Below, in pieces: positions 1 to 64,000 of a stretch of 64,000 bases of DNA; within the stretch, counting starts at the first letter, position 1, and every line of letters starts with the position of its first letter. Below the pieces are notes generated by a model. That model worked only from the letters and a program-made list of their open reading frames with translations. It ran no database searches and was not told the origin of the DNA. The stretch is from Neisseria sp. 83E34. GTDB taxonomy: Bacteria > Pseudomonadota > Gammaproteobacteria > Burkholderiales > Neisseriaceae. The translations under genes were made by a program, and so were the position numbers. The stretch covers positions 124,001 to 188,000 of the forward strand of contig NZ_LGYH01000006.1 of assembly GCF_001308015.1 (NCBI RefSeq). Reading direction: 5' to 3'.

Positions 1-677
1 TTGGCTTCGGCGTGTTGCTTGCTGTCTTTCGCTACGGCAATCGGGTAAGTCACCGGCTTATCCAGCGGCACAGTCCACAACACTTTCACTTTGTCTTTCT
101 GAATCTGCGCATCGGTGTTGTACACAAAACCGGCTTCCACTTCGCCGCGCGCTACATAATCAAGCGCCTGGCGTACGTTTTGGGTGTTGATGATTTTCGG
201 GGTAATCGAAGCCCAAACACCGGCTTTTTCCAAAGCGGCTTTAGCATAGCGGCCTGCGGGCACGCTGTCCGGGTTGCCCACGGCGATACGTTTCACACTG
301 CTTTGCTCCAAATCTTTCAAGCCTTTAACTGTCAGCTTGCTGTCGCCGGGCGCCACAACCACCAGGGTATTGCGTGCAAAGTTTTTGCGCGTGGCCGGCT
401 CAATCAGGTTTTGCTCGCCAGCCATATCCATGGTTTTCTGATCGGCAAATGCCAATACATCAACCGGCGCGCCTTTAGCCGCTTGCTGCAACAAAGCGCC
501 TGAAGCGGCGGTGTTCAGTTTGATTTTGGCATCGGGATATTGTTTTTCGTATTGAGCGGCGATTTCTTTAAAAGCATCGCTCAGGCTGGCAGCAGCCGAT
601 ACGGTGATTTCAGCTGCAAACGCAGCCGGCATAGCGGCAGTTAGCGCCAGTGTAAATAATGTTTTGCGAAGATTCAT
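1..677 (-). CDS. modA: Molybdate ABC transporter periplasmic binding protein (C-terminus cut by window edge)
   Basis: Periplasmic receptor that binds molybdate or tungstate and delivers it to the ModBC permease. Reading the minus strand from the ATG at 677 gives an open frame to base 1, so the C-terminal end lies outside the window. The N-terminus MNLRKTLFTLALTAAMPAAF is a Sec signal peptide. The mature part starts AEITVSAAASLSDAFKEIA, the usual ModA opening with the oxyanion-binding Ser near the start, and is followed by NTAASGALLQQAAKGAPVDV, also characteristic. The segment PAGRYAKAALEKAG is the second ligand-binding region. No frameshift is seen. modB and modC, if linked, would lie to the left. 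Family assignment is confident; molybdate versus tungstate preference cannot be read. Confidence 0.9.
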   Translation of the reverse strand, partial: MNLRKTLFTLALTAAMPAAFAAEITVSAAASLSDAFKEIAAQYEKQYPDAKIKLNTAASGALLQQAAKGAPVDVLAFADQKTMDMAGEQNLIEPATRKNFARNTLVVVAPGDSKLTVKGLKDLEQSSVKRIAVGNPDSVPAGRYAKAALEKAGVWASITPKIINTQNVRQALDYVARGEVEAGFVYNTDAQIQKDKVKVLWTVPLDKPVTYPIAVAKDSKQHAEA

Positions 678-760
678 ATTCTTTCCTTTTTTGATATCGG
701 TTTCATAAGCGAAGGTGTTTATAGCATGCGGTAAATATGCTTTTTATACTACTTGTCGGT

Positions 761-776
761 TAATACTAAAGTATTA
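761..776. promoter_or_regulatory. Short palindrome in the modA upstream region
   Basis: TAATACT and AGTATTA form 7-base arms around two bases, about 85 bases upstream of the modA start. It could be an operator, but it does not match the ModE consensus I know, so its role is a guess. Confidence 0.2.
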
Positions 777-790
777 GTTTTCGGCACTAA

Positions 791-825
791 AAAATGCCTG
801 TCTGAAAGTTTTCAGACAGGCATTT
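791..825 (-). terminator. Inverted DUS hairpin ending the RTX protease gene
   Basis: Two TG-wadDUS copies in inverted orientation (791-806 and 812-825) form a hairpin flanked by A and T runs. It lies 14 bases past the stop of the minus-strand protease gene, so it can act as a rho-independent terminator and as an uptake signal. Confidence 0.75.
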
Positions 826-838
826 TTTAGATACATGC

Positions 839-3800
839 TCATACAACCACAAAGATGTTTTGTGCCGATTGTTCGCTATCCAATGCAAGCTTGGCAAACG
901 CAACTGCACCGCCGCTTCCCGCTCCGTCGGCATCATAATAAAGTGTACCTTTATCATAAACCAAACGTGTTCCCGCCGTGGCTTTGTCAGCGCCGAATGC
1001 CAGCATGGCATCGGTAATGTTATCCATGCCGAATACAAGGCTGCTTAAGCCGATTTTGTCGGTACCGGACTGAAAATCGGTGATGGTATCAATCGAACCG
1101 TCAAGCGGAGTATTAAACACAAATGTGTCGGCACCCGCTCCGCCGGTAAGCGTGTCGCTGCCTTTGCCGCCCACAATCACATCATTACCTGCTTTGCCGT
1201 TGAGCACATTATCGGCACTGTTGCCGACAACCCGGTTGTCGCCGTCGTTCCCCGTGCCCCTGATAGCGGTCTCTCCCAGCAAAGTAAGGCTTTCGAGATG
1301 CTCGGCAAGCTCAAAGTTGTTTGTACTCATCACGCTGTCGTCGCCTTCGTTTGCCGCTTCGACTATGCGGTCATACACGCTGTCAACGTAATAAATATCA
1401 TTGCCTGCACCACCCGTCAGCGTGTCGTTGCCCGCTCCGCCGTCGAGAATGTCGTTGCCTGCGCCGCCGTTGATGGTATCGTTGCCTGCGCCGCCCTCAA
1501 TCAGGTTATCCGCCTCATTTCCAGTCAACTGATCGCTGTAGCGCGAACCAATCAGATTTTCAATCTGTGTGCCGTAGCCGATAAAAGCCTGCCCGACAGT
1601 ATAGATGCTCTTCACGGTTTCTTTTACATAATCACCCGCAGCTTCAGACCAAACTTTGCTGTTTCCCAGGCCGAATGCCTGAGGCACATTAACCAGCTCG
1701 TACCCCTGATGAATAAAGTAGCGGCTTTTTTCGCCGATATAGTTCCACGAACCGGGCTCCAGGCTGGCAGTCACACCCGCCCATGCGTCTGAAGCATCGA
1801 ATGTATCGGTGCCTTTGCCATCCCAGATATACACGCCACCGTCGCTAGTGCGGTTGAAGCTGGAGAAAGTGTAGATGTCGTTACCGCTTCTCTGGCCAGG
1901 ATTAACGCCAAAGTTATAATGCAGCGCTGCCAAATCGAAAACGCGTAAATCAAGCGTACCTACGCTGTCTCCGGGTGTATAAGACATCAGGGTATAACTG
2001 AACTCGTCTTCTTCCGCCGCCAAATCTTCGCTTTTATTCAAATTGCTTTTACTGTCGGGATTGTTGCCGCTGTCTTCATTGAAAGGGTGCTCGAAACCAA
2101 AACTGTGCATCACTTCATGTAACAGCGTAAGGGCGCCGTTATAGTGGCTAAACGCATCATCCTCTGAAAACAATTGGGTTGATAAATGTACGTCACCGCC
2201 CGGATAAGCATAGCCCGCGGTATCATGGTTATCCCCCGAGTTTTTTTCGGCTGAAGTCATATCGTCAAGATAAAGCACCATATCCGCCGATTCGACATCA
2301 TCGGTTTCGATTAATGTGATACCGGTATATTTGGTATAGCTTTCAAACAAAGCCCGAATGTCGTTTTTCTGATTCTCACTAAACGGCATACCGCCATTGA
2401 GCTTCTCCCCTGTTCTGCGGTCAATTTTGCTTTCGGGATCAAACGCGTAATGAACGGTCAAAGCACTGCCCGGGCCGCGCCAGTTGGACGTATTATCAAG
2501 ATAACCGAAAGAGAGGCCTTTATCCTGAAAACTGCCGTCGCCCAATGCGCGGATAAAATAGGGCAGATTTTTGTTGCCCGATTCGCCTATATCGCCGCCA
2601 TCAGGCGTTTCTTTTACGGCATAAGTATCCCTGTCTGAAACAGAAATGGTTTCGCCTTCCGCATTTTTAGTGTTCAACACGGCGCTCAAGGTGTGGTCGG
2701 TATCGGCATAAAGGTCGCTGTTTTTCACTTTCACGCTGAAGGTTTTGCCCTTACCTACCGAAGTGCTGTATTCGGTACCATTTACGGTAACGATAACCTT
2801 ATCACCGATTTTGCCGGCCCCGCTTACCGAACCGTTGATTTCTGTTACCAGTGCATTGCCGGCAGCGGCATCCACGCTGTAATTGCCGTTTTTATCTTTC
2901 AGCAGCAAACCGTCAGTAAAATCAACGCTCAAACCAGATAAATCCGCATCCCGAGGAAAGCCGTGATGAAGCTCGTACTCACCGTTACCGCGTTCAGTAA
3001 CAAACGAAAACGCGCCTTCGGTATATTTCACCCAAACACGCTCGCCTTCCGCTTTGGCCAAGTCATTCAGATTGGCCTTGAAACTGAACGAACCGTCTGC
3101 ACTATTGACGCTTGCACGGTAAATCTGGCTGCCGATGCCGATTTCCAAAGCGCTAATCCAGCCGTTTTGAATATATTGCTGAAGCGCAGCATGTTCACTT
3201 GAAACCTTGCCGCCAAGCGTAACAATGTCGTCTGCCCCGCTCTCTCCGACCACATCGCTTTTCGCCACCACGGAATTCAAGCGGATTTGTGCGGCCACCT
3301 CGTTTTGCAGTTTGTAGCTCTGACTCACCGATTCACCGCCATTTGCCGACGCAGTCACCACATACTTGCTGCTGCCAACCAGATCGGAAGCGTTGACTTT
3401 CACACTGAATGTTCCGTTGGGCGCAACTGATGCCTGATACGTTTTACCATTCACATTAATCTGCACTTCATCTCCGGCAGCAGCACCTTGTGCAGAACCA
3501 CTGATCGTAACCGGAGCCTGCGCTTCGGTAACGTTCAACACACCGTCGCCGGTAATCTTATCAAGCTTTAAAGTGATTTTCCGGCCTCGGTTTTCATTAG
3601 AAGAAGAACCTCCTCCGCCCGAGCTGCCCGCCGCAGCCGCGATAGCACCGATACCCAGCAACACACCTGCACCAATTGCCGCTTTGGTTCCTATACCCAC
3701 TTCTTCCGCCAGCATCGGCTTCCCCTGCAACGGCGCTACCGTTGTTTCGCCGTTTACGAAGTCCGCATTATATCGGTAATATCCCTTGATTTCCGCCACC

Positions 3801-4000
3801 GGCTGCTCACTGTTTTTCGGCAGCAGAAGCAAATCTTCGCCTTCCTGCTTGGCAATCACATCAACCAAATTACCTTCCGCATCATACACAGCAAAAACCT
3901 CACCGCTATGCGCCTCCACTTGTACAGGCAAAGCAGCATCCGCATAAATTATCTCCGAACTATTGTCTTCGCGTGTGATTTTCAGTTGATAATTGTTCAT
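839..4000 (-). CDS. Secreted M10-type (serralysin-like) RTX metalloprotease with BapA-like N-terminus and Ig-like domains
   Basis: A 1053-residue protein predicted to leave the cell by type I secretion and hydrolyse proteins. Residues 1-100 resemble the BapA/LapA prefix domain. A hydrophobic stretch at about 105-124 then runs into AAAAG and a Gly/Ser-rich linker. Residues 140-460 are three Ig-like modules containing VNGKTY/VNGTEY-type strands. The catalytic zinc motif HEVMHSFGFEH is at 628-638 and the Met-turn SYTLMSYTP at about 668-676, the metzincin M10 signature. RTX nonapeptides (GGAGNDT series) occupy about 836-870 with another set at about 940-960, followed by a C-terminal secretion region. 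Typical serralysins are about half this length and lack the prefix and Ig modules. There is no Sec signal, and no HlyB/D-type exporter gene is nearby. Protease family is confident; substrate and surface retention are unknown. Confidence 0.9.
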   Translation of the reverse strand: MNNYQLKITREDNSSEIIYADAALPVQVEAHSGEVFAVYDAEGNLVDVIAKQEGEDLLLLPKNSEQPVAEIKGYYRYNADFVNGETTVAPLQGKPMLAEEVGIGTKAAIGAGVLLGIGAIAAAAGSSGGGGSSSNENRGRKITLKLDKITGDGVLNVTEAQAPVTISGSAQGAAAGDEVQINVNGKTYQASVAPNGTFSVKVNASDLVGSSKYVVTASANGGESVSQSYKLQNEVAAQIRLNSVVAKSDVVGESGADDIVTLGGKVSSEHAALQQYIQNGWISALEIGIGSQIYRASVNSADGSFSFKANLNDLAKAEGERVWVKYTEGAFSFVTERGNGEYELHHGFPRDADLSGLSVDFTDGLLLKDKNGNYSVDAAAGNALVTEINGSVSGAGKIGDKVIVTVNGTEYSTSVGKGKTFSVKVKNSDLYADTDHTLSAVLNTKNAEGETISVSDRDTYAVKETPDGGDIGESGNKNLPYFIRALGDGSFQDKGLSFGYLDNTSNWRGPGSALTVHYAFDPESKIDRRTGEKLNGGMPFSENQKNDIRALFESYTKYTGITLIETDDVESADMVLYLDDMTSAEKNSGDNHDTAGYAYPGGDVHLSTQLFSEDDAFSHYNGALTLLHEVMHSFGFEHPFNEDSGNNPDSKSNLNKSEDLAAEEDEFSYTLMSYTPGDSVGTLDLRVFDLAALHYNFGVNPGQRSGNDIYTFSSFNRTSDGGVYIWDGKGTDTFDASDAWAGVTASLEPGSWNYIGEKSRYFIHQGYELVNVPQAFGLGNSKVWSEAAGDYVKETVKSIYTVGQAFIGYGTQIENLIGSRYSDQLTGNEADNLIEGGAGNDTINGGAGNDILDGGAGNDTLTGGAGNDIYYVDSVYDRIVEAANEGDDSVMSTNNFELAEHLESLTLLGETAIRGTGNDGDNRVVGNSADNVLNGKAGNDVIVGGKGSDTLTGGAGADTFVFNTPLDGSIDTITDFQSGTDKIGLSSLVFGMDNITDAMLAFGADKATAGTRLVYDKGTLYYDADGAGSGGAVAFAKLALDSEQSAQNIFVVV

Positions 4001-4052
4001 TTATTTCATCTCTAAAAGGTTACACTAATTTAACTATCACGATTTCGACAGG

Positions 4053-4082
4053 ATTATACTTACACCAACCATCTGAAACCAA
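4053..4082 (-). promoter_or_regulatory. Possible sigma-70 promoter of the RTX protease gene
   Basis: On the minus strand TATAAT (4053-4058) is preceded at 18 bases by TTGGTT (4077-4082), about 53 bases upstream of the protease ATG. The -10 is perfect and the -35 is weak. Confidence 0.4.
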
Positions 4083-4129
4083 TGGTTTTTATCAAAGAAC
4101 TATCCAGCATCGTGAAATGCCTGCCGCTG

Positions 4130-6385
4130 CTACGGCATTGATCCGTTTTGCCCGGCTTCTTTCCCAAAAGGCTTTTTCTGCCAATATGCTTTGTTCTCAT
4201 ACTGCTCAGCTCCCAGCGATAAAGCCCCTGCCGTCTCAAAAACAACTTGCCGGACGCCTTGCAAATCGGTGCGTAAAAGTTGGATGCCATGTGCACGCAA
4301 ACGTGTTTTTACCGCTTTTGCCGGATGCCCGTAAGCATTGGCAAAACCGCTGGAGGCAATAGCATATTGCGGGGCAACCGCGTTTAAAAATGCCCCGGAA
4401 GAAGCGCTATTGCTGCCGTGATGGCCGAGTATCAACACTTGGCTGTATAGTCCGCTGCCGTAACGCGAGATTAATGCCTGCTCACCCCGCTGGCTCAAAT
4501 CACCTGTAACCAGCAGCGCTTTTTCAGCCGCCACTACGCGCAATACACAACTTTGTTCATTGTCATCACCCGCTTTTTCAGACAGGCTTAAAAATTCAAA
4601 ATGCACACCGTCCCAATCCCATGCTTCCGCCTCATGGCAAGACAGCGCATTTGGGTAAAATTCAGGTTGCCCCGCCCACAGGGTTGCTGGGCTGAATGCC
4701 TGTCTGATAAGCATTGCGCCGCCGTCGTGATCGTTATCATGATGAGAAAACACCGCCGCATCCAGCTTATGCACGCCCATTGTGCGCAAGCTCGGTATCA
4801 ACTGCGTTTGCGCCGCTGCTTCCGTGCCCGTATCAAACAACAGCGTTTTAGAGGCAGTATGAAAACTCACTGCCAACCCCTGTCCGACATCCCACACCAT
4901 AATCTTCAAAGCCTGTTGCGGCACGGCGGGCTGGCGGTAGAAAGTAAAACCTGCCAACACGACAAACGCCCACGGTTTCAGCCCCAACCCGCGCGGCAAC
5001 AAAGCCACCAACACCGCAGCAACAGCCAACCACAACAAACTTACCGGCGCCGCTGCCACACTCCACTCGGTCGCCCGGCTTCCCAGCCAAAACAATACCC
5101 GCATCGTATATTCGCCCGCACCTGCTGCCAGCATTTGCAAAGGCTCAACAGGAAAAGCAGAAGCCGCCAATGCCAACGGCACCAACACCCATGAAAACCA
5201 CGGTACGGCAATCAAATTTACCAAAGGGCTGATTAAGGGCAACGCCGCAAACATAAATCCCAGCGCCACCAAAGATACCAGCAACAACGCGTACTGGCCG
5301 CGCCAAAACACGAATAGTCCTTTTTCTTCCAGCCGCCAAGCACTCACCCACAACAAAGCGGCTACCAAACCAAACGAAAGCCATGTGCCCACGCCCAGCA
5401 CGGCCAGCGGGTCAAACAACAACACCGCAGCAAGCGCCGCCCACCAGGCAAACCAAACCGACTGCCCTTTCCTCGAATGCCAAATCCAGGCAAATGCCGC
5501 CAACATCAGCACCGTGCGCTGCGTCGGCACACCAAACCCTGCCAGCAACGCATAAGCGAATGCCGCCGACAAACCAACAAGCAGCATCACCGTGCGCGGG
5601 CGTTTAAATGAAAACGGCAAACAGCGCAACACCATCCGCGCCAGCAATGCCGCCAGCAACCCCACCATGCTGACATGCAGGCCGGATATGCTGACCAAAT
5701 GCGTCAAGCCCAACGGTCGGAACGCTTGCCAAGCCTCATTCGGCAGCGCACCTTGTTCGCCTATACTCAAAGCCCGCATCAATGCCACACCGTGCTCAAA
5801 TCCCTGCACCTGCTGCCAATTGCCGCTAACAGCAGCGCGCAGCCGCAGCAAACCGCCCCCTTGTTCCTGCCCGATACGCTCACGCTCTTTCCCAACTGTT
5901 CCCATACCGCTCAAACCATTAGCCAGAGCCCATGCCTCCCGATTAAATCCGCGTAGATTTACCTCGCCCACAGGCGCCCTCACTCGCACTTTCGCCCGCC
6001 ACACACTGCCTATCGGCCAGTCGCGAAACGAATAATCGGAAAGCTGAACCCGCCGTTGCCGTCCGGACAAATCTTGCACTTGAGCTTCAAAACGTACCCG
6101 CCGTTCTTCCCTCTGCGGCAAGCCCGTTACCTTAAACGTCAGCATACTTGCCTCAACCTGCCCGACCGGCCATTGGTTTGCCAGCACAAGCTCCGTACGC
6201 CATGTGCCGTAAACCGCGCCCAACAGTGCCACCAGCAACACAGCCGCCACGGCACTACGCCGCGCAGCAAACAGCAAACCGAAACCTGCCATAGCCACAA
6301 CATACCAAGCGGGCAAGGCCGGCAGCGCAAAAGAAGCTGCAACTCCAACCACCCACGCAGGCAGACAGCGTTCAACAAAGCGCAC
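4130..6385 (-). CDS. comA: DNA internalization channel ComEC/Rec2 (neisserial ComA)
   Basis: Inner-membrane channel that carries single-stranded transforming DNA into the cytoplasm. The 751 residues show the three ComEC parts. An N-terminal membrane/OB-like region (1-170) comes first. The competence domain spans about 195-480, with SISGLHVSMVG at about 232-242 and many hydrophobic helices. A metallo-beta-lactamase-like domain spans about 490-745, with SHHDNDHDGG at 547-556 and LGHHGSN at 653-659. Metal-site residues are intact, as in ComEC forms thought to have nuclease activity. The chosen start is GTG at 6385, preceded at five bases by AAGGGG. The gene carries SLSEKAGD, encoded by a DUS-like stretch. 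It fits the heavy DUS load of the window, since DUS are taken up through pilus/ComEC machinery. Confidence 0.95.
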   Translation of the reverse strand: MRFVERCLPAWVVGVAASFALPALPAWYVVAMAGFGLLFAARRSAVAAVLLVALLGAVYGTWRTELVLANQWPVGQVEASMLTFKVTGLPQREERRVRFEAQVQDLSGRQRRVQLSDYSFRDWPIGSVWRAKVRVRAPVGEVNLRGFNREAWALANGLSGMGTVGKERERIGQEQGGGLLRLRAAVSGNWQQVQGFEHGVALMRALSIGEQGALPNEAWQAFRPLGLTHLVSISGLHVSMVGLLAALLARMVLRCLPFSFKRPRTVMLLVGLSAAFAYALLAGFGVPTQRTVLMLAAFAWIWHSRKGQSVWFAWWAALAAVLLFDPLAVLGVGTWLSFGLVAALLWVSAWRLEEKGLFVFWRGQYALLLVSLVALGFMFAALPLISPLVNLIAVPWFSWVLVPLALAASAFPVEPLQMLAAGAGEYTMRVLFWLGSRATEWSVAAAPVSLLWLAVAAVLVALLPRGLGLKPWAFVVLAGFTFYRQPAVPQQALKIMVWDVGQGLAVSFHTASKTLLFDTGTEAAAQTQLIPSLRTMGVHKLDAAVFSHHDNDHDGGAMLIRQAFSPATLWAGQPEFYPNALSCHEAEAWDWDGVHFEFLSLSEKAGDDNEQSCVLRVVAAEKALLVTGDLSQRGEQALISRYGSGLYSQVLILGHHGSNSASSGAFLNAVAPQYAIASSGFANAYGHPAKAVKTRLRAHGIQLLRTDLQGVRQVVFETAGALSLGAEQYENKAYWQKKPFGKEAGQNGSMP

Positions 6386-6452
6386 GTTTCCCCTTTTTAT
6401 CTTTGAAACACAAAATCAGATATTATCATCTTATTGATTGTTTCAATAGAAC

Positions 6453-6484
6453 AATGCCTGTCTGAAAATATTCAGACAGGCATT
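6453..6484 (-). terminator. Inverted DUS hairpin after the DMT transporter gene
   Basis: AATGCCTGTCTGAA and its complement (6453-6466, 6471-6484) enclose AATA, 15 bases beyond the transporter stop. Confidence 0.7.
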
Positions 6485-6498
6485 GCATCCGCCTCATC

Positions 6499-7374
6499 TT
6501 ACAGCCCCAAAGTACCACTGATTTGCGGCCAATAAAACAAACAAGCAATTGCGCACACGGCCACCACGATACCCGCCGCGTTGATACTGCTGATTTTTTC
6601 CTTAAATGCCAGCGCACCCACCAGTGTGCCCAACACAATCACCCCGATATTCATACCGGCAAACACCAAAGTCGGGCTTTCGCTCATTACCTGATGGGCA
6701 CGCACATAAGTAAAGATATTGGCGAAATTCAAGCACCCCAATACCATGCCGCCTAGGATGCCGGCAGCCGTCCATTTCATGCCTTTGGCAAACAGATAGC
6801 CAAACATCAGTATCCCCGCCAAACAGAAAGCCACCAAAAGATTGCCGGAAAACGCCGTGCCGCTTTTAGCCACCTGTTTAAACAGAATATCAATCACACC
6901 GTAACCCGCCCACACGCCGAGAAGTAAGCCCACGTTTGCCAGCACCCCGCCCGATTTTTTTCCGCCGCCGGATTTCCATAAAAGGCAGAACAAAGCCGTA
7001 AACGCCAGCGCCAGCCCAACCGCCCGCCCTTGCGAGAGTGTTTCACCAAAGATCAGAAACGATGCGCAAATCGGCAGAAACAACGATAACCTTTGCGCCG
7101 CATCCGATTTCACAATCCCCGCCCGTTCGACCGAACGCCCCATAATTACAAAAACCGTGGGCAACAACACGCCCAGTGCACCAAACACCCACCAAGTCGG
7201 CAAAAAGCTGCGCCAAGTGCTCAAATCAGGTTTGAGAAAAATCATACACAGCGCAATCGCCACCAAATAATTCATAGCCACCGCCTGCTCAATGTCGATT
7301 TTTTTAGTACGCGCCATTTTCAACAAAACCGACACGGCCACGCTGCACAGAATACTGCTGATGAGAAAAACCAT
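6499..7374 (-). CDS. EamA/DMT-family inner-membrane transporter
   Basis: Predicted drug/metabolite-type transporter of about 291 residues with roughly ten hydrophobic helices arranged as two EamA halves. The second-half entry is GVLANVGLLLGVWAGYG. Substrate cannot be inferred. The frame can be extended upstream to a TTG at 7392. I prefer ATG at 7374 because GGCGGA lies just upstream and a DUS abuts the longer version (about 7395-7408). The minus-strand gene starts next to the DUF4870-like gene and ends in a DUS hairpin. No transport partner or regulator is adjacent. Confidence 0.8.
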   Translation of the reverse strand: MVFLISSILCSVAVSVLLKMARTKKIDIEQAVAMNYLVAIALCMIFLKPDLSTWRSFLPTWWVFGALGVLLPTVFVIMGRSVERAGIVKSDAAQRLSLFLPICASFLIFGETLSQGRAVGLALAFTALFCLLWKSGGGKKSGGVLANVGLLLGVWAGYGVIDILFKQVAKSGTAFSGNLLVAFCLAGILMFGYLFAKGMKWTAAGILGGMVLGCLNFANIFTYVRAHQVMSESPTLVFAGMNIGVIVLGTLVGALAFKEKISSINAAGIVVAVCAIACLFYWPQISGTLGL

Positions 7375-7502
7375 TTTTTCAATTTCCGCCAAAAGCTTTC
7401 AGACAGGCATTCATGCCCACAACAAAACCGGGCTTACCGCCCGGCTGTATTATAACTATACGGATTCACAACATCATCCGCCGGAATCTTAAAAAGCAGT
7501 TG

Positions 7503-7943
7503 TCACAACCAGCCTTCCGCCGATACCGGTTTATTGTCGTTAAACTTGATGAAACCGACCACCACACGGTAAATAAACCACAGGCCGACGATAAACAACA
7601 CAATCAAACCGATGCCGATAAACGATGTAATCCAGCCGATTATGCTACCGGCCAGCGCAATCCAAAATGTTTTAATCAGATACTGCATATGGTCGTAATA
7701 AATCGTTCCGGCCATTTCATCACGCTTGATATAAGCAATAATCACGCCCACGATAGCCGTAATACCTACCAAGATCGAAGCTGCATAAAGTATATAAACC
7801 GCCAAAGCATAATTGCGCATATTTTCGGAAACCGCCGGCGAGTGTATTGAGCCTGTAAAACGCTCAGGCGCAGCCTGTTGGTCGTTTTTTTCAACCTCGA
7901 TATTCTGCTCTTCGTTGTGATTTTGATTTTTCATCTCGTCCAT
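7503..7943 (-). CDS. Small DUF4870-like membrane protein
   Basis: A 146-residue protein with a polar N-terminus (about 1-40, rich in Asn, Glu and Gln) and three hydrophobic segments: YALAVYILYAASILVGITAI, FWIALAGSIIGWITSFIGIG and LIVLFIVGLWFIYRVVVG. The pattern of a charged loop (IKRDEM) after the first helix and a C-terminal VVGFIKF resembles DUF4870/Tic20-like small membrane proteins of Neisseriaceae. The start is set at ATG 7943 because GGAGAGGA lies immediately upstream. A TTG at 7955 is possible but would bury that site. Function unknown. Confidence 0.7.
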   Translation of the reverse strand: MDEMKNQNHNEEQNIEVEKNDQQAAPERFTGSIHSPAVSENMRNYALAVYILYAASILVGITAIVGVIIAYIKRDEMAGTIYYDHMQYLIKTFWIALAGSIIGWITSFIGIGLIVLFIVGLWFIYRVVVGFIKFNDNKPVSAEGWL

Positions 7944-7961
7944 ATTCCTCTCCAATTTATC

Positions 7962-8447
7962 TTAATGGTCAACCGCTACATTCACGCTGACAGGGTTCAG
8001 ACTTCGCAAAGCCTGAGGAGAAACGGCCACAAGAAAACCGCGCTTGCCGCCGTTGATATAAATTGTATCTAAAGCCCAGATACTTTCTTCCACATAAACC
8101 GGTAATGCGGTTTTGGTGCCGAAAGGGCTGGTGCCGCCCACCCAAAAGCCCGTCCACTTATTGGCCTGCTTCGGATCGGCGGGATCAATGTGTTTCATAC
8201 CGAGCGTGCGCGCCAGATTGCGGGTGGAAATCTGTTTGTCGCCGTGCATCAGCACAATCAGGCCTTTTTTCTCTTCGTTTTGCAGCACAATGGTTTTTAC
8301 CACCGCATGCTCGGCAACACCTAAACACGCGGCCGAATGGGCCGTGCCACCGTGTTCGACATAATCATAAAGCTTAGGTTCAAAATAAATATTATGCTCG
8401 CGTAAAAAGCGCACAGCGGGTGTAACAGGATAATCAGGCTTGGTCAT
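7962..8447 (-). CDS. ybaK: Cys-tRNA(Pro)/Cys-tRNA(Cys) deacylase, YbaK/EbsC family
   Basis: Trans-editing enzyme that hydrolyses mischarged Cys-tRNA(Pro). The 161-residue product starts MTKPDYPVTPAVRFL, the usual YbaK opening. It has the catalytic-Lys segment VVKTIVLQ, the family loop GGTSPFGTK, and a C-terminal INGGKRGFLVAVSP strand. The ATG at 8447 is chosen because it gives the family length; an upstream extension to 8498 adds residues not seen in the family. It is 18 bases upstream of the small membrane protein gene on the same strand, so the two may be co-transcribed. No strong ribosome binding site is visible. Confidence 0.9.
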   Translation of the reverse strand: MTKPDYPVTPAVRFLREHNIYFEPKLYDYVEHGGTAHSAACLGVAEHAVVKTIVLQNEEKKGLIVLMHGDKQISTRNLARTLGMKHIDPADPKQANKWTGFWVGGTSPFGTKTALPVYVEESIWALDTIYINGGKRGFLVAVSPQALRSLNPVSVNVAVDH

Positions 8448-8529
8448 GGCAAAATTTTTAAAAACGATAATCTGCCTTATGTTAACATAGCTTTCCATTC
8501 AATAACCATTCTCACCCAAAGGAAGAAAT

Positions 8530-8886
8530 ATGACCATTCAATACTTCGGCCAAACCCCCCGCCTCTCAGAAGCCACTGTTGCCAACGGTTTCGTATTCCT
8601 TGCGGGCATGGTACCTGAAAACACGGAAGCAGACGCCACCGAACAAACCCGCAACGTGCTCGAGCAAATCGACCACTGGCTCGCACGCTGCGGATCGGAT
8701 AAAAACCATATTCTCGAAGCCACCATTTTCCTGCCTGATATGGCTGATTACGACGCCGTAAATATTGCCTGGGATGCTTGGGTAGATCCCCACCACACCC
8801 CCGCCCGCGCCTGCGTAGAAGCCAAACTGGCCAAACCGGAATGGAAAGTGGAAATCAAAGTTTCCGCCTTGCAGATTCATAAATAA
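8530..8886 (+). CDS. RidA/YjgF-family protein
   Basis: A 118-residue member of the Rid family, whose characterised members deaminate reactive enamine/imine intermediates made by PLP enzymes. The YFGQTPRLSEATVANGFVFLAG opening is family-like. The conserved HHTPARACVEAKLAKPEW segment near the C-terminus contains the substrate-binding Arg and Glu. An AAAGGAAGAAAT ribosome binding site precedes the ATG. The gene is divergent from ybaK and closed by an inverted DUS. It belongs to the RidA superfamily rather than clearly to RidA itself, so enamine deaminase activity is inferred. Confidence 0.88.
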   Translation: MTIQYFGQTPRLSEATVANGFVFLAGMVPENTEADATEQTRNVLEQIDHWLARCGSDKNHILEATIFLPDMADYDAVNIAWDAWVDPHHTPARACVEAKLAKPEWKVEIKVSALQIHK

Positions 8887-8907
8887 AGCCATACCGACCA
8901 AAGCAAC

Positions 8908-8941
8908 CATGCCTGTCTGAAAAAGGTTTCAGACAGGCATG
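8908..8941 (+). terminator. Inverted DUS hairpin after the RidA gene
   Basis: Arms 8908-8922 and 8927-8941 (CATGCCTGTCTGAAA and complement), 22 bases past the stop. Confidence 0.7.
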
Positions 8942-8954
8942 ATTTACGATATTG

Positions 8955-9152
8955 AATCAATTTGAAACAAATACGCTTAAACCGTTCGCAGATATCGGCT
9001 GCTGCTTCACAGACCCCTGGCATAGCAAACCGGCAACCGTGTTCGCCTTTCTTGGTTTATTTGCTTTGGCGAAGCAAAAATAAATAGCCGCGCAGCCCTT
9101 AAGCGCCATCTTAACAACAGAGCGCGCTGCCATACCGTTTTTTAAGTTGCCC
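8955..9152. repeat. Correia/MITE-like repeat, degenerate copy
   Basis: This intergenic stretch shares long segments with 36467-36704. Shared parts are GCAAACCGGCAACCG, CGCCTTTCTT, TTTGGCGAAGCAAA and, near the right end, GCCATACC followed by TTTTTTAAGTTG. Its left edge AATCAATTTGAAA is a diverged inverted copy of that right edge. Read from the right, the end resembles the TATAGTGGATTAA ends of neisserial Correia elements. No coding potential seen. Confidence 0.6.
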
Positions 9153-9162
9153 CACTGTGCTT

Positions 9163-9777
9163 TTATTTTCCCTGCCGGGCCAACAGCTCTTCATCAATTT
9201 CATCGGCCCGCAAGGCCGCCGCGCGTTTTCGGTGGCGTTCTGCAAACTGCACAAAAGCCGGGCGCGGTTCCAGCAACTTAAATTGTACATACCAGCCCAC
9301 ATAAGCAGCCACCAAAAGATCAGCCGCGGTAAACGTGTCACCTGCTAAATATTCCCTGTCTTTCAGCGCGGTTTCCAAAGTATCAAGCAACTCAGCTTCC
9401 GTGCCGAAACCTGCATTTTCAGGCTTAGGCAAAGGCGCACCACTTGTTTTGGCACTCATCAATTGTTCCAGCGGCGCCATAAAGCTGATCCAGCGGTAAT
9501 AAGCACCACGTTCGGGGCTGCCTACCGGCGGCGCAAGTTTCTTTTCCGGCACCAAATCGGCAAGATACATGCAGATCGCTGCCGTTTCTGTTACCACCAC
9601 ATCGCCGTGCTTTAGCGCAGGCACTTTGCCCATCGGATTAATGGCGCGGTATTCAGGCGATTTCATACTGGTGCCGTATTCGACTAACACGGTTTCATAG
9701 GGCAGACCGGTTTCTTCCAGCATCCAGCGGGCTATGCGTCCGCGCGACATGGGATGGGTATAAAGGGTTAATTGCAT
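9163..9777 (-). CDS. Glutathione S-transferase family protein
   Basis: A 204-residue cytosolic GST. The N-terminal thioredoxin fold (1-78) begins MQLTLYTHPMSRGRIARWML. It has the cis-Pro loop NPMGKVPAL, which binds the glutathione backbone, and the TETAAICMYLAD segment with the conserved Glu-Thr/Ser pair position. The helical C-terminal half includes TFTAADLLVAAYVGW, containing the conserved buried Asp. It resembles bacterial GSTs with Ser near the N-terminus as the catalytic residue. Substrate is unknown. It is divergent from pdxA, with an inverted DUS in the shared upstream region, and its 3' end abuts the Correia-like repeat. Confidence 0.88.
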   Translation of the reverse strand: MQLTLYTHPMSRGRIARWMLEETGLPYETVLVEYGTSMKSPEYRAINPMGKVPALKHGDVVVTETAAICMYLADLVPEKKLAPPVGSPERGAYYRWISFMAPLEQLMSAKTSGAPLPKPENAGFGTEAELLDTLETALKDREYLAGDTFTAADLLVAAYVGWYVQFKLLEPRPAFVQFAERHRKRAAALRADEIDEELLARQGK

Positions 9778-9861
9778 TTGCTACTCCTCAATCCAGTCAG
9801 TAATATTCTTATAGTATAGTTCAGTATAACAGCTTTTTATGACAATTTCTGTCAGCAGTAA

Positions 9862-9896
9862 AATGCCTGTCTGAAACCTTTTTTCAGACAGGCATT
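9862..9896. repeat. Inverted DUS between divergent gst and pdxA
   Basis: Arms 9862-9876 and 9882-9896 form a DUS hairpin. It lies upstream of both flanking genes, so it is not in a terminator position; it is about 55 bases before the pdxA start. Confidence 0.75.
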
Positions 9897-9951
9897 GCCA
9901 AGCAATTAATGATATAGTCTGTTTTAACGTTTCCCTTAGGAATACCCCGCC

Positions 9952-10932
9952 ATGCAACCCACATTAGCCATTACCTCGGGCGAACCAGCCGGTATCGGCC
10001 CCGACATCTGCCTTGATTTGGCACACGCCGGCCTACCCTGCCGCAGCGTTATTTTGGGCGACATCCATCTGCTGCAACAACGTGCACAAATGCTTGGAAA
10101 GTCCGTCACAATCAAACAATACGACCCGGAAAGCCTACCTGAAAAAGGCGTGCTGGAGGTATGGCATATCCCTTTAAACGCGCCTTGCGAAGCCGGCAAG
10201 CTGGATGTTGCCAACGCGCCTTACGTGCTTGACCTTTTGGACACCGCTTATGAGGGCATAGAGCGCAAACAATTTGCCGGCATGGTTACCGCGCCGCTGC
10301 ACAAGGGCATCATTAACGATGCGGGCGGCTCATTCTTCAGCGGACACACCGAATATCTGGCCGAAAAATCCGAAGCCAAACAAGTGGTCATGATGCTGGC
10401 AGGCGGAGGTTTGCGTGTTGCCCTGGCCACTACCCACCTGCCCTTGAAAGACGTGGCCGCCGCCATCAACGCGCCGCTGTTGCACAATATCGTCCGCGTG
10501 CTGCATCACGATCTACAACATAAATTCGGCATTGAAGCACCCAGCATCCTCGCCGCCGGCCTCAACCCGCACGCCGGAGAAGGCGGGCATTTGGGGCACG
10601 AAGAAATCGACATCATCATCCCCGCATTTGAAACCCTGCGTGCAGAAGGTATCGATATCCGCGGCCCTTATCCTGCCGACACCCTTTTTCAACCCTTCAT
10701 GCTGGAACACGCCGATGCCGTGCTCGCCATGTATCACGATCAGGGCTTACCCGTGTTGAAATACGCGGGCTTCGGCAGCAGCGTCAACATTACCCTTGGC
10801 CTGCCGTTTATCCGCACCTCCGTTGACCACGGCACAGCCCTTGAGCTGGCGGGCACAGGCAAAGCCCGCTCCGGCAGCCTGGTTGCCGCAGTCAACACGG
10901 CTTATGAAATGACCGCTGCACGGAATGTATAG
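9952..10932 (+). CDS. pdxA: 4-hydroxythreonine-4-phosphate dehydrogenase
   Basis: Enzyme of DXP-dependent pyridoxal phosphate synthesis. It oxidises 4-phosphohydroxy-L-threonine with NAD, and the product decarboxylates. At 326 residues it has family length. Diagnostic segments are ITSGEPAGIGPD at the N-terminus, FSGHTEYLAE, TTHLPLKDV, LNPHAGEGGHLGHEE and MYHDQGLPVLKY. The histidines that bind the divalent metal lie in these last motifs. The start ATG follows CCTTAGGAATACCCCGCC, with AGGA as ribosome binding site. It is a single gene followed within 40 bases by an IS remnant. Confidence 0.97.
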   Translation: MQPTLAITSGEPAGIGPDICLDLAHAGLPCRSVILGDIHLLQQRAQMLGKSVTIKQYDPESLPEKGVLEVWHIPLNAPCEAGKLDVANAPYVLDLLDTAYEGIERKQFAGMVTAPLHKGIINDAGGSFFSGHTEYLAEKSEAKQVVMMLAGGGLRVALATTHLPLKDVAAAINAPLLHNIVRVLHHDLQHKFGIEAPSILAAGLNPHAGEGGHLGHEEIDIIIPAFETLRAEGIDIRGPYPADTLFQPFMLEHADAVLAMYHDQGLPVLKYAGFGSSVNITLGLPFIRTSVDHGTALELAGTGKARSGSLVAAVNTAYEMTAARNV

Positions 10933-10967
10933 TTGCTCACAACCATGCGCACATAAACGCAATGCCT

Positions 10968-11821
10968 GAGACTTTTGCAAAATTTGCCCCAATCCCCTAA
11001 ATTCCCTACCAAGACATTTAGGGGATTTTTCATGAGCACCTTCTTTCAACAAACCGCACAAGCCATGATTGCCAAACACATCGATCGCTTCCCCTTATTG
11101 AAGCTCGAGCAAGTGATTGGTTGGCGACCGATCGAGCATTACTTGAATTATCAAAAAACCCGCCCTCTTCGAGACCGCCGCAGCCGTCCCGCCTATCCCC
11201 TGTTATCCGTGTTCAAAGCCGTTCTATCCGGCCAATGGCACAGCCTTTCCGATCCCAAACTCGAACACAGCCTCATTACCCGCATGGATTTTTACCTGTT
11301 TTGCCGTTTTGACGAACTGTCTCCGATCACAATTCCTTATACCGCTACCGCAACCGGCCGGCACAAGAAATACCCTGGCCGAACTACTGGATCTTATTAA
11401 CCGTCAACTGACTGAGAAGGGCTTAAAAGTAGAAAAAGCACACACTGACGCCAATGCCCATGAGTACAAACACCTGCTGCCTTTATTGGAAGGCTTAGCC
11501 AAAGACACCACTGTTTATGCCGATAAAGGCTACGACAGTATGGAAAACCGGCAACATCTGAAAGAACGTCGGCTGTAGGACGGCATGATGTGCAAATCCC
11601 ATCGCGACCGGCCGTTGACGGAAGTGCAGATCAAGCGATGTGTTTGAACCTGTTGAAAGTAGCCAACAGGCTAAGTGCGCCTGTTGTTGCCTGAAAGGCA
11701 GCCCAGATACCCGATTAATCGGGTATTTGAGGAGAATAAAGGGAATATTGGAATAGAAAACAGCCGAAATCCGCTGTTTGAAGTCCGACTGCTAAACAAA
11801 AAGTTATTTTGCAAAGGTCTC
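10968..11821 (+). mobile_element. Decayed IS5-family insertion sequence (IS1106-like)
   Basis: The element is bounded by inverted ends GAGACTTTTGCAAAAT (from 10968) and, at the right, TTTTGCAAAGGTCTC (ending 11821). Inside is a broken transposase gene. The flanks are AATGCCT on the left and TGCCTATCTGAA on the right. This suggests insertion into an uptake sequence, leaving a short TGCCT repeat on both sides. The right-hand DUS pair has since decayed. IS family is assigned from the transposase protein as I remember the neisserial IS1106 group. Confidence 0.8.
11032..11694 (+). pseudogene. IS5-family transposase, multiply disrupted
   Basis: The frame opens MSTFFQQTAQAMIAKHIDRF and matches neisserial IS5/IS1106 transposases through FCRFDEL at about 11320. 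The frame then shifts. The continuation TLAELLDLINRQLTEKGLKV is in another frame, followed by a deletion that removes the first catalytic Asp region. ANAHEYKHLLPLLEGL and VYADKGYDSMENRQHL (second catalytic Asp region) follow. There is an in-frame stop after KERRL, a further deletion of the catalytic Glu region, and the natural C-terminus MCLNLLKVANRLSAPVVA ending at 11694. It cannot encode an active transposase. Confidence 0.88.
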
Positions 11822-11892
11822 TGCCTATCTGAAAAACTTTTCAAACAGGCATATTCATTATTTAAACCTAAAAATACTGCGTTATAACCCAA

Positions 11893-12915
11893 TCAAAAAT
11901 AATCTTCCCGCCGCCTGCTTCTGCCGAATACCGCTTCTCTAGCCTCTCTGATACACAGGCGGTTGTAAGTAGTGCGCTGCTGATGGTCATCATCAAATAT
12001 TTTCATGTTCATATCGATCGGCTGAGGCGTACATTCGGCAAAATTGTTTTTCAAGCTCTCCCAGCGCTCGCGTTGGATATGCACGATGGCAAACATATCG
12101 GCTGCGATACTCACGCCCACGCTCAATTGGCTTTTTGATGCCTGCAAGCAAAACCCGGTATCGGCAAAGAGGCAGCAATCAAATTTATCGTTGTAGCGGA
12201 ACACTTCGATTTTTACCGCATCCGGTTCGGCAAACAAACTGGTAAACAAGCGTTCAAACAAAGATGGCTGCATCACACCATCGCTAAGCATTCCGTAAAG
12301 ATTCGCCAGCCAGCGCGTGTAGCCATCCGGAGAAAAAGCGAAGGTGCTCAATATCCGCCTTAAACGCTGCTGCGGCCTTCGCTCAATCAAGGTAACAAAC
12401 TCGGTGCTGACTTCAGGCAGCTGTGCCAACACAGCCTGATGCAAACTGTGTACAAACAAAATATTGTGGTTATAAGGATTGCGGAAAATACCGAGCAGCT
12501 TCAGCCGCAAAATGCGCCATAAGGCTTTCGGCACTTTTTGATTACCGCTGCGGATAACACGTAAAGCGTTGCAGGCTTCTTCATAACCGCTTTCGTGGCG
12601 GCTGAACCAGCTTTCCAGATTGTATTGGCTGTCGCCGCCCGCGAAAGACAAAGTATAAAGATTGTTTACTTCCAGATTGTTTTCGATATTCACGCTTTCC
12701 GCTTTAGCTTTATAAGGGTTTTGAAACATGGCAAGCGGCAGCCTGTAAACATTTTGATTTTGCGGGCTTACATCGTGGTTAAACGCATGTTGCCGCTGCT
12801 CGGTTTGCGCAATGAAATGATGGCCTCTGGTAACATTGGCCGTGAGCAAGGCATAAGGCTTTTCTTCGCACTCCGGCGGCTCGCAATCGCTTAGAATAAA
12901 AGCTTGTTTCATCAT
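11893..12915 (-). CDS. Unrecognised 340-residue protein
   Basis: I do not recognise this protein with confidence. It has no signal peptide and no membrane segment, and reads as a soluble cytoplasmic protein. The early segment TRGHHFIAQTEQRQHAFN is faintly like the HHxxPQ opening of DUF4238 proteins, but the rest does not help. Other visible parts are a basic stretch RPQQRLRRIL (about 200) and a Cys-containing block KFDCCLFADTGFCLQ near 265. The C-terminus is basic (FGRSRRREDYF). Two consecutive ATGs start it (12915 or 12912), with no strong ribosome binding site. It lies between an IS remnant and gatB, with codon use like its neighbours. Confidence 0.6.
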   Translation of the reverse strand: MMKQAFILSDCEPPECEEKPYALLTANVTRGHHFIAQTEQRQHAFNHDVSPQNQNVYRLPLAMFQNPYKAKAESVNIENNLEVNNLYTLSFAGGDSQYNLESWFSRHESGYEEACNALRVIRSGNQKVPKALWRILRLKLLGIFRNPYNHNILFVHSLHQAVLAQLPEVSTEFVTLIERRPQQRLRRILSTFAFSPDGYTRWLANLYGMLSDGVMQPSLFERLFTSLFAEPDAVKIEVFRYNDKFDCCLFADTGFCLQASKSQLSVGVSIAADMFAIVHIQRERWESLKNNFAECTPQPIDMNMKIFDDDHQQRTTYNRLCIREAREAVFGRSRRREDYF

Positions 12916-12993
12916 TTCAAATAGCCTGCTGTTAACTTATTAAGTATTGATGATAACCATGTTATTGAAAACGATACAAGCAAGCAATGGCAT

Positions 12994-13030
12994 AATGCCT
13001 GTCTGAAAACAATATTTTCAGACAGGCATT
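12994..13030 (-). terminator. Inverted DUS hairpin after gatB
   Basis: AATGCCTGTCTGAAAA and complement (12994-13009, 13015-13030), 21 bases past the gatB stop. Confidence 0.7.
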
Positions 13031-13050
13031 CTATCGGCAACTCGACACAA

Positions 13051-14478
13051 TCAAGCCAGTTTTGCTTTCAGCAATTCCTGCACCTGCTGCGGATTGGCTT
13101 TGCCTTTGCTGGCTTTCATTACTTGACCCACCAGCGCATTAAAGGCTTTTTCCTTGCCGGCTTTGAATTCTTCCACCGATTTGGCATTGTTGGCCAACAC
13201 TTCGTCGATGATTTTCTCAATCGCACAGGTGTCGGTCATTTGTTTCAAGCCGTCACGTTCGATGATGGCTTCGGCATCCAAATCGCTGCCCCACATTGCT
13301 TCAAATACCTGTTTGGCCAGTTTGTTGCTTAATGTACCGTCAGCGATTTTCGCCACCAATCCGGCCAAGCGGTCGGCCTGAATCGGGCTTTCAGACAGGC
13401 TTAAACCTTCTTTGTTCAGCGTAGCCGCCAATTCGCCGTTCATCCAGTTTGCCACCAGTTTGCCTTGTCCGCTGGCTTGTGCGGCTGTTTCAAAGAAAGC
13501 GGCTTGAGGGCGGCTGGCGGTTAACAAACGGGCATCGTAGTCGCTTACACCGAAATCGCGGATAAAGCGTTGTGCCATTTCAGACGGCAGCTCCGGCATT
13601 TCACTGCGGGCGCGCTCCATTTGCTCGTCGGAAATGATCACCGGCAGCAAGTCAGGGTCGGGAAAATAGCGGTAGTCGTGCGCATCTTCTTTCAGGCGCA
13701 TCACGCGGGTTTCGCCTTTATCGGGGTCGAACAGCATCGTCGCTTGTTGAACTTTGCCGCCGTCTTCCAAAATCTCAATTTGGCTTTCCACTTCATAATT
13801 AATCGCCTGCTCCAAGAAGCGGAAAGAGTTTAAGTTTTTGATTTCACGACGCGTACCGAATTCCTGCTCGCCTTTCGGACGCACCGATACGTTGGCATCG
13901 ATACGGAACGAACCTTCCGCCATATTGCCGTCGCAAATATCCAGCCAAGTGACCAAACCGTGCAAAGCTTTGGCATAAGCCACAGCCTCGGCGGCAGAAC
14001 GCATTTCCGGCTCGGACACCACTTCCAGCAGTGGCGTGCCGGCACGGTTGAGGTCGATGCCTGTTGCACCGCTCAAGCCTTCATGCACCGACTTGCCCGC
14101 ATCTTCCTCCATATGTGCGCGGGTTACATTGATGGTTTTGACTTCGTCGCCCACCACAATTTCCAGCTTGCCGTACTCCACAATCGGCAAGTCCAACTGG
14201 CTGATTTGATAGCCTTTGGGCAAATCGGGGTAGAAGTAATTTTTACGGTCGAACACGTTTTTGCGGTTGATCGTCGCATCCAAAGCCAAGCCGAGCTTGA
14301 TGGCTTTTTCCACCACCGCCCGGTTCATCACCGGCAACACGCCCGGCAAAGCACACTCCACCACACTGGCGTGCGCATTCGGCTCGGCACCAAAAGCGGT
14401 AGAAGCACCGCTGAAAATTTTGGATTTGGTATTTAATTGGACGTGGATTTCCAGTCCGATTACGGTTTCCCAGGTCAT
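13051..14478 (-). CDS. gatB: Asp-tRNA(Asn)/Glu-tRNA(Gln) amidotransferase subunit B
   Basis: tRNA-binding and kinase subunit of the GatCAB complex, which converts misacylated Glu-tRNA(Gln) and Asp-tRNA(Asn). The 475 residues begin [20 protein letters not shown], the GatB signature. [14 protein letters not shown] and the HMEEDAGKS segment of the catalytic cradle follow. Zinc-associated and helical/YqeY-like C-terminal regions end in [18 protein letters not shown]. Normally it follows gatA directly; here dpnC- and dpnD-like genes intervene, with 40 bases between dpnD and gatB. A GCCGTCTGAA uptake core at 13579-13588 is unlike the local dialect and suggests recombination with another Neisseria. 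Confidence 0.97.
13579..13588 (-). other. Foreign-dialect DUS core inside gatB
   Basis: The complement reads GCCGTCTGAA, the 10-base DUS of meningococcus-like Neisseria, whereas the host dialect is TGCCTGTCTGAA. Confidence 0.8.
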
Positions 14479-14518
14479 AAGGGGTCTTTCTATTTAAAAT
14501 ACTCGATATTATTTATCT

Positions 14519-14854
14519 TTAAATCGTTTCAATGTATTGATTTAAATAAGCAATGCAATGGTAAATATGATTTTTGGGGTATTGTGATTGTTCGTAATCA
14601 CGCTGTTCATCTACTTCCAAATAGCTCAAAATCTTTGCAATATGCGATACAACCTCAGGTTGATTAATAGTCTTGTCTTTACTAGATAAAAGAGAGAATT
14701 CTGCTTCCTTAGTAAAATCACTAGCATCTAACATAATTTCTTTAGTTTTATATAAAAATCTTGCCTTATCAATCGCTTCATCAGGATTTTCAGCTTCTAT
14801 ATGTACCACCCTGCTTAATTCTTCTTTAATTTCCACCTGAAAGCTTTTTATCAT
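14519..14854 (-). CDS. dpnD: DpnD/PcfM-like protein, partner of the DpnI-type nuclease
   Basis: A 111-residue protein whose first 55 residues (MIKSFQVEIKEELSRVVHIE, then EAIDKARFLYKTKEIMLDASDF) match the DpnD/PcfM domain: a beta strand, a helix, and a conserved acidic-Asp-Phe ending. The rest is polar and ends in YHCIAYLNQYIETI. In the pneumococcal DpnI cassette the gene after the nuclease is dpnD, of undefined role. The same order is seen here. Its ATG directly abuts the TAA of the nuclease gene, so translation is probably coupled. Visibly A+T-rich compared with gatA and gatB. Homology is by memory of the domain, so function stays open. Confidence 0.8.
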   Translation of the reverse strand: MIKSFQVEIKEELSRVVHIEAENPDEAIDKARFLYKTKEIMLDASDFTKEAEFSLLSSKDKTINQPEVVSHIAKILSYLEVDEQRDYEQSQYPKNHIYHCIAYLNQYIETI

Positions 14855-15628
14855 TTAACTTATTACCTTCCTATACCGTCCACGGGCCGAAAATTCAATT
14901 AACCCTTGATCACGCAAAATTTGCAGTTGCTGGCGGATTTTGTCTTTAATATGATTGTTTTCAGGAAATTGGATAGCCAATTGCTGTTCAAACGCATACA
15001 CCTGTTTCAATTCAAATTGTTCAGGTAGTTTTTCAATACATTTCATTATTGCCAAGAGCCAGCCTTTACTTTTAGATTGCTGCTGCCTTAAAAACAAATT
15101 AGCCTGCCATTGCTCGTGTACTTTTTCAGGCTCAATGATTTGCTGCTTTTGAACCAACAGTATCTTGCCGCTTTCAGGTAGCCTGCCGATGTCGATAGTG
15201 CAGCCTACCCATCCTGCTCGTTTGGCTGTTTCAGGTAAAGGTTTACGGCGGATAATCATATCGGTAGTAATAAAATGCTTGGGAACAAGCATTAATTGCT
15301 GCACGGAATAATCTGATTTTCTATACGACAGAAAAAAGAAATTCGGGTTATCGTCGGCCTGAATACGCTTAATCATGGTTTGATATGCGCCATCATTGAT
15401 TTTTTTACCTACTGATTTGCCGTTCTTGCTTTTCAATTCAAATTGTTCTTCGCATTGATGGCAAAGAAAATCCTGTACAGGTCTGTTATTTTCTACCTTT
15501 TTGATTGGCTTGCAACCACAACTCGGGCAATAAACATTTTCGGCCATCCAGTTTTCCGACAACACACGGGCAATTTGAGATGCACTTTTATAGCCTTCGA
15601 CTAACAGGGTATTGAATTGCAAATTCAT
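14855..15628 (-). CDS. dpnC: DpnI-type restriction endonuclease cutting methylated G-m6A-TC
   Basis: A 257-residue type IIM restriction enzyme, very close to DpnI of pneumococcus (254 residues); Neisseria also have the related dam-replacing gene drg. Cys34, Cys37, Cys56 and Cys59 form the zinc site. The PD-(D/E)XK catalytic residues Asp53, Glu64 and Lys66 fall at the same numbers as in DpnI. NNPNFFFLSY and GWVGCTIDIG follow, and the C-terminal winged-helix reader begins at about 190 with NNHIKDKIRQQLQILRDQG. It should cut DNA that carries Dam methylation and spare unmethylated DNA, so the host is expected to lack Dam. The cassette splits gatA from gatB and is A+T-rich. A foreign-dialect DUS sits immediately upstream. 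No methylase accompanies it, as expected for this type. Confidence 0.95.
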   Translation of the reverse strand: MNLQFNTLLVEGYKSASQIARVLSENWMAENVYCPSCGCKPIKKVENNRPVQDFLCHQCEEQFELKSKNGKSVGKKINDGAYQTMIKRIQADDNPNFFFLSYRKSDYSVQQLMLVPKHFITTDMIIRRKPLPETAKRAGWVGCTIDIGRLPESGKILLVQKQQIIEPEKVHEQWQANLFLRQQQSKSKGWLLAIMKCIEKLPEQFELKQVYAFEQQLAIQFPENNHIKDKIRQQLQILRDQGLIEFSARGRYRKVIS

Positions 15629-15629
15629 T

Positions 15630-15641
15630 TTCAGACGGCCT
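15630..15641 (-). other. Foreign-dialect DUS (AG-DUS) upstream of the DpnI gene
   Basis: The complement reads AGGCCGTCTGAA, a perfect AG-DUS, one base upstream of the DpnI-type start codon and just after gatA. It supports entry of the cassette by natural transformation from an AG/AT-DUS species. Confidence 0.85.
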
Positions 15642-15663
15642 TATTATTTTCATGTAGCCCTTT

Positions 15664-17118
15664 TCAAACTCCGGCAGGCGTTTTGTTGTGCCAATCACTC
15701 TCCAACTGCATCTGATGAGCCACGCCCAATAATTTCGCTTCGGCAAAATAATTGCCAATCAATTGCACGCCAATTGGCAGGCCCTGTGAAGAGAAGCCTG
15801 CGGGCAGGGTCATGGCTGGGAGGCCGGCGAGGTTGACGGCGATGGTGTAGATATCGCTCAGATACATTTGCACGGGGTCGTTAATGTCGCTGCCTAATTT
15901 GGGCGCGGCGGTTGGTGCGGTTGGTGCGAGGATGATGTCGCATTGCTGTAAGGCCGTCTGAAAATCGTTGGACACCAAGCGGCGCAGTTTTTGGGCTTTC
16001 AGGTAGTAAGCGTCGTAGTAGCCGTGGCTGAGCACATAGGTGCCGATCATGATGCGGCGTTTCACTTCGCTGCCGAAGCCTTCGGCGCGGGTGTTGCTGT
16101 ACAACTCTTCCAAATTGCCGAACTGCTCTGCACGGTGACCGTAGCGCACGCCGTCGTAGCGCGACAGGTTGGTACTGGCTTCGGCAGAGGCGAGCACGTA
16201 GTAAGCGGGGATTGAAAGCTCGGTTTGCGGCAGGCTTACTTCCACCATTTCCGCGCCTTGCGCTTTTAACAAGTCAATGGCCGTCTGAACGGTTTTTTGT
16301 ACGTCTGCACTCATGCCTTCGCCGAAATATTCTTTGGGCAGGCCGACTTTTAAGCCTTTGAGGGGCTGGTTCAGATCTCGAGTGTAGTCTTCTTTGGCGC
16401 GTTCCAAGCTGGTGGAATCGCGCTCGTCAAAGCTTGCCATGGCATTTAACAGGATGGCACAGTCTTCGGCAGTTTGAGCCATCGGGCCGGCTTGGTCGAA
16501 ACTAGAGGCGTAAGCCACCATGCCGAAGCGGGAAACCACGCCGTAAGTGGGTTTCAAGCCGGTAATGCCGCAGTGTGAGGCCGGTTGTCGGATAGATCCG
16601 CCGGTGTCCGAACCCAAAGCTGCCGGTGCCAAACGGGCTGCAACCACGGCTGCGGAACCGCCGGAAGAGCCGCCGGGCACGTTTTCCAAGTTCCACGGGT
16701 TTTTGGTGGCACCGTAGAACGAAGTTTCGTTGGTCGAACCCATGGCGAATTCGTCCATATTGGTGCGGCCGAGGGTTACCATGCCTTCGTTGAGCAGGTT
16801 TTGCACGACTGTGGCGGTATAGGGGGAAATGAAGTTGTCCAACATTTTGCTGGAGCACGCGCTTTTCCAACCTTGTTGGCAGAAGATGTCTTTATAGGCA
16901 ATCGGTACGCCGGTGAGGATGCCTGCGTTTCCGGCGGCGATGCGCACGTCTGCGGCTTTGGCTCCGGCTAGGGTAAGGTCTTTGTCTAAAGTGATGTAGC
17001 CGTTGATTGCGGGGTTTCGGGCATCAATGGCGTTCAGGTATTCTTGCGCCAGCTCGGTGGCGGAGATTTTTTTGCTTTGCAGCAGTTCGCTGGCTTGTTT
17101 TACGGTGTATTGGGTCAT
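15664..17118 (-). CDS. gatA: Asp-tRNA(Asn)/Glu-tRNA(Gln) amidotransferase subunit A
   Basis: Amidase subunit that releases ammonia from glutamine for GatB. At 484 residues it is normal length. The Ser-cisSer-Lys triad is present: Lys76 in [10 protein letters not shown], Ser151 in [10 protein letters not shown] and Ser175 in [12 protein letters not shown], with the same spacing as in known GatA proteins. It sits downstream of gatC on the same strand, separated by 103 bases that carry a DUS pair. Two GCCGTCTGAA cores lie inside the gene (15951-15962 as full AG-DUS, 16280-16289) and no full host-dialect DUS was seen, consistent with import of this allele. Confidence 0.97.
15951..16289 (+). other. 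Two foreign-dialect DUS inside gatA
   Basis: AGGCCGTCTGAA at 15951-15962 and GCCGTCTGAA at 16280-16289, both on the plus strand within the gatA coding region. Confidence 0.85.
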
Positions 17119-17157
17119 GGGTATCTGCTTGTCTTGTGTCAGATGTATTTAAAACCT

Positions 17158-17205
17158 TTTTCAGACAGGCATTTGTAAACTCTATGGAATATGCCTGTCT
17201 GAAAA
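17158..17205. repeat. Inverted DUS pair between gatC and gatA
   Basis: TTTTCAGACAGGCAT (17158-17172) and its complement (17191-17205) flank an 18-base loop. It lies inside the gatC-gatA interval, where full termination would separate the two genes. Confidence 0.75.
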
Positions 17206-17221
17206 GCATTTATCTCAAGTT

Positions 17222-17512
17222 TTATTCTTCAATTACTTGCGGCACGATATACAAGCGGTTGCGCACTTCCGGGGCAACGGCCTGATATTCGGCAGCATGA
17301 TCGGTTTCGGTAACCGCATCTTCGCGCAGGCGCAAAGCCACTTCGTGCGGATGAGCCATTGGTTCTACGCCTTCTGTGTCAACGGTTTGCATTTTTTCAA
17401 CCATGGCAAAGATATCGTTTAATTCTTGCAGATTTTGCGCTTTTTCTTCTTCTGTAAGGCTCAGGCGGGAAAGTTTGGCTATTTTTTCCACATCAGCTAA
17501 TGTCAAGGCCAT
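17222..17512 (-). CDS. gatC: Asp-tRNA(Asn)/Glu-tRNA(Gln) amidotransferase subunit C
   Basis: Small subunit (96 residues) that wraps around and stabilises GatA in the GatCAB complex. It begins MALTLADVEKIAKLSRLSLT, the standard GatC opening. The HPHEVALRLREDAVTE segment and the C-terminal RNRLYIVPQVIEE, which threads into the GatA interface, both match the family. First gene of the minus-strand gat group and divergent from mreB; the 239-base interval holds both promoters and a single DUS at about 17660. Confidence 0.96.
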   Translation of the reverse strand: MALTLADVEKIAKLSRLSLTEEEKAQNLQELNDIFAMVEKMQTVDTEGVEPMAHPHEVALRLREDAVTETDHAAEYQAVAPEVRNRLYIVPQVIEE

Positions 17513-17751
17513 TTAAAGTTAATCCTTAAAAATAATAATTAGCAAAATTACCTTCAGTGAGGTATTATTCAGCATACACGTTTTAACCACGGCGCTCTAA
17601 ACTAAATCAGGCACGCGAACTGCGGATTATAAACGAAAACCAGTCCTCCGGCATGGTGTTTTTCAGACAGGCATCACATAGTAAAACCTGTAAAAACGCC
17701 ATGCCTTATCATGTTTTTAATATATAACTCAAGTTAGACAAAAGGCTTTTC

Positions 17752-18780
17752 ATGTTTGGCTTTTTCAACCGTTTTTTGTCCCACGACCTGGCTATCGATC
17801 TGGGTACGGCCAATACGCTTATCTATGCCAAAGACAAAGGCGTGATACTCAACGAACCTTCCATAATCGCGGTTCAAGAAAATGAGCATCATCAGGAATC
17901 CACCATTGCCATCGGCACCGAAGCGAAGAAAATGTTGGGTCGCACTCCTGCGTCCATCCGCGTTGTTCGCCCGATGAAAGACGGCGTGATTGCCGATTTC
18001 GAACTTACCGGAAAAATGCTCAAACATTTCATCCGCAAAGCCACGGAAGGCCGCCCTTCCCGCGTTGTCATCTGCGTGCCTTACGGTGCTACCCAAGTAG
18101 AACGCAAAACCATCGCCGAATCTGCCAAAGCCGCAGGCGCGTCGGATGTGTTTTTGATTGAAGAGCCTATGGCTGCCGCTCTGGGCGCAGGCCTGCCTGT
18201 AAACGAAGCCGCCGGCTGTATGATTGTCGACATTGGCGGCGGCACAACCGAAATCGGCATTTTGGCTATGAACGAGGTAGTTTATGCCAACTCAATCCGC
18301 ACCGCAGGCAACGCTTTTGATGAAGCCATCATTCTATATGCACGACGCGAATTCGGCATCATCATCGGAGATGTTACTGCAGAAAACATCAAACTAAACA
18401 TCGGAACCGCCTATCCGGTTGAAAATGTGGAAAGTATGATTATTACCGGACGCAGCATTTCAAAAGGTACGCCCCGCACTTTTTCCATCAATTCGAATGA
18501 AGTGTTTGAAGCACTCAAAGATCCGCTAAACAGAATCATTCAAGCTATTATCACCTCTCTTGAACTGACCCCGCCCGAGCTTGCCTCAGACATCATCAGC
18601 CGCGGGCTGGTATTAGCCGGAGGCGGCGCGCTCTTGAGCAATATGGATCGTCTATTATCAGAAGCTACCGGTTTGCCGGTAATAATTGCAGAAAATCCTT
18701 TATGTTGCGTAGCACGTGGAACAGGCTATGCATTGGATTTAATCGGAACCCAACATCCGATTTTGTCACAAATCCCTTAA
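17752..18780 (+). CDS. mreB: Rod shape-determining actin homologue MreB
   Basis: Cytoskeletal ATPase that positions the lateral-wall synthesis machinery. The 342 residues show the actin-fold phosphate loops LAIDLGTANT (phosphate 1) and MIVDIGGGTTEIG (phosphate 2), and GLVLAGGGALL (adenosine loop). The membrane-binding N-terminus MFGFFNRFLS is amphipathic. It heads mreB-mreC-mreD-mrdA-rodA, the last four overlapping or nearly so, so this is one elongasome operon. Presence of this operon implies a rod, since coccoid Neisseria have lost it. Confidence 0.98.
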   Translation: MFGFFNRFLSHDLAIDLGTANTLIYAKDKGVILNEPSIIAVQENEHHQESTIAIGTEAKKMLGRTPASIRVVRPMKDGVIADFELTGKMLKHFIRKATEGRPSRVVICVPYGATQVERKTIAESAKAAGASDVFLIEEPMAAALGAGLPVNEAAGCMIVDIGGGTTEIGILAMNEVVYANSIRTAGNAFDEAIILYARREFGIIIGDVTAENIKLNIGTAYPVENVESMIITGRSISKGTPRTFSINSNEVFEALKDPLNRIIQAIITSLELTPPELASDIISRGLVLAGGGALLSNMDRLLSEATGLPVIIAENPLCCVARGTGYALDLIGTQHPILSQIP

Positions 18781-18801
18781 TAAAAAATTTTGTTATACAT
18801 C

Positions 18802-19656
18802 ATGGCAAAACCGTCTTTCAGCTTCGACCGCCCCAAGCGCGTGCCCGTCGGCAAGTTTTTCATACTCTGCCTAACCAGCATCGCGCTTTTGATGCTGGAT
18901 CAGAAATTTGAAGCGGTGCAGCATGTTCGCAGCATTGCAGCTTCTTTTACTTTCCCCCTGCAATGGATTGCTGCCAAGCCCGTTGAGCTATATGAACACA
19001 TCAGCCTGTTGGCCCGCTCACAAGCCGAGTTGAAGAGCCAAAACCAAGCTTTGCAAGCAGAAAATATCAAATTGCAGATAGCTTCACATAGAAACGAAGC
19101 ATTGGAAAAAGAATTAGGCGAATTGAAAAACGTTTTGAATTTAAAGCAGATTAACTTTACTGATTCAGTGGCTGCCGAAGTGGTATCAAACGGCAGCAAT
19201 CCGTTTTCCGACCTGTTGGTCATCGACAAAGGCAGCGAAAGCGGTATACGCGCGGGAGATGCCGTGATTGACCGCAAGGGCCTGGTAGGCCAAATCATTC
19301 AAGCCCGCCGTTATAGCGCCGATTTGCGCCTGATCTCTGCTAATGAATTGCTTGTGCCCGTAGCCGTGGCACGCACCGGTGTACGCAGCCTGACTTTCGG
19401 TGACGGCAACCGCATTTCCCTCCGCTATTTTCCCACTGATGCCGATCTAAAAGCAGGCGACATCCTGCTCACTTCCGGCATCGACAGTGTTTATCCGGGC
19501 GGCATTCCCGTAGCTCGGGTAAAAGAAGCTTCCAAAGCTTCAGGAACGCCTTATTACCAAACAAAACTTGAAGCATCTTCCGGTTTGCAATCCAGCAAAT
19601 ACCTTTTGGTTTTATCTCAAAAACCGGCAGCCTCTGACGCAACTGACCAACCATGA
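18802..19656 (+). CDS. mreC: Rod shape-determining protein MreC
   Basis: Periplasmic scaffold that links MreB/MreD to PBP2. The 284-residue product has a cytoplasmic lead, one membrane helix (FILCLTSIALLMLD, about 18-31), a coiled coil (about 70-110, QAELKSQNQALQAENIKLQI) and beta-barrel domains beginning near AAEVVSNGSNPFSDLLVIDKG. The ATG at 18802 is preferred over the upstream in-frame TTG at 18790. Neither has a good ribosome binding site, which fits translation coupled to mreB, 21 bases upstream. Its stop overlaps the mreD start by four bases. Confidence 0.96.
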   Translation: MAKPSFSFDRPKRVPVGKFFILCLTSIALLMLDQKFEAVQHVRSIAASFTFPLQWIAAKPVELYEHISLLARSQAELKSQNQALQAENIKLQIASHRNEALEKELGELKNVLNLKQINFTDSVAAEVVSNGSNPFSDLLVIDKGSESGIRAGDAVIDRKGLVGQIIQARRYSADLRLISANELLVPVAVARTGVRSLTFGDGNRISLRYFPTDADLKAGDILLTSGIDSVYPGGIPVARVKEASKASGTPYYQTKLEASSGLQSSKYLLVLSQKPAASDATDQP

Positions 19657-20150
19657 GCAATCTCAGTATTTCCCAAACCCGCCTGCCGATCGTACCTGTT
19701 GTTTTAACATTAGCAGGGGCATTATTGTTGGATTTCATACCGCTTCCTGCCGATACTTTTTTCTGGCTGCCCAAGTTCAGCGCTTTGGTGTTAATCTTTT
19801 TGGCGCTTTACCGCCCCCAAACATTCGGCCTATTTACCGCTTTTTTAATCGGACTCGCCGTCGATGCCGGCACAGCCACACCGCTGGGGCAATATGCTTT
19901 AGCCTACGTTACAGGCATTTTTTTGCTCCAACTGCCGGGCTTTATGGGCAAACTTAATACACCTGTGCGGCAACTTATCGGCGTGCTGGTTATCTTGTTG
20001 CTCATTCACGCATTGTTATTGTTTATCCATGCAGTCAATCAACGGCAGTTAGTCCACCTTGAAAGCATGCTTGCTGCATTAAGCGGCATGTTGCTTTGGC
20101 CCTTAGTTGATAAAATTTTGAAATATTTCTTTAACCGCTTCACGAAATGA
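19653..20150 (+). CDS. mreD: Rod shape-determining membrane protein MreD
   Basis: Integral membrane partner of MreC in the elongasome, 165 residues with five to six hydrophobic helices: VVLTLAGALLLDFIPL, LVLIFLALYRP, FGLFTAFLIGLAVDAGT, LAYVTGIFLLQLPGF and LIGVLVILLLIHALLLFI. The GLAVDAGTATPLGQYAL segment matches the conserved MreD motif around the Asp. ATGA overlaps join it to mreC upstream and mrdA downstream, indicating tight translational coupling. Confidence 0.95.
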   Translation: MSNLSISQTRLPIVPVVLTLAGALLLDFIPLPADTFFWLPKFSALVLIFLALYRPQTFGLFTAFLIGLAVDAGTATPLGQYALAYVTGIFLLQLPGFMGKLNTPVRQLIGVLVILLLIHALLLFIHAVNQRQLVHLESMLAALSGMLLWPLVDKILKYFFNRFTK

Positions 20151-22183
20151 AAAAAACAGCTACCCAACAGGCAGCTGAAACACGCATGCCCAATAAAGAT
20201 TTCAACCGCCGCTTGGGGGTTGCTTTCTGCGTGATTGTTCTTTCATTTTGCATATTGGCAGCCAATTTCGTTTATCTTCAAATATTTAAGCATGAAGAAT
20301 ATTTGGTTCAAGCAGCTTCCAACCGCATTTCCCTGATTCCTACCCCGCCTGTACGTGGCGAAATCGTGGATGCCAACGGTGTGGTTCTGGCACGCAACTA
20401 TCCCGTGTTTTCTTTGGAATTAAATCCGAAAACCATCGGTAACAAACATATCGATACCACTATCGAAGCTCTCAAATCTTATGTTGACATCACCGAAAAC
20501 GATTTGGCGCGTTTCAAAAAATTTCGGGCTGAATACCGCTCCTATGAAAAAGTACCGCTCAAGCTCAAACTATCGGTAGACGAAGCTTCCCGCCTTGCGC
20601 CACACCTTTCACGTTTTCAGGGTGTTGAAATCAACACCCGTACATTTCGCGAGTACCCCTATGGTAAACTAACCGCCCATTTCTTAGGCTACATTGGCCG
20701 CATCAGCGATCGCGACCAAGAAAAATTGGATGAAAACAACCGGCGGGCGCTCTATCGCGGCAGCACGCATATCGGCAAAACAGGTTTGGAAAATTATTAT
20801 GAAAACCAGCTTCATGGCGCACCCGGCTATCAACGGGTAGAAAAAGATGCCCACGGCAATATTGTGCGTGTTTTGAATAATGTGGAACCTAAAAACGGCC
20901 TAACCCTCAAACTGGCTATGGATATCCGCCTCCAGCAAGAAGTTGACCAAATTTTTTCAGACAGGCGTGGTGCCGCCATTGCAATTGACCCGCAAACCGG
21001 CGGCGTACTGGCTTTTGTGTCTAAGCCTTCGTTTGACCCCAACCTGTTTATCGATGGTATTGATTCCGCCACTTGGAAGGCGCTGAATGAAGACTGGCAG
21101 CGTCCGCTGCTTAACCGCGTTACCCAAGGCCTGTATCCGCCCGGTTCTACTTTCAAACCTTTTATGGGCATGGCTTTACTCGAAAGCGGGAAAATTACGC
21201 AAACCACAGTTGTGCCGGCTCCCGGAGCATGGAGCATTCCGGGCAGCCGCCATGTATTTCGCGATTCCGTGCGCAGAGGCCACGGTTCCGCCAATTTAAG
21301 CAAAGCCATCCAGGTTTCATCCGACACCTTTTTTTATCGACTGGGCTATGAAACAGGTATCGAAAGACTGGGTAAATATTTAGCCGAATTCGGTTTCGGC
21401 CAGCAAACCGGTATCGATATTCCAAACGAATATCGAGGCATTCTGCCCTCCCCCGAATGGAAAGAAAAACGCTTTGCCAAGCTGCCTGCCGCCGAACGGA
21501 AGTGGCGACCCGGCGAAATGGTATCGGTCAGCATCGGCCAAGGATATAACGCCTATACCCCATTGCAGCTGGCCCATGCCACAGCTTCATTAGCCAATAA
21601 CGGCAAAGTGTTCCGCCCGCATCTGGTCAAAGAAATTCTGGATTATGCCAACAAAGAAAAATTTGTGATTGAGCCGCAGGCGAGCAGACAGATTCCGTTT
21701 AAGCAGGAAAACTTTGAATATGTGAAACAGGCCATGCAAAAGGTAACGCGCCCTGGCGGCACGGCTTGGCGCATCGGCGGCGCGCCTTATCCGCTCGCCG
21801 GTAAAACAGGTACTGCACAAGTTGTGCAAATCAAACAAGGAGCTCGCTACAATGCCGCCGCTTTGCGCGAACAACACCGCGACCACGCATGGTTTATTGC
21901 ATTTGCGCCGATAGAAAATCCTAAAATTGCCGTTGCTTTGATTTTGGAGAATGGCGGCTGGGGTGCGCACGCTGCGCCTTTAGTACGCCGTTTGATGGAT
22001 TATTATCTTTTGAATCTGAATGGCTTAGGCAATCAAACGACTGTCGAAGCCGCGGTAACCAATCAGCTTTCAGCATCTGCTCCGGCTATCAACGGCCCAG
22101 CACAAACCACACCGTTGGCACCGCTGCCTGGTTTTCAGACAGGCATTTTTCCCGAAGATAATCCGGGATCAACATTACCATGA
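20147..22183 (+). CDS. mrdA: Peptidoglycan D,D-transpeptidase PBP2 (elongasome)
   Basis: Class B penicillin-binding protein that crosslinks lateral-wall peptidoglycan with RodA as glycosyltransferase. The 678 residues contain an N-terminal membrane anchor (about 25-47), a pedestal domain with RGEIVDANGVVLARN, and the transpeptidase domain. The nucleophile Ser334 lies in GSTFKPF, followed by the VSSDTFF (SxD) motif and LAGKTGTAQV (KTG box). The C-terminus extends past the domain and ends PGFQTGIFPEDNPGSTLP, where a DUS is read in frame (FQTGI). An internal DUS also encodes FSDRRG near residue 270. ATGA overlaps link it to mreD and rodA. Confidence 0.97.
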   Translation: MKKTATQQAAETRMPNKDFNRRLGVAFCVIVLSFCILAANFVYLQIFKHEEYLVQAASNRISLIPTPPVRGEIVDANGVVLARNYPVFSLELNPKTIGNKHIDTTIEALKSYVDITENDLARFKKFRAEYRSYEKVPLKLKLSVDEASRLAPHLSRFQGVEINTRTFREYPYGKLTAHFLGYIGRISDRDQEKLDENNRRALYRGSTHIGKTGLENYYENQLHGAPGYQRVEKDAHGNIVRVLNNVEPKNGLTLKLAMDIRLQQEVDQIFSDRRGAAIAIDPQTGGVLAFVSKPSFDPNLFIDGIDSATWKALNEDWQRPLLNRVTQGLYPPGSTFKPFMGMALLESGKITQTTVVPAPGAWSIPGSRHVFRDSVRRGHGSANLSKAIQVSSDTFFYRLGYETGIERLGKYLAEFGFGQQTGIDIPNEYRGILPSPEWKEKRFAKLPAAERKWRPGEMVSVSIGQGYNAYTPLQLAHATASLANNGKVFRPHLVKEILDYANKEKFVIEPQASRQIPFKQENFEYVKQAMQKVTRPGGTAWRIGGAPYPLAGKTGTAQVVQIKQGARYNAAALREQHRDHAWFIAFAPIENPKIAVALILENGGWGAHAAPLVRRLMDYYLLNLNGLGNQTTVEAAVTNQLSASAPAINGPAQTTPLAPLPGFQTGIFPEDNPGSTLP

Positions 22184-23352
22184 ACAAAGCAAAATCAACC
22201 CGAGAATTGCAGAACAAGCTGCAAAAAGCATTACACTTCATTTGGCAGCCGATAGATGCTTGGCTGCTGTATGCCATGCTCGCCATTTACATAATGAGTA
22301 TGTTCCTGCTTTATTCGGCCGACGGACAGACCTTCGGCCAACTTGAAAACAAAACAGTACATACCGTTATCGGCTTTATCCTGCTTTGGATCATAGCTTG
22401 GCAGCAGCCTAAAACCTTGTCAAAATTTGCTTTACCGATTTATATCGCCGGCGTGCTGATGCTGGTTGGCGTGGAGCTTTTCGGCATTACCGTAAACGGC
22501 TCCACCCGTTGGCTTGATTTGGGCTTTACCCGCATACAGCCTTCCGAAATTATGAAAATCGGCCTCCCTATGACTATTGCATGGTTTTTACAACGTTATG
22601 AAGATAGGCTGTGCTGGTTTCATTATTTAGCCGCCCTTCTGATCACCGCCGTACCCGTTACACTGATTCTCAAACAACCGGACTTAGGTACAGCCGTTTT
22701 AATTATGGCCTCGGGTATGTTTGTGATTTTCTTTGCCGGCCTGCCTTGGAAAATCATCTTGCTGGCGCTTGCCGGTTTTGCCGCATCACTCCCATTAATT
22801 TGGAATTACGGCCTACACGATTACCAGCGCACCCGGATTTTAACACTGCTCGACCCAACCAAAGACCCTCTCGGCGCCGGCTACCATATATTGCAATCCA
22901 TGATTGCCATCGGCTCCGGCGGCGTATGGGGAAAAGGATGGCTAAACGGTTCCCAAACCCATCTCGACTACATACCCGAAGCCACTACCGATTTTATTTT
23001 AGCGGCTTATGGTGAAGAATTCGGTTTAGTCGGTAATTTGCTGCTGCTTTTGGTTTATCTGCTGATACTCGGCCGCGGGCTTTATATTGCCGCACAAGCA
23101 GATTCTCTTTACAGCCGCACATTGGCAGCGGCGCTGACGATGACGTTTTTTTGTTACGCCTTTGTCAATATGGGCATGGTTAGCGGCATTCTGCCCGTAG
23201 TCGGCGTGCCGCTGCCTTTAGTAAGTTACGGCGGCACCGCCACTCTTTCTGTCATGATTATTTTAGCGATTCTGATGGGTATTTCTAAAGAACGCAAAGA
23301 TCAGGCTCAAAGCCAAACCGAAAACAATAAGGAACAATTTAGGAATCATTAA
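22180..23352 (+). CDS. rodA: Peptidoglycan glycosyltransferase RodA (SEDS family)
   Basis: Polymerises lipid II into glycan strands for lateral wall growth together with PBP2. The 390 residues form about ten membrane helices. Family motifs include LDLGFTRIQPSEIMKIGLP, LKQPDLGTAVLI, the periplasmic loop with DPTKDPLGAGYHILQS, and the C-terminal PLVSYGGTATLSVM. The Asp in the WLNGSQTHLDYIPEATTDFI loop region matches the SEDS conserved pattern. Last gene of the elongasome operon; the MarC-family gene starts three bases after its stop. Confidence 0.97.
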   Translation: MNKAKSTRELQNKLQKALHFIWQPIDAWLLYAMLAIYIMSMFLLYSADGQTFGQLENKTVHTVIGFILLWIIAWQQPKTLSKFALPIYIAGVLMLVGVELFGITVNGSTRWLDLGFTRIQPSEIMKIGLPMTIAWFLQRYEDRLCWFHYLAALLITAVPVTLILKQPDLGTAVLIMASGMFVIFFAGLPWKIILLALAGFAASLPLIWNYGLHDYQRTRILTLLDPTKDPLGAGYHILQSMIAIGSGGVWGKGWLNGSQTHLDYIPEATTDFILAAYGEEFGLVGNLLLLLVYLLILGRGLYIAAQADSLYSRTLAAALTMTFFCYAFVNMGMVSGILPVVGVPLPLVSYGGTATLSVMIILAILMGISKERKDQAQSQTENNKEQFRNH

Positions 23353-23354
23353 AA

Positions 23355-24014
23355 ATGGGCATGGAAATCGGCAAACTCATACTCGCCTTTATGGTTTTGA
23401 TTAACCCATTCAGCGCACTGGCAATTTTTCTTGATCTGACCCGCAATAACAGTACGCGAGAGCGGAAAAAAGTGGCGCAGATTGCATCACTGAGCGTATT
23501 TATCGTTATTGCGGTTTTCGCTTTTTCAGGCAACTGGATTCTACGCCTTTTCGGCATCAGCACAGGTGCTTTCCAAGTAGGTGGCGGGCTTTTAGTCTTT
23601 TTAATCGCCATTTCCATGATGAGCGCCGGCAGCAACCCGGCCAAACCGGAAATCGGTGTAGAAGACAGTAATGAAATTACCGTCAAACCCAAGCATCCCA
23701 CCCAAAGTGCCGCCTCGGTAGCCGTAGTGCCTCTGGCAATCCCTATGATGATTGGTCCCGGCGGCATTTCTACCGTGGTTATTTACGCTTCGGCAGCAAA
23801 AAACCTGCACGATACTTTGTTTATTGTTGCGGCCGGCGCAATTATTAGTATTATCTGTTTCATTACTCTTCTAGCCGCCAGCAAAATCAGCAACCTGTTA
23901 GGAGAAACCGGCTTAACCATTCTCAACCGTATCATGGGCATGCTGCTGGCAGCGGTGTCTGTGGAAATTGTGGTAGCGGGCTTGAAAGCTTTGTTTCCCC
24001 AGCTTGCCGGATAA
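23355..24014 (+). CDS. MarC-family inner-membrane protein
   Basis: A 219-residue integral membrane protein of the MarC/UPF0056 family, whose function is unsettled; MarC was once linked to multiple antibiotic resistance, and that link is no longer accepted. Six hydrophobic helices are visible. The first begins LILAFMVLINPFSALAIFL and carries the conserved NPFS. PLAIPMMIGPGGISTV is the second family motif, and LTILNRIMGMLLAAVSVEIV the last helix. It starts three bases after rodA and is probably read through from the elongasome operon. An inverted DUS closes it. Confidence 0.9.
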   Translation: MGMEIGKLILAFMVLINPFSALAIFLDLTRNNSTRERKKVAQIASLSVFIVIAVFAFSGNWILRLFGISTGAFQVGGGLLVFLIAISMMSAGSNPAKPEIGVEDSNEITVKPKHPTQSAASVAVVPLAIPMMIGPGGISTVVIYASAAKNLHDTLFIVAAGAIISIICFITLLAASKISNLLGETGLTILNRIMGMLLAAVSVEIVVAGLKALFPQLAG

Positions 24015-24044
24015 ATGTATGGAAATTCCTGAAACCGGCACAAT

Positions 24045-24077
24045 AATGCCTGTCTGAAAAATTTTCAGACAGGCATT
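24045..24077. terminator. Inverted DUS hairpin between convergent MarC-family and trkH genes
   Basis: AATGCCTGTCTGAAAA and complement (24045-24060, 24062-24077) with a one-base loop. It lies between two converging genes, so it could terminate both. Confidence 0.75.
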
Positions 24078-24104
24078 TATCTAAGCAAACCCTACAGAGC
24101 AGAT

Positions 24105-25568
24105 TTATTTCTTCCAATAAGCCGGTGTAAACAGAATAAACACGGTAAAAATTTCCAAGCGTCCGAGCAGCATCACGATGCAACACAGCCATTTCTGCAC
24201 CACGGTTAAATCCGCATAATTGTGCGCAGGGCCGACACTACCCAAACCAGGGCCGGCGTTGGTAATGCAGGCGATGGTTGCGGTAAACGCGGTAATGAAA
24301 TCCAATCCTGCCACCATTTGCGCAAATGTGAAAAAAATCACAGTCATAAAATAAACGAAAATAAACGCCATCACGGCCAGCGCCGTGCGTTCGGAAATCA
24401 GGCGTTTGTTCACTTTTACCGTGCGCACGGCATTCGGGTGCAACAGCAACAGCATTTCACGCAAGCTGAATTTTGCCAGAGCAACCACACGCGCCATCTT
24501 AACGCCGCCGCCCATAGAGCCGGTGTTGGCCAAAATATTGGAAAGAAAAAACATCCAAAGCGAAACAATCAGCGGCCATTTGGCAAAATCATAATTGGCA
24601 TAACCATTGGCCAGGCCGATGGAAACAAAGTTAAAACTCACAAAGCGAAATGCTTCTTCAAAACTCGCATAATAATTTTTGTACCACAAATACAAGCTCG
24701 ATGCGATGATGCTTACAGCCATCAACACCAGCATGACGCGGCTTTCTTGGTTATTCCAATAGCTTTTGAGCGAACGCTCGCGTACCACGGCAAAATGGCA
24801 GGCAAAATTAATGCCGCCCAAAATGGTTACTACGATTAACACGGTTTCGATTGCCACCGAATTAAAATAAGCAATGCTGCTGTCGTGTGTGGAAAAACCG
24901 CCCAAAGATGTGGCAGATAAAGCGTGGCACAGCGCGTCAAACCAGCTCATACCCGCCCAGCGCAATGCAAAAAATGCGGAAACGGTAATCACGGAATACG
25001 AAATCCACAATTTTTTCGCCACTTGCGAAATGCGCGGCGCCATTTTACTGTCTTTGTCTATGCCCGGAATCTCGGCCTTAAAAAGCTGGGTTCCCCCCAA
25101 ACCCAACATCGGCAATACGGCCACAGCCAACACGATAATCCCCATCCCGCCCAACCAGTTGAGCATGTGGCGCCAGAAATTCAAAGTCGGTGCCAGCGTA
25201 TCCAGGCTGGAAATAACGGTTGCGCCGGTAGTAGTCAAGCCCGACATGGCTTCGAAAAAAGCTTCGTTATAGCTCATGCCGGGCAGGTAAAGATAAAAAG
25301 GTATGGCTGAAATGGCGGCAAAACCAATCCAAAGCATCACCACCAATGTAAAGCCGTCGCGCGGGCGCATTTCCCGTTGGAAATTCAAAGTTGCCATCCA
25401 GGCAAGCGCCGAACCGATAAGCGTAACGAATGCGGTTTTGGCAAAAGCCGAAAATGTGCCGTCCACATAAAAATAGGAAAACAGCGTGGGTATCATCAAA
25501 ATCAGCGAGTAAAACACGCCGAGTTTCGACAACACATGAATAATGGGTAGAATTTTACGGTTTTGCAT
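24105..25568 (-). CDS. trkH: Potassium uptake channel subunit TrkH
   Basis: Pore-forming subunit of the Trk potassium uptake system, 487 residues, about ten helices. The four pore-loop repeats typical of the family are recognisable: AMSGLTTTGATVISSLD, ATSLGGFSTHDSSIAYF, a third around NTGSMGGGVKMARVVAL, and ITNAGPGLGSVGPAHNYAD. The glycine of each supplies the K+ filter. The NTGSMGGGVK segment corresponds to the gating loop. It is downstream of trkA on the same strand, so channel and regulator are adjacent; the 88-base gap holds three DUS. Confidence 0.95.
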   Translation of the reverse strand: MQNRKILPIIHVLSKLGVFYSLILMIPTLFSYFYVDGTFSAFAKTAFVTLIGSALAWMATLNFQREMRPRDGFTLVVMLWIGFAAISAIPFYLYLPGMSYNEAFFEAMSGLTTTGATVISSLDTLAPTLNFWRHMLNWLGGMGIIVLAVAVLPMLGLGGTQLFKAEIPGIDKDSKMAPRISQVAKKLWISYSVITVSAFFALRWAGMSWFDALCHALSATSLGGFSTHDSSIAYFNSVAIETVLIVVTILGGINFACHFAVVRERSLKSYWNNQESRVMLVLMAVSIIASSLYLWYKNYYASFEEAFRFVSFNFVSIGLANGYANYDFAKWPLIVSLWMFFLSNILANTGSMGGGVKMARVVALAKFSLREMLLLLHPNAVRTVKVNKRLISERTALAVMAFIFVYFMTVIFFTFAQMVAGLDFITAFTATIACITNAGPGLGSVGPAHNYADLTVVQKWLCCIVMLLGRLEIFTVFILFTPAYWKK

Positions 25569-25581
25569 GGTGGTTGGTGTA

Positions 25582-25645
25582 TTCAGACAGGCATGGTTCA
25601 GATGCCTGTCTGAAAGAATAATTAGAATGCGATGCCTGTCTGAAA
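25582..25645. repeat. Three DUS in the trkA-trkH gap
   Basis: An inverted pair (25582-25594 and 25602-25614) is followed by a third forward copy (25632-25645), all TGCCTGTCTGAA type. Confidence 0.75.
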
Positions 25646-25656
25646 ATGCGGATACA

Positions 25657-27051
25657 TCAGCCGAAGAAGCCTACTTTTACCTGAATCAGCTTTTCCAGCT
25701 CACGTAATACGCGGCGGCGGGATACAAAGAAAATAATGTGGTCGCCATCGGCCATTACCGCGTCTTCTTTGTGCCCCATGGTTACTTCGTCGCCGCGCAC
25801 CAAAGCGGCAAAGTGGCAGCCGTTGGGCCATTTCACCTCGGAAACGCGCCTGCCGACCAACGCCGAAGTTTCCGGCGTGCCGTGCACCACCACTTCTATC
25901 GCCTCGGCCGAACCGCGCCGCAAAGGATACACCGCCACCACGTCGCCGCGGCGGATATGCGCCAGAATATGGCCGATGGTAATCAGATTGGGCGACACCA
26001 CGGTATCGATTTGGTTGCCTTCGAGCAAATCCACATAGCGCGAGCGGTTAATGATGGTCAGCACCCTTCTCGCGCCCAAATCTTTTGCCAAAAGGCTCGA
26101 CATAATATTGTTTTCATCATCATTGGTTAATGCGCAGAACACATCAATCTCATCAATATATTCGTGCGCCAGCAGATTTTCATCTGTGGCAGAACCCGAA
26201 AGCACCAAAGCATTATCCAGATTTTCAGCCAGCCATTCGGCGCGTTTTGCCCTGTTTTCAATGATTTTGATATCGTAAATATTTTCCACCTGCTTGGCCA
26301 GCCGATAACCGATATTGCCCCCGCCGGCAATCATCACCCTTCGCGTAGGCTGCGCCAAAGGCCGCAGTTCGCGCAAAATGGTTTTCACATAACGGCTGTC
26401 TGCCACAAAACACACCTCATCGCCCTCAATAATGATGGTTTTGGCCGAAGGTACAATTAAACGGTTGTTGCGGTAAATCGCACAAATTTGGCAATCCACA
26501 CCTTCCGACAGGTGGCTGTTGATTTCGGAAATTTCCTTGTTTACCAGCAAGCCGCCGTTATGCGCTTCCACCACCAACATTTTTGCCCGTTCATCGGCAA
26601 ACGTGAGCACCTGCAAGGCATTGTTATAACTGAGCAAAGCAACCAGCCTCTCAGTTACCAGCTCTTCAGGGTGGATAGAATCGGTTACACCGAAAATCTG
26701 CAAGCTGTTTTCCAGATCGTCTTTATCCAAAGCGTATTCCATATAATCGCTTTGGCGCACACGGGCGATCCGGTCGGGGATATTGAACACATCCGCGGCG
26801 ATTTTGCAGGCCAAAAGATTGGTTTCATCGCTGCGCGTTACCGCCAGCAGCAAATCCGCATCCGCCGCGCCCGCCATTTCGAGCACCACCGGCGAAGCGC
26901 CGTTGCCCACGATGGTTTGCACATCCAGCTTGCTGCCTATCTTTTTCAGAGCCTGTTCGTCCACATCAATAATGGTTACATCATTATCTTGCGCCAGATT
27001 GGTGGCGATGGTTGAACCGACTTGCCCGCTGCCAAGAATTAAAATTTTCAC
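25657..27051 (-). CDS. trkA: Trk system regulatory NAD-binding protein TrkA
   Basis: Peripheral cytoplasmic subunit that gates TrkH in response to nucleotides. The 464 residues hold two RCK units in tandem. The first begins MKILILGSGQVGSTIATNLA (Rossmann GxGxxG) and is followed by a TrkA-C domain at about 140-215. The second begins at about 232 with RRVMIAGGGNIGYRLA and has its own TrkA-C domain near the end (VVVHGTPETSALVGRRVSEV). Acidic residues closing each Rossmann beta-2 strand (IDVDE, IENR) favour NAD(H). Stop and start positions are unambiguous. Confidence 0.96.
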   Translation of the reverse strand: MKILILGSGQVGSTIATNLAQDNDVTIIDVDEQALKKIGSKLDVQTIVGNGASPVVLEMAGAADADLLLAVTRSDETNLLACKIAADVFNIPDRIARVRQSDYMEYALDKDDLENSLQIFGVTDSIHPEELVTERLVALLSYNNALQVLTFADERAKMLVVEAHNGGLLVNKEISEINSHLSEGVDCQICAIYRNNRLIVPSAKTIIIEGDEVCFVADSRYVKTILRELRPLAQPTRRVMIAGGGNIGYRLAKQVENIYDIKIIENRAKRAEWLAENLDNALVLSGSATDENLLAHEYIDEIDVFCALTNDDENNIMSSLLAKDLGARRVLTIINRSRYVDLLEGNQIDTVVSPNLITIGHILAHIRRGDVVAVYPLRRGSAEAIEVVVHGTPETSALVGRRVSEVKWPNGCHFAALVRGDEVTMGHKEDAVMADGDHIIFFVSRRRVLRELEKLIQVKVGFFG

Positions 27052-27289
27052 GTTTAATTATTTTGTTTACTCGAATAGTGTTATTGTAAACCAAAACGGA
27101 AAAGCAATAGCAAAGAAACGAATGCCCGATATGAAATATTAATCCGTTTCAGACAGGCATCCGCTTATCAAATACCTGAAATATGATGTAATATAATACT
27201 CTGCCAAACATGCTTTGCCCGCATCATGCAATGCCTGTCTGAAACATTAAATCGCAATAACAAATAACCACCGCAAAGGAACACAATCA

Positions 27290-28813
27290 ATGACCGTTAT
27301 CAAACAAGAAGATTTCATTCAAAGCATTGCCGATGCTTTCCAATTTATCAGCTATTACCATCCCGTTGATTACATTCAGGCTTTATACAAAGCCTGGCAA
27401 AAAGAGGAAAATCCTGCCGCCAAAGATGCGATGACGCAGATTTTGGTCAACAGCCGCATGTGTGCCGAAGGCCACCGCCCGATCTGCCAAGATACCGGCA
27501 TTGCCACCGTATTTTTAAAAGTGGGCATGAACGTGCAGTGGGACGCGAAAATGAGCGTAGCCGATATGGTGAACGAAGGCGTGCGCCGCGCCTACACCCA
27601 CCCAGACAACACTTTGCGCGCTTCCGTTTTGGCCGACCCTGCCGGCAAACGCCAAAACACCAAAGACAACACACCCGCAGTCATTCATATGGAAATCGTG
27701 GCCGGTGATAAAGTGGAAGTAACCTGCGCGGCCAAAGGCGGCGGCTCGGAAAACAAATCCAAACTCGCCATGCTCAACCCCTCCGATTCCATCGTTGATT
27801 GGGTGCTGAAAACCATCCCCACTATGGGCGCAGGTTGGTGCCCACCAGGCATCTTGGGCATCGGCATCGGCGGCACGCCTGAAAAAGCAATGTTGTTGGC
27901 CAAAGAATCTTTAATGAGCCACGCCGATATTCACGAATTACAGGAAAAAGCCGCTTCCGGCGCAGAACTCTCCACCACCGAAGCCTTGCGTTTGGAATTG
28001 TTTGAGAAAGTGAACGCACTGGGAATCGGCGCGCAGGGTTTGGGCGGGCTTACCACCGTATTGGACGTAAAAATCCTGGATTATCCGACTCATGCCGCTT
28101 CCAAGCCCGTTGCCATGATTCCGAACTGTGCCGCCACCCGCCACGTTGAATTTGAATTGGACGGATCAGGCCCGGTACACCTCGAACCGCCTTCATTGGA
28201 AGATTGGCCCGACATTACCTACAACCCTGAAAATGGCAAACGCGTCAATGTAGATACGCTCACCAAAGAAGAAGTGGCCACATGGAAAATGGGCGACGTG
28301 CTGCTCTTAAACGGCAAAATCTACACCGGCCGCGATGCCGCCCACAAACGCATGGTCGATATGCTCAATAAAGGCGAAAAACTGCCGGTAGACTTTACCA
28401 ACAAGCTGATTTACTACGTCGGCCCGGTTGACCCCGTGCGCGACGAAGTGGTCGGCCCGGCCGGCCCCACCACCGCCACCCGCATGGATAAATTCACCCG
28501 CCAAATGCTGGAACACACCGGCCTATTGGGCATGATCGGCAAATCGGAACGCGGCGAAGAAGCCTGCAAAGCCATTGCCGACAACAAGGCCGTTTATCTG
28601 ATGGCGGTAGGCGGATCCGCTTATCTGGTGGCCAAAGCCATCAAAAAAGCCAAAGTAGTGGCCTTTGAAGACTTGGGCATGGAAGCGATTTACGAATTTG
28701 AAGTGAAAGACATGCCCGTTACCGTAGCGGTGGACAGCAGCGGCCAATCGGTTCACGCCATTGCTCCGAAAAAATGGCAGGCGAAAATCGGCATTATTCC
28801 TGTTGAATCTTAA
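27290..28813 (+). CDS. fumB: Fumarate hydratase class I (iron-sulfur)
   Basis: Interconverts fumarate and malate in the TCA cycle using a 4Fe-4S cluster. The 507-residue chain combines the alpha and beta domains. Three Cys suited to cluster binding are Cys66 (RPICQDTG), Cys184 (GWCPPGILGIGIGG) and Cys280 (IPNCAATRHVEF); their spacing closely follows the cluster cysteines of E. coli FumA. The beta-domain signatures GPVDPVRDEVVGPAGPTTATRMD and YVGP are intact. A TATAAT lies at 27192-27197, with no convincing -35. An AAAGGA ribosome binding site precedes the ATG. The gene is oxygen-sensitive by family. The symbol is a class label only. Confidence 0.95.
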   Translation: MTVIKQEDFIQSIADAFQFISYYHPVDYIQALYKAWQKEENPAAKDAMTQILVNSRMCAEGHRPICQDTGIATVFLKVGMNVQWDAKMSVADMVNEGVRRAYTHPDNTLRASVLADPAGKRQNTKDNTPAVIHMEIVAGDKVEVTCAAKGGGSENKSKLAMLNPSDSIVDWVLKTIPTMGAGWCPPGILGIGIGGTPEKAMLLAKESLMSHADIHELQEKAASGAELSTTEALRLELFEKVNALGIGAQGLGGLTTVLDVKILDYPTHAASKPVAMIPNCAATRHVEFELDGSGPVHLEPPSLEDWPDITYNPENGKRVNVDTLTKEEVATWKMGDVLLLNGKIYTGRDAAHKRMVDMLNKGEKLPVDFTNKLIYYVGPVDPVRDEVVGPAGPTTATRMDKFTRQMLEHTGLLGMIGKSERGEEACKAIADNKAVYLMAVGGSAYLVAKAIKKAKVVAFEDLGMEAIYEFEVKDMPVTVAVDSSGQSVHAIAPKKWQAKIGIIPVES

Positions 28814-28827
28814 AGCGGCATTTGCTT

Positions 28828-28865
28828 AAATTAGGCTGTCTGAATCATTTCAGACAGCCTAATTT
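28828..28865 (+). terminator. Hairpin made of a variant DUS (AGGCTGTCTGAA) after fumarase
   Basis: AAATTAGGCTGTCTGAA and complement enclose TCAT, followed by a T-run. The core AGGCTGTCTGAA differs from both the host and the meningococcal dialects by a base or two. Confidence 0.75.
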
Positions 28866-28886
28866 TATCAATGCAAAGGAGAAAAA

Positions 28887-29282
28887 ATGCCCATCACTAA
28901 AGGATTTAAAAAACTGGTGGAAGAAGCCATGAGCCAAATCACCACCCACAGTGTTGACGAAGCGCGCCGCAGCGCCGAAGCAGGCAAGGCCACCTTAATC
29001 GACATCCGCGACATCCGCGAGCTGGAACAAGGCGGCCGCGTACCCGGCGCTTTCCATGCTCCGCGCGGCATGCTCGAATTTTGGGTTGACCCCGATTCAC
29101 CTTATCACAAACCGGTTTTTGCCAATGAGGATACCGAGTTTATCCTGTTTTGCGGCGCAGGTTGGCGCAGCGCACTGGCTACCAAAACCCTCCAAGACAT
29201 GGGCATGACCAACGTCGCCCATATCGAAGGCGGCTTCGGCGCCTGGAAAGAAAGCGGCGCACCGGTAGAAAAAAACAATTAA
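28887..29282 (+). CDS. Rhodanese-like domain protein
   Basis: A 131-residue single-domain rhodanese, a family that transfers sulfane sulfur or senses thiols. The start MPITKGFKKLVEEAMSQITT leads into DIRDIRELEQGGRVPGAFHAPRG, the CH2A-type segment. The active-site loop LFCGAGWRSAL has Cys89 as the persulfide-forming residue, and HIEGGFGAWKESGAPV closes the fold. No signal peptide, so cytoplasmic. A good AAAGGAG ribosome binding site precedes the ATG. Partner and substrate cannot be read; the neighbours fumarase and aminopeptidase do not suggest one. Confidence 0.92.
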   Translation: MPITKGFKKLVEEAMSQITTHSVDEARRSAEAGKATLIDIRDIRELEQGGRVPGAFHAPRGMLEFWVDPDSPYHKPVFANEDTEFILFCGAGWRSALATKTLQDMGMTNVAHIEGGFGAWKESGAPVEKNN

Positions 29283-29303
29283 GATTTCCGGCTCACTTAA
29301 ATA

Positions 29304-29338
29304 TAATGCCTGTCTGAAAACCTTTCAGACAGGCATTA
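29304..29338 (+). terminator. Inverted DUS hairpin after the rhodanese gene
   Basis: TAATGCCTGTCTGAAA and complement (29304-29319, 29323-29338). Confidence 0.7.
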
Positions 29339-29366
29339 CAGACTTGCTCTTACCAAAGGAAACTCT

Positions 29367-31157
29367 ATGACCACTCCCGCCCAGCGTTTGGCCCAACTGC
29401 GCAACGCCATGAAACAACACGGCTTCGATGCCTGGATTATCCCCACCGCCGATCCGCATCTTTCCGAATACCTGCCCGAACACTGGCAAACCCGCGCCTG
29501 GCTTTCCGGTTTTACCGGCTCTGCCGGCACGCTGGCAGTTACCGTCGATGATGCCGCACTATGGGCCGACAGCCGTTATTGGGAGCAAGCCGAAACACAG
29601 CTTGCGGGCAGCGGGATTCATCTGGAGAAGATCGGGTTAAACGGCAATCACATCGACTGGCTGGCCGAAAAGCTACCCGCCGGCGCCACTGTCGGCATTG
29701 CAGCCGATATGCTCTCGTTGGCGGAAAAGCGCCGTCTTCAAGCAGCTTTTGCCAATAAAAAGATTACGCTGCGCGAAGGGCAAGACATCATCAACGATTT
29801 TTATTCAGACAGGCCTGCCCTGCCCTGTGAAAAAATCTACATCCATCAAGCCCGCTACACTGCAGAAACCGCCCGAGAAAAGCTGGCACGCGTACGGGCG
29901 TTTATGCAGGAAAAAGGCGCAATCCACCATCTGATTTCCGCTCTGGACGACATCGCCTGGCTGACCAACCTACGCGGCAACGACGTTTCCTACAACCCCG
30001 TGTTTCTCGCGCATCTGCTGATTGACGAACAACAAGCCGTATTGTTTGTTGACGAAACCAAGCTCGGCAAGCCAGAGCGTGAGCAGCTTGCAGCAGCAAA
30101 CATCCGCACCGCCGCTTATCATGAATTACCGCAAGCCATAGCCGAACTTTCAGGCAGCCTTTTGCTGAGCCCGGCCAAAGTGGCCGTGAGCAGCTTGGCA
30201 TGCCTGTCTGAAAACGTGAAGCTGATTGAGCACACAAATCCGAGCACTTTGTTCAAATCAGTCAAATCCGACAGTGAAATCGAACACATCCGCCAAGCCA
30301 TGATAGAAGACGGCGTGGCCTTGTGCGGCTTTTTCGCTGAGTTCGAGCGCAAGCTGGCAAACGGCGAAGCAATGAATGAGCTGGACATCAGCGATATGCT
30401 GACCGCCCACCGCAGCCGACGCCCCGGCTATATTTCACCCAGCTTCGGCACCATCGCCGGTTTCAACGCCAACGGCGCCCTGCCGCATTACAGCGCCACG
30501 CCCGAAGCACACAGCCAAATCAGCGGCAACGGACTTTTGCTGATTGATTCGGGCGCACAATATGAAGGCGGCACTACCGATATTACCCGCGTCGTTCCCG
30601 TCGGCACACCGAGCGGCGAACAAAAACGCGATTACACGCAAGTGCTCAAAGCCCATATCGCCCTTGCCCGTGCCGTGTTCCCCGAAAACCTGCCCGCGCC
30701 CTTGCTCGACGCAGTGTGCCGCATGCCTTTGTGGCAGGCACAATGCGAGTTCGGCCACGGCACCGGCCACGGCGTAGGCTACTTTCTCAATGTGCACGAA
30801 GGCCCGCAGATGATTTCCTACCGTGCCATGCCGCAGCTCGAAACCGCCATGAAATCAGGCATGATCACATCCAACGAACCGGGGCTCTACCGATCGGGCA
30901 AATGGGGCATCCGCATCGAAAACTTAATCGTAAACCGCCCCGTCGCCCAACCTCAGGAAACCGAATTCGGCACTTTCCTCTGCTTTGAAACCGTAACCTT
31001 ATGCCCGATAGACACTCGCTTAATCGACACCGGCCTGCTCACAAACGAAGAAACCGCCTGGTTAAACAACTATCACGCCACAGTGTTTGAAAAACTCGAG
31101 CCGTTAACAGAAGGCGAAGCAAAAGCCTGGTTAATTGAGCGTACGCGAACTATTTAA
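29367..31157 (+). CDS. Aminopeptidase P family metallopeptidase (M24)
   Basis: Cytoplasmic peptidase expected to remove N-terminal residues preceding proline. The 596-residue length with two creatinase-like N-terminal domains before the pita-bread catalytic domain resembles the large eukaryote-like aminopeptidase P form rather than E. coli PepP. All five metal ligands are present: Asp394, Asp405 (TTDITR), His464 (FGHGTGHG), Glu504 (SNEPG) and Glu518 (IRIEN). Two stretches, SDRPAL and ACLSENVK, are DUS read in frame. AAAGGA precedes the start. A DUS hairpin closes the gene. Confidence 0.94.
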   Translation: MTTPAQRLAQLRNAMKQHGFDAWIIPTADPHLSEYLPEHWQTRAWLSGFTGSAGTLAVTVDDAALWADSRYWEQAETQLAGSGIHLEKIGLNGNHIDWLAEKLPAGATVGIAADMLSLAEKRRLQAAFANKKITLREGQDIINDFYSDRPALPCEKIYIHQARYTAETAREKLARVRAFMQEKGAIHHLISALDDIAWLTNLRGNDVSYNPVFLAHLLIDEQQAVLFVDETKLGKPEREQLAAANIRTAAYHELPQAIAELSGSLLLSPAKVAVSSLACLSENVKLIEHTNPSTLFKSVKSDSEIEHIRQAMIEDGVALCGFFAEFERKLANGEAMNELDISDMLTAHRSRRPGYISPSFGTIAGFNANGALPHYSATPEAHSQISGNGLLLIDSGAQYEGGTTDITRVVPVGTPSGEQKRDYTQVLKAHIALARAVFPENLPAPLLDAVCRMPLWQAQCEFGHGTGHGVGYFLNVHEGPQMISYRAMPQLETAMKSGMITSNEPGLYRSGKWGIRIENLIVNRPVAQPQETEFGTFLCFETVTLCPIDTRLIDTGLLTNEETAWLNNYHATVFEKLEPLTEGEAKAWLIERTRTI

Positions 31158-31160
31158 CCC

Positions 31161-31196
31161 CAATGCCTGTCTGAAACGATATTCAGACAGGCATTG
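31161..31196 (+). terminator. Inverted DUS hairpin after the aminopeptidase gene
   Basis: CAATGCCTGTCTGAA and complement (31161-31175, 31182-31196), four bases past the stop. Confidence 0.7.
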
Positions 31197-31417
31197 ATAA
31201 TTTTAAAACCTAACCACAATAACAAGGATAACACCGCAAACCATACGGGCAATACAACGCAAACCACACTTGCCGATCATCCTAATTCCATCCTAATTTT
31301 CCGTCGCTATAATCATCGCGAGCTATGTTTGCTTTATATCAATTCAATCAAATGGGATTTAAATCCGAATGTTGGAAAGCCTGAATACCTTCAACCGGCA
31401 AGTTTTCTTGTTATTCA

Positions 31418-31945
31418 ATGCCCCCCCATGATGCAAGCCCTACCAGTATCCAACTGGCTATATGGCTTGCAGAACATCTGGTGGTTATGTTTTTTATCTC
31501 ACTGGCAATTTATCTTGCATGGAAACACCGCCGCAATAAACGCGTTTGTTTAAGCGTATTTGCCAGCATTCTGCTTGGCATCGGCATCAGCTATTTAATC
31601 CGCAAAGGCTTTTACCATCCGCGCCCGTTCGAGCTAGGCTTAGGCACCAATTTCTTGGAACACGGCGCTTCTTCATCATTTCCCAGCAAACACCTTACTG
31701 CCATGTTCTCAGGCGTATTACCCCTCTGCTTCATGCCGGCAACCCGCTTGTTCGGCATATTTTGGCTGCCCTCCGCGCTTTCTATTGCTTGGGCACGCAT
31801 ATACCTCGGCGTGCATTGGCCTTTAGACATAGCAGGCGCATTTGCCGTTTCACTGGCTGCCGCAATCATCGCCTACTATAGTATTTTTTATAGAAAACGC
31901 CTGTCTGAACATACCGTTCAGACAGGCATCAAGCTGAAAGCCTGA
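31418..31945 (+). CDS. PAP2 phosphatase (YbjG/BcrC-like), 5' end out of frame across a C7 tract
   Basis: Likely undecaprenyl pyrophosphate phosphatase, an inner-membrane enzyme recycling the wall lipid carrier. The PAP2 motifs are present: KGFYHPRP, then FPSKH (PSGH variant), then ARIYLGVHWPLD. Membrane helices surround them. The natural start appears to be the ATG at 31369, giving MLESLNTFNRQVFLLFNAP, which aligns with the YbjG N-terminus as I recall it (MLENLNLSLFSLINA). That frame meets a stop at 31429 because the tract at 31421-31427 has seven C. With six C the protein would run through as NAPHDASPTS into this frame (about 192 residues). As given, only a shorter product from ATG 31418 is possible. 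Either phase variation, a mutation, or a base-call error. The C-terminus RLSEHTVQTGIK is encoded by an inverted DUS. Confidence 0.82.
   Translation: MPPHDASPTSIQLAIWLAEHLVVMFFISLAIYLAWKHRRNKRVCLSVFASILLGIGISYLIRKGFYHPRPFELGLGTNFLEHGASSSFPSKHLTAMFSGVLPLCFMPATRLFGIFWLPSALSIAWARIYLGVHWPLDIAGAFAVSLAAAIIAYYSIFYRKRLSEHTVQTGIKLKA
31421..31427 (+). repeat. Poly-C tract (C7), candidate phase-variation switch
   Basis: Seven consecutive C within the 5' coding part of the PAP2 gene. Losing one C joins the ATG at 31369 to the PAP2 frame. Confidence 0.7.
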
Positions 31946-32033
31946 TTCTTCTTCAAAGTATGGTAATTTAAACAATCGGCACTATATTCAATTCAATCAA
32001 TACATTTTGCCCAATCTCACAAAAGGAAATATG

Positions 32034-32681
32034 ATGAATTTCAATAATCTGCTTAATCAAGTTTTAGGTTCCGTACAAAAAAATGCCGGTCAGGCGGGCA
32101 ACATTCTTTCAGGCAACAAAGGAGCTTTGGCGAAAATCGGAGGCAGCGCCGCCGCTCTCGGCCTGGTTTCATCATTACTGAAAAAGAAAAATACAAAAAC
32201 CCTCGTACAGGCCGGCTCGATGGCTGCATTGGGCGCATTGGCCTACCATGCCTACCAAAGCTGGCAAAACAATAAAAACACCCAAAGCACCGGTTCACCT
32301 GCCCTAGATCAAACTGCTTTCGCCCCAACCGGCATCGCCGCTGAAAATGCAAGCCGCGTTATTTTGCGCACCATGATTGCTGCAGCCGCTGCCGACGGTC
32401 TGATCGACGATGCAGAGCGCCAACTGATTCACAGTGAAGTAGGCGATGATGCCGAAACCCAACAATGGATTGCCACCGAAGTTACCCGCCCTGCCAGCGC
32501 CGCCGATATTGCACGCGATATCGGCGCCAATCCTGCTTTAGCTGCCGAAGCTTATCTGGCCGCCCGTATGGTATGCGGTGATTTGGCTCGCAAAGAAATT
32601 GTGTTTCTCTCCCAACTTTCACAAGCTTTAAATCTTGACGATGCATTGGTTGAACATTTAGAGCGCCAAGCAGGTTTTTAA
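32034..32681 (+). CDS. TerB-like/DUF533 protein (YebE type)
   Basis: A protein of about 215 residues. The N-terminal part is glycine/asparagine-rich with a hydrophobic stretch (GGSAAALGLVSSLL and AGSMAALGALAYHAYQ). The helical C-terminal half begins ASRVILRTMIAAAAADGLID and carries AADGLIDDAERQ, the acidic TerB/DUF533 signature. The family is linked by homology to tellurite-resistance TerB, but real function is unknown. Two ATGs (32031, 32034) are possible; the second gives better spacing from AAGGA. The frame can also be extended to a TTG at 32007. Its stop is three bases before the response-regulator gene, so they may share transcription. Confidence 0.78.
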   Translation: MNFNNLLNQVLGSVQKNAGQAGNILSGNKGALAKIGGSAAALGLVSSLLKKKNTKTLVQAGSMAALGALAYHAYQSWQNNKNTQSTGSPALDQTAFAPTGIAAENASRVILRTMIAAAAADGLIDDAERQLIHSEVGDDAETQQWIATEVTRPASAADIARDIGANPALAAEAYLAARMVCGDLARKEIVFLSQLSQALNLDDALVEHLERQAGF

Positions 32682-32684
32682 GCC

Positions 32685-33356
32685 ATGCGCATTTTACTGG
32701 TTGAAGACGACGCCATGATCGGCGAAGCCGTGTCCGGCAGCCTGAGGGATGCACGGTATACCGTAGACTGGGCAAAAAACGGCCTGCTCGCATTAAGTTC
32801 GCTTAATGCCCAAAAATATGATTTGGTGCTGCTGGACTTAGGCTTACCACAGAAAGACGGCTTGGAAGTGTTGGCAGAACTGCGCGCCTCGGATAATCAG
32901 GTGCCGGTAATTATTCTGACCGCGCGCGACGATATCGACAGCCGCTTGCGCGGCCTTGACGGCGGCGCCGACGACTACGTTATCAAACCTTTCGACATGA
33001 GCGAACTGCTTGCCCGTATGCGTGCGGTGTTGCGGCGGCAAAGCGGCTCGGCCAACACCGAGCTGGACAATGGCATTTGGTCGCTCAACCCCGCCACTTA
33101 TCAGGCGCGCCATATCGAAACCGGTGAAACGGTTATTCTGAGCAATCGCGAGTTCGCCATTTTCTATGCACTAATGCAGCACCCGGGCATGATATTGTCG
33201 CGCACCAGCCTAGAAGATAAAATCTACGGCTGGGGCGAAGAGGTGGAAAGCAACGCCATCGACTACCTGATTCATGCCCTACGCAAAAAACTGGGTGCCG
33301 ACAGCATTAAAAATGTGCGCGGCGTCGGCTGGCTGGTACCCAAGTCTCCCGCTTAA
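32685..33356 (+). CDS. OmpR/PhoB-family response regulator (QseB/PmrA-like)
   Basis: DNA-binding response regulator of 223 residues. The receiver domain has acidic pocket Glu7-Asp8-Asp9, phosphoacceptor Asp51 (LLDLGLP), Thr79 and Lys101 (VIKPFD). The winged-helix effector domain starts near 125 and includes NREFAIFYALMQHPGMILSR and NAIDYLIHALRKKLG. Its sensor kinase lies 475 bases downstream, after a META lipoprotein gene. The family resembles QseB/PmrA. A DUS-bearing gap of 50 bases follows. Confidence 0.94.
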   Translation: MRILLVEDDAMIGEAVSGSLRDARYTVDWAKNGLLALSSLNAQKYDLVLLDLGLPQKDGLEVLAELRASDNQVPVIILTARDDIDSRLRGLDGGADDYVIKPFDMSELLARMRAVLRRQSGSANTELDNGIWSLNPATYQARHIETGETVILSNREFAIFYALMQHPGMILSRTSLEDKIYGWGEEVESNAIDYLIHALRKKLGADSIKNVRGVGWLVPKSPA

Positions 33357-33406
33357 ACCGCTTCAGCCAATGCCTGTCTGAAACCAATCATCCGAAAGGA
33401 AAACCG

Positions 33407-33808
33407 ATGAAAAAAGCGCTACCTCTATTAATTGCAACACTACTGTCTGCCTGCGCAACATCCACCCCGCCAACCGGATTGACAGGCGTTTGGCAGATTC
33501 AAGAGGTGGGGCAGGTCAGCCCTGAAAACCTAGCCACAATTGAATTCCAATCCGACGAACACAGGTTTTACACACGCGGCGGCTGCAACAACATGTTCGG
33601 CAAATACCGAGAGCACAAAGGCACACTCAAAATGTTCGACACCATAACCACCTTGAAAGCCTGCGAAAGTTCTCTGATGAACTTAGACGACAGTCTGTCT
33701 GCGGCCTTCGAAAACACCGCATCCTATCAAATCAGCGGCCAACACTTGGAAATCCGCAACGCCCAAGGGCAAACTCTGATTAAAGCCATCAAAGCCGCCG
33801 ATAAATAA
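33407..33808 (+). CDS. META-domain lipoprotein (HslJ-like)
   Basis: A 133-residue predicted lipoprotein with signal MKKALPLLIATLLSACATS and lipobox LLSAC, so anchored by Cys16. The META domain follows: LTGVWQIQEV, the TRGGCNNMFGKYREH core, and the TTLKACESSLMNLD motif with the conserved Cys pair. HslJ of E. coli, the model for the family, is a heat-shock outer-membrane protein linked to novobiocin resistance. Its place between a response regulator and its kinase suggests it is co-regulated, or senses envelope state for this system; that is inference. AAAGGA ribosome binding site. Confidence 0.9.
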   Translation: MKKALPLLIATLLSACATSTPPTGLTGVWQIQEVGQVSPENLATIEFQSDEHRFYTRGGCNNMFGKYREHKGTLKMFDTITTLKACESSLMNLDDSLSAAFENTASYQISGQHLEIRNAQGQTLIKAIKAADK

Positions 33809-33831
33809 CCCCAGCTCGATATATCAAAACA

Positions 33832-35127
33832 ATGAAACAATTCACGTCTCTGCAACTGCGCCTGATTCTCTGGCTCACCACGACCGTGGTGCTGGCTGCC
33901 GTTGCAGCAGGCATTACCGCATTTGTTGCCGTTTATTACGAAGCAGGCGATCTGCAGGATGAATTATTGGAGCAAACGGCCGCCTTTGCCGCCATATCAG
34001 ATTACCCTGTCAATAATCATATCGACGACGACGTGAGAATCGTCATTCAAAATTTAGACCAGCCCCGCATGGGTGATATTCCCTTATCCGCAGGCTTAAA
34101 CGAAGGCTTTCACAATATCGAATACCGCAAAGAACAATACCGCGTTTACATACACAAACACAAAAACGGCCAACGGCTGGCCTTATTACAAGAAGACGAC
34201 TTGCGCAAAGACACGGCATTAACCAGCGCCAGCCTGGTTATCTGGCCGATTCTGCTGCTGATTCCGATAATGGCTTTGTTAACCTTTATTGCCGTGCGCA
34301 GCAGCCTGAAACCGGTTAAAAGCCTGTCTGAAAGCCTTGCACAGCGTAGCGACAACGACCTTTCCCCCCTTTCAGAACAAAATATTCCGATTGAGATTAC
34401 AGGTTTTATCCAAGCCATCAACCGGCTGTTTGACCGAATCAAAGAAAGCATCCAACGCCAACAAAGGTTTATCGCCGATGCTGCGCATGAATTACGCTCT
34501 CCCATGACTGCTCTGTCGCTTCAGGCCGAACGTTTGTCCCAACGCGATTTACCGCCCGACACCGCAGATCAGCTCAAAACACTACGCGAAGGCATACGCC
34601 GCAACCGCCACCTGTTAGAACAGCTGCTGGCCATGGCAAGGGCGCAGCAAGACGATCATAAAGCACTCAACAAAACACTTTCCGCCCGTAAAATCTGCGA
34701 ACGCATTGTGCAAGACCTCTACCCGCTTGCCGAAGCACGCAACATTGATTTCGGCATCGACGGCAACGAAGACGTAATGCTTGTCTGCAACGAAACCGAG
34801 CTTTACACCTTGTTGAAAACTTTCGCCGACAATGCCATCAACTACACACCGCCCGGCGGACGCGCCGATTTGCGCATACGAACAGAAAATCAGGAATGCG
34901 TGTTCGAAGTGGAGGACAGCGGCCCCGGCATCTCCCCTGCCGAACGCAATCGGGTATTCGACCCCTTTTACCGAATTCTCGGCAGCGACACAGAAGGCTC
35001 CGGCTTGGGTTTATCCATTGCCAAAACATTGGTCGAGCGTCAGGGCGGCAACATCAGCCTTCATCATTCTGCCATCAACCCCAGCGGCTTATTAGTAAAA
35101 ATCCGCCTTCCTGTTATGCACAGTTAA
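33832..35127 (+). CDS. Two-component sensor histidine kinase (QseC/PmrB-like)
   Basis: Membrane kinase partner of the upstream response regulator, 431 residues. It has a first helix at about 10-35, a short periplasmic domain (about 36-130) with acidic patches, and a second helix (SLVIWPILLLIPIMALLTFI). HAMP and HisKA follow, with phospho-acceptor His219 in FIADAAHELRSPMTALSLQ. The catalytic ATPase domain has TFADNAINYTPPGG (N box), EDSGPGIS (G1) and GSGLGLSIAK (G2). Signal unknown; the acidic periplasmic loop would fit cations. An in-frame DUS encodes SLSESLAQ near the HAMP domain. Confidence 0.94.
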   Translation: MKQFTSLQLRLILWLTTTVVLAAVAAGITAFVAVYYEAGDLQDELLEQTAAFAAISDYPVNNHIDDDVRIVIQNLDQPRMGDIPLSAGLNEGFHNIEYRKEQYRVYIHKHKNGQRLALLQEDDLRKDTALTSASLVIWPILLLIPIMALLTFIAVRSSLKPVKSLSESLAQRSDNDLSPLSEQNIPIEITGFIQAINRLFDRIKESIQRQQRFIADAAHELRSPMTALSLQAERLSQRDLPPDTADQLKTLREGIRRNRHLLEQLLAMARAQQDDHKALNKTLSARKICERIVQDLYPLAEARNIDFGIDGNEDVMLVCNETELYTLLKTFADNAINYTPPGGRADLRIRTENQECVFEVEDSGPGISPAERNRVFDPFYRILGSDTEGSGLGLSIAKTLVERQGGNISLHHSAINPSGLLVKIRLPVMHS

Positions 35128-35174
35128 CTTACTGAAAACCGTGTAACCGCATATCCAATAAGCCGAAACAAACT

Positions 35175-35207
35175 ATGCCTGTCTGAAAAAATTTTTCAGA
35201 CAGGCAT
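35175..35207 (+). terminator. Inverted DUS hairpin after the sensor kinase gene
   Basis: ATGCCTGTCTGAAAAA and complement (35175-35190, 35192-35207). Confidence 0.7.
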
Positions 35208-35232
35208 TTCTATTACAATGAATCAACTTAAC

Positions 35233-35265
35233 AAGCCTGTCTGAAAGTGTTCTTCAGACAGGCTT
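35233..35265 (-). terminator. Second inverted DUS hairpin, facing mltB
   Basis: AAGCCTGTCTGAA and complement (35233-35245, 35253-35265), 17 bases beyond the mltB stop. Together with the preceding hairpin it separates two converging genes. Confidence 0.7.
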
Positions 35266-35282
35266 TTCACATCAACCGTTGC

Positions 35283-36368
35283 CTACAAACCGCCTGCGCC
35301 CAGCGCATTGGCGATATCGCGAACAGAAGTGACATACATGCGGCTGTGGTTATATTGCCAAACCGCATAAAAATTATTCAGGCCGATATAATAATCAAAC
35401 ACACCCGGGCTGGTTTCCAAGCGGTAAAGCATCGCTTTTTCCGAATCAGCCACCGGCTCCAGCGGCGTTACGCCCATTTTTTTCAACTCGCCTACCGTAT
35501 ATTTCAGCGACGTTTTCTCATCAATCACCGCCTGCAATTTCGGATTAATCTCTAGCGAAACCGGCACCACCATTCTGCCGCCGCTCTTCCAGCCGTGCAC
35601 CTTCATATAATTGGCAACCGATGCGGCAACATCTTCCACGTTATACCAAATGTCTTTGTGGCCGTCTTTATCATAATCCACCGCCCACTTGCGAAAGCTC
35701 GATGGCATAAACTGCGGCATCCCCATCGCTCCTGCAAAGCTGCCCGTAAAGCTCAACGGATCACGCTGCTCCTCTTTGGCCATCACAAGAAACTCGGCCA
35801 ACTCTTTTTGAAAAAATTCACCGCGGCGCGGATAATCGAAAGCCAACGTAGCCAAAGCATCCGCCACACGGATATTGCCCTTGTTCGCACCATAATTGGT
35901 TTCAATGCCCACAATCGCCACAATCAACTCGGCAGGCACGCCATATTCACGCGCGATTTTATCAATCACACCACGGTTTGCCGCATAAAACTTCTGCCCG
36001 CCGCTGATTTTTGCCGCGCCTGAATTGCCTTGTTTAAACTCATACCACGGGCGCGACGTGCCCGGCCGGTTCATAATATTGATAATATTGCCGCGATGCA
36101 CAACAGCGTTAAAAAAGCTCTGTAACTCTTCCCTGCTCAAACGCTGTTTGCCCGCTTCATATTCAATAAATTTTTGCACGTTCGTATTCGCATTAAACCC
36201 CACCTCCGCTAGGCTGGGTGAAGCTTCGTTAAAAAACGGCCTTTCTTTCGCCACAGGCTTAACCGGTTTGCCCGCTCCGCTACTTTTCTGCGCCGCAGGC
36301 GGTTTCTTTTCACCATTACACGCTGCTAAAGCCAGTGCCGCCAAGGCCAATACTGCAATTTTTTTCAT
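35283..36368 (-). CDS. mltB: Membrane-bound lytic murein transglycosylase B
   Basis: Outer-membrane lipoprotein that cleaves peptidoglycan glycan strands with anhydromuramic acid formation. The 361 residues start with a lipoprotein signal, lipobox ALAAC (Cys17), and a Pro/Lys-rich linker. The family-3 catalytic Glu156 is in VGIETNYGANKG. Substrate-cleft segments RRGEFFQKELAEFL and GSFAGAMGMPQFMPSSFR are typical of MltB, as is the C-terminal YDYDG-like stretch FDYYIGLNNFYAVWQYNHS. The gene stands alone, with a DUS hairpin at its 3' end and a repeat region upstream. Confidence 0.95.
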   Translation of the reverse strand: MKKIAVLALAALALAACNGEKKPPAAQKSSGAGKPVKPVAKERPFFNEASPSLAEVGFNANTNVQKFIEYEAGKQRLSREELQSFFNAVVHRGNIINIMNRPGTSRPWYEFKQGNSGAAKISGGQKFYAANRGVIDKIAREYGVPAELIVAIVGIETNYGANKGNIRVADALATLAFDYPRRGEFFQKELAEFLVMAKEEQRDPLSFTGSFAGAMGMPQFMPSSFRKWAVDYDKDGHKDIWYNVEDVAASVANYMKVHGWKSGGRMVVPVSLEINPKLQAVIDEKTSLKYTVGELKKMGVTPLEPVADSEKAMLYRLETSPGVFDYYIGLNNFYAVWQYNHSRMYVTSVRDIANALGAGGL

Positions 36369-36466
36369 ACATTTTCCCTAACACATATCGGCTATTTGTA
36401 AAAATAGCAAAAGTGAATTTTAACAAATTATCAGAGTTACCAAAAGAAAAGCTTGAATATGTAGCC

Positions 36467-36704
36467 AATCAACTTAAAAAATCATACGTTTAAATCATTA
36501 GCGACCTTGGCTATTACTGATTGCCCGCCGGCGCCGTGGGGGCAGCTTGCGCAGCAAACCGGCAACCGCGGTCGCCTTTCTTTGCTTACTTTCTTTGGCG
36601 AAGCAAAGAAAGTAAGTGGCCGCGCGGCCATGAAGCGCAATCTTAAAATAACGGGAATATAAAAATTAACGGCGCTCGTTGCCATACCAATTTTTAAGTT
36701 GATT
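36467..36704. repeat. Correia/MITE-like element with terminal inverted repeats
   Basis: This 238-base noncoding element starts AATCAACTTAAAAA (36467) and ends TTTTTAAGTTGATT (36691-36704), perfect 14-base inverted ends. Inside is an internal palindrome, CTTTCTTTGCTTACTTTCTTT against AAAGAAAGTAAG around GGCGAAGC. Read from the right, TATAGTGAATCAACTTAAAA then GGTATGGCAACG parallels the ends of neisserial Correia elements. A degenerate copy is at 8955-9152. It accounts for most of the 420-base mltB-pnp gap. Confidence 0.7.
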
Positions 36705-36724
36705 CACTATAATCAACTTAAAAA
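36691..36724. repeat. Head-to-head element ends forming a 14-base-arm hairpin
   Basis: TTTTTAAGTTGATT (36691-36704), loop CACTAT, then AATCAACTTAAAAA (36711-36724). The second arm repeats the left end of the adjacent element, as if a second copy once lay here. Confidence 0.6.
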
Positions 36725-36739
36725 AACAGTACGCAGTAA

Positions 36740-36773
36740 AAATGCCTGTCTGAAAAGTTTCAGACAGGCATTT
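36740..36773 (-). terminator. Inverted DUS hairpin after pnp
   Basis: AAATGCCTGTCTGAAA and complement (36740-36755, 36758-36773), 16 bases past the pnp stop. Confidence 0.75.
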
Positions 36774-36788
36774 AACCATTAAGATTAT

Positions 36789-38918
36789 TTAATCTTTCGG
36801 CTGTTGCTCACGCGGTTCGCGAGCCGGTGCTTCCGATAATGCCTTGATAGATAGGCGTACGCGGCCGCGGTCATCCACTTCCAGCGCTTTCACATTCACG
36901 GTTTGGCCTACTTTCAAATAGTCGGCCACATTGTTCACGCGTTCGTGTGCAATTTGGCTCACATGCACCAAGCCGTCTTTGCCCGGAAGCACGGATACGA
37001 TAGCACCCACGTTGTTTTCCAAGATTTTCAACACGGTGCCTTCATATACCTTGCCCACTTCCACTTCTGCGGTAATCTCTTCGATACGGCGTTTGGCGGC
37101 TTCGCCCGCTTCCCCTGCAACTGCGGCAATGGTTACGGTGCCGTCGTCATCGATATTGATTTCGGTACCGGTTTCAGCAGTGATGGCGCGGATGGTTTCG
37201 CCGCCTTTGCCGATGACATCGCGGATTTTATCGGGATTGATTTTCATGGCGAACAGGCGCGGAGCATGTTGCGACAGCTCTTGCGGGCCGTCAACAGCTT
37301 CTTTCATTTGCGCCAAGATGTGCATACGCGCTTCTTTGGCCTGCTCCAAGGCAATCTGCATAATTTCTTTGGTAATGCCTTGAATTTTAATGTCCATTTG
37401 CAGCGCAGTTACACCTTCGGTAGTACCGGCTACTTTGAAGTCCATATCGCCCAAGTGGTCTTCATCGCCCAAAATATCGGTTAATACGGCGAATTTGTTG
37501 CCTTCCAAAATCAGGCCCATGGCGATACCGGCAACGTGTGCTTTCAAAGGCACGCCGGCAGACAACAGGCTCAAACAGCCGCCGCACACGGAAGCCATTG
37601 AAGAAGAACCGTTAGACTCGGTGATTTCGGATACCACGCGCATGGTGTAGCTGAATTCTTCAGGCTCTGGCAATACAGCCACCAAAGCACGCTTGGCCAA
37701 ACGGCCATGGCCGATTTCACGGCGTTTCGGCGCGCCCATACGGCCTACCTCACCGGTAGAGTATGGCGGGAAGTTGTAGTGCAGCATGAAGCGGTCGGTG
37801 TATTCGCCGTTCAGGGCGTCAATGATTTGCTCATCGCGTGAAGTACCCAAAGTCGCCACTGCCAAAGCTTGGGTTTCACCACGGGTAAACAGTGCGGAAC
37901 CGTGGGTGCGCGGCAATACGCCTGTCTGAATATTAATCGGGCGTACGGTGCGGGTGTCGCGGCCGTCGATACGCGGTTGGCCGTCCAGAATCTGACCGCG
38001 AACCACATCTGCTTCCAGTTGCTTGAAAATGCCTTTGATTTGGTTGGCGGTAAGTGTGTCGGTTTCTTCGGTAATCAAAGATTCTTTCACTGCGCTCCAA
38101 GCCTCATCCAGCTTGGCAGTACGCGCCTGCTTCTGACGGATTTTAAATGCTTCACCAATGGTGCCGCCGGCAATCTCGCGGATTTTGGCAACCAATTCGG
38201 TGTCGGCTTCCGGCGCTTTCCAATCCCACACTTCAGGGTTCACTTCATCGGCAAATTCGTTGATGGCATCAATTACAACCTGCATTTGTTCGTGGCCGTA
38301 AACCACCGCGCCCAACATCACATCTTCAGGCAGCACTTGCGCCTCTGATTCCACCATCAAAACAGCTTTGGCGGTACCGGCCACCACCAAATCCATTTGC
38401 GATGTTTCCAACTCGGTTTTGGTCGGGTTCAACAAATATTGGCCGTCGGCATAGCCTACGCGTGCAGCACCAATCGGGCCTGCAAACGGCACACCGCTCA
38501 ACACCAGCGCGGCAGATGCGCCAATCATGGCTGGAATATCGGAATCGATTTCAGGATCGATAGACACCACCATCGCTACGATTTGGATATCGTGGTAAAA
38601 ACCTTCGGGAAACAGCGGACGAATCGGACGGTCGATCAGGCGGCTGGTGAGAATTTCTTTCTCACTTTGCTTGCCTTCGCGTTTGAAAAAGCCGCCGGGA
38701 ATTTTACCGGCCGCGTAAGTACGCTCGAGATAGTCAACGGTCAGCGGGAAAAAATCCTGGCCTTCTTTTACATCTTTATTAGTGGTTACCGCCACCAGCA
38801 CAACAGTGTCGCCCATAGACACTTTTACCGCGGCGGCAGCTTGGCGGGCTACTTCACCAGTTTCCAAAGTAACGGTCTGATTACCGTATTGGAACGATTT
38901 AACATGCTTATTAAACAT
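36789..38918 (-). CDS. pnp: Polyribonucleotide nucleotidyltransferase (PNPase)
   Basis: Phosphorolytic 3'-to-5' exoribonuclease of the RNA degradosome, 709 residues, standard length. Two RNase PH domains (about 1-220 and 310-540) flank a helical linker. The second contains [23 protein letters not shown] and [20 protein letters not shown] with the metal-binding Asp residues. The KH domain has [15 protein letters not shown] (GXXG loop) and the S1 domain lies at about 620-690 ([20 protein letters not shown]). The C-terminus is a short acidic/Pro tail. It stands alone on the minus strand; no rpsO is next to it in this window. Confidence 0.97.
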
Positions 38919-38999
38919 TTGGTTTCCTTTTTATTATTAAGGCCGCCGCTGCTAAAACACTAACCATATATACTGATTTTCAAAACACATGGTTAGGGT

Positions 39000-39068
39000 T
39001 TCAGACAGGCATGCGGCAAGAGTTGAACACATTTTCAGACAGGCATTCAAACCAAATGCCTGTCTGAA
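39000..39068. repeat. DUS cluster upstream of pnp
   Basis: The 369-base gap 38919-39287 holds one reverse DUS near 39000 and an inverted pair (39034-39047 and 39055-39068). Nothing coding was seen in the rest of the gap. Confidence 0.7.
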
Positions 39069-39287
39069 GAATATAGCTGTGAAACACATTTTCATTCACG
39101 TCGGCAAACCACAGCAGATAATATTGGGACTGGATTTATTGCTTCGGAAAATCCCTCTCTATGGGCTAAAGCCGACTAACAACAGTAGAAAGTTAAGTCA
39201 CAGCTAATACAAGCGGATTATGCCACAAAAATGTTTGCTTGGGGCGGCGGAAAATGCGTTTCCACCCTCTTTCCGCCACTTCAAAGT

Positions 39288-39434
39288 CTAATGGCAACCG
39301 CCACTTTTACCGCCGCAACGGTCACAACCGCCACAAGCACCCGCTTTATCCGATTTCGGCTTAAACACATATTTCCGCATCAGATAAGCTGCGCATACAA
39401 TCACGATTAAACCGACAATAATATATTGTTCCAT
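39288..39434 (-). CDS. FeoB-associated Cys-rich membrane protein
   Basis: A 48-residue protein, easy to miss by length cut-offs. One N-terminal membrane helix (EQYIIVGLIVIVCAAYLMRK) is followed by a Lys-rich stretch and a Cys-rich tail ACGGCDRCGGKSGGCH. The ATG overlaps the last base of the feoB stop (TGATG), so translation is coupled to feoB. Small proteins of this type follow feoB in many proteobacteria and are proposed to help FeoB handle iron. The Cys cluster could bind Fe(II) or a 2Fe-2S/4Fe-4S cluster; this is inference. Confidence 0.88.
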   Translation of the reverse strand: MEQYIIVGLIVIVCAAYLMRKYVFKPKSDKAGACGGCDRCGGKSGGCH

Positions 39435-41296
39435 CACAGTATCCTTGAACTAATTTGATACACGATAAAGGCAAACACATAAGCCAAAGCAAACAGATAA
39501 GCCGTAATCATCCAAGTTTGTTTCGCCGATTTGGTCTCACGCTTAATCACAGCCAAAGTGGCCGCACACATCGGCGCATAAACATACCAGGCCAAGAAGG
39601 CGAAAGCTGTCGGCAAACCCCAACTTTCATTCACAATCGGAATCAAGGCATTTTGCACGGCATCCTCTGATGCATTTGCACCCACGGCATAAACTGTACC
39701 CAAGGCAGCCACCACAACTTCACGCGCTGCAATACCCGGAATCATGGCAATACACATCTGCCAAGTGAAGCCCAAAGGCTCGAATATCGGCTGAATCCAA
39801 CGGCCTAAAGTACCGGCAAAACTGTAATCGATCGCCGCTCCGGTTACACCTTCCGGAGGAGCCGGAAAGCTTACCAAAAACCACAACACCACACTCACTG
39901 CAAAAATAATCGTACCGGCACGTTTCAGGAACGCCCACACCCGCTCCCACAAGCTGACAATGATGTGTTTGAAATTCGGCATACGGAACGTAGGCAATTC
40001 CATTAACAAAGGAAACTGCTGCATACCGCCTTTGCGGCGTGCAAACCATTTCATCATAAATGCCGCTAATCCAGCCGACACAATACCTGCTACATACAGC
40101 CCGAACAGTGTCAAGCCCTGTAAGTTAAACACGCCCCACACCGTCTTCTCCGGTATCAAAGCTGCAATAATCAGCGCATACACCGGCAAACGCGCAGAGC
40201 AAGTAAGCATAGGTGCAATCGCGATGGTTACCAAACGCTCGCGCGGGTCATGGATGGTTCGTGCCGACATCACGGCAGGCACCGCACAGGCAAAACTGGA
40301 GAGCAGCGGAATAAACGCCCTGCCCGACAAACCGGTTTTTGCCAACATGTTATCCAACAAAAATGCTGCGCGCGGCAAATAACCCGAATCTTCCAAAAGC
40401 AGGATAAAAGCAAACAAAATCGTAATCTGCGGCAAAAACACCAATACACTGCCCACACCGGCAATCACACCGTTTACCAGCAAATCCTGCAAAATCCCTT
40501 CGGGCACAACCGTTGCCACCCACTCGCCCACAGAACCGAAAAATCCTTCAATCGCATCCATAATAGGTGCAGACCACGAATAAACAGCCTGAAATACCAG
40601 CAATAAAATAACCAGCAGCACAATCATGCCCCAAATAGGATGCAGCACAAAATTGTCCAAACTCCTGTGCCACGCGGGCAGGGTCATTTTCGTTTCCACC
40701 ACCTGCTCAAGAATACTTTCCACTTCGGCATATAATTGATTACTGTCTAAAGCTTCCAATGCTTTCAGTGCAGCTTCTCCATTCAACTGTTTGCCGTAAT
40801 GAGGCAGATTACGTACCGCCTCGCGCACACCGCGTATTCCCTCTTTACTAATCGCCACCGTTTCCAGCACCGGCACACCCAGTAACTCACTAAGCTTCGC
40901 CGCATTGATTTTCAAGCCGCGCGAACGTGCCACATCACTGAGATTCAGCGACACAGCCATCGGCAACCCTAAAGTTTTCAATTCCAGAATCATGCGTAAA
41001 GTCATACGCAGATTGGTGGCATCGGCAACCGCAATAATCCCGCTCATTTGCTGACCAAGCCTACCCAGCACCATATCACGCGCAACAGCTTCATCCAAAC
41101 TGGTTGTACGCAGGCTGTAAGTGCCAGGTAAATCAATAATATGGATGGATTTATCATCCACAAACACACCCTCGCGCCTGTCAACCGTTACACCCGGGTA
41201 ATTGGCCACTTTGGCATTTGAACCTGTCAAACCATTAAACAAAACGGTCTTGCCGCAATTAGGCGCGCCTACCAGTGCAAAATAACTTAAATCCAT
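39434..41296 (-). CDS. feoB: Ferrous iron transport protein FeoB
   Basis: Inner-membrane Fe(II) transporter with a cytosolic G domain, 620 residues, shorter than the E. coli protein (773). G1 is GAPNCGKT (10-17), the G3 DLPG is at 55-58 and G4 NLSD at 118-121. The membrane part includes two Gate motifs, with FIPLLSSFACAVPAVMSART and MIPGIAAREVVVAALGTVYA. The Cys in SSFACAVP and in TCSARLP are the conserved membrane cysteines. It lies downstream of feoA and upstream of the small Cys-rich gene, forming a three-gene set. Confidence 0.97.
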   Translation of the reverse strand: MDLSYFALVGAPNCGKTVLFNGLTGSNAKVANYPGVTVDRREGVFVDDKSIHIIDLPGTYSLRTTSLDEAVARDMVLGRLGQQMSGIIAVADATNLRMTLRMILELKTLGLPMAVSLNLSDVARSRGLKINAAKLSELLGVPVLETVAISKEGIRGVREAVRNLPHYGKQLNGEAALKALEALDSNQLYAEVESILEQVVETKMTLPAWHRSLDNFVLHPIWGMIVLLVILLLVFQAVYSWSAPIMDAIEGFFGSVGEWVATVVPEGILQDLLVNGVIAGVGSVLVFLPQITILFAFILLLEDSGYLPRAAFLLDNMLAKTGLSGRAFIPLLSSFACAVPAVMSARTIHDPRERLVTIAIAPMLTCSARLPVYALIIAALIPEKTVWGVFNLQGLTLFGLYVAGIVSAGLAAFMMKWFARRKGGMQQFPLLMELPTFRMPNFKHIIVSLWERVWAFLKRAGTIIFAVSVVLWFLVSFPAPPEGVTGAAIDYSFAGTLGRWIQPIFEPLGFTWQMCIAMIPGIAAREVVVAALGTVYAVGANASEDAVQNALIPIVNESWGLPTAFAFLAWYVYAPMCAATLAVIKRETKSAKQTWMITAYLFALAYVFAFIVYQISSRIL

Positions 41297-41382
41297 TTGT
41301 GTATTCCTCTTATTTCAACATTCTTAAAACATTTGCCGAAGATGGACAAAATCTAAGAATGCCTGTCTGAAAATATTATTAG

Positions 41383-41643
41383 TTATATAGCTCGACAGAG
41401 AATTTTATTGGCTTCCGCCTGACGCAAAGAAAACTGCGATTGATTACCCAAGCGCACAGCATAAGGCCCTTTACCCAATATACCGACTGCTATTACCTCA
41501 AGCGGCATCCCACAAGAAAATCCCAAATCAGCCAAACGGCGGCTGACCAACGGATCCAGCTCGCCGAAAACCTCACTGGGCGCAATAGAATCAATTTGCA
41601 CCCGACTACCTTTAGTGAGGCTCGATAAAGGTACGACAGACAT
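41383..41643 (-). CDS. feoA: Ferrous iron transport protein FeoA
   Basis: SH3-like cytosolic protein of 86 residues required with FeoB for Fe(II) uptake. The sequence VVPLSSLTKGSRVQIDSIAP, then RRLADLGFSCGMPLEVIAVG and the C-terminal strand AVRLGNQSQFSLRQAEANKI match FeoA. It is first in feoA-feoB-Cys-rich, with one forward DUS in the 86-base feoA-feoB gap (about 41358-41371). The upstream region is strongly A+T-rich and carries a palindrome discussed separately. Confidence 0.95.
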   Translation of the reverse strand: MSVVPLSSLTKGSRVQIDSIAPSEVFGELDPLVSRRLADLGFSCGMPLEVIAVGILGKGPYAVRLGNQSQFSLRQAEANKILCRAI

Positions 41644-41799
41644 AAAATATCCTCTCTATGTAAATAAAAAAAAATCATAATAAAAACAGTGAAGCTTGAT
41701 TATTGTCCAAGCAATATCATCTTATTTGCATAATTAATCAATCGCTTGAAGACTTTATGATAGATTGAGTTTAAGTATACTCTTTATGTAATTATATAT

Positions 41800-41820
41800 A
41801 ATTAATAATAATTATTAATT
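41800..41820. promoter_or_regulatory. 21-base A+T palindrome upstream of feoA and leuS; possible Fur-type operator
   Basis: AATTAATAAT-A-ATTATTAATT is a perfect palindrome in the divergent feoA-leuS region, 157 bases before feoA and 104 before leuS. Its alternating AAT/ATT pattern is Fur-box-like (consensus GATAATGATAATCATTATC), but it lacks the G/C positions, so this is a weak match. Confidence 0.3.
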
Positions 41821-41878
41821 GAGAAAACTCAATATTCATTTTCAGACAGGCATAGGTTTTCCCAACTCTACTCAATAA

Positions 41879-44554
<2,676 letters not shown>

Positions 44555-44626
44555 GGCAGAGATCATCTGAAATCAATTGCTTTCATAGCCATTTCAAATT
44601 GACATAATCATATCTTTACAATACAA

Positions 44627-44655
44627 AGCCTGTCTGAAACGTTTTCAGACAGGCT
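44627..44655 (+). terminator. Inverted DUS hairpin after leuS
   Basis: AGCCTGTCTGAAAC immediately followed by GTTTTCAGACAGGCT, a compact hairpin about 70 bases past the leuS stop. This one is host dialect. Confidence 0.7.
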
Positions 44656-45115
44656 AAAACCTTTGTAAAAATAGTCTGTTAACGAAATTTGACGCATAAA
44701 AATGTGTTGAAAAATTTTCAATTAACTAAACCTTTCTTATTTTGAGTAAAAAGTAGGCAAAATCAGCAAGATTTTTCATTTTGAGAATTTTATTGAGCAT
44801 AAAATTGTAGTAACTTATGTTATTGCAAAGGTCTCCGGCTGTGCCATTGGCCGGGTAGATGGCTTTGAACATGGATAACGGAGGATAGGCGGGACAGCCG
44901 CGGCGTTCTCGAAGGTGGCGGGTTTTTTGATGATTCAAGTAATGCTCGATCGGCCTCCAACCAATCACTTGCTCGAGCTTCAATAAGGGGAAGCGATCGA
45001 TGTGTTTGGCAATCATGGCTTGTGCGGTTTGCTGAAAGAAGGTGCTTATGAAAAATCCCCTAAATGTCTTGGTAGGGAATTTAGGGGATTGGGTGGGGAA
45101 TTTTACAAAGGTCTC
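44656..45115 (-). mobile_element. Nested IS5-family remnants
   Basis: On the minus strand from 45115 the end GAGACCTTTG is followed by FQQTAQAMIAKHIDRFPLLK, the same transposase N-terminus as at 11032. It is cut off after about 65 residues near 44840. There a second terminus, GCAAAGGTCTC (44825-44835), begins an A+T-rich tract back to ACCTTTGTAAAAAT at 44659, whose ends are imperfect inverted repeats. This reads as one IS or MITE inserted into another, followed by deletion. The initiator Met of the transposase is replaced (FISTFFQQ). The outer end directly abuts a DUS, as in the first copy. The elements fill the 755-base leuS-pilin gap; nothing else was seen in it. Confidence 0.75.
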
Positions 45116-45309
45116 TGCCTGTCTGAATGATTCAAACAAGCATTGCTGTTTCAATATTAAGGCTTCAACAACGCTAGTTCATCATGGCTCCAAGTATACT
45201 CATGCTAACCGGACATCTCCTGAAATCAACAGAACTCAAGATATCCGCTGTAAGGCCAAGTATAACAGGACGATTTTTTCAGTTTATTTGCGATATCAAG
45301 ATAATCAAC

Positions 45310-45750
45310 CTACAACTCATCTAATGAAGCCCGACATTTACTTGGATCCACGGCATCGCTTCTTGCTGCTTCCGAACTTTGGCAAAATAAAGTATTACCA
45401 AACCTATCAATTCTTACTGAATATTTATATCCGGTATCCGCTTTGGGTATTGCCACAATATGGTTCTCAGCCGAAGCAATATCATACTTATCTGTTACCG
45501 TTCGATCTACGGTACTCCGCGCATCTACAAGCCATCCTGCAACATCATCTTGTTGCCAACCTGGATGGGCGATCATTTCTTTTTTTATCAAGCTTTGAAC
45601 CTGTATTAACGCCGCTCTTGCGTTAGTAACATTCCCCCGTTCGACATAACGAATATAAGAAGGCATAGCAATCGCTACCAATATCGCCAATATTGCTACT
45701 GCCATCAACACTTCAATCAGAGTAAAACCTTGGGATTTTATTTTTATCAT
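45310..45750 (-). CDS. Type IV pilin-like minor pilin (last gene of the pilHIJK cluster; PilX/PilL position)
   Basis: Pilin-family protein of about 146 residues. A short leader MIKIKSQG precedes the class III cleavage site G/FTLIEVLMAVAILAIL, with Glu at +5. The C-terminal half holds a Cys pair (FCQSSEA and SKCRASL) of the PilE/PilX disulfide type. Start alternatives are ATG 45753 or 45750, preceded by TTAGGT; an upstream in-frame ATG (45768) is less likely. In meningococcus the gene in this position is pilX or pilL, which affect aggregation, adhesion or transformation. Assignment among these is by position only. The cluster is A+T-richer than its surroundings. Confidence 0.85.
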   Translation of the reverse strand: MIKIKSQGFTLIEVLMAVAILAILVAIAMPSYIRYVERGNVTNARAALIQVQSLIKKEMIAHPGWQQDDVAGWLVDARSTVDRTVTDKYDIASAENHIVAIPKADTGYKYSVRIDRFGNTLFCQSSEAARSDAVDPSKCRASLDEL

Positions 45751-45872
45751 CATAATACCTAATTGCATTACTGGTCGTCATTTTGTATAGTAGGCTGCTT
45801 TCGTCCTAGCCCAAAACAAGCCTAATCGTATTTACATCCCAAAGTGGGAACAGGATAAATTGAGCAAATAAT

Positions 45873-46481
45873 TTAACTGTTGTATACACCTTCAACAAAA
45901 GATTGTAAAGTTACAGAAGTATTTTCATTTTTCCCCCAAGCTCGGGCAGTAACACGATAAATAACGCGAATCGAACCGTCCGGTTGTGACGTTGAACCTA
46001 ATACTTCGATAATATAACGTGGATTTTTTTCAGCTAAGTCCTCTGAAACAACATATGTTCTATACTTATCTTTAATTTTAGTTTCAAACAAGAGCTTTTT
46101 GTCATCTGCTTTACGTTCCCACGCGTTAACCCCTGCGCACTCTTTCTCACAAGCTGTAATCTTTAGAGTTACTTCCGATGTATTAATGGTTTTTTCTGGA
46201 GAACTGACATCAGCCTGTGCACATAACCCTCCGGAACAATCTGCACTAAACGTAACATCCGAAAAGCTGCCAATATCTGTTTCCCCCTGTCTTAGCGCAG
46301 CCTCTGCCAATGAAAATGCATGTTTCCGATCTGAATCGTTACTGCTGATACGCATCTCAGTATTATACGATTGTGTTGCCGCAATAACTAAAAAAGCTAT
46401 CACAAACATCATTACCAAAACCATAAAAAGGGAAAAACCTTTTTGTTCGGTCGGCTGAACTATGGTTAACGGTCTGCGCAT
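45873..46481 (-). CDS. pilK: PilX-N family minor pilin (PilK)
   Basis: A 202-residue minor pilin of the PilX_N family. The leader MRRPLTIVQPTEQKG is followed by FSLFMVLVMMFVIAFLVIAA, where +5 is not Glu. This is the family exception, as in GspK-like tip subunits. The NTEMRISSNDSDRKHAFSLAEAALRQGE helix is the typical PilX_N continuation. Four cysteines lie in the globular part (CSGGLC, CEKEC). It overlaps the upstream pilJ by 16 bases. In the family it joins the priming complex at the pilus tip. Confidence 0.9.
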   Translation of the reverse strand: MRRPLTIVQPTEQKGFSLFMVLVMMFVIAFLVIAATQSYNTEMRISSNDSDRKHAFSLAEAALRQGETDIGSFSDVTFSADCSGGLCAQADVSSPEKTINTSEVTLKITACEKECAGVNAWERKADDKKLLFETKIKDKYRTYVVSEDLAEKNPRYIIEVLGSTSQPDGSIRVIYRVTARAWGKNENTSVTLQSFVEGVYNS

Positions 46482-47563
46482 CGGTTTCCTCCTCGAATGT
46501 TCGCATCAATATTATAGATATGTACATTACCCGCAATTTCTCGTGAAGCAGCATTAGACATAAGCTGTCCTTCTGCCGCTATATTATTACGGTTTAATAC
46601 CAAACGGATACTCGCTAACGGGCGATTAGATCGAGTGGCTTCAGGTTTGTCGGTAAAGCTAAACGTTTCGGGTGCGCTGGCTGCAACAACATCTGTGTCA
46701 ATCTCCGGATCAATTCCCTGACATTTATGCACATAACCATACAAAATATCCATACGGTCAATACCTGATAATAACAATTGAGGAGTTTCCCACTTTCCAT
46801 CAACACCTAATCGAATACGGTAAAATCCCCTTTCTCTTCCGGTAGGCGTACCTACAACATAAATATTAACCACATATTTAGCAAGTGAAACTTCATGCCT
46901 TACAGCTGGAGAAATTATTGAATTATGCAGTGCTTGATCTAATGTCAATACATTTTGATTTTTACTAATAATGGAATAACGACCCAATGTATTGCATGTA
47001 CTGATAGCTACAAAAGAATTATTTGCTAAGTGATTAGTAGCAACATCACTGGCTGCATTAATAGTAATGGTGTTCGTACCCACTTCGGTAACGGCTGGAG
47101 AACCTTCACCATATTGGAATACCACTGCATCTGATTGGGCTGTAAAGTTATTGATACCGGTTGCAGCCGAAAATCTATTCTTATCAATACTTTTCACCCC
47201 TTCGGAAAGCTCCACAGTATCTGAAAATTGAAATCCGACCAATCTACGGATATCGGTTTTAGATTCTTCATCAGTAACCACCGTAATGTTCCTAGCCTGA
47301 TCCAAACTATTAATATTAAAACAACCAAAACCACCTGCCATTCGCGCGTCATGCACCACCATATTTGAAACATTTCTAATATCTTGTTGTGCATTCAAAC
47401 GGGCAATAGCCACGTCATTAACTTTACGAGCCGCAAAGTAACCTGCTCCTACCGCAATCAAGATAATCATACTGAGCAGGCTGGCTACCATAAATTCAAT
47501 AATAGAAAATCCTTTTGTTTTTTTTACATAACGGCCAATATAAAATTTATTTTTCATTTTCAT
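46466..47563 (-). CDS. pilJ: Minor pilin PilJ (PilW family)
   Basis: A 365-residue minor pilin, the largest of the cluster. The leader ends KKTKG/FSIIEFMVASLLSMIILIAV with Glu at +5, followed by the PilW-type long globular domain. The protein begins at ATG 47563, abutting the TAA of pilI, so translation is coupled. An internal Met at position 3 is an alternative start. Cysteines at GFGCFN and CQGID suggest disulfides. PilW-type subunits are core to pilus initiation. Confidence 0.9.
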   Translation of the reverse strand: MKMKNKFYIGRYVKKTKGFSIIEFMVASLLSMIILIAVGAGYFAARKVNDVAIARLNAQQDIRNVSNMVVHDARMAGGFGCFNINSLDQARNITVVTDEESKTDIRRLVGFQFSDTVELSEGVKSIDKNRFSAATGINNFTAQSDAVVFQYGEGSPAVTEVGTNTITINAASDVATNHLANNSFVAISTCNTLGRYSIISKNQNVLTLDQALHNSIISPAVRHEVSLAKYVVNIYVVGTPTGRERGFYRIRLGVDGKWETPQLLLSGIDRMDILYGYVHKCQGIDPEIDTDVVAASAPETFSFTDKPEATRSNRPLASIRLVLNRNNIAAEGQLMSNAASREIAGNVHIYNIDANIRGGNRCADR

Positions 47564-48193
47564 TTAATCCGTAACGCGCGCCTGATAAGTATAAACAGCC
47601 CTTCCATCAACAACATTCACACCCCTGCCTGTTTGTGTGGCCTGATTCTCAGTATCCATCTGCCATAGAACTTTAATCACAGTATATGCAGGGACGCTAG
47701 CCGCTTCTGCACAATTCCAATTTACATTACCATTTGCCAACGTAGGTTCGCCGTCGCTATTATCGCGACAAATATGAATCCGAAATTCGGCATCAGGTAA
47801 GTTATTTGCTAGTGTTTGTCTGAAATTACACATATGTCGCAATGCTAATTGAGTTTTATTAATATCATTACCAATATTTAAAGGAGTGCAGTTTTCTGGA
47901 TTTACGTCATCAATATTACTGCGGTAGATGTCATATTGTTTTCTATTCCACCTAACACCCACCATATCATTATTTGTGCGATTTAAGGTACGCTCCTCCA
48001 ATGTAGGGTTCATCAGCATACCTTCAATCAGATTCTGAGTGGCTTGTGCAACAATCGTTTGATTTTCCGCTTCACGCACGCCTGAAACTGTTCTGAGCTG
48101 TGTTGCCAACAAAACCAGCACACCCAAGCCGAGCATCAACATGGATATCAACACTTCTATCAGCGTGGCACCTTTTTGCTTTTGAGTAACCAT
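47564..48193 (-). CDS. pilI: Minor pilin PilI (PilV family)
   Basis: A 209-residue minor pilin of the PilV type, with leader MVTQKQKG then ATLIEVLISMLMLGLGVLVL. The mature N-terminal residue is Ala rather than Phe, Glu is at +5, and LGLGVL is typical of PilV. Cysteines (NCTPL, MCNFRQT, HICRDN, NCAEA) would form disulfides. It lies 46 bases downstream of pilH and abuts pilJ. Confidence 0.9.
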   Translation of the reverse strand: MVTQKQKGATLIEVLISMLMLGLGVLVLLATQLRTVSGVREAENQTIVAQATQNLIEGMLMNPTLEERTLNRTNNDMVGVRWNRKQYDIYRSNIDDVNPENCTPLNIGNDINKTQLALRHMCNFRQTLANNLPDAEFRIHICRDNSDGEPTLANGNVNWNCAEAASVPAYTVIKVLWQMDTENQATQTGRGVNVVDGRAVYTYQARVTD

Positions 48194-48239
48194 TACCCCA
48201 CCCTTCCGATTTTTTGTAAGACCGTTTTTTTCATTATCT

Positions 48240-48917
48240 TCATTTCTCTAAAAAAGTGCATTTCTTATTATTGGGATCCAAAATTTCCGATTTCTTACAA
48301 GTCTGTAACCTGCCGCTTCCATCAAACAAAAGAACTTGCGCTCTGCTTTTTTGTTTATTTTGTGGCTGTTTGTCGGTCAAAACAATTTTAATGATACCGT
48401 TGGCAGGCGAAGAAGTAATCACGCCTTGTTGTTGATAGTTCACCCTCACGAAAGACCCATTTGGCATATAACCAGCTGCACGGGCTTGTTCAGCTGAACT
48501 CTTCACAGGATTATAATTTAGTGCAGGATCTAAATTATCAAACAAAAAGCGCATGGAGCTTCGGGATGGAACATTTAACACTACTGTCCGCAAAGGTATG
48601 TCCTCATCATCAAACTTATTGTTTTTATTCTTATCAGCAAATGCTGCATAGCCCTCTACCTGAGAAGATTTACAATAATTATTGGGCTTACCCGCATCCG
48701 ATATATCAACAGGGCAAATATAAACCGGCACACCAATCCTCACCGCTTCCGCTCGCGCGAGGCGGAACAAATTCGCCATTTGCTCAGCTTTATTCGCGAT
48801 ACGGCGCTCGGCAATCCATTCAGACATATTGGGATAAGCAATCAAAGACATGATGGCAAATATAGCAATAACCACCATTAATTCGACTAAGGTAAAACCT
48901 TTTTGATTTGAATACAT
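48240..48917 (-). CDS. pilH: Minor pilin PilH (FimT/GspH family)
   Basis: A 225-residue pseudopilin with leader MYSNQKG/FTLVELMVVIAIFAIM, Glu at +5. The GspH/FimT domain follows, with IANKAEQMANLFRLARAEAVRIG and a Cys-containing region (YICPVD, NNYCKSS). FimT-type proteins include DNA-binding members that help natural transformation; whether this one does is not visible. The ATG at 48917 is preferred, as AGGTG lies six bases upstream; a GTG at 48926 is also in frame. First of five pilin genes, downstream of dnaB as in other Neisseria. Confidence 0.9.
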   Translation of the reverse strand: MYSNQKGFTLVELMVVIAIFAIMSLIAYPNMSEWIAERRIANKAEQMANLFRLARAEAVRIGVPVYICPVDISDAGKPNNYCKSSQVEGYAAFADKNKNNKFDDEDIPLRTVVLNVPSRSSMRFLFDNLDPALNYNPVKSSAEQARAAGYMPNGSFVRVNYQQQGVITSSPANGIIKIVLTDKQPQNKQKSRAQVLLFDGSGRLQTCKKSEILDPNNKKCTFLEK

Positions 48918-49075
48918 GAGTAACACCTGATTGTTTATTTTCCGGTAATGTACGTAATCTTTATTAAAATTTAACCGCTATTTTAAACGATACATCATCC
49001 GCTTACCTAATTATTTATATTGAAATGCTGCTTTTTTCTTCATTTCACTAAAATTTGCAACAAACCCATCATTAA

Positions 49076-50485
49076 TTAATCTTCCATCATAGCCATATCC
49101 GGCACAAATGCCGCGTTGTCGAATTTAGTAAACTGGCCTGTCCATGTGAGCACCACTTTACCTACCGGACCGTTACGGTTTTTGCCGATGATACATTCCG
49201 CCAGCCCTTTAAACTGGGATTCAGGATGGTAATATTCATCTCGATACATAAACATGATCAAATCAGCATCCTGCTCAATCGCACCTGATTCACGCAAGTC
49301 CGACATCATTGGGCGTTTGTCAGTACGTTGTTCCACCGTGCGGCTCAATTGGGAAAGCGCGATAACGGGAACATGCAGTTCTTTTGCCAGCGATTTCAAA
49401 GATCGGGAAATTTCACCCAGCTCTGAAGCCCGGTTATCGTTACGGCCTGAGCCAGACATTAATTGCAGATAGTCAATCACAATCAACCCCAGTTTGCCGC
49501 CGAATTGTCTTGCCAAGCGCCTGGCGCGCGCGCGTAATTCCAGTGCGGTGAGGCCTGGTGTTTCATCAATAAACATCGGCGCATCAGAAAGTTTCACAAC
49601 AGCGTCATTCAAACGCCCCCAATGCTCGTCTTTCAACGCGCCGGTTTTAAGAACACTTTGATCCAGCCTACCAATAGAACCAAGCATACGCATTACCAAC
49701 TGTGCACCACCCATTTCCATAGAAAATACGGCAACAGGCAACTTGCTTTCTACGGCAACATATTCTGCAATGTTAATTGAAAAAGCAGTTTTACCCATAG
49801 ACGGTCTCCCCGCTACGATAATCAAGTCCCCGCCTTGCAAACCCGAGGTTTTTTTGTCCAAATCTATGAAGCCCGTTGCCACACCGGTTACTTCATCCGG
49901 ATTGTCACGCGAATAAAGCATATCGATTCTTTCAACCACTTCTTTCAGCAAATCCGGCATATTTAAGAATCCCTGCTTGGATTTGGCTGTGCTTTCTGCG
50001 ATTTGGAATACTTTATTTTCTGCTTCATCCAACAACTGGCCTGCATCTCGACCTTGCGGATTGTAGGCGCTGCGTGCAATCTCCGTACCTACCTCGGCAA
50101 GCTGGCGCATTATCGAGCGCTCGCGCACAATCTCTGCATAGCGGCGGATATTGGCGGCAGAAGGCGTATTTTGCGCTAAAGTAACCAGATAATTGAACCC
50201 GCCGCCATTTTCCAGCTCTTCGTTGCGCTCCAACGCCTCTTGAACCGTAATCACGTCGGCCGGCCTGCTTTCGTTTACTAAGCCGGCAATTGCGCGGAAA
50301 ATCAAGCGGTGCTCATGTCGGTAAAAATCTTCACCCGTTACCACATCGGCAACCCGATCCCAAGCTGCGTTTTCCAACATCAGCCCGCCGAGCACTGATT
50401 GCTCTGCCTCGACTGAATGAGGCGGCAACGATAAAGCGCTCACTTCATCGTCATGCGAATCGACGTCATAACTGAGATTGTTCAT
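49076..50485 (-). CDS. dnaB: Replicative DNA helicase
   Basis: Hexameric 5'-to-3' helicase that unwinds the replication fork, 469 residues. The N-terminal domain (SVEAEQSVLGGLMLENAAWD, about 25-130) precedes the RecA-like domain. Walker A is GRPSMGKTAFSINIA, Walker B is LIVIDYLQLM and the arginine-finger segment is near the C-terminus. The first 22 residues are acidic. The location just upstream of pilHIJK is the neisserial arrangement. A -10-like TATAAT (complement of 50527-50532) is 42 bases upstream. Confidence 0.97.
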   Translation of the reverse strand: MNNLSYDVDSHDDEVSALSLPPHSVEAEQSVLGGLMLENAAWDRVADVVTGEDFYRHEHRLIFRAIAGLVNESRPADVITVQEALERNEELENGGGFNYLVTLAQNTPSAANIRRYAEIVRERSIMRQLAEVGTEIARSAYNPQGRDAGQLLDEAENKVFQIAESTAKSKQGFLNMPDLLKEVVERIDMLYSRDNPDEVTGVATGFIDLDKKTSGLQGGDLIIVAGRPSMGKTAFSINIAEYVAVESKLPVAVFSMEMGGAQLVMRMLGSIGRLDQSVLKTGALKDEHWGRLNDAVVKLSDAPMFIDETPGLTALELRARARRLARQFGGKLGLIVIDYLQLMSGSGRNDNRASELGEISRSLKSLAKELHVPVIALSQLSRTVEQRTDKRPMMSDLRESGAIEQDADLIMFMYRDEYYHPESQFKGLAECIIGKNRNGPVGKVVLTWTGQFTKFDNAAFVPDMAMMED

Positions 50486-50526
50486 TATGATATTCCTTGA
50501 TTAAAGGCTGATAACGGAAAACTTAT

Positions 50527-50532
50527 ATTATA
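50527..50532 (-). promoter_or_regulatory. Possible -10 box of dnaB
   Basis: On the minus strand TATAAT occurs 42 bases before the dnaB ATG. The -35 region has no clear match. Confidence 0.35.
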
Positions 50533-50590
50533 TCGCAAATCGCTTCTTATCCGATTGATTCATTAGGAAAGATCCACCCAAGCAAACCGC

Positions 50591-50636
50591 TCAAAAGCTT
50601 TTCAGACAGGCATATGCCTGTCTGAAAAGCTTTTGA
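50591..50636. repeat. 46-base perfect palindrome built of two head-on DUS
   Basis: Left half TCAAAAGCTTTTCAGACAGG plus CAT is followed at once by its exact complement, with no spacer. It ends two bases from the pgeF stop at 50638. It can form a cruciform in DNA or a terminator hairpin in the pgeF transcript. Confidence 0.9.
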
Positions 50637-50637
50637 A

Positions 50638-51417
50638 TCAATCTTGTTCCAACCAAATAATGCTGGCCATTCTTCCGGTTTGCCCGTCCCTCCGATAAGA
50701 AAAAAAGTTTTCCCTTTCCAATACCGTACAATGTGAGCCGCCGTAAATCTGGGTTACCCCTTCTCGATGTAATATCAATCTGGCAAGCTGATAAATATCA
50801 GCCAGATATTTATTTCCACCAATGCTTTGAAACGCATCTTCTGCTGCCGCAATTTGGTTGCAAAAAGCTTCTCGAACATCCTCTCCTACTTCAAAAGCAT
50901 CAGGACCAATGGCCGGGCCGAAATAAGCCATGATTTCCATCGGGTCAACCTGCATTGCAGCAATCGTGTTCTGCAACACGCCTTGAGCTAAACCGCGCCA
51001 ACCTGCATGAGCTGCGGCAACCACCGTTCCGGCACGGTCACAAAACAACACCGGCAAACAATCTGCAGTCATCACCACACAAGCTGCGCTACCCATATTA
51101 TCCACACAAGCATCCGCATCCGTCAGCCCCCTTTTAGCATCAACAGCCTTTACCACATCAACTCCGTGAACCTGGTTCAAAAACACGAGAGGTGCGCCTA
51201 CATGCTCTTGCACATAAGCACGGTTTTGAGCAACGGCTTCCGGGTTATCGCCCACATGCGCACCTACGTTCAAGCTACTAAAACAACCGTTGCTTTTACC
51301 TCCCTTTCGTGTTGTGATTAAAACCTTTACATTGCAGGGAGCAGGCCAATCTGCATCAAGAAAATCACCACATATGATTTTTTCATTAAAAACTTGTTTA
51401 AAACCAATACTTTCCAT
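50638..51417 (-). CDS. pgeF: Peptidoglycan editing factor PgeF (laccase-fold, YfiH)
   Basis: A 259-residue YfiH/PgeF family protein. In E. coli it removes mis-inserted L-Ser from peptidoglycan precursors; other family members have been reported as polyphenol oxidases. Family motifs include FLNQVHGVDVV, TADCLPVLFCD and AAHAGWRGLAQGVL. The Cys and His residues of the metal or catalytic site lie in these motifs, and GGSHCTVLERENFFSYRRDGQTGR is near the end. In most bacteria it follows rluD; here a divergently oriented acetyltransferase gene separates them. Confidence 0.94.
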   Translation of the reverse strand: MESIGFKQVFNEKIICGDFLDADWPAPCNVKVLITTRKGGKSNGCFSSLNVGAHVGDNPEAVAQNRAYVQEHVGAPLVFLNQVHGVDVVKAVDAKRGLTDADACVDNMGSAACVVMTADCLPVLFCDRAGTVVAAAHAGWRGLAQGVLQNTIAAMQVDPMEIMAYFGPAIGPDAFEVGEDVREAFCNQIAAAEDAFQSIGGNKYLADIYQLARLILHREGVTQIYGGSHCTVLERENFFSYRRDGQTGRMASIIWLEQD

Positions 51418-51552
51418 AATTACACCATCCTAACAAGATTTTACCTTGCACTATATGGAATAAAAAAATGTGTTAATCGCAAAAAATGCATTAAAATATG
51501 CAATTTGAATTTTATTATCTCTAAACACAATTATTTATGAGAGAAACAGCTT

Positions 51553-52023
51553 ATGAAAAACTTACTTTTACCGGCTACCCACCTGATGTTTATATACCGC
51601 ATCTCTAGTGCGCTCTACCGCAGCAAACTAACACGCCCTTTTAGCTATCTGACATATTTAATCAGTCGCATGATTTTTTCCAGCGACATCCACCCTGCTT
51701 CTAAAATCGGTAAAGGCTGTAAGTTTGCCCACCATTATAATATTACTATCGGTGCCGGTGCAGAAGTTGGAAAAAATTGCAAAATCTTCAATGGAGTATC
51801 TATTGCCAACGACGGCACTCAAGCCCATGCCAACATTTACCCGAAAGTGGGCGACAATGTTATGTTAGGAACTGGTGTTAAGCTAATCGGCGGTATTACA
51901 ATAGGCTCCGATTCAGTAGTTGGTGCAAATGCCGTGGTAGTAAAAGACCTTCCACCTTGCTCATTAGCAGCAGGTGTTCCGGCAAGAGTTTTACGTACGA
52001 TAGACCGAAGTGAATTCTATTAA
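51553..52023 (+). CDS. Short serine acetyltransferase-like hexapeptide transferase
   Basis: A 156-residue left-handed beta-helix acyltransferase. The hydrophobic/basic N-terminus (LFSYLTYLISRMIFSSD type) precedes IHPASKIGKGCKFAHHYNIT, the CysE-like active-site His pair, then hexapeptide repeats GAEVGKNCKIFNGVSIAND and IGGITIGSDSVVGANAVVVK. The length is well below CysE (about 270), so it lacks the CysE N-terminal helical domain. It may act in polysaccharide or exopolysaccharide acetylation rather than cysteine synthesis. It is plus-strand, A+T-rich and inserted between rluD and pgeF, which usually pair, a sign of transfer. No transposon ends are visible. Confidence 0.85.
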   Translation: MKNLLLPATHLMFIYRISSALYRSKLTRPFSYLTYLISRMIFSSDIHPASKIGKGCKFAHHYNITIGAGAEVGKNCKIFNGVSIANDGTQAHANIYPKVGDNVMLGTGVKLIGGITIGSDSVVGANAVVVKDLPPCSLAAGVPARVLRTIDRSEFY

Positions 52024-52078
52024 TTAAATGTTTATGTAAAAAGCAGTGCTAAAAACACTGCTTTTTATTTTTTATGGC

Positions 52079-53200
52079 CTACTCCCTAACATAAACCACT
52101 TCAACATCATAATCGTCTTCATTCCAGTCATCATCCTCTTGTATATCCATTTTTTCCAACCATTCTTCCTCATTACTCAATGAAGAATCCAAACCGCTTT
52201 CCAGACGCAACACCGACAATAAATGGTACATATCTTGAGGTAACGGAGCTTTAAACGACATATTCTCTCCCGTTTTAGGGTGTTTAAAGCTCAAACTGTA
52301 AGCATGTAAAGCCTGCCTGTTTAAATTTTTAATTGCTTCTTTAACTGCCACTGAACACTGGTGACGCGGATTACCATATACAGGGTCTCCTGCTAGAGGA
52401 TGATTGGCTTCACGCATGTGTACCCGGATTTGATGTGTCCGCCCTGTTTCCAGCGCACATTCAATATAACTGTGCGCCCCATATCGCTCCAATACTTTCA
52501 CATGTGTTACCGCTTCTTTTCCACCAAATTTTACCACCGCCATTTTCAAACGGTTATACGGATCGCGACCGATGAGGGTTTCAATTTTCCCATCAAAAGG
52601 CACAATTCCATTGGCAACTGCGCGGTAAATACGTTTCACGCTGCGATCTTGCAGCTGCTTGACCAAATCGTTTTGCGCCGGCAAAGTTTTTGCCACCACC
52701 ATCAAACCACTGGTATCTTTATCCAAGCGGTGCACAATTCCCGCGCGAGGCACCTGTGCCAAATCAGAACAATGCGCCAAAAGCCCGTTAAGCAGCGTCC
52801 CCGACCAATTGCCTGCCGCCGGATGCACTACCAAACCGGCAGGTTTATTCAACACAATTACCGCATCATCCTCATAAAGAATATCTAAATCCATTGGTTC
52901 CGGTGTAAAAGCAGCATTCTCATCACTTTGCTGAACAGCTACCACTAGCTCTTCGCCACCGATCAATTTATCTTTCGGCATAGCAGGCTTGCCGTTTACC
53001 GAAACGGCGCCTTCTTTAATCCAGCTACTCAAGCGGCTGCGGGAGTAATCAGGCAGCAGTTTTGCCAGCGCTGCATCGAGCCGCATACCTGCCAAATCAA
53101 CCGGAATCACTAAATTTATGAAACTTTCTGCATTAGGGGCTGCCGAAAACTCCAAATCATCGCTATAATCGGCTTCGTTATCCAAGGAAATATTTTGCAT
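52079..53200 (-). CDS. rluD: 23S rRNA pseudouridine synthase RluD
   Basis: Makes pseudouridines 1911, 1915 and 1917 in helix 69 of 23S rRNA. The product of 373 residues has an S4-type RNA-binding domain (about 30-95, DLAGMRLDAALAKLLPDYSR) and the catalytic domain, with AGIVHRLDKDTSGLMVVAKT (Asp nucleophile), RIYRAVANG and ETGRTHQIRVHMREANHPLAGDP. The C-terminus is very acidic. Start ATG at 53200; its complement CAT shares two bases with the bamD ATG on the other strand, so the divergent genes start on the same tetranucleotide CATG. Extending upstream would enter bamD. Confidence 0.95.
   Translation of the reverse strand: MQNISLDNEADYSDDLEFSAAPNAESFINLVIPVDLAGMRLDAALAKLLPDYSRSRLSSWIKEGAVSVNGKPAMPKDKLIGGEELVVAVQQSDENAAFTPEPMDLDILYEDDAVIVLNKPAGLVVHPAAGNWSGTLLNGLLAHCSDLAQVPRAGIVHRLDKDTSGLMVVAKTLPAQNDLVKQLQDRSVKRIYRAVANGIVPFDGKIETLIGRDPYNRLKMAVVKFGGKEAVTHVKVLERYGAHSYIECALETGRTHQIRVHMREANHPLAGDPVYGNPRHQCSVAVKEAIKNLNRQALHAYSLSFKHPKTGENMSFKAPLPQDMYHLLSVLRLESGLDSSLSNEEEWLEKMDIQEDDDWNEDDYDVEVVYVRE
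53164..53169 (+). promoter_or_regulatory. Possible -10 box of bamD inside the rluD 5' region
   Basis: TATAAT 30 bases before the bamD ATG, followed by AAGGAA as ribosome binding site (about 53184). It lies within the rluD coding sequence, so the promoter overlaps that gene. The -35 is weak. Confidence 0.4.
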
Positions 53201-54002
53201 GAAAAAAATTCTTTTAATTGTTTCTTTAGGCTTGGCGTTATCAGGCTGCGCTACAAAAGGCGCCGTAGATAAAGATGCCCAGATTACCCAAGATTGGACC
53301 GTTAACCAGCTATACACCGAAGCGCAAGACGAGCTAAACAGCAATAATTATACGCGAGCCATCAAATTATATGAACTGTTGCAATCGCGATTTCCTAATG
53401 GCGTGTACGCCCAGCAAGCTCAGTTGGATACGGCTTATGCCTACTATAAAGATGACGAACCCGAACGCGCGCTCGCAGCCATACAGCGTTTCCAGCGCCT
53501 TTATCCGAACCATCCACGCATGGATTATGTTCTTTATTTGAAAGGCTTGGTGCTGTTTAACGAAGATAAGTCTTTCTTAAACAAGCTGGCCTCGCAAGAT
53601 TGGTCTGACCGCGATCCGAAAGCCAACCGTGAAGCCTATTATGCTTTCGAAGAGCTTACCAAACGCTATCCCGATAGCGAATATGTAGCCGATGCTACTG
53701 AACGGATGACCAAACTGGTTGATGCCTTAGCCGGTAATGAAATGGCGATTGCCCGCTACTATATTAACCGCGGCGCATACCTTGCTGCCATCAATCGTTC
53801 GCAAAAAATCATTGCCCAATACCAAAATACCCGCTTTGTGGAAGAGGCCTTGGCCATTATGATCACTTCTTATAAGAAGCTGAATAAACCCGATTTGGCT
53901 GAAGATACCACCCGAGTGCTGCAAACCAACTTCCCACAAAGCCCTTATCTAACACAAGACTGGAAGCCCAACAGTATGCCGTGGTGGCGCTATTGGAAAT
54001 AA
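53199..54002 (+). CDS. bamD: Outer membrane assembly lipoprotein BamD (ComL)
   Basis: Essential lipoprotein of the BAM complex that folds outer-membrane proteins; in Neisseria it was first named ComL for its effect on transformation. The 267 residues start with lipoprotein signal MKKILLIVSLGLALSGCATK (lipobox LSGC, Cys17). TPR-like helices follow: QLYTEAQDELNSNNYTRAIK, AQLDTAYAYYKDDEPERAL, and RTDPKANREAYYAFEEL-like repeats. The ending is PYLTQDWKPNSMPWWRYWK. It is divergent from rluD with overlapping start codons. Confidence 0.96.
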   Translation: MKKILLIVSLGLALSGCATKGAVDKDAQITQDWTVNQLYTEAQDELNSNNYTRAIKLYELLQSRFPNGVYAQQAQLDTAYAYYKDDEPERALAAIQRFQRLYPNHPRMDYVLYLKGLVLFNEDKSFLNKLASQDWSDRDPKANREAYYAFEELTKRYPDSEYVADATERMTKLVDALAGNEMAIARYYINRGAYLAAINRSQKIIAQYQNTRFVEEALAIMITSYKKLNKPDLAEDTTRVLQTNFPQSPYLTQDWKPNSMPWWRYWK

Positions 54003-54038
54003 GCCCTATTCACTAATCATACAAAACAAGCCTTAAAC

Positions 54039-54097
54039 AATGCCTGTCTGAAAAAGTGCCGACTTTGTGGTGTGGCGTTTATTTTCAGACAGGCATT
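54039..54097 (+). terminator. Distantly spaced inverted DUS after bamD
   Basis: Arms 54039-54054 and 54082-54097 (AATGCCTGTCTGAAAA and complement) around a 27-base loop. Confidence 0.6.
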
Positions 54098-54536
54098 CTG
54101 TTTATCGATTGGCCCACAGAGCCTCTCCTTCACTGATACAGCAGAAAAACCCAACTCTGTATTATCAAAACTGGCTACACATGCAGCAAAATGGGCGAAT
54201 TAATAAAACCTTGATCCTCCAACAACTCAATGCCATTTCATAAAACTCCGTTAACCCACTCTGTATTTTTACATCTAAACTAAAGTCACCCAAAGCAACG
54301 TTTGTCGAGCGATAACTCTAACATGCGTTCACACAGGCGTACGCGAGAGATGTAGATTTATAGCAAATAAACTTATTTTTGCTAAGTCGTTGCTGCCTCT
54401 CACCCTACTTACTACTTGTACTGTCTACAGCTTGCTGCCTTGTATTAAAAATGTATTGATTAATTATATTACTGTGTTCTTAAAAAGATGATCGGGTCAA
54501 ACCCAAGTATCACGGCAAGTAGTCTGAATCATGGAA
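54098..54536. other. Intergenic stretch with no gene recognised
   Basis: Between the two DUS hairpins no open frame, tRNA or known repeat was found. AACCCAACTCTGTATT (about 54150) and TAACCCACTCTGTATTTT (about 54255) are similar to each other and to TAACCCACTCTGTTAT at about 63486, so a short dispersed motif may be present. Confidence 0.3.
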
Positions 54537-54571
54537 ATGCCTGTCTGAAAAATAGTTTTTCAGACAGGCAT
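54537..54571. repeat. Inverted DUS hairpin beyond the adhesin terminator
   Basis: ATGCCTGTCTGAAAAA and complement (54537-54552, 54556-54571). Confidence 0.7.
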
Positions 54572-54616
54572 GACATTGCGCCAGTTTCAGGAACTCCATT
54601 ACAACTACAAAATTCA

Positions 54617-54644
54617 GCCCCCTTACTTTCACAAGCAAGGGGGC
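54617..54644 (-). terminator. Rho-independent terminator of the adhesin operon (not DUS-based)
   Basis: On the minus strand GCCCCCTT, 12-base loop, AAGGGGGC, then TGAATTTT; 17 bases past the adhesin stop. Confidence 0.75.
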
Positions 54645-54660
54645 CGTCTAAGCTAACTAA

Positions 54661-57600
54661 TTAGCCCAATACTTCAACATGTTTTTCCAATACAGTTTCC
54701 AAAGTTTGTCCGCTGGAAATACCTGTGAAAGTAATGCTGTTGTTATAAGTAGCGCCATCAGCTCCTACCGCAGTAAAGCTCAATGTGCTGGTTGTGTCAT
54801 TCCACACAGCGTTCTTCAGGTCATTAGCATTCACTAAATCGGCAAATACTACTTTATCTTCGCCTTCAGTGAAATCAACTATCACGTCTTGACCGCTGTT
54901 GCTGTTTGCCAAGAAGACAAACTTATCAGCACCTTCGCCGCCGGTTAGATTATCATTACCGGCACCGCCAAACAACACGTCATCTCCGCTACCACCGTTC
55001 AGTGTGTCGTTGCCACCATCAGGACGGCCATCCAACAACTCTTTCCAGTGTTCAGCGATATAGTCCGCTTTTTGTTGGTCAGTAGCTTCTACACCACTAT
55101 TTTCAGACCATTTGATGAACTCATTCAGAGCTTCTGAACTCATACCATTATGGTTGCCGGCAGTATAGCTAACACCAGTATCACCATTTGTCCAAGTCAA
55201 GTGATCAGTATTGATAGTATCACCAAAGATAAAGTCGTTACCGTCTCCTCCGGAAATAGTATCGTCAGCCACACTGCTTAGTACCTCAGATTCACTACCT
55301 CCTTGTAACGCAGCATCCAACTCATCCGGAGTATTCACGATAGCAGAGTCACCTGCAGTACCTTGATAAACTACTTTACCTACTTTTGGTGCATCGTAGC
55401 TAAAGCTACCTTCTACCAATGGATCATTAGAAGTGTTGTCAAAGAAATTCAACACATTTTCTCTGATGCCTTGGGAGAAGCCAATTGCATGTACGGCAGA
55501 AACCTCACTCAAGCCTTTGAAGCTATTCAAAGCAGCGTTAACTGTATTTTGAGTAACATAAGCACCAATAGGATCTTTCAAACCTTGCTGACCGTATGCG
55601 GTCGGCTCACCATCTGTCAAGAAATAAGTAATGTTTTGATAACCATTACCTGATACTTCGTTAAACCATGCCGTAGTATCAGCAAATGCATCATCGTAAT
55701 TAGTTATACCTTCAAGACGTGAACCAACTTTCAAATTAGCAATTTTACTTGCTAATTGATCTACATTATCTTGAGTCAGATCCTCAATATTCACTTCCAA
55801 CTTAGTCAAACGGTTAAACGCGAATAGTGCTACGTTAACTTTACCATCATGACCGGCTAAATCATTTGCCAACTTCAGCAAAGAATTCTTAGCCATATTG
55901 AAGTAAGTTGTGCCGTCTGCAATGCGGTATTTTTGCATACTGTTAGAAATATCCAGCAGAATCGCTACGTTATAGTTAGCTCCCGGGGTAATTACTGTTG
56001 TAGTACCACCTTTGTCACCAACCAGAACATCATTACCGCCCCCACCATTGATATCATCTTTGTCATTTCCGCCAAAGATAGTTTTGTCACTATCTCTGCC
56101 ATCAATCGTAATAGTCAATGTTGAAGAACTGCTGTCACCATCTGAATCTTTCACAGTATAAGTGAATGTATCTGTTAATGTTTCACCATCATTCAAAGCT
56201 TTAACTGCAGGATTGTTGTTATTCAATGCATAGCTATAAGTGCCATCAGCATTTAATGTCAACTCACCATAGCTTCCTTTACCGTTTTCAACATTAGCAG
56301 TTACAGGCTTATCAGCACCAGTAGCATCGTTACCCAATACATTTCCGCTAACAGAGCCTTCACCCTCTCGAATATTGTTGGCATCAGCAGATGCAGCTGG
56401 CGCAGTATCTGTAATAGTTACATTCAATTGAGCATTGGTTGTGTTACCCAACACATCTTTCACAACTATATCGAATGAATCTACAACAGAATCATCACCT
56501 CGACTATGGTCTTTCGCAGTGCCATTTTCTGTGTACTCGTAAGTCAATACACCAGTTGCGACATCATAACCTGTTACTTTCAACGTACCTTTATCTGTAA
56601 CGATTTCCACAGGAACTTTGTTATTGGCTTGAGTTACATCTTTATCACCAATAGTTACTACACCAACACCTGCTTTATCAGATACTTTGATCGTACCATT
56701 CACAGTATTAGAACTCGCTTCTTCCACAGAAGCATTTTCTACTTCTACTGCTGGAGGTGCAGTATCTACGCTACCACTATCTTTCGCAGTTGCTTCGTTA
56801 CCGGCAGGATCTTTCACTTTCGCTTCGGCGGTGTACGGACCTTCCGGCAGCTCTTTCGGCACGTCCACTGAATAGGTGCCGTCCGGTTTAACGGTGGTCG
56901 TCACCACTTGGGTGTTGCCGTCTTTGTCGGCCACCGTCACGGTTACCACGGAACCTTCCGGTGCGTCGGTGGTACCGGTGATGGTCGGCGTGGTGTCGCT
57001 GGTGTTGTCCGGCGCGTCAACCGTGATTTGCGGCGCGGTGGTGTCGATCGAACCCGGATCGGTTGCGGTCGCTTCGTTACCGGCAGGATCTTTCACTTTC
57101 GCTTCGGCGGTGTACGGACCTTCCGGCAGCTCTTTCGGCACGTCCACTGAATAGGTGCCGTCCGGTTTAACGGTGGTCGTCACCACTTGGGTGTTGCCGT
57201 CTTTGTCGGCCACCGTCACGGTTACCACGGAACCTTCCGGTACGTCGGTGGTACCGGTGATGGTCGGCGTGGTGTCGCTGGTGTTGTCCGGCGCGTCAAC
57301 CGTGATTTGCGGCGCGGTGGTGTCGATCGAACCCGGATCGGTTGCGGTCGCTTCGTTACCGGCAGGATCTTTCACTTTCGCTTCGGCGGTGTACGGACCT
57401 TCCGGCAGCTCTTTCGGCACGTCCACTGAATAGGTGCCGTCCGGTTTAACGGTGGTGGTCACCACTTGGGTAGTGCCGTTTTTGTCTTTGATAGTAACAG
57501 TTACTTCAGAACCCACAGGAACATCCTTAGTCACAGTTCCAGTAATAGTGGGCGTTGTGTCACTAGTATTATCCGGAGCATCTACAGTAATACCAATAAT

Positions 57601-58404
57601 ACTACCCGGATCTTCCGCGGTTGCAGTATCTTCTGGTGAAGAATTATCTACTACAGTAGCAGACGCTTTATAAGGTCCGCTCGGCATGTCGTCTGTCGGC
57701 TCTACAGAATAAGTTCCATCAGCCTTAACAGTTGTAGTTAATGTATGAATTTTTCCATCAACAGGATTGCCGTTAGCATCTTTAGTGACCTCTGTCACCT
57801 TTACTGTTACAACGCTACCTTCTGCTGCATTTGTCGTACCAGTGATAACAGGCGTTTTGTCTGCTGTTTGATCAGGAGCAGACACAGTAATTTTTAGAGC
57901 ATCTTCCGGTGCGTCATCACCACCACCGCCACCCGCGGCGGCGGCCAATCCAGCAACCGGCAATGCAGCCAAAGCCCACAGCGGGTTAGGAACCCACATA
58001 GCACTTGCAATAATCTCACCGCCCAAAGCCTGACCCGCAGCCACTTCGTCTGCCAACATAGTAACAGCTTCTTCCTGCAGCGTACTTTCAGGAATGTAAG
58101 GGTACATGTTACCGTTCTCATGTAGGCCAACCAAAAGGTTGTCTGCGCCATTATTGCCATAGAATCCCTCAATAATTAAGTCAGGATTCTCAATATTCGT
58201 ACCTTCGAATGCAATTTCCAAGTTTTCGCCCACACGTTTAGTCATGATATTCTCAGGACCAAAAGATGTAGCATCATCAATAAATTGATAGTTTACATTT
58301 TCTTGAGCAGGAATTCGAAGAGGTGTACCTGTTGCTGTTTGCAACTGTACTGTTTCAACAGTTGACTTAGCATCATTAATATTTAGCGTAATGCTTCTAG
58401 ACAT
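54661..58404 (-). CDS. Type-I-secreted repeat adhesin with Ig-like repeats, VCBS, VWA and RTX domains (BapA/LapA-like)
   Basis: A 1247-residue surface adhesin. Residues 1-140 are a BapA/LapA-like prefix, then hydrophobic WALAALPVAGLAAAAGGGGG. Ig-like (Big-type) modules follow at about 170-270, 272-366, 367-459 and 460-552; the last two are nearly identical. A further module (about 553-665) and a VCBS domain (670-770) come next. A VWA domain (about 810-1000) has MIDAS residues Asp818-Ile-Ser820-Asn-Ser822, Thr901 and Asp931 (FLTDGEP). RTX repeats GGDGNDFI and GGNDTLNGGSGDDVLFGGAG lead to a C-terminal secretion signal. The gene is 18 bases after an OmpA-like lipoprotein on the same strand. No type I exporter lies in this window. 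Adhesion is inferred from architecture. Confidence 0.92.
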   Translation of the reverse strand: MSRSITLNINDAKSTVETVQLQTATGTPLRIPAQENVNYQFIDDATSFGPENIMTKRVGENLEIAFEGTNIENPDLIIEGFYGNNGADNLLVGLHENGNMYPYIPESTLQEEAVTMLADEVAAGQALGGEIIASAMWVPNPLWALAALPVAGLAAAAGGGGGDDAPEDALKITVSAPDQTADKTPVITGTTNAAEGSVVTVKVTEVTKDANGNPVDGKIHTLTTTVKADGTYSVEPTDDMPSGPYKASATVVDNSSPEDTATAEDPGSIIGITVDAPDNTSDTTPTITGTVTKDVPVGSEVTVTIKDKNGTTQVVTTTVKPDGTYSVDVPKELPEGPYTAEAKVKDPAGNEATATDPGSIDTTAPQITVDAPDNTSDTTPTITGTTDVPEGSVVTVTVADKDGNTQVVTTTVKPDGTYSVDVPKELPEGPYTAEAKVKDPAGNEATATDPGSIDTTAPQITVDAPDNTSDTTPTITGTTDAPEGSVVTVTVADKDGNTQVVTTTVKPDGTYSVDVPKELPEGPYTAEAKVKDPAGNEATAKDSGSVDTAPPAVEVENASVEEASSNTVNGTIKVSDKAGVGVVTIGDKDVTQANNKVPVEIVTDKGTLKVTGYDVATGVLTYEYTENGTAKDHSRGDDSVVDSFDIVVKDVLGNTTNAQLNVTITDTAPAASADANNIREGEGSVSGNVLGNDATGADKPVTANVENGKGSYGELTLNADGTYSYALNNNNPAVKALNDGETLTDTFTYTVKDSDGDSSSSTLTITIDGRDSDKTIFGGNDKDDINGGGGNDVLVGDKGGTTTVITPGANYNVAILLDISNSMQKYRIADGTTYFNMAKNSLLKLANDLAGHDGKVNVALFAFNRLTKLEVNIEDLTQDNVDQLASKIANLKVGSRLEGITNYDDAFADTTAWFNEVSGNGYQNITYFLTDGEPTAYGQQGLKDPIGAYVTQNTVNAALNSFKGLSEVSAVHAIGFSQGIRENVLNFFDNTSNDPLVEGSFSYDAPKVGKVVYQGTAGDSAIVNTPDELDAALQGGSESEVLSSVADDTISGGDGNDFIFGDTINTDHLTWTNGDTGVSYTAGNHNGMSSEALNEFIKWSENSGVEATDQQKADYIAEHWKELLDGRPDGGNDTLNGGSGDDVLFGGAGNDNLTGGEGADKFVFLANSNSGQDVIVDFTEGEDKVVFADLVNANDLKNAVWNDTTSTLSFTAVGADGATYNNSITFTGISSGQTLETVLEKHVEVLG
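56749..57591. repeat. Tandem 279-base repeats in the adhesin gene
   Basis: Three successive units encode one 93-residue Ig module: 56749-57027, 57028-57306 and a more diverged 57307-57591. The first two are almost base-identical; one visible difference is GTGCGTCGGTGG versus GTACGTCGGTGG. The core is visibly richer in G+C than the flanking parts of the same gene. Confidence 0.9.
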
Positions 58405-58422
58405 AGTCTTTCACCTTAATGG

Positions 58423-59331
58423 TTAGTTGTTTTTTTCACCGTGAAGAATAATCTCCACTCGACGGTTTGGCTGGTCACATTCTTTGCGTGCTGCAGCATC
58501 TTTAGGATGCTTGGCTCGGCAATCTGTGACGATAAGATCATTTTCACCGCGCCCTTCCGAAGTAATCAGATTCGGATCCAATCCACTTCCAGACAAGGCT
58601 TCTTTTACTGTTTTAGCACGTGCCAAAGACAGCTTATTGTTATACTGATTACTACCTTCGGGATCAGTATAACCAATAACTTGGATACCACTTATTCGAC
58701 CAGGATTTTGCTTGATATCTTCAGATACAGCTGCAATTTCCTGTTTACCTTTCGGAAGCATATCTTTATAGCCCGAACGGTCAAATTTGAACAAAGCAGA
58801 AGCTTGTAAAGTATATTTTTTCAAAACAGTTGAGCATTGCGCAGCAGTTTGTACCCGTGACAACGTATGATGCTGGCTTTGAACACCTTTCATTTCTTGC
58901 TCAGCCTGTTCAGGAGAAACAGCTTGTAATGCTGGGCGTCCATTTTCACCTTGGACAATCTTAAAGAAAGAAACCGCTGCTTCAGGCAAGTTATAGTAAT
59001 CACCTGAATTTGCTTTTTCATGGTAAGCCACATCTTTATTGGCAAACTCAGCAAAGAATCTCTGGTTTTGTGCGCATACAGTTTCTTGACGATACGCGTT
59101 AGGTTGCAATGATCCCAAATATTGACCATTCACATACACATTAACAGTAGGGCCATCAATTGCATTGGCTTGACGGTAAAATACAACCGAAGATTTATCA
59201 TCTGGCACACTGGTACTGTAAACAGTATCTGTTGTGTCAATCCAAACTTCGCGGTTTGCATTTTTATAAACACAACCTGTTGCAAGCAAAGGCAGCATGA
59301 ATAACCATAGTTTTTTATGCTGAATCATCAT
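58423..59331 (-). CDS. OmpA-family lipoprotein encoded with the adhesin
   Basis: A 302-residue outer-membrane lipoprotein. Signal MMIQHKKLWLFMLPLLATGC is followed by Cys20, an N-terminal domain with DDKSSVVFYRQ and VNGQYLGSLQP (resembling DUF2846-type sequences), and the C-terminal OmpA peptidoglycan-binding domain. The last has ALFKFDRSGYKDMLPKGKQE, the VIGYTDPEGSNQYNNKLS core with its binding Asp, and QPNRRVEI with the binding Arg. GGAG seven bases before the ATG sets the start. Stop-to-start distance to the adhesin is 18 bases. OmpA-like partners encoded next to large RTX adhesins are known in BapA-type loci; a role in export or retention is inferred. Confidence 0.9.
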   Translation of the reverse strand: MMIQHKKLWLFMLPLLATGCVYKNANREVWIDTTDTVYSTSVPDDKSSVVFYRQANAIDGPTVNVYVNGQYLGSLQPNAYRQETVCAQNQRFFAEFANKDVAYHEKANSGDYYNLPEAAVSFFKIVQGENGRPALQAVSPEQAEQEMKGVQSQHHTLSRVQTAAQCSTVLKKYTLQASALFKFDRSGYKDMLPKGKQEIAAVSEDIKQNPGRISGIQVIGYTDPEGSNQYNNKLSLARAKTVKEALSGSGLDPNLITSEGRGENDLIVTDCRAKHPKDAAARKECDQPNRRVEIILHGEKNN

Positions 59332-59959
59332 TATAAATCTCCATTTAATTTAAGCACCCTAACAATATTCAATATTAAAGTAATGTGTACCTAAATTACA
59401 TAATTGGTTTAAACGAAAAAAAACCTTAAATTTAATGCCACGGACACCGAAATTAATTAGCAAAAACTTTACAAATTCACGCATGGAGCGGATTGACTTG
59501 GCAAAGTTATCCTAGCAAAACTCCAAAACAATTTTCTAAGCAAAAGGTTGTGAAGTGGTATCGAGATAGATTAATGATATTAAATAACAAAGCAACTATC
59601 TCATGTCGGAGCAAAAATAAACGGCTTCCATACTAGATGAAAGGCATTATACTAAAAAAGATTTATCTTGCATATTTTAAAAAAACTTAATCTGTTATTT
59701 GCAAAATCTCAAACCGTTATTTTTTTTATAATTAAAAATCATATACTTAAAAATATTCTTTTTAGAATAACAAAAATACTTCAGCAATATAGTTGCCATA
59801 ACTCTTTGTTTACATAGAGTTGCATTTTTGATACACAACAATAATAATACCCTATTGAATTTAAACTTTAAGAAATTAATTTTCGAAACCAACATATCTT
59901 TAAACAAAGCCAAATAAAAATTCTAATCAATTGAATTAAATAGACTTAATTTTACTGTC
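59332..59959. other. A+T-rich region between the adhesin operon and smc, no gene recognised
   Basis: About 630 bases, strongly A+T-rich with long A and T runs, containing the divergent promoters of the OmpA-like gene and smc. No DUS and no coding frame supported. H-NS-like silencing or curved DNA would be compatible but cannot be read directly. Confidence 0.4.
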
Positions 59960-62900
59960 ATGCGCCTTACCCATATTAAACTTACTGGTTTTAAATCTTT
60001 CACAGATCCCACTACGATTCATGTTCCGGGACAGCTGGTAGCCGTTATCGGCCCGAATGGCTGCGGTAAATCAAACGTAATTGATGCGGTTCGTTGGGTT
60101 CTAGGAGAAGCATCAGCCAAGCAGCTGCGCGGGGAAAGCATGCAGGATGTTATTTTTAACGGTGCAGCAACCCGTCGCCCTGCTCCCCGTGCATCAGTCG
60201 AACTGGTATTCAACAACGCGGATCAGTCTTTGCAAGGGCCATGGGGTAAATATGCAGAGGTGAGTATCAAACGGCAACTAACCCGCCAGGGAGAATCTAC
60301 CTATTACATCAACAACCAAGTAGTACGCCGCCGCGACATTACAGACTTATTTCTAGGTACGGGCGTTGGCGCACGTGGTTATGCTGTTATTGAACAAGGC
60401 ATGATTTCTCGGATTATTGAAGCCAGGCCTGAGGAATTGCGCGCTTATATAGAAGAAGCCGCCGGCGTATCCAAATATAAAGAACGCCGAAAAGAAACCG
60501 AACACCGCTTAAAAGATACCCGAGAACATTTACAACGGCTGTCTGACTTACAAGCAGAGCTTGCCCGCCAAGTTGAAAAACTGGAAAAACAGGCTGAAAC
60601 TGCCGAACGCTATCAAACTCTCACAGAGCAGATTGCCCGACAACAAGACCTGCTGGACTACACTCAATGGCAACAATCGCTAGCAGCAGCAGACAAAGCC
60701 ACCGAGCAGCACCGCATTTCCCAACAGAAACAAGATGAAACTGCCGCGCAAAATCAAGCAGCAGGAGAAGCACTACATATTTTGCGTGAAGAAGAGCAAA
60801 AGCAACAGCAGCAAGCTCAAGCAATCAGCAATCAACGCGCCATGCTACGCGAGCAGATTGCCCGCTTGGAAGAACAATTACGTTCACAACACAACCTGCA
60901 ACAGAGAATCCAGCGGGATCGCCAGGCTGCACAAGCCCAACTACAACGTATTCATTCAGAAAAACAAAATATTCTTGATGAATTAGAAATACTGGAAACC
61001 GACCTAGAAGAAAAACAAATAGAGCTTGCTGAATGGGCCATGCAAGTTGCAGAACGAGAAGAAAGCCTTCCTGAGCTGGAAGCGGCGCAGAACACATTAA
61101 CCGCCTCTTTTCAAGCTCAACAAGACGAACTTAACCGCATCAAGAGGGAGCTTGCGCTCAAGCAACAACAGCTTGCCCATGCCAACCAAACACTGAATCA
61201 ACACAGCCTGCGTCGAGAGCGTCTGTATCAAGAAAACCAATCACTCAATCTGCCGCACGAAGCAGAAATTGCGGCAGCACAAGAACAAGCTGAAATCTTG
61301 CAAGCGCAGCATGAACATTATGAACAACAACTTTTAGACAGCGAAGAACGTTATGCCTGTCTGAAAAACACCGTTCAGACAGGCATTCAAGCTTACAACG
61401 ATTTATACCAACAACACATCACGCTTCAAGCCGAACAACAAGCTATTGGCGTATTGCTCGAAAACAACCGTAAAGCGGACGATTTCTGGCAACAAACGCC
61501 TTATGCTTCCGCGCCTGCATTATGGCAACATATTAAAGTACCTGACGATTGGCAACACGCGCTGGCTGCTTTTCTTGAAACAAAATTACAAGCTCGCGCT
61601 TTAACCAGTGAAAAGGTATTACCTTTGCCTCTGCCTGAAGGTTCGGCCGCATGGTTTTATACCGACTTAACTTCACCCCGTAAAACCCAACCGGCTCAAG
61701 CATTGATTAACCAAATCCAAGCTGACCCGCCCTATCAAACAGCTCTGGCTTACTGGTTAGACGGCGTCTTATGCGCCCCTTCATTAGACTATGCCCTGCA
61801 AAATCGTGAACGCTTACAAAGCCGTCAATGCTGGCTCACGCCCGAAGGCCATCAAGTTGATTCGATCGGTGTCGTGCTTTATGCCGAAAAAAACAGCCAA
61901 AATTTAATTGAGCTGAAAAACCGCTACGATGCACTTAACAAGCAGCTCGAAATCATTTCACCCGAGCTTAAACAAGCCGAACAACACAATAACGAAGCCC
62001 GCGCTGCTATCGAAGCACATGAAGCACAACATAAAACATGGCAAACACAACACCGTCAACATGCCGCACAGCTTCACACAGCACAAGCAAAAGCAACCGA
62101 ACTACTCACCCGCACCAATCAAGGCCAACTTCGACGCCAGCATATCGAACAAGAACTCCTACTGATCGAAGAAGAACAACTTGTGCTGCAACAAAGCAGC
62201 GAAAGCCTGCAAAGCGATATCGAGCTGCTTGCCGAAGCCGCAACAGAATTAGAAAATCAGCAGAGCGGATTGCATAACACACGCCAAAGCCGCCAAAACG
62301 AACTCAAACAAGCCCAACTTGCGCTGCTTGAGGCCAACCGCCGCTACGGCATGATTGAAGTCGCCGTACATAAACAGCAGCAACGCAAACAATCGTTGCA
62401 GCAGCAAATCACCGCACTCGAACAACAAACACTCGATTGGCAAGAGCGGCAATCCGAGCTGGCACTGGCCTATGAAAGCGAAGAGCAAGACAGCGAACAA
62501 CGTGAAAAACTCGAATTGCTGACCGAGCAAGTAAGCACATTGGAAGAACAGTATCTCGTCATACAAGAATGCCTGTCTGAAACCCAGCAACAAGGCCGTG
62601 AACTATATGCACAACAGCAAACGCTTGCCGCTTCTTTGCCGCAGCTGCAAGCCGCCACTCAAACCGCCTTGCTGCAGCAACAAGAAGCCTTGATTAATGC
62701 AAAGCGCCATCATCAGAATCTGGAAGAACGGCACGCCGACTTCGAAGCCTTGGCCAAATTAGTCGGAAAATCCGGCTTAAAAGAACTTTCCGGCAGCATT
62801 CAAAGCCTGAGCCAACAAATTGAAGCATTGGGCGCAGTTAACCTTGCCGCCCTCAAAGAGCTGGAAGAAGCACGCGAGCGTGACGGCTATTACCGTAACC

Positions 62901-63442
62901 AAAGCGAAGATGTGCAGTCTGCAATTGATTTATTGGAAGAAGCCATCAGCCAGATTGATAACGAAACCAAACAGCGCTTTAAAGAAACTTTTGATGCTGT
63001 AAACGAAAAGGTGCAAACTTTTTTCCCCACACTATTCGGTGGCGGCGAAGCCACTTTGCATATGATAGGCGACGACTTGCTTACCGCCGGCGTATCGATT
63101 ATGGCGCGTCCGCCCGGTAAGAAAAACAGCACCATCCACCTGCTCTCGGGCGGCGAAAAAGCACTAACCGCCATGAGCCTTGTGTTCGCCCTATTCAGCC
63201 TCAACCCCGCACCTTTCTGCCTGCTGGACGAAGTAGACGCCCCGCTTGACGATGCCAATACCGGCCGCTTCTGCAATCTGGTGAAAGAAATGTCGGCGCA
63301 AACCCAGTTTCTCTACATTTCGCACAACCGAATAACCATGGAAATGGCCGAGCAGCTTATCGGCGTTACCATGCAGGAAAAAGGCGTGTCGCGCATCGTG
63401 GCAGTAGACATCCAGCAAGCCTTGAGTATGGCGGAAGCTTAA
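59960..63442 (+). CDS. smc: Chromosome segregation protein SMC
   Basis: Condensin-type ATPase that organises and separates chromosomes, 1160 residues. Walker A GPNGCGKSNVIDAVRWVLG is at about 32-50 in the N-terminal head. Long coiled coils (about 170-490 and 660-1000) flank a hinge near 510-620. The C-terminal head carries LLSGGEKALTAMSLVFALF (signature) and PFCLLDEVDAPLDDANTGRF (Walker B). Gln-rich coils (QQQQQAQAISN) are notable. An inverted DUS pair lies inside the gene and encodes YACLKNTVQTGIQ in the coil. No ribosome binding site is seen at the ATG. ScpA/ScpB are not in this window. Confidence 0.96.
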   Translation: MRLTHIKLTGFKSFTDPTTIHVPGQLVAVIGPNGCGKSNVIDAVRWVLGEASAKQLRGESMQDVIFNGAATRRPAPRASVELVFNNADQSLQGPWGKYAEVSIKRQLTRQGESTYYINNQVVRRRDITDLFLGTGVGARGYAVIEQGMISRIIEARPEELRAYIEEAAGVSKYKERRKETEHRLKDTREHLQRLSDLQAELARQVEKLEKQAETAERYQTLTEQIARQQDLLDYTQWQQSLAAADKATEQHRISQQKQDETAAQNQAAGEALHILREEEQKQQQQAQAISNQRAMLREQIARLEEQLRSQHNLQQRIQRDRQAAQAQLQRIHSEKQNILDELEILETDLEEKQIELAEWAMQVAEREESLPELEAAQNTLTASFQAQQDELNRIKRELALKQQQLAHANQTLNQHSLRRERLYQENQSLNLPHEAEIAAAQEQAEILQAQHEHYEQQLLDSEERYACLKNTVQTGIQAYNDLYQQHITLQAEQQAIGVLLENNRKADDFWQQTPYASAPALWQHIKVPDDWQHALAAFLETKLQARALTSEKVLPLPLPEGSAAWFYTDLTSPRKTQPAQALINQIQADPPYQTALAYWLDGVLCAPSLDYALQNRERLQSRQCWLTPEGHQVDSIGVVLYAEKNSQNLIELKNRYDALNKQLEIISPELKQAEQHNNEARAAIEAHEAQHKTWQTQHRQHAAQLHTAQAKATELLTRTNQGQLRRQHIEQELLLIEEEQLVLQQSSESLQSDIELLAEAATELENQQSGLHNTRQSRQNELKQAQLALLEANRRYGMIEVAVHKQQQRKQSLQQQITALEQQTLDWQERQSELALAYESEEQDSEQREKLELLTEQVSTLEEQYLVIQECLSETQQQGRELYAQQQTLAASLPQLQAATQTALLQQQEALINAKRHHQNLEERHADFEALAKLVGKSGLKELSGSIQSLSQQIEALGAVNLAALKELEEARERDGYYRNQSEDVQSAIDLLEEAISQIDNETKQRFKETFDAVNEKVQTFFPTLFGGGEATLHMIGDDLLTAGVSIMARPPGKKNSTIHLLSGGEKALTAMSLVFALFSLNPAPFCLLDEVDAPLDDANTGRFCNLVKEMSAQTQFLYISHNRITMEMAEQLIGVTMQEKGVSRIVAVDIQQALSMAEA
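61353..61386 (+). repeat. Inverted DUS pair inside the smc coding sequence
   Basis: ATGCCTGTCTGAA (61353-61365) and its complement (61374-61386) lie in frame within a coiled-coil segment, so a terminator-like hairpin sits mid-gene. Confidence 0.85.
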
Positions 63443-63524
63443 TTTAAGCCAAGCGATAGCTGCGAAATTCAATCTTTATAGAGTATTAACCCACTCTGTT
63501 ATAGATGTCATTTTTGCCGGTTAT

Positions 63525-63588
63525 AATGCAATGCCTGTCTGAAAGCCCGTTGACAGAATCAATCGTACTTTCAGACAGGCATTGCATT
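63525..63588 (+). terminator. Long inverted DUS between smc and the hemerythrin gene
   Basis: 21-base arms (63525-63545 and 63568-63588) starting AATGCAATGCCTGTCTGAAA. The rest of the 318-base gap (63443-63760) shows no gene. Confidence 0.75.
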
Positions 63589-63760
63589 GATAAACACTAA
63601 CCTTGATATGCATCAAATCCAAGCAAACCCTCTAAACTGCAACCTTGAACTTAAACGCCTCCCACCCTAAAATACAAACAAATAATTGAAACTATCATTC
63701 AACCAAACATCACTGTACTAAACAGCATTTACAAATAACCACCACGAATAGAGAGCAACT

Positions 63761-64000
63761 ATGTCTTTTATACAATGGACCCTTGACTTAGCAACCGGCT
63801 TTGATGATATAGACGAGCAACACCAACAACTGATCAACTGTATCAATAAATTCTATGATGCCGACCAAACCAAAGACCGCGACCTCATCGCCAAAGCCTT
63901 GCAAGAACTGATCGACTGCACCACCGACCATTTCCACAAAGAAGAACAAATGCTGGAAGAAGCAGGCTATCATCTGCTGGAACAGCATAAAAAAGTGCAC
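63761..64000 (+). CDS. Bacteriohemerythrin (C-terminus beyond window)
   Basis: Oxygen-binding non-heme di-iron protein; the first 80 residues are present. It starts MSFIQWTLDLATGFDDIDEQ, the hemerythrin opening. Iron ligands visible are His21 (DEQHQQL), His57 and Glu61 (HFHKEE), His76 and His80 (QHKKVH). The remaining ligands should follow past base 64000. The ATG follows GAGAGCAACT. It is intact as far as seen. In bacteria the family stores or senses oxygen, or delivers it to oxidases; role here is open. Confidence 0.92.
   Translation, partial: MSFIQWTLDLATGFDDIDEQHQQLINCINKFYDADQTKDRDLIAKALQELIDCTTDHFHKEEQMLEEAGYHLLEQHKKVH

Follow-up and report, generated by a model that had tools for sequence, protein, structure and literature searches.

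Why does a DpnI-type restriction cassette lie between gatA and gatB in Neisseria sp. 83E34, and how did it come to lie there? We analysed a stretch of 64,000 nucleotides from this genome (the window; Table 1). In agreement with the original prediction, which was made from the letters alone, a full-length DpnI-family gene and a dpnD gene split gatA from gatB, the dpnC stop TAA being followed immediately by the dpnD ATG (ORF map and Pfam: dpnC, DpnI 6e-80 and DpnI_C 1e-32; dpnD, DpnD-PcfM 1e-12); the host gap is without a transposase. The usual order is gatC-gatA-gatB, and the gene beyond gatA is presumably gatC, being named from this family order and not by a Pfam comparison; what we take to be leuS in the window was named by eye.

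Table 1. Features of the gatA-gatB region, in window coordinates.
Feature	Position	Strand	Remarks
gatC	17222-17512	-	Outside imported stretch (identity profile, edge mapping)
Inverted pair of host-dialect DUS cores	17160-17203	.	Between gatC and gatA, outside imported stretch
gatA	15664-17118	-	Putative left homology arm; PF01425
GCCGTCTGAA core	16280-16289	+	In gatA; same position in 5/34 genomes (G000, G040, G041, G027, G044)
GCCGTCTGAA core	15953-15962	+	In gatA; same position in 31/34 genomes
Seam, gatA stop to cassette	15628-15664	-	37 bases, 95-97% identical in dam-carrying G040, G041
AGGCCGTCTGAA (AG-DUS)	15630-15641	-	In seam, one base before dpnC ATG
dpnC	14855-15628	-	Predicted DpnI-type Gm6ATC endonuclease gene; PF06044, PF17726, 4esj E 1e-90, PADLOC mREase_II
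dpnD	14519-14854	-	Start directly after dpnC stop; PF14207 E 1.2e-12
gatB	13051-14478	-	Putative right homology arm; PF02934, PF02637
GCCGTCTGAA core	13579-13588	-	In gatB; same position in 13/34 genomes
GCCTGTCTGAA host-type core	13390-13400	-	In gatB; same position in 10/34 genomes, including AG-DUS users

The dpnC product contains both the catalytic and the winged-helix domain of the DpnI family, and its match covers residues 1-255 of DpnI in PDB 4esj. In this alignment Asp53, Glu64, Lys66 and four cysteines (query 34, 37, 56, and 59) are conserved, as had been claimed; that Lys66 and the zinc cysteines are key residues of DpnI we take from the original prediction and from general knowledge. 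The residues of the methyl cleft are conserved too (query L131, R137, and W140, corresponding to DpnI L129, R135, and W138), as are query K230 and R232 (DpnI K229 and R231). Active-site and methyl-cleft residues are as named in the accessible text of PMC4117772. Gonococcal Drg cuts Gm6ATC but not GATC (PMC4269198), and the dpnC product is expected from its sequence to cut duplex DNA in which both strands of GATC carry the methyl mark. The prediction further depended on a host that lacks Dam. A profile search returned no PF02086 (Dam-family) match in the host genome, which suggests that host DNA would stay unmethylated because there is no Dam; two PF01555 proteins remain, matching DpnA of G040 over only 48 residues at 50% and 187 at 24%. 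The kind of function proposed, a defence against Dam-methylated DNA, appears right, but transforming DNA is probably not its main target. Such DNA is integrated in single-stranded form, and DpnI acts poorly on hemimethylated GATC (PMC3573125, PMC12707154, as far as their available text goes), so the enzyme should act mainly on phage or plasmid DNA that is double-stranded and methylated.

The idea that gatA and gatB are usually adjacent proved wrong for the genus. Among the 43 genomes that have both genes on one fetched stretch, the gap measures 202 bases or less in two (G003 and G031) and is nearly empty there; dpnC occupies it in seven, a dam operon in six, and other cargo, e.g., DUF535, in 28, which gives several cargo types between the same conserved genes, as in minimal mobile elements. 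In close relatives of the host, the gap is filled by a DpnII-type operon (dam-dpnA-endonuclease). We therefore propose, with a probability of about 0.8, that gatA-gatB is a site at which incompatible GATC cassettes are exchanged in place through natural transformation. Under this proposal gatA and gatB would act as homology arms; the host cassette would be of the DpnI type, its dpnC endonuclease cutting fully GATC-methylated double-stranded DNA, and the operon in the sister species would methylate GATC from the same gap. Since the same spot holds the opposite system in relatives, it resembles a switch that selects one of two incompatible defences. If one cell cannot hold both systems, then either could enter only by replacing the resident one in place, which would account for the sites that dpnC and the dam operon have in common throughout the genus.

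Such sharing extends well beyond gatA-gatB. Alternation between dpnC and dam was found at gatA-gatB, leuS-adhE, obgE-cysS, ychF-tyrS, and uvrD-queA, each with at least one pair in which both flanks match, and mutS is a sixth site with one flank matched (evidence from one flank also applies to G004 and to most leuS cases). At 17 of the 19 dpnC loci another species has a dam operon, and at 13 of the 14 dam operons another species has dpnC; the dpnC sites of G018 and G028 and the dam site of G031, a genome in which pheS was presumptively named by eye, have no counterpart. The two systems also exclude each other. With one genome per species, intact dpnC is present in 18 of 46 genomes (the broken dpnC of G005 and the dpnC fragment of G031 were not counted) and the dam operon in 14 (G031 and G008, frame broken, being counted, and G042, with a broken dam, left out), and none of the 14 carries both (one-sided Fisher test: P = 1.7e-4). 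The 14 dam genomes are clear-cut, with dam 67-100% identical to that of G040, and the other PF02086 matches in dpnC genomes (n = 16) are all at or below 33%.

It is possible, though we think it somewhat improbable, that the sites are merely intergenic hot spots open to cassettes of every kind, as generic minimal mobile elements do, and that dpnC and dam are just common cargo. Elements of this kind have been named in Neisseria, most of them with restriction-modification systems (PMC4269198, in its available text, citing Saunders and Snyder 2002 and Snyder 2007), the dam operon of G031 has no dpnC counterpart at its site, and part of the site sharing could indeed reflect hot spots alone because 28 of the 43 gatA-gatB gaps hold other genes. 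Hot spots alone, however, would permit both systems to be intact at different sites of one genome, and no genome shows this. Nor would they predict remnants of one system directly beside the other: a piece of the C-terminal part of dam lies beside dpnC at all five leuS loci, a remnant of the dpnA C-terminus at the single obgE-cysS locus, and a shortened dam in G081. At the seven gatA-gatB loci no dam or dpnA remnant was found beside dpnC, which counts against the exchange reading. We nevertheless favour the exchange of incompatible cassettes, and we lean, by a modest margin over an even chance, towards its wider form, in which the antagonism between GATC methylation and Gm6ATC restriction fixes the geography of the genome, so that a few sites armed by housekeeping genes alternate and their arms are carried across the barrier between DUS dialects.

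That the arms crossed this barrier is visible in the host. Sliding identity between the host and four species that use AG-DUS (G041, G027, G045, and G002) is 86-95% throughout gatA-gatB, and host gatB DNA is 92.6-93.2% identical to that of G041 and G027; beyond 17500, identity to the same four species is 65-78% where aligned. The DNA beside gatA to window position 23000 is 85-96% identical to G040 and 77-91% to G006, and the edge of the imported stretch falls within about the first 50 codons of gatA. Two stretches in a 20-40 kb control also reach 81-88% identity to AG-DUS species, so identity alone is not decisive, and the case for import rests on the tree test and on the neighbouring genes. 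The rpoBC tree unites the host with G040 and G006 (support 100), and the gatAB tree rejects this grouping (AU test: P = 4.8e-64; both trees flagged for uneven base make-up). Agreement of the gatA and gatB trees with the species grouping was the outcome named in advance as contradicting import, and the trees conflict. Vertical inheritance, with gatAB recording the species tree and rpoBC misleading, is very improbable: rpoBC can recombine too, but the DNA from gatA to 23000 agrees with rpoBC, and identity changes in the first codons of gatA. Identity and tree conflict are consistent with exchange through flank homology, the mode attributed to minimal mobile elements.

The original prediction had arms and cassette imported together from a meningococcus-like Neisseria, marked by foreign DUS. 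Import across the dialect border stood up, the DUS reasoning less so, and the proposed donor was wrong: the nearest relatives of the arms are AG-DUS users (AGGCCGTCTGAA 14-28 times vs. ATGCCGTCTGAA once or twice in ~29 kb of each of the four donor-like species), and Drg of the gonococcal and leuS type is only 57-61% identical to the host dpnC product. A close AG-DUS relative is the likely donor, judging from the sequences. The signals themselves are present as described, with AGGCCGTCTGAA one base upstream of dpnC, two GCCGTCTGAA cores in gatA and one in gatB, and TGCCTGTCTGAA as the host dialect (2119 copies in 2.42 Mb). The core GCCGTCTGAA, which is also present at the junction (15630), occurs seven times in the window vs. 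0.07 expected from shuffling, but it is not rare in the host, with 373 copies genome-wide vs. nine of a reversed control. From gatA to gatB there are four such cores, a modest excess (expected number, 0.63 in the host and ~5.6 in an AG-DUS donor). Host 12-mers are absent vs. 3.6 expected, with one host-type 11-mer in gatB. We rejected the view that the three cores within gatA and gatB prove import, because other genomes have them at the same positions (Table 1); this, together with a junction DUS that also adjoins unrelated dam-type cargo in G040 and G041, weakens the DUS argument. The inverted pair of DUS cores between gatC and gatA looks terminator-like by eye.

A single joint import nevertheless has some points in its favour. 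The arms and dpnC differ from those of G027 to about the same degree (identity of 91.5% in gatA, 93.4% in the cassette start with dpnC, and 93.2% in gatB), consistent with a G027-like AG-DUS lineage, and the DUS content is closer to that of an AG donor than to the host's. We regard it as doubtful, since the cores occur in relatives irrespective of dialect and of cargo type, and since G040, the sister of the host in the rpoBC tree, has similar arms with the opposite cargo, so that cargo and arms have also had separate histories. The same mosaic appears elsewhere: G040 and G002 share 95.2% identity in cargo and 89.3% in gatA, and G006 and G045 share 96.9% in gatA with no match at all in cargo.

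The reading that fits best is thus a genus-wide exchange of DpnI and DpnII types through conserved flanks, resembling that of pneumococcus, with the known leuS/dam/drg locus as one case. At the pneumococcal Dpn locus, a single position in the chromosome of a naturally competent organism is occupied by one or the other of two complementary GATC systems (PMC3573125, available text). The gene orders correspond (DpnI dpnC-dpnD, DpnII dpnM-dpnA-dpnB; here dpnC then dpnD, and dam-dpnA-endonuclease), but in Neisseria the alternation spans species and takes in five sites besides gatA-gatB, the endonuclease of the alternative system is MutH-like or DpnII-like, and dpnD is absent or truncated at most dpnC loci. 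Among 84 meningococci, drg and dam are mutually exclusive (PMC516771, accessible text), and neisserial drg is found next to leuS, either inside dam or replacing it (PMC4269198, accessible text). Drg belongs to the same DpnI family as the host enzyme, whereas the host dpnC lies between gatA and gatB, has a dpnD and no dam remnant, and points to AG-DUS relatives as its source. Neisserial minimal mobile elements likewise place a variable cassette, often of restriction genes, between conserved genes (PMC4269198), but here an antagonistic pair alternates at several separate sites. A variable locus in Streptococcus suis, also competent, encodes different defence elements in different strains (PMC5398294); it apparently lacks a DpnI/DpnII pair, the sole mention in the available text being a reference title.

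The classic examples of the DpnI/DpnII alternative are a single pneumococcal locus and, in the form of drg/dam, a single meningococcal one. In the parts of the literature available to us, neither the gatA-gatB site nor alternation at several sites was found reported, and the site lists of Snyder 2007, Saunders and Snyder 2002, and Cantalupo 2001 may include some of them. Six sites in one genus at which two mutually exclusive systems alternate, some with remnants of the replaced system, yield a testable rule, namely that incompatible restriction systems are exchanged only in place. In addition, gatA-gatB offers a concrete case in which DNA passed between Neisseria species across the barrier set by their uptake signals, and the locus concerned would decide which foreign DNA is cut.

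In a survey of the family, 20 of the 46 genomes from the genus have dpnC; of 37 other family members, one (G081) has it at full length, and six more, all of one genus, match in the C-terminal part only. In the dpnC tree, the gatA-gatB copies are mixed with one ychF-tyrS and one mutS copy, but a single gatA-gatB clade is not rejected (P = 0.33), so the tree is compatible both with movement of copies between sites and with its absence. Carriage by plasmids is unsupported, since two of six plasmid-collection records span the whole protein and both are gonococcal and 2.17 Mb long; carriage by phages is likewise unsupported, three phage records matching the winged helix alone. In the gatA-gatB gaps of G021 and G010 we noted presumed transposase-like ORFs, named by eye. 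Of the order gatA-dpnC-dpnD-gatB, which the original prediction proposed to look for in Neisseriaceae, relatives share dpnC, but among the seven dpnC-bearing gaps only the host's has dpnD. Short dpnD-like starts of 17, 24, and 22 residues follow dpnC in G033, G030, and G028, and longer ones follow it in G034 (58 residues) and in Flavobacterium (104 residues).

The genes gatC, gatA, dpnC, dpnD, and gatB follow one another in this order on the minus strand of the host genome (G000), and dpnC is a complete DpnI-family gene with both domains present (Pfam), which PADLOC labels as a methyl-directed enzyme and which matches the solved DpnI over its full length in a structure-sequence comparison. Because the metal ligands and three methyl-cleft residues described in the DpnI structure paper (PMC4117772) are retained, Gm6ATC specificity is a fair expectation for its product. 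dpnD begins at a TAA-ATG junction after dpnC and matches PF14207; at its place, loci L051 and L052 (G027 and G006) carry a zeta-toxin-like kinase gene (PF06414, profile run for the G006 copy), with relatives also in the gatA-gatB gap of G001 and G008. The original prediction took the host to lack Gm6ATC, and a profile search of G000 returned zero matches to PF02086 (Dam family). G000 encodes two PF01555 proteins, to both of which DpnA of G040, the host's sister in rpoBC, gives only partial matches (50% over 48 residues and 24% over 187). A PF01555 methylase gene (L160, G000:C1:416338-418847) stands among four GCCGTCTGAA (AG-DUS-type) cores within 2.3 kb; host-type DUS cores are absent from that stretch, and phage-like ORFs, recognized by eye, adjoin.

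We compared the gatA-gatB gap across the 43 of 46 genus genomes with both genes on one stretch (all but G004, G011, and G042). The gaps hold dpnC (7), a dam operon (6), at most 202 bases (2), or other ORFs (28). The dam operon comprises PF02086, PF01555, and a MutH-like or DpnII-family endonuclease (profiles run on representatives), and is thus by its profile matches of DpnII type. Sequence comparison places these two opposed GATC systems alternately at identical sites (see table), which hold 17 of the 19 dpnC loci and all but one of the 14 dam loci; the total of 19 counts neither the 52-residue fragment of G031 nor the additional, C-terminal match of G019. The dpnC loci of G018 and of G028 (the latter near a contig end) have no counterpart, and no dpnC counterpart was seen for G031, whose dam-dpnA-endonuclease operon (L153) has a pheS-like gene, so named by eye, as its neighbor.

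Sites shared by dam and dpnC loci. Flank names were verified by NCBIfam for dam-bearing copies (UvrD just below cut-off).
Site	dam	dpnC	Basis
gatA-gatB	G040, G041, G002, G016, G017, G008; G004	seven copies (see text)	G004 by gatA alone
leuS-adhE	G037	G035	both flanks; G023, G019, G020, G015, G005 by leuS
obgE-cysS	G036	G022	
ychF-tyrS	G024	G030, G033	
uvrD-queA	G010	G001	
mutS	G038	G034	one flank

PF02086 is matched in 32 of the 46 genomes. In 14 of these the score is at least 213 bits, identity to the G040 dam is 67-100%, and dpnA adjoins (partial in G016); the dam frame is broken in G008. Intact dpnC occurs in 18 genomes (G005 broken), and its overlap with dam is 0/14. The weaker PF02086 matches of dpnC genomes (16 matches, in nine genomes of the 18) reach no more than 33% identity with the G040 dam (three without a match), so these methylases likely have a different target.

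By their sequences, cargo and arms have separate histories. Between G041 and G002 the cargo is 95.9% identical over 1596 bases and gatA 89.8%, and between G012 and G028 the arms are 95.7% identical and the cargo lacks any match. The seam is marked by a junction DUS, found 1-2 bases 5' of dpnC in five of the seven gatA-gatB copies (G000, G006, G027, G012, G021; not found before dpnC in G044 and G029), and equally spaced from gatA in G040 and G041, where the neighboring cargo is unrelated and of dam type.

The arms themselves, by their sequences, derive from other species, and the predicted conflict between gatA/gatB and species phylogeny was recovered. rpoBC groups G000, G040, G006, and G029 at 100, and likewise the four AG-DUS genomes (G041, G027, G045, G002). 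gatA+gatB rejects G000+G040+G006 (lnL 385 lower, AU test: P = 4.8e-64) and the AG-DUS four (P = 2.6e-39), and less strongly the group including G029 (P = 0.013). In rpoBC the sister of the AG-DUS four is G044, whose core count makes it an AG-DUS-type user; in gatAB, G044 is sister to the mixed clade, a difference that suggests the AG-DUS side as the source of the transfer. G028, another wadDUS user, likewise groups with G012 in gatAB (95.7% vs. 85.7% in rpoBC). Both trees were built by a quick method and used 23 genomes out of the 30 in the rpoBC alignment (leaving out G004, with an aberrant branch earlier, and G001, G007, G011, G020, G031, and G035), with several rows flagged for uneven base make-up.

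The change falls in roughly the opening 50 codons of gatA. In 500-base steps over 13000-17000 without the cassette, the host is 86-95% identical to the AG-DUS four; at 17000 the picture is mixed (77-84%), and beyond 17500 alignable steps give 65-78%, many being unalignable. Over 17000-22500 the host is 90-96% identical to G040 (two steps down to 85%) and 77-91% to G006. Left of gatB, G006 alone aligns, other relatives giving short pieces at most. Window 20001-40000 served as a control: among the matches listed, most of the longer ones to AG-DUS species are at 67-78%, but two stretches (about 27270-29275 and 36800-39040) reach 81-88% against surroundings of about 70%, so identity is not by itself decisive. 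These two may be conserved genes or further imports. Downstream of gatB, a 340-residue ORF (window 11893-12915) has similar DNA in G006 only among six relatives, and no Pfam match at E 0.001.

TGCCTGTCTGAA, described as wadDUS for N. wadsworthii (PMC3630211), has 2119 copies in G000 vs. 373 of GCCGTCTGAA, and exceeds 1000 copies in five of the 46 genomes (G000, G006, G028, G029, G040; next highest 78). The reading of foreign DUS as a sign of import holds in part. The 4068 bases of the cassette and its flanks contain four GCCGTCTGAA cores where 0.63 would be expected in host DNA (Poisson, P = 0.004), and no host 12-mers where 3.6 would be, which fits an AG-DUS donor better than the host. Because cores are inherited, these counts are supporting evidence only: the gatA cores at bases 1157 and 830 are kept in 31 and 5 of 34 aligned genomes, the gatB core in 13, and a host-type 11-mer in gatB in 10; the junction DUS, moreover, borders dam-type cargo too. 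Contigs C9, C10, and C11 of G000 include, among the matches listed, stretches dense in GCCGTCTGAA, which may be imported DNA or mark stray contigs.

DpnI/DpnII alternatives in pneumococcus and minimal mobile elements are already known, as is drg/dam mutual exclusion at leuS, described as a drg/dam site (PMC516771, PMC4269198). Literature searches found no report of the gatA-gatB site or of alternation at several sites. The DpnI-type enzyme would restrict DNA that is double-stranded and of Dam+ origin. Transforming DNA in pneumococcus is described as integrated single-stranded, the DpnI-cell chromosome being unmethylated and hence uncut (PMC3573125), and DpnI is reported to act poorly on hemimethylated GATC (PMC12707154); a DpnI cell would for these reasons stay transformable yet resist methylated phage and plasmids. 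Since DpnI would cut a methylated chromosome, exchange should succeed in place only. Remnants of the replaced system at leuS, at obgE-cysS, and in G081 (another genus of the family) fit in-place exchange; none was seen at the gatA-gatB dpnC loci. In L163 of G081, dpnC lies five bases after a C-terminally shortened dam, resembling drg inserted in dam.

A host leuS-like gene, named by eye (window 42041-44554), carries three GCCGTCTGAA cores and could be a further foreign arm; beyond it lies an IS-like fragment. Two ORFs (window 10975-11400 and 44726-45154) have a near-identical IS-like protein stretch in common. Two 2.17 Mb gonococcal records in the plasmid collection (NZ_CP119142.1, NZ_CP119140.1) are, to judge by their size, probably chromosomes.
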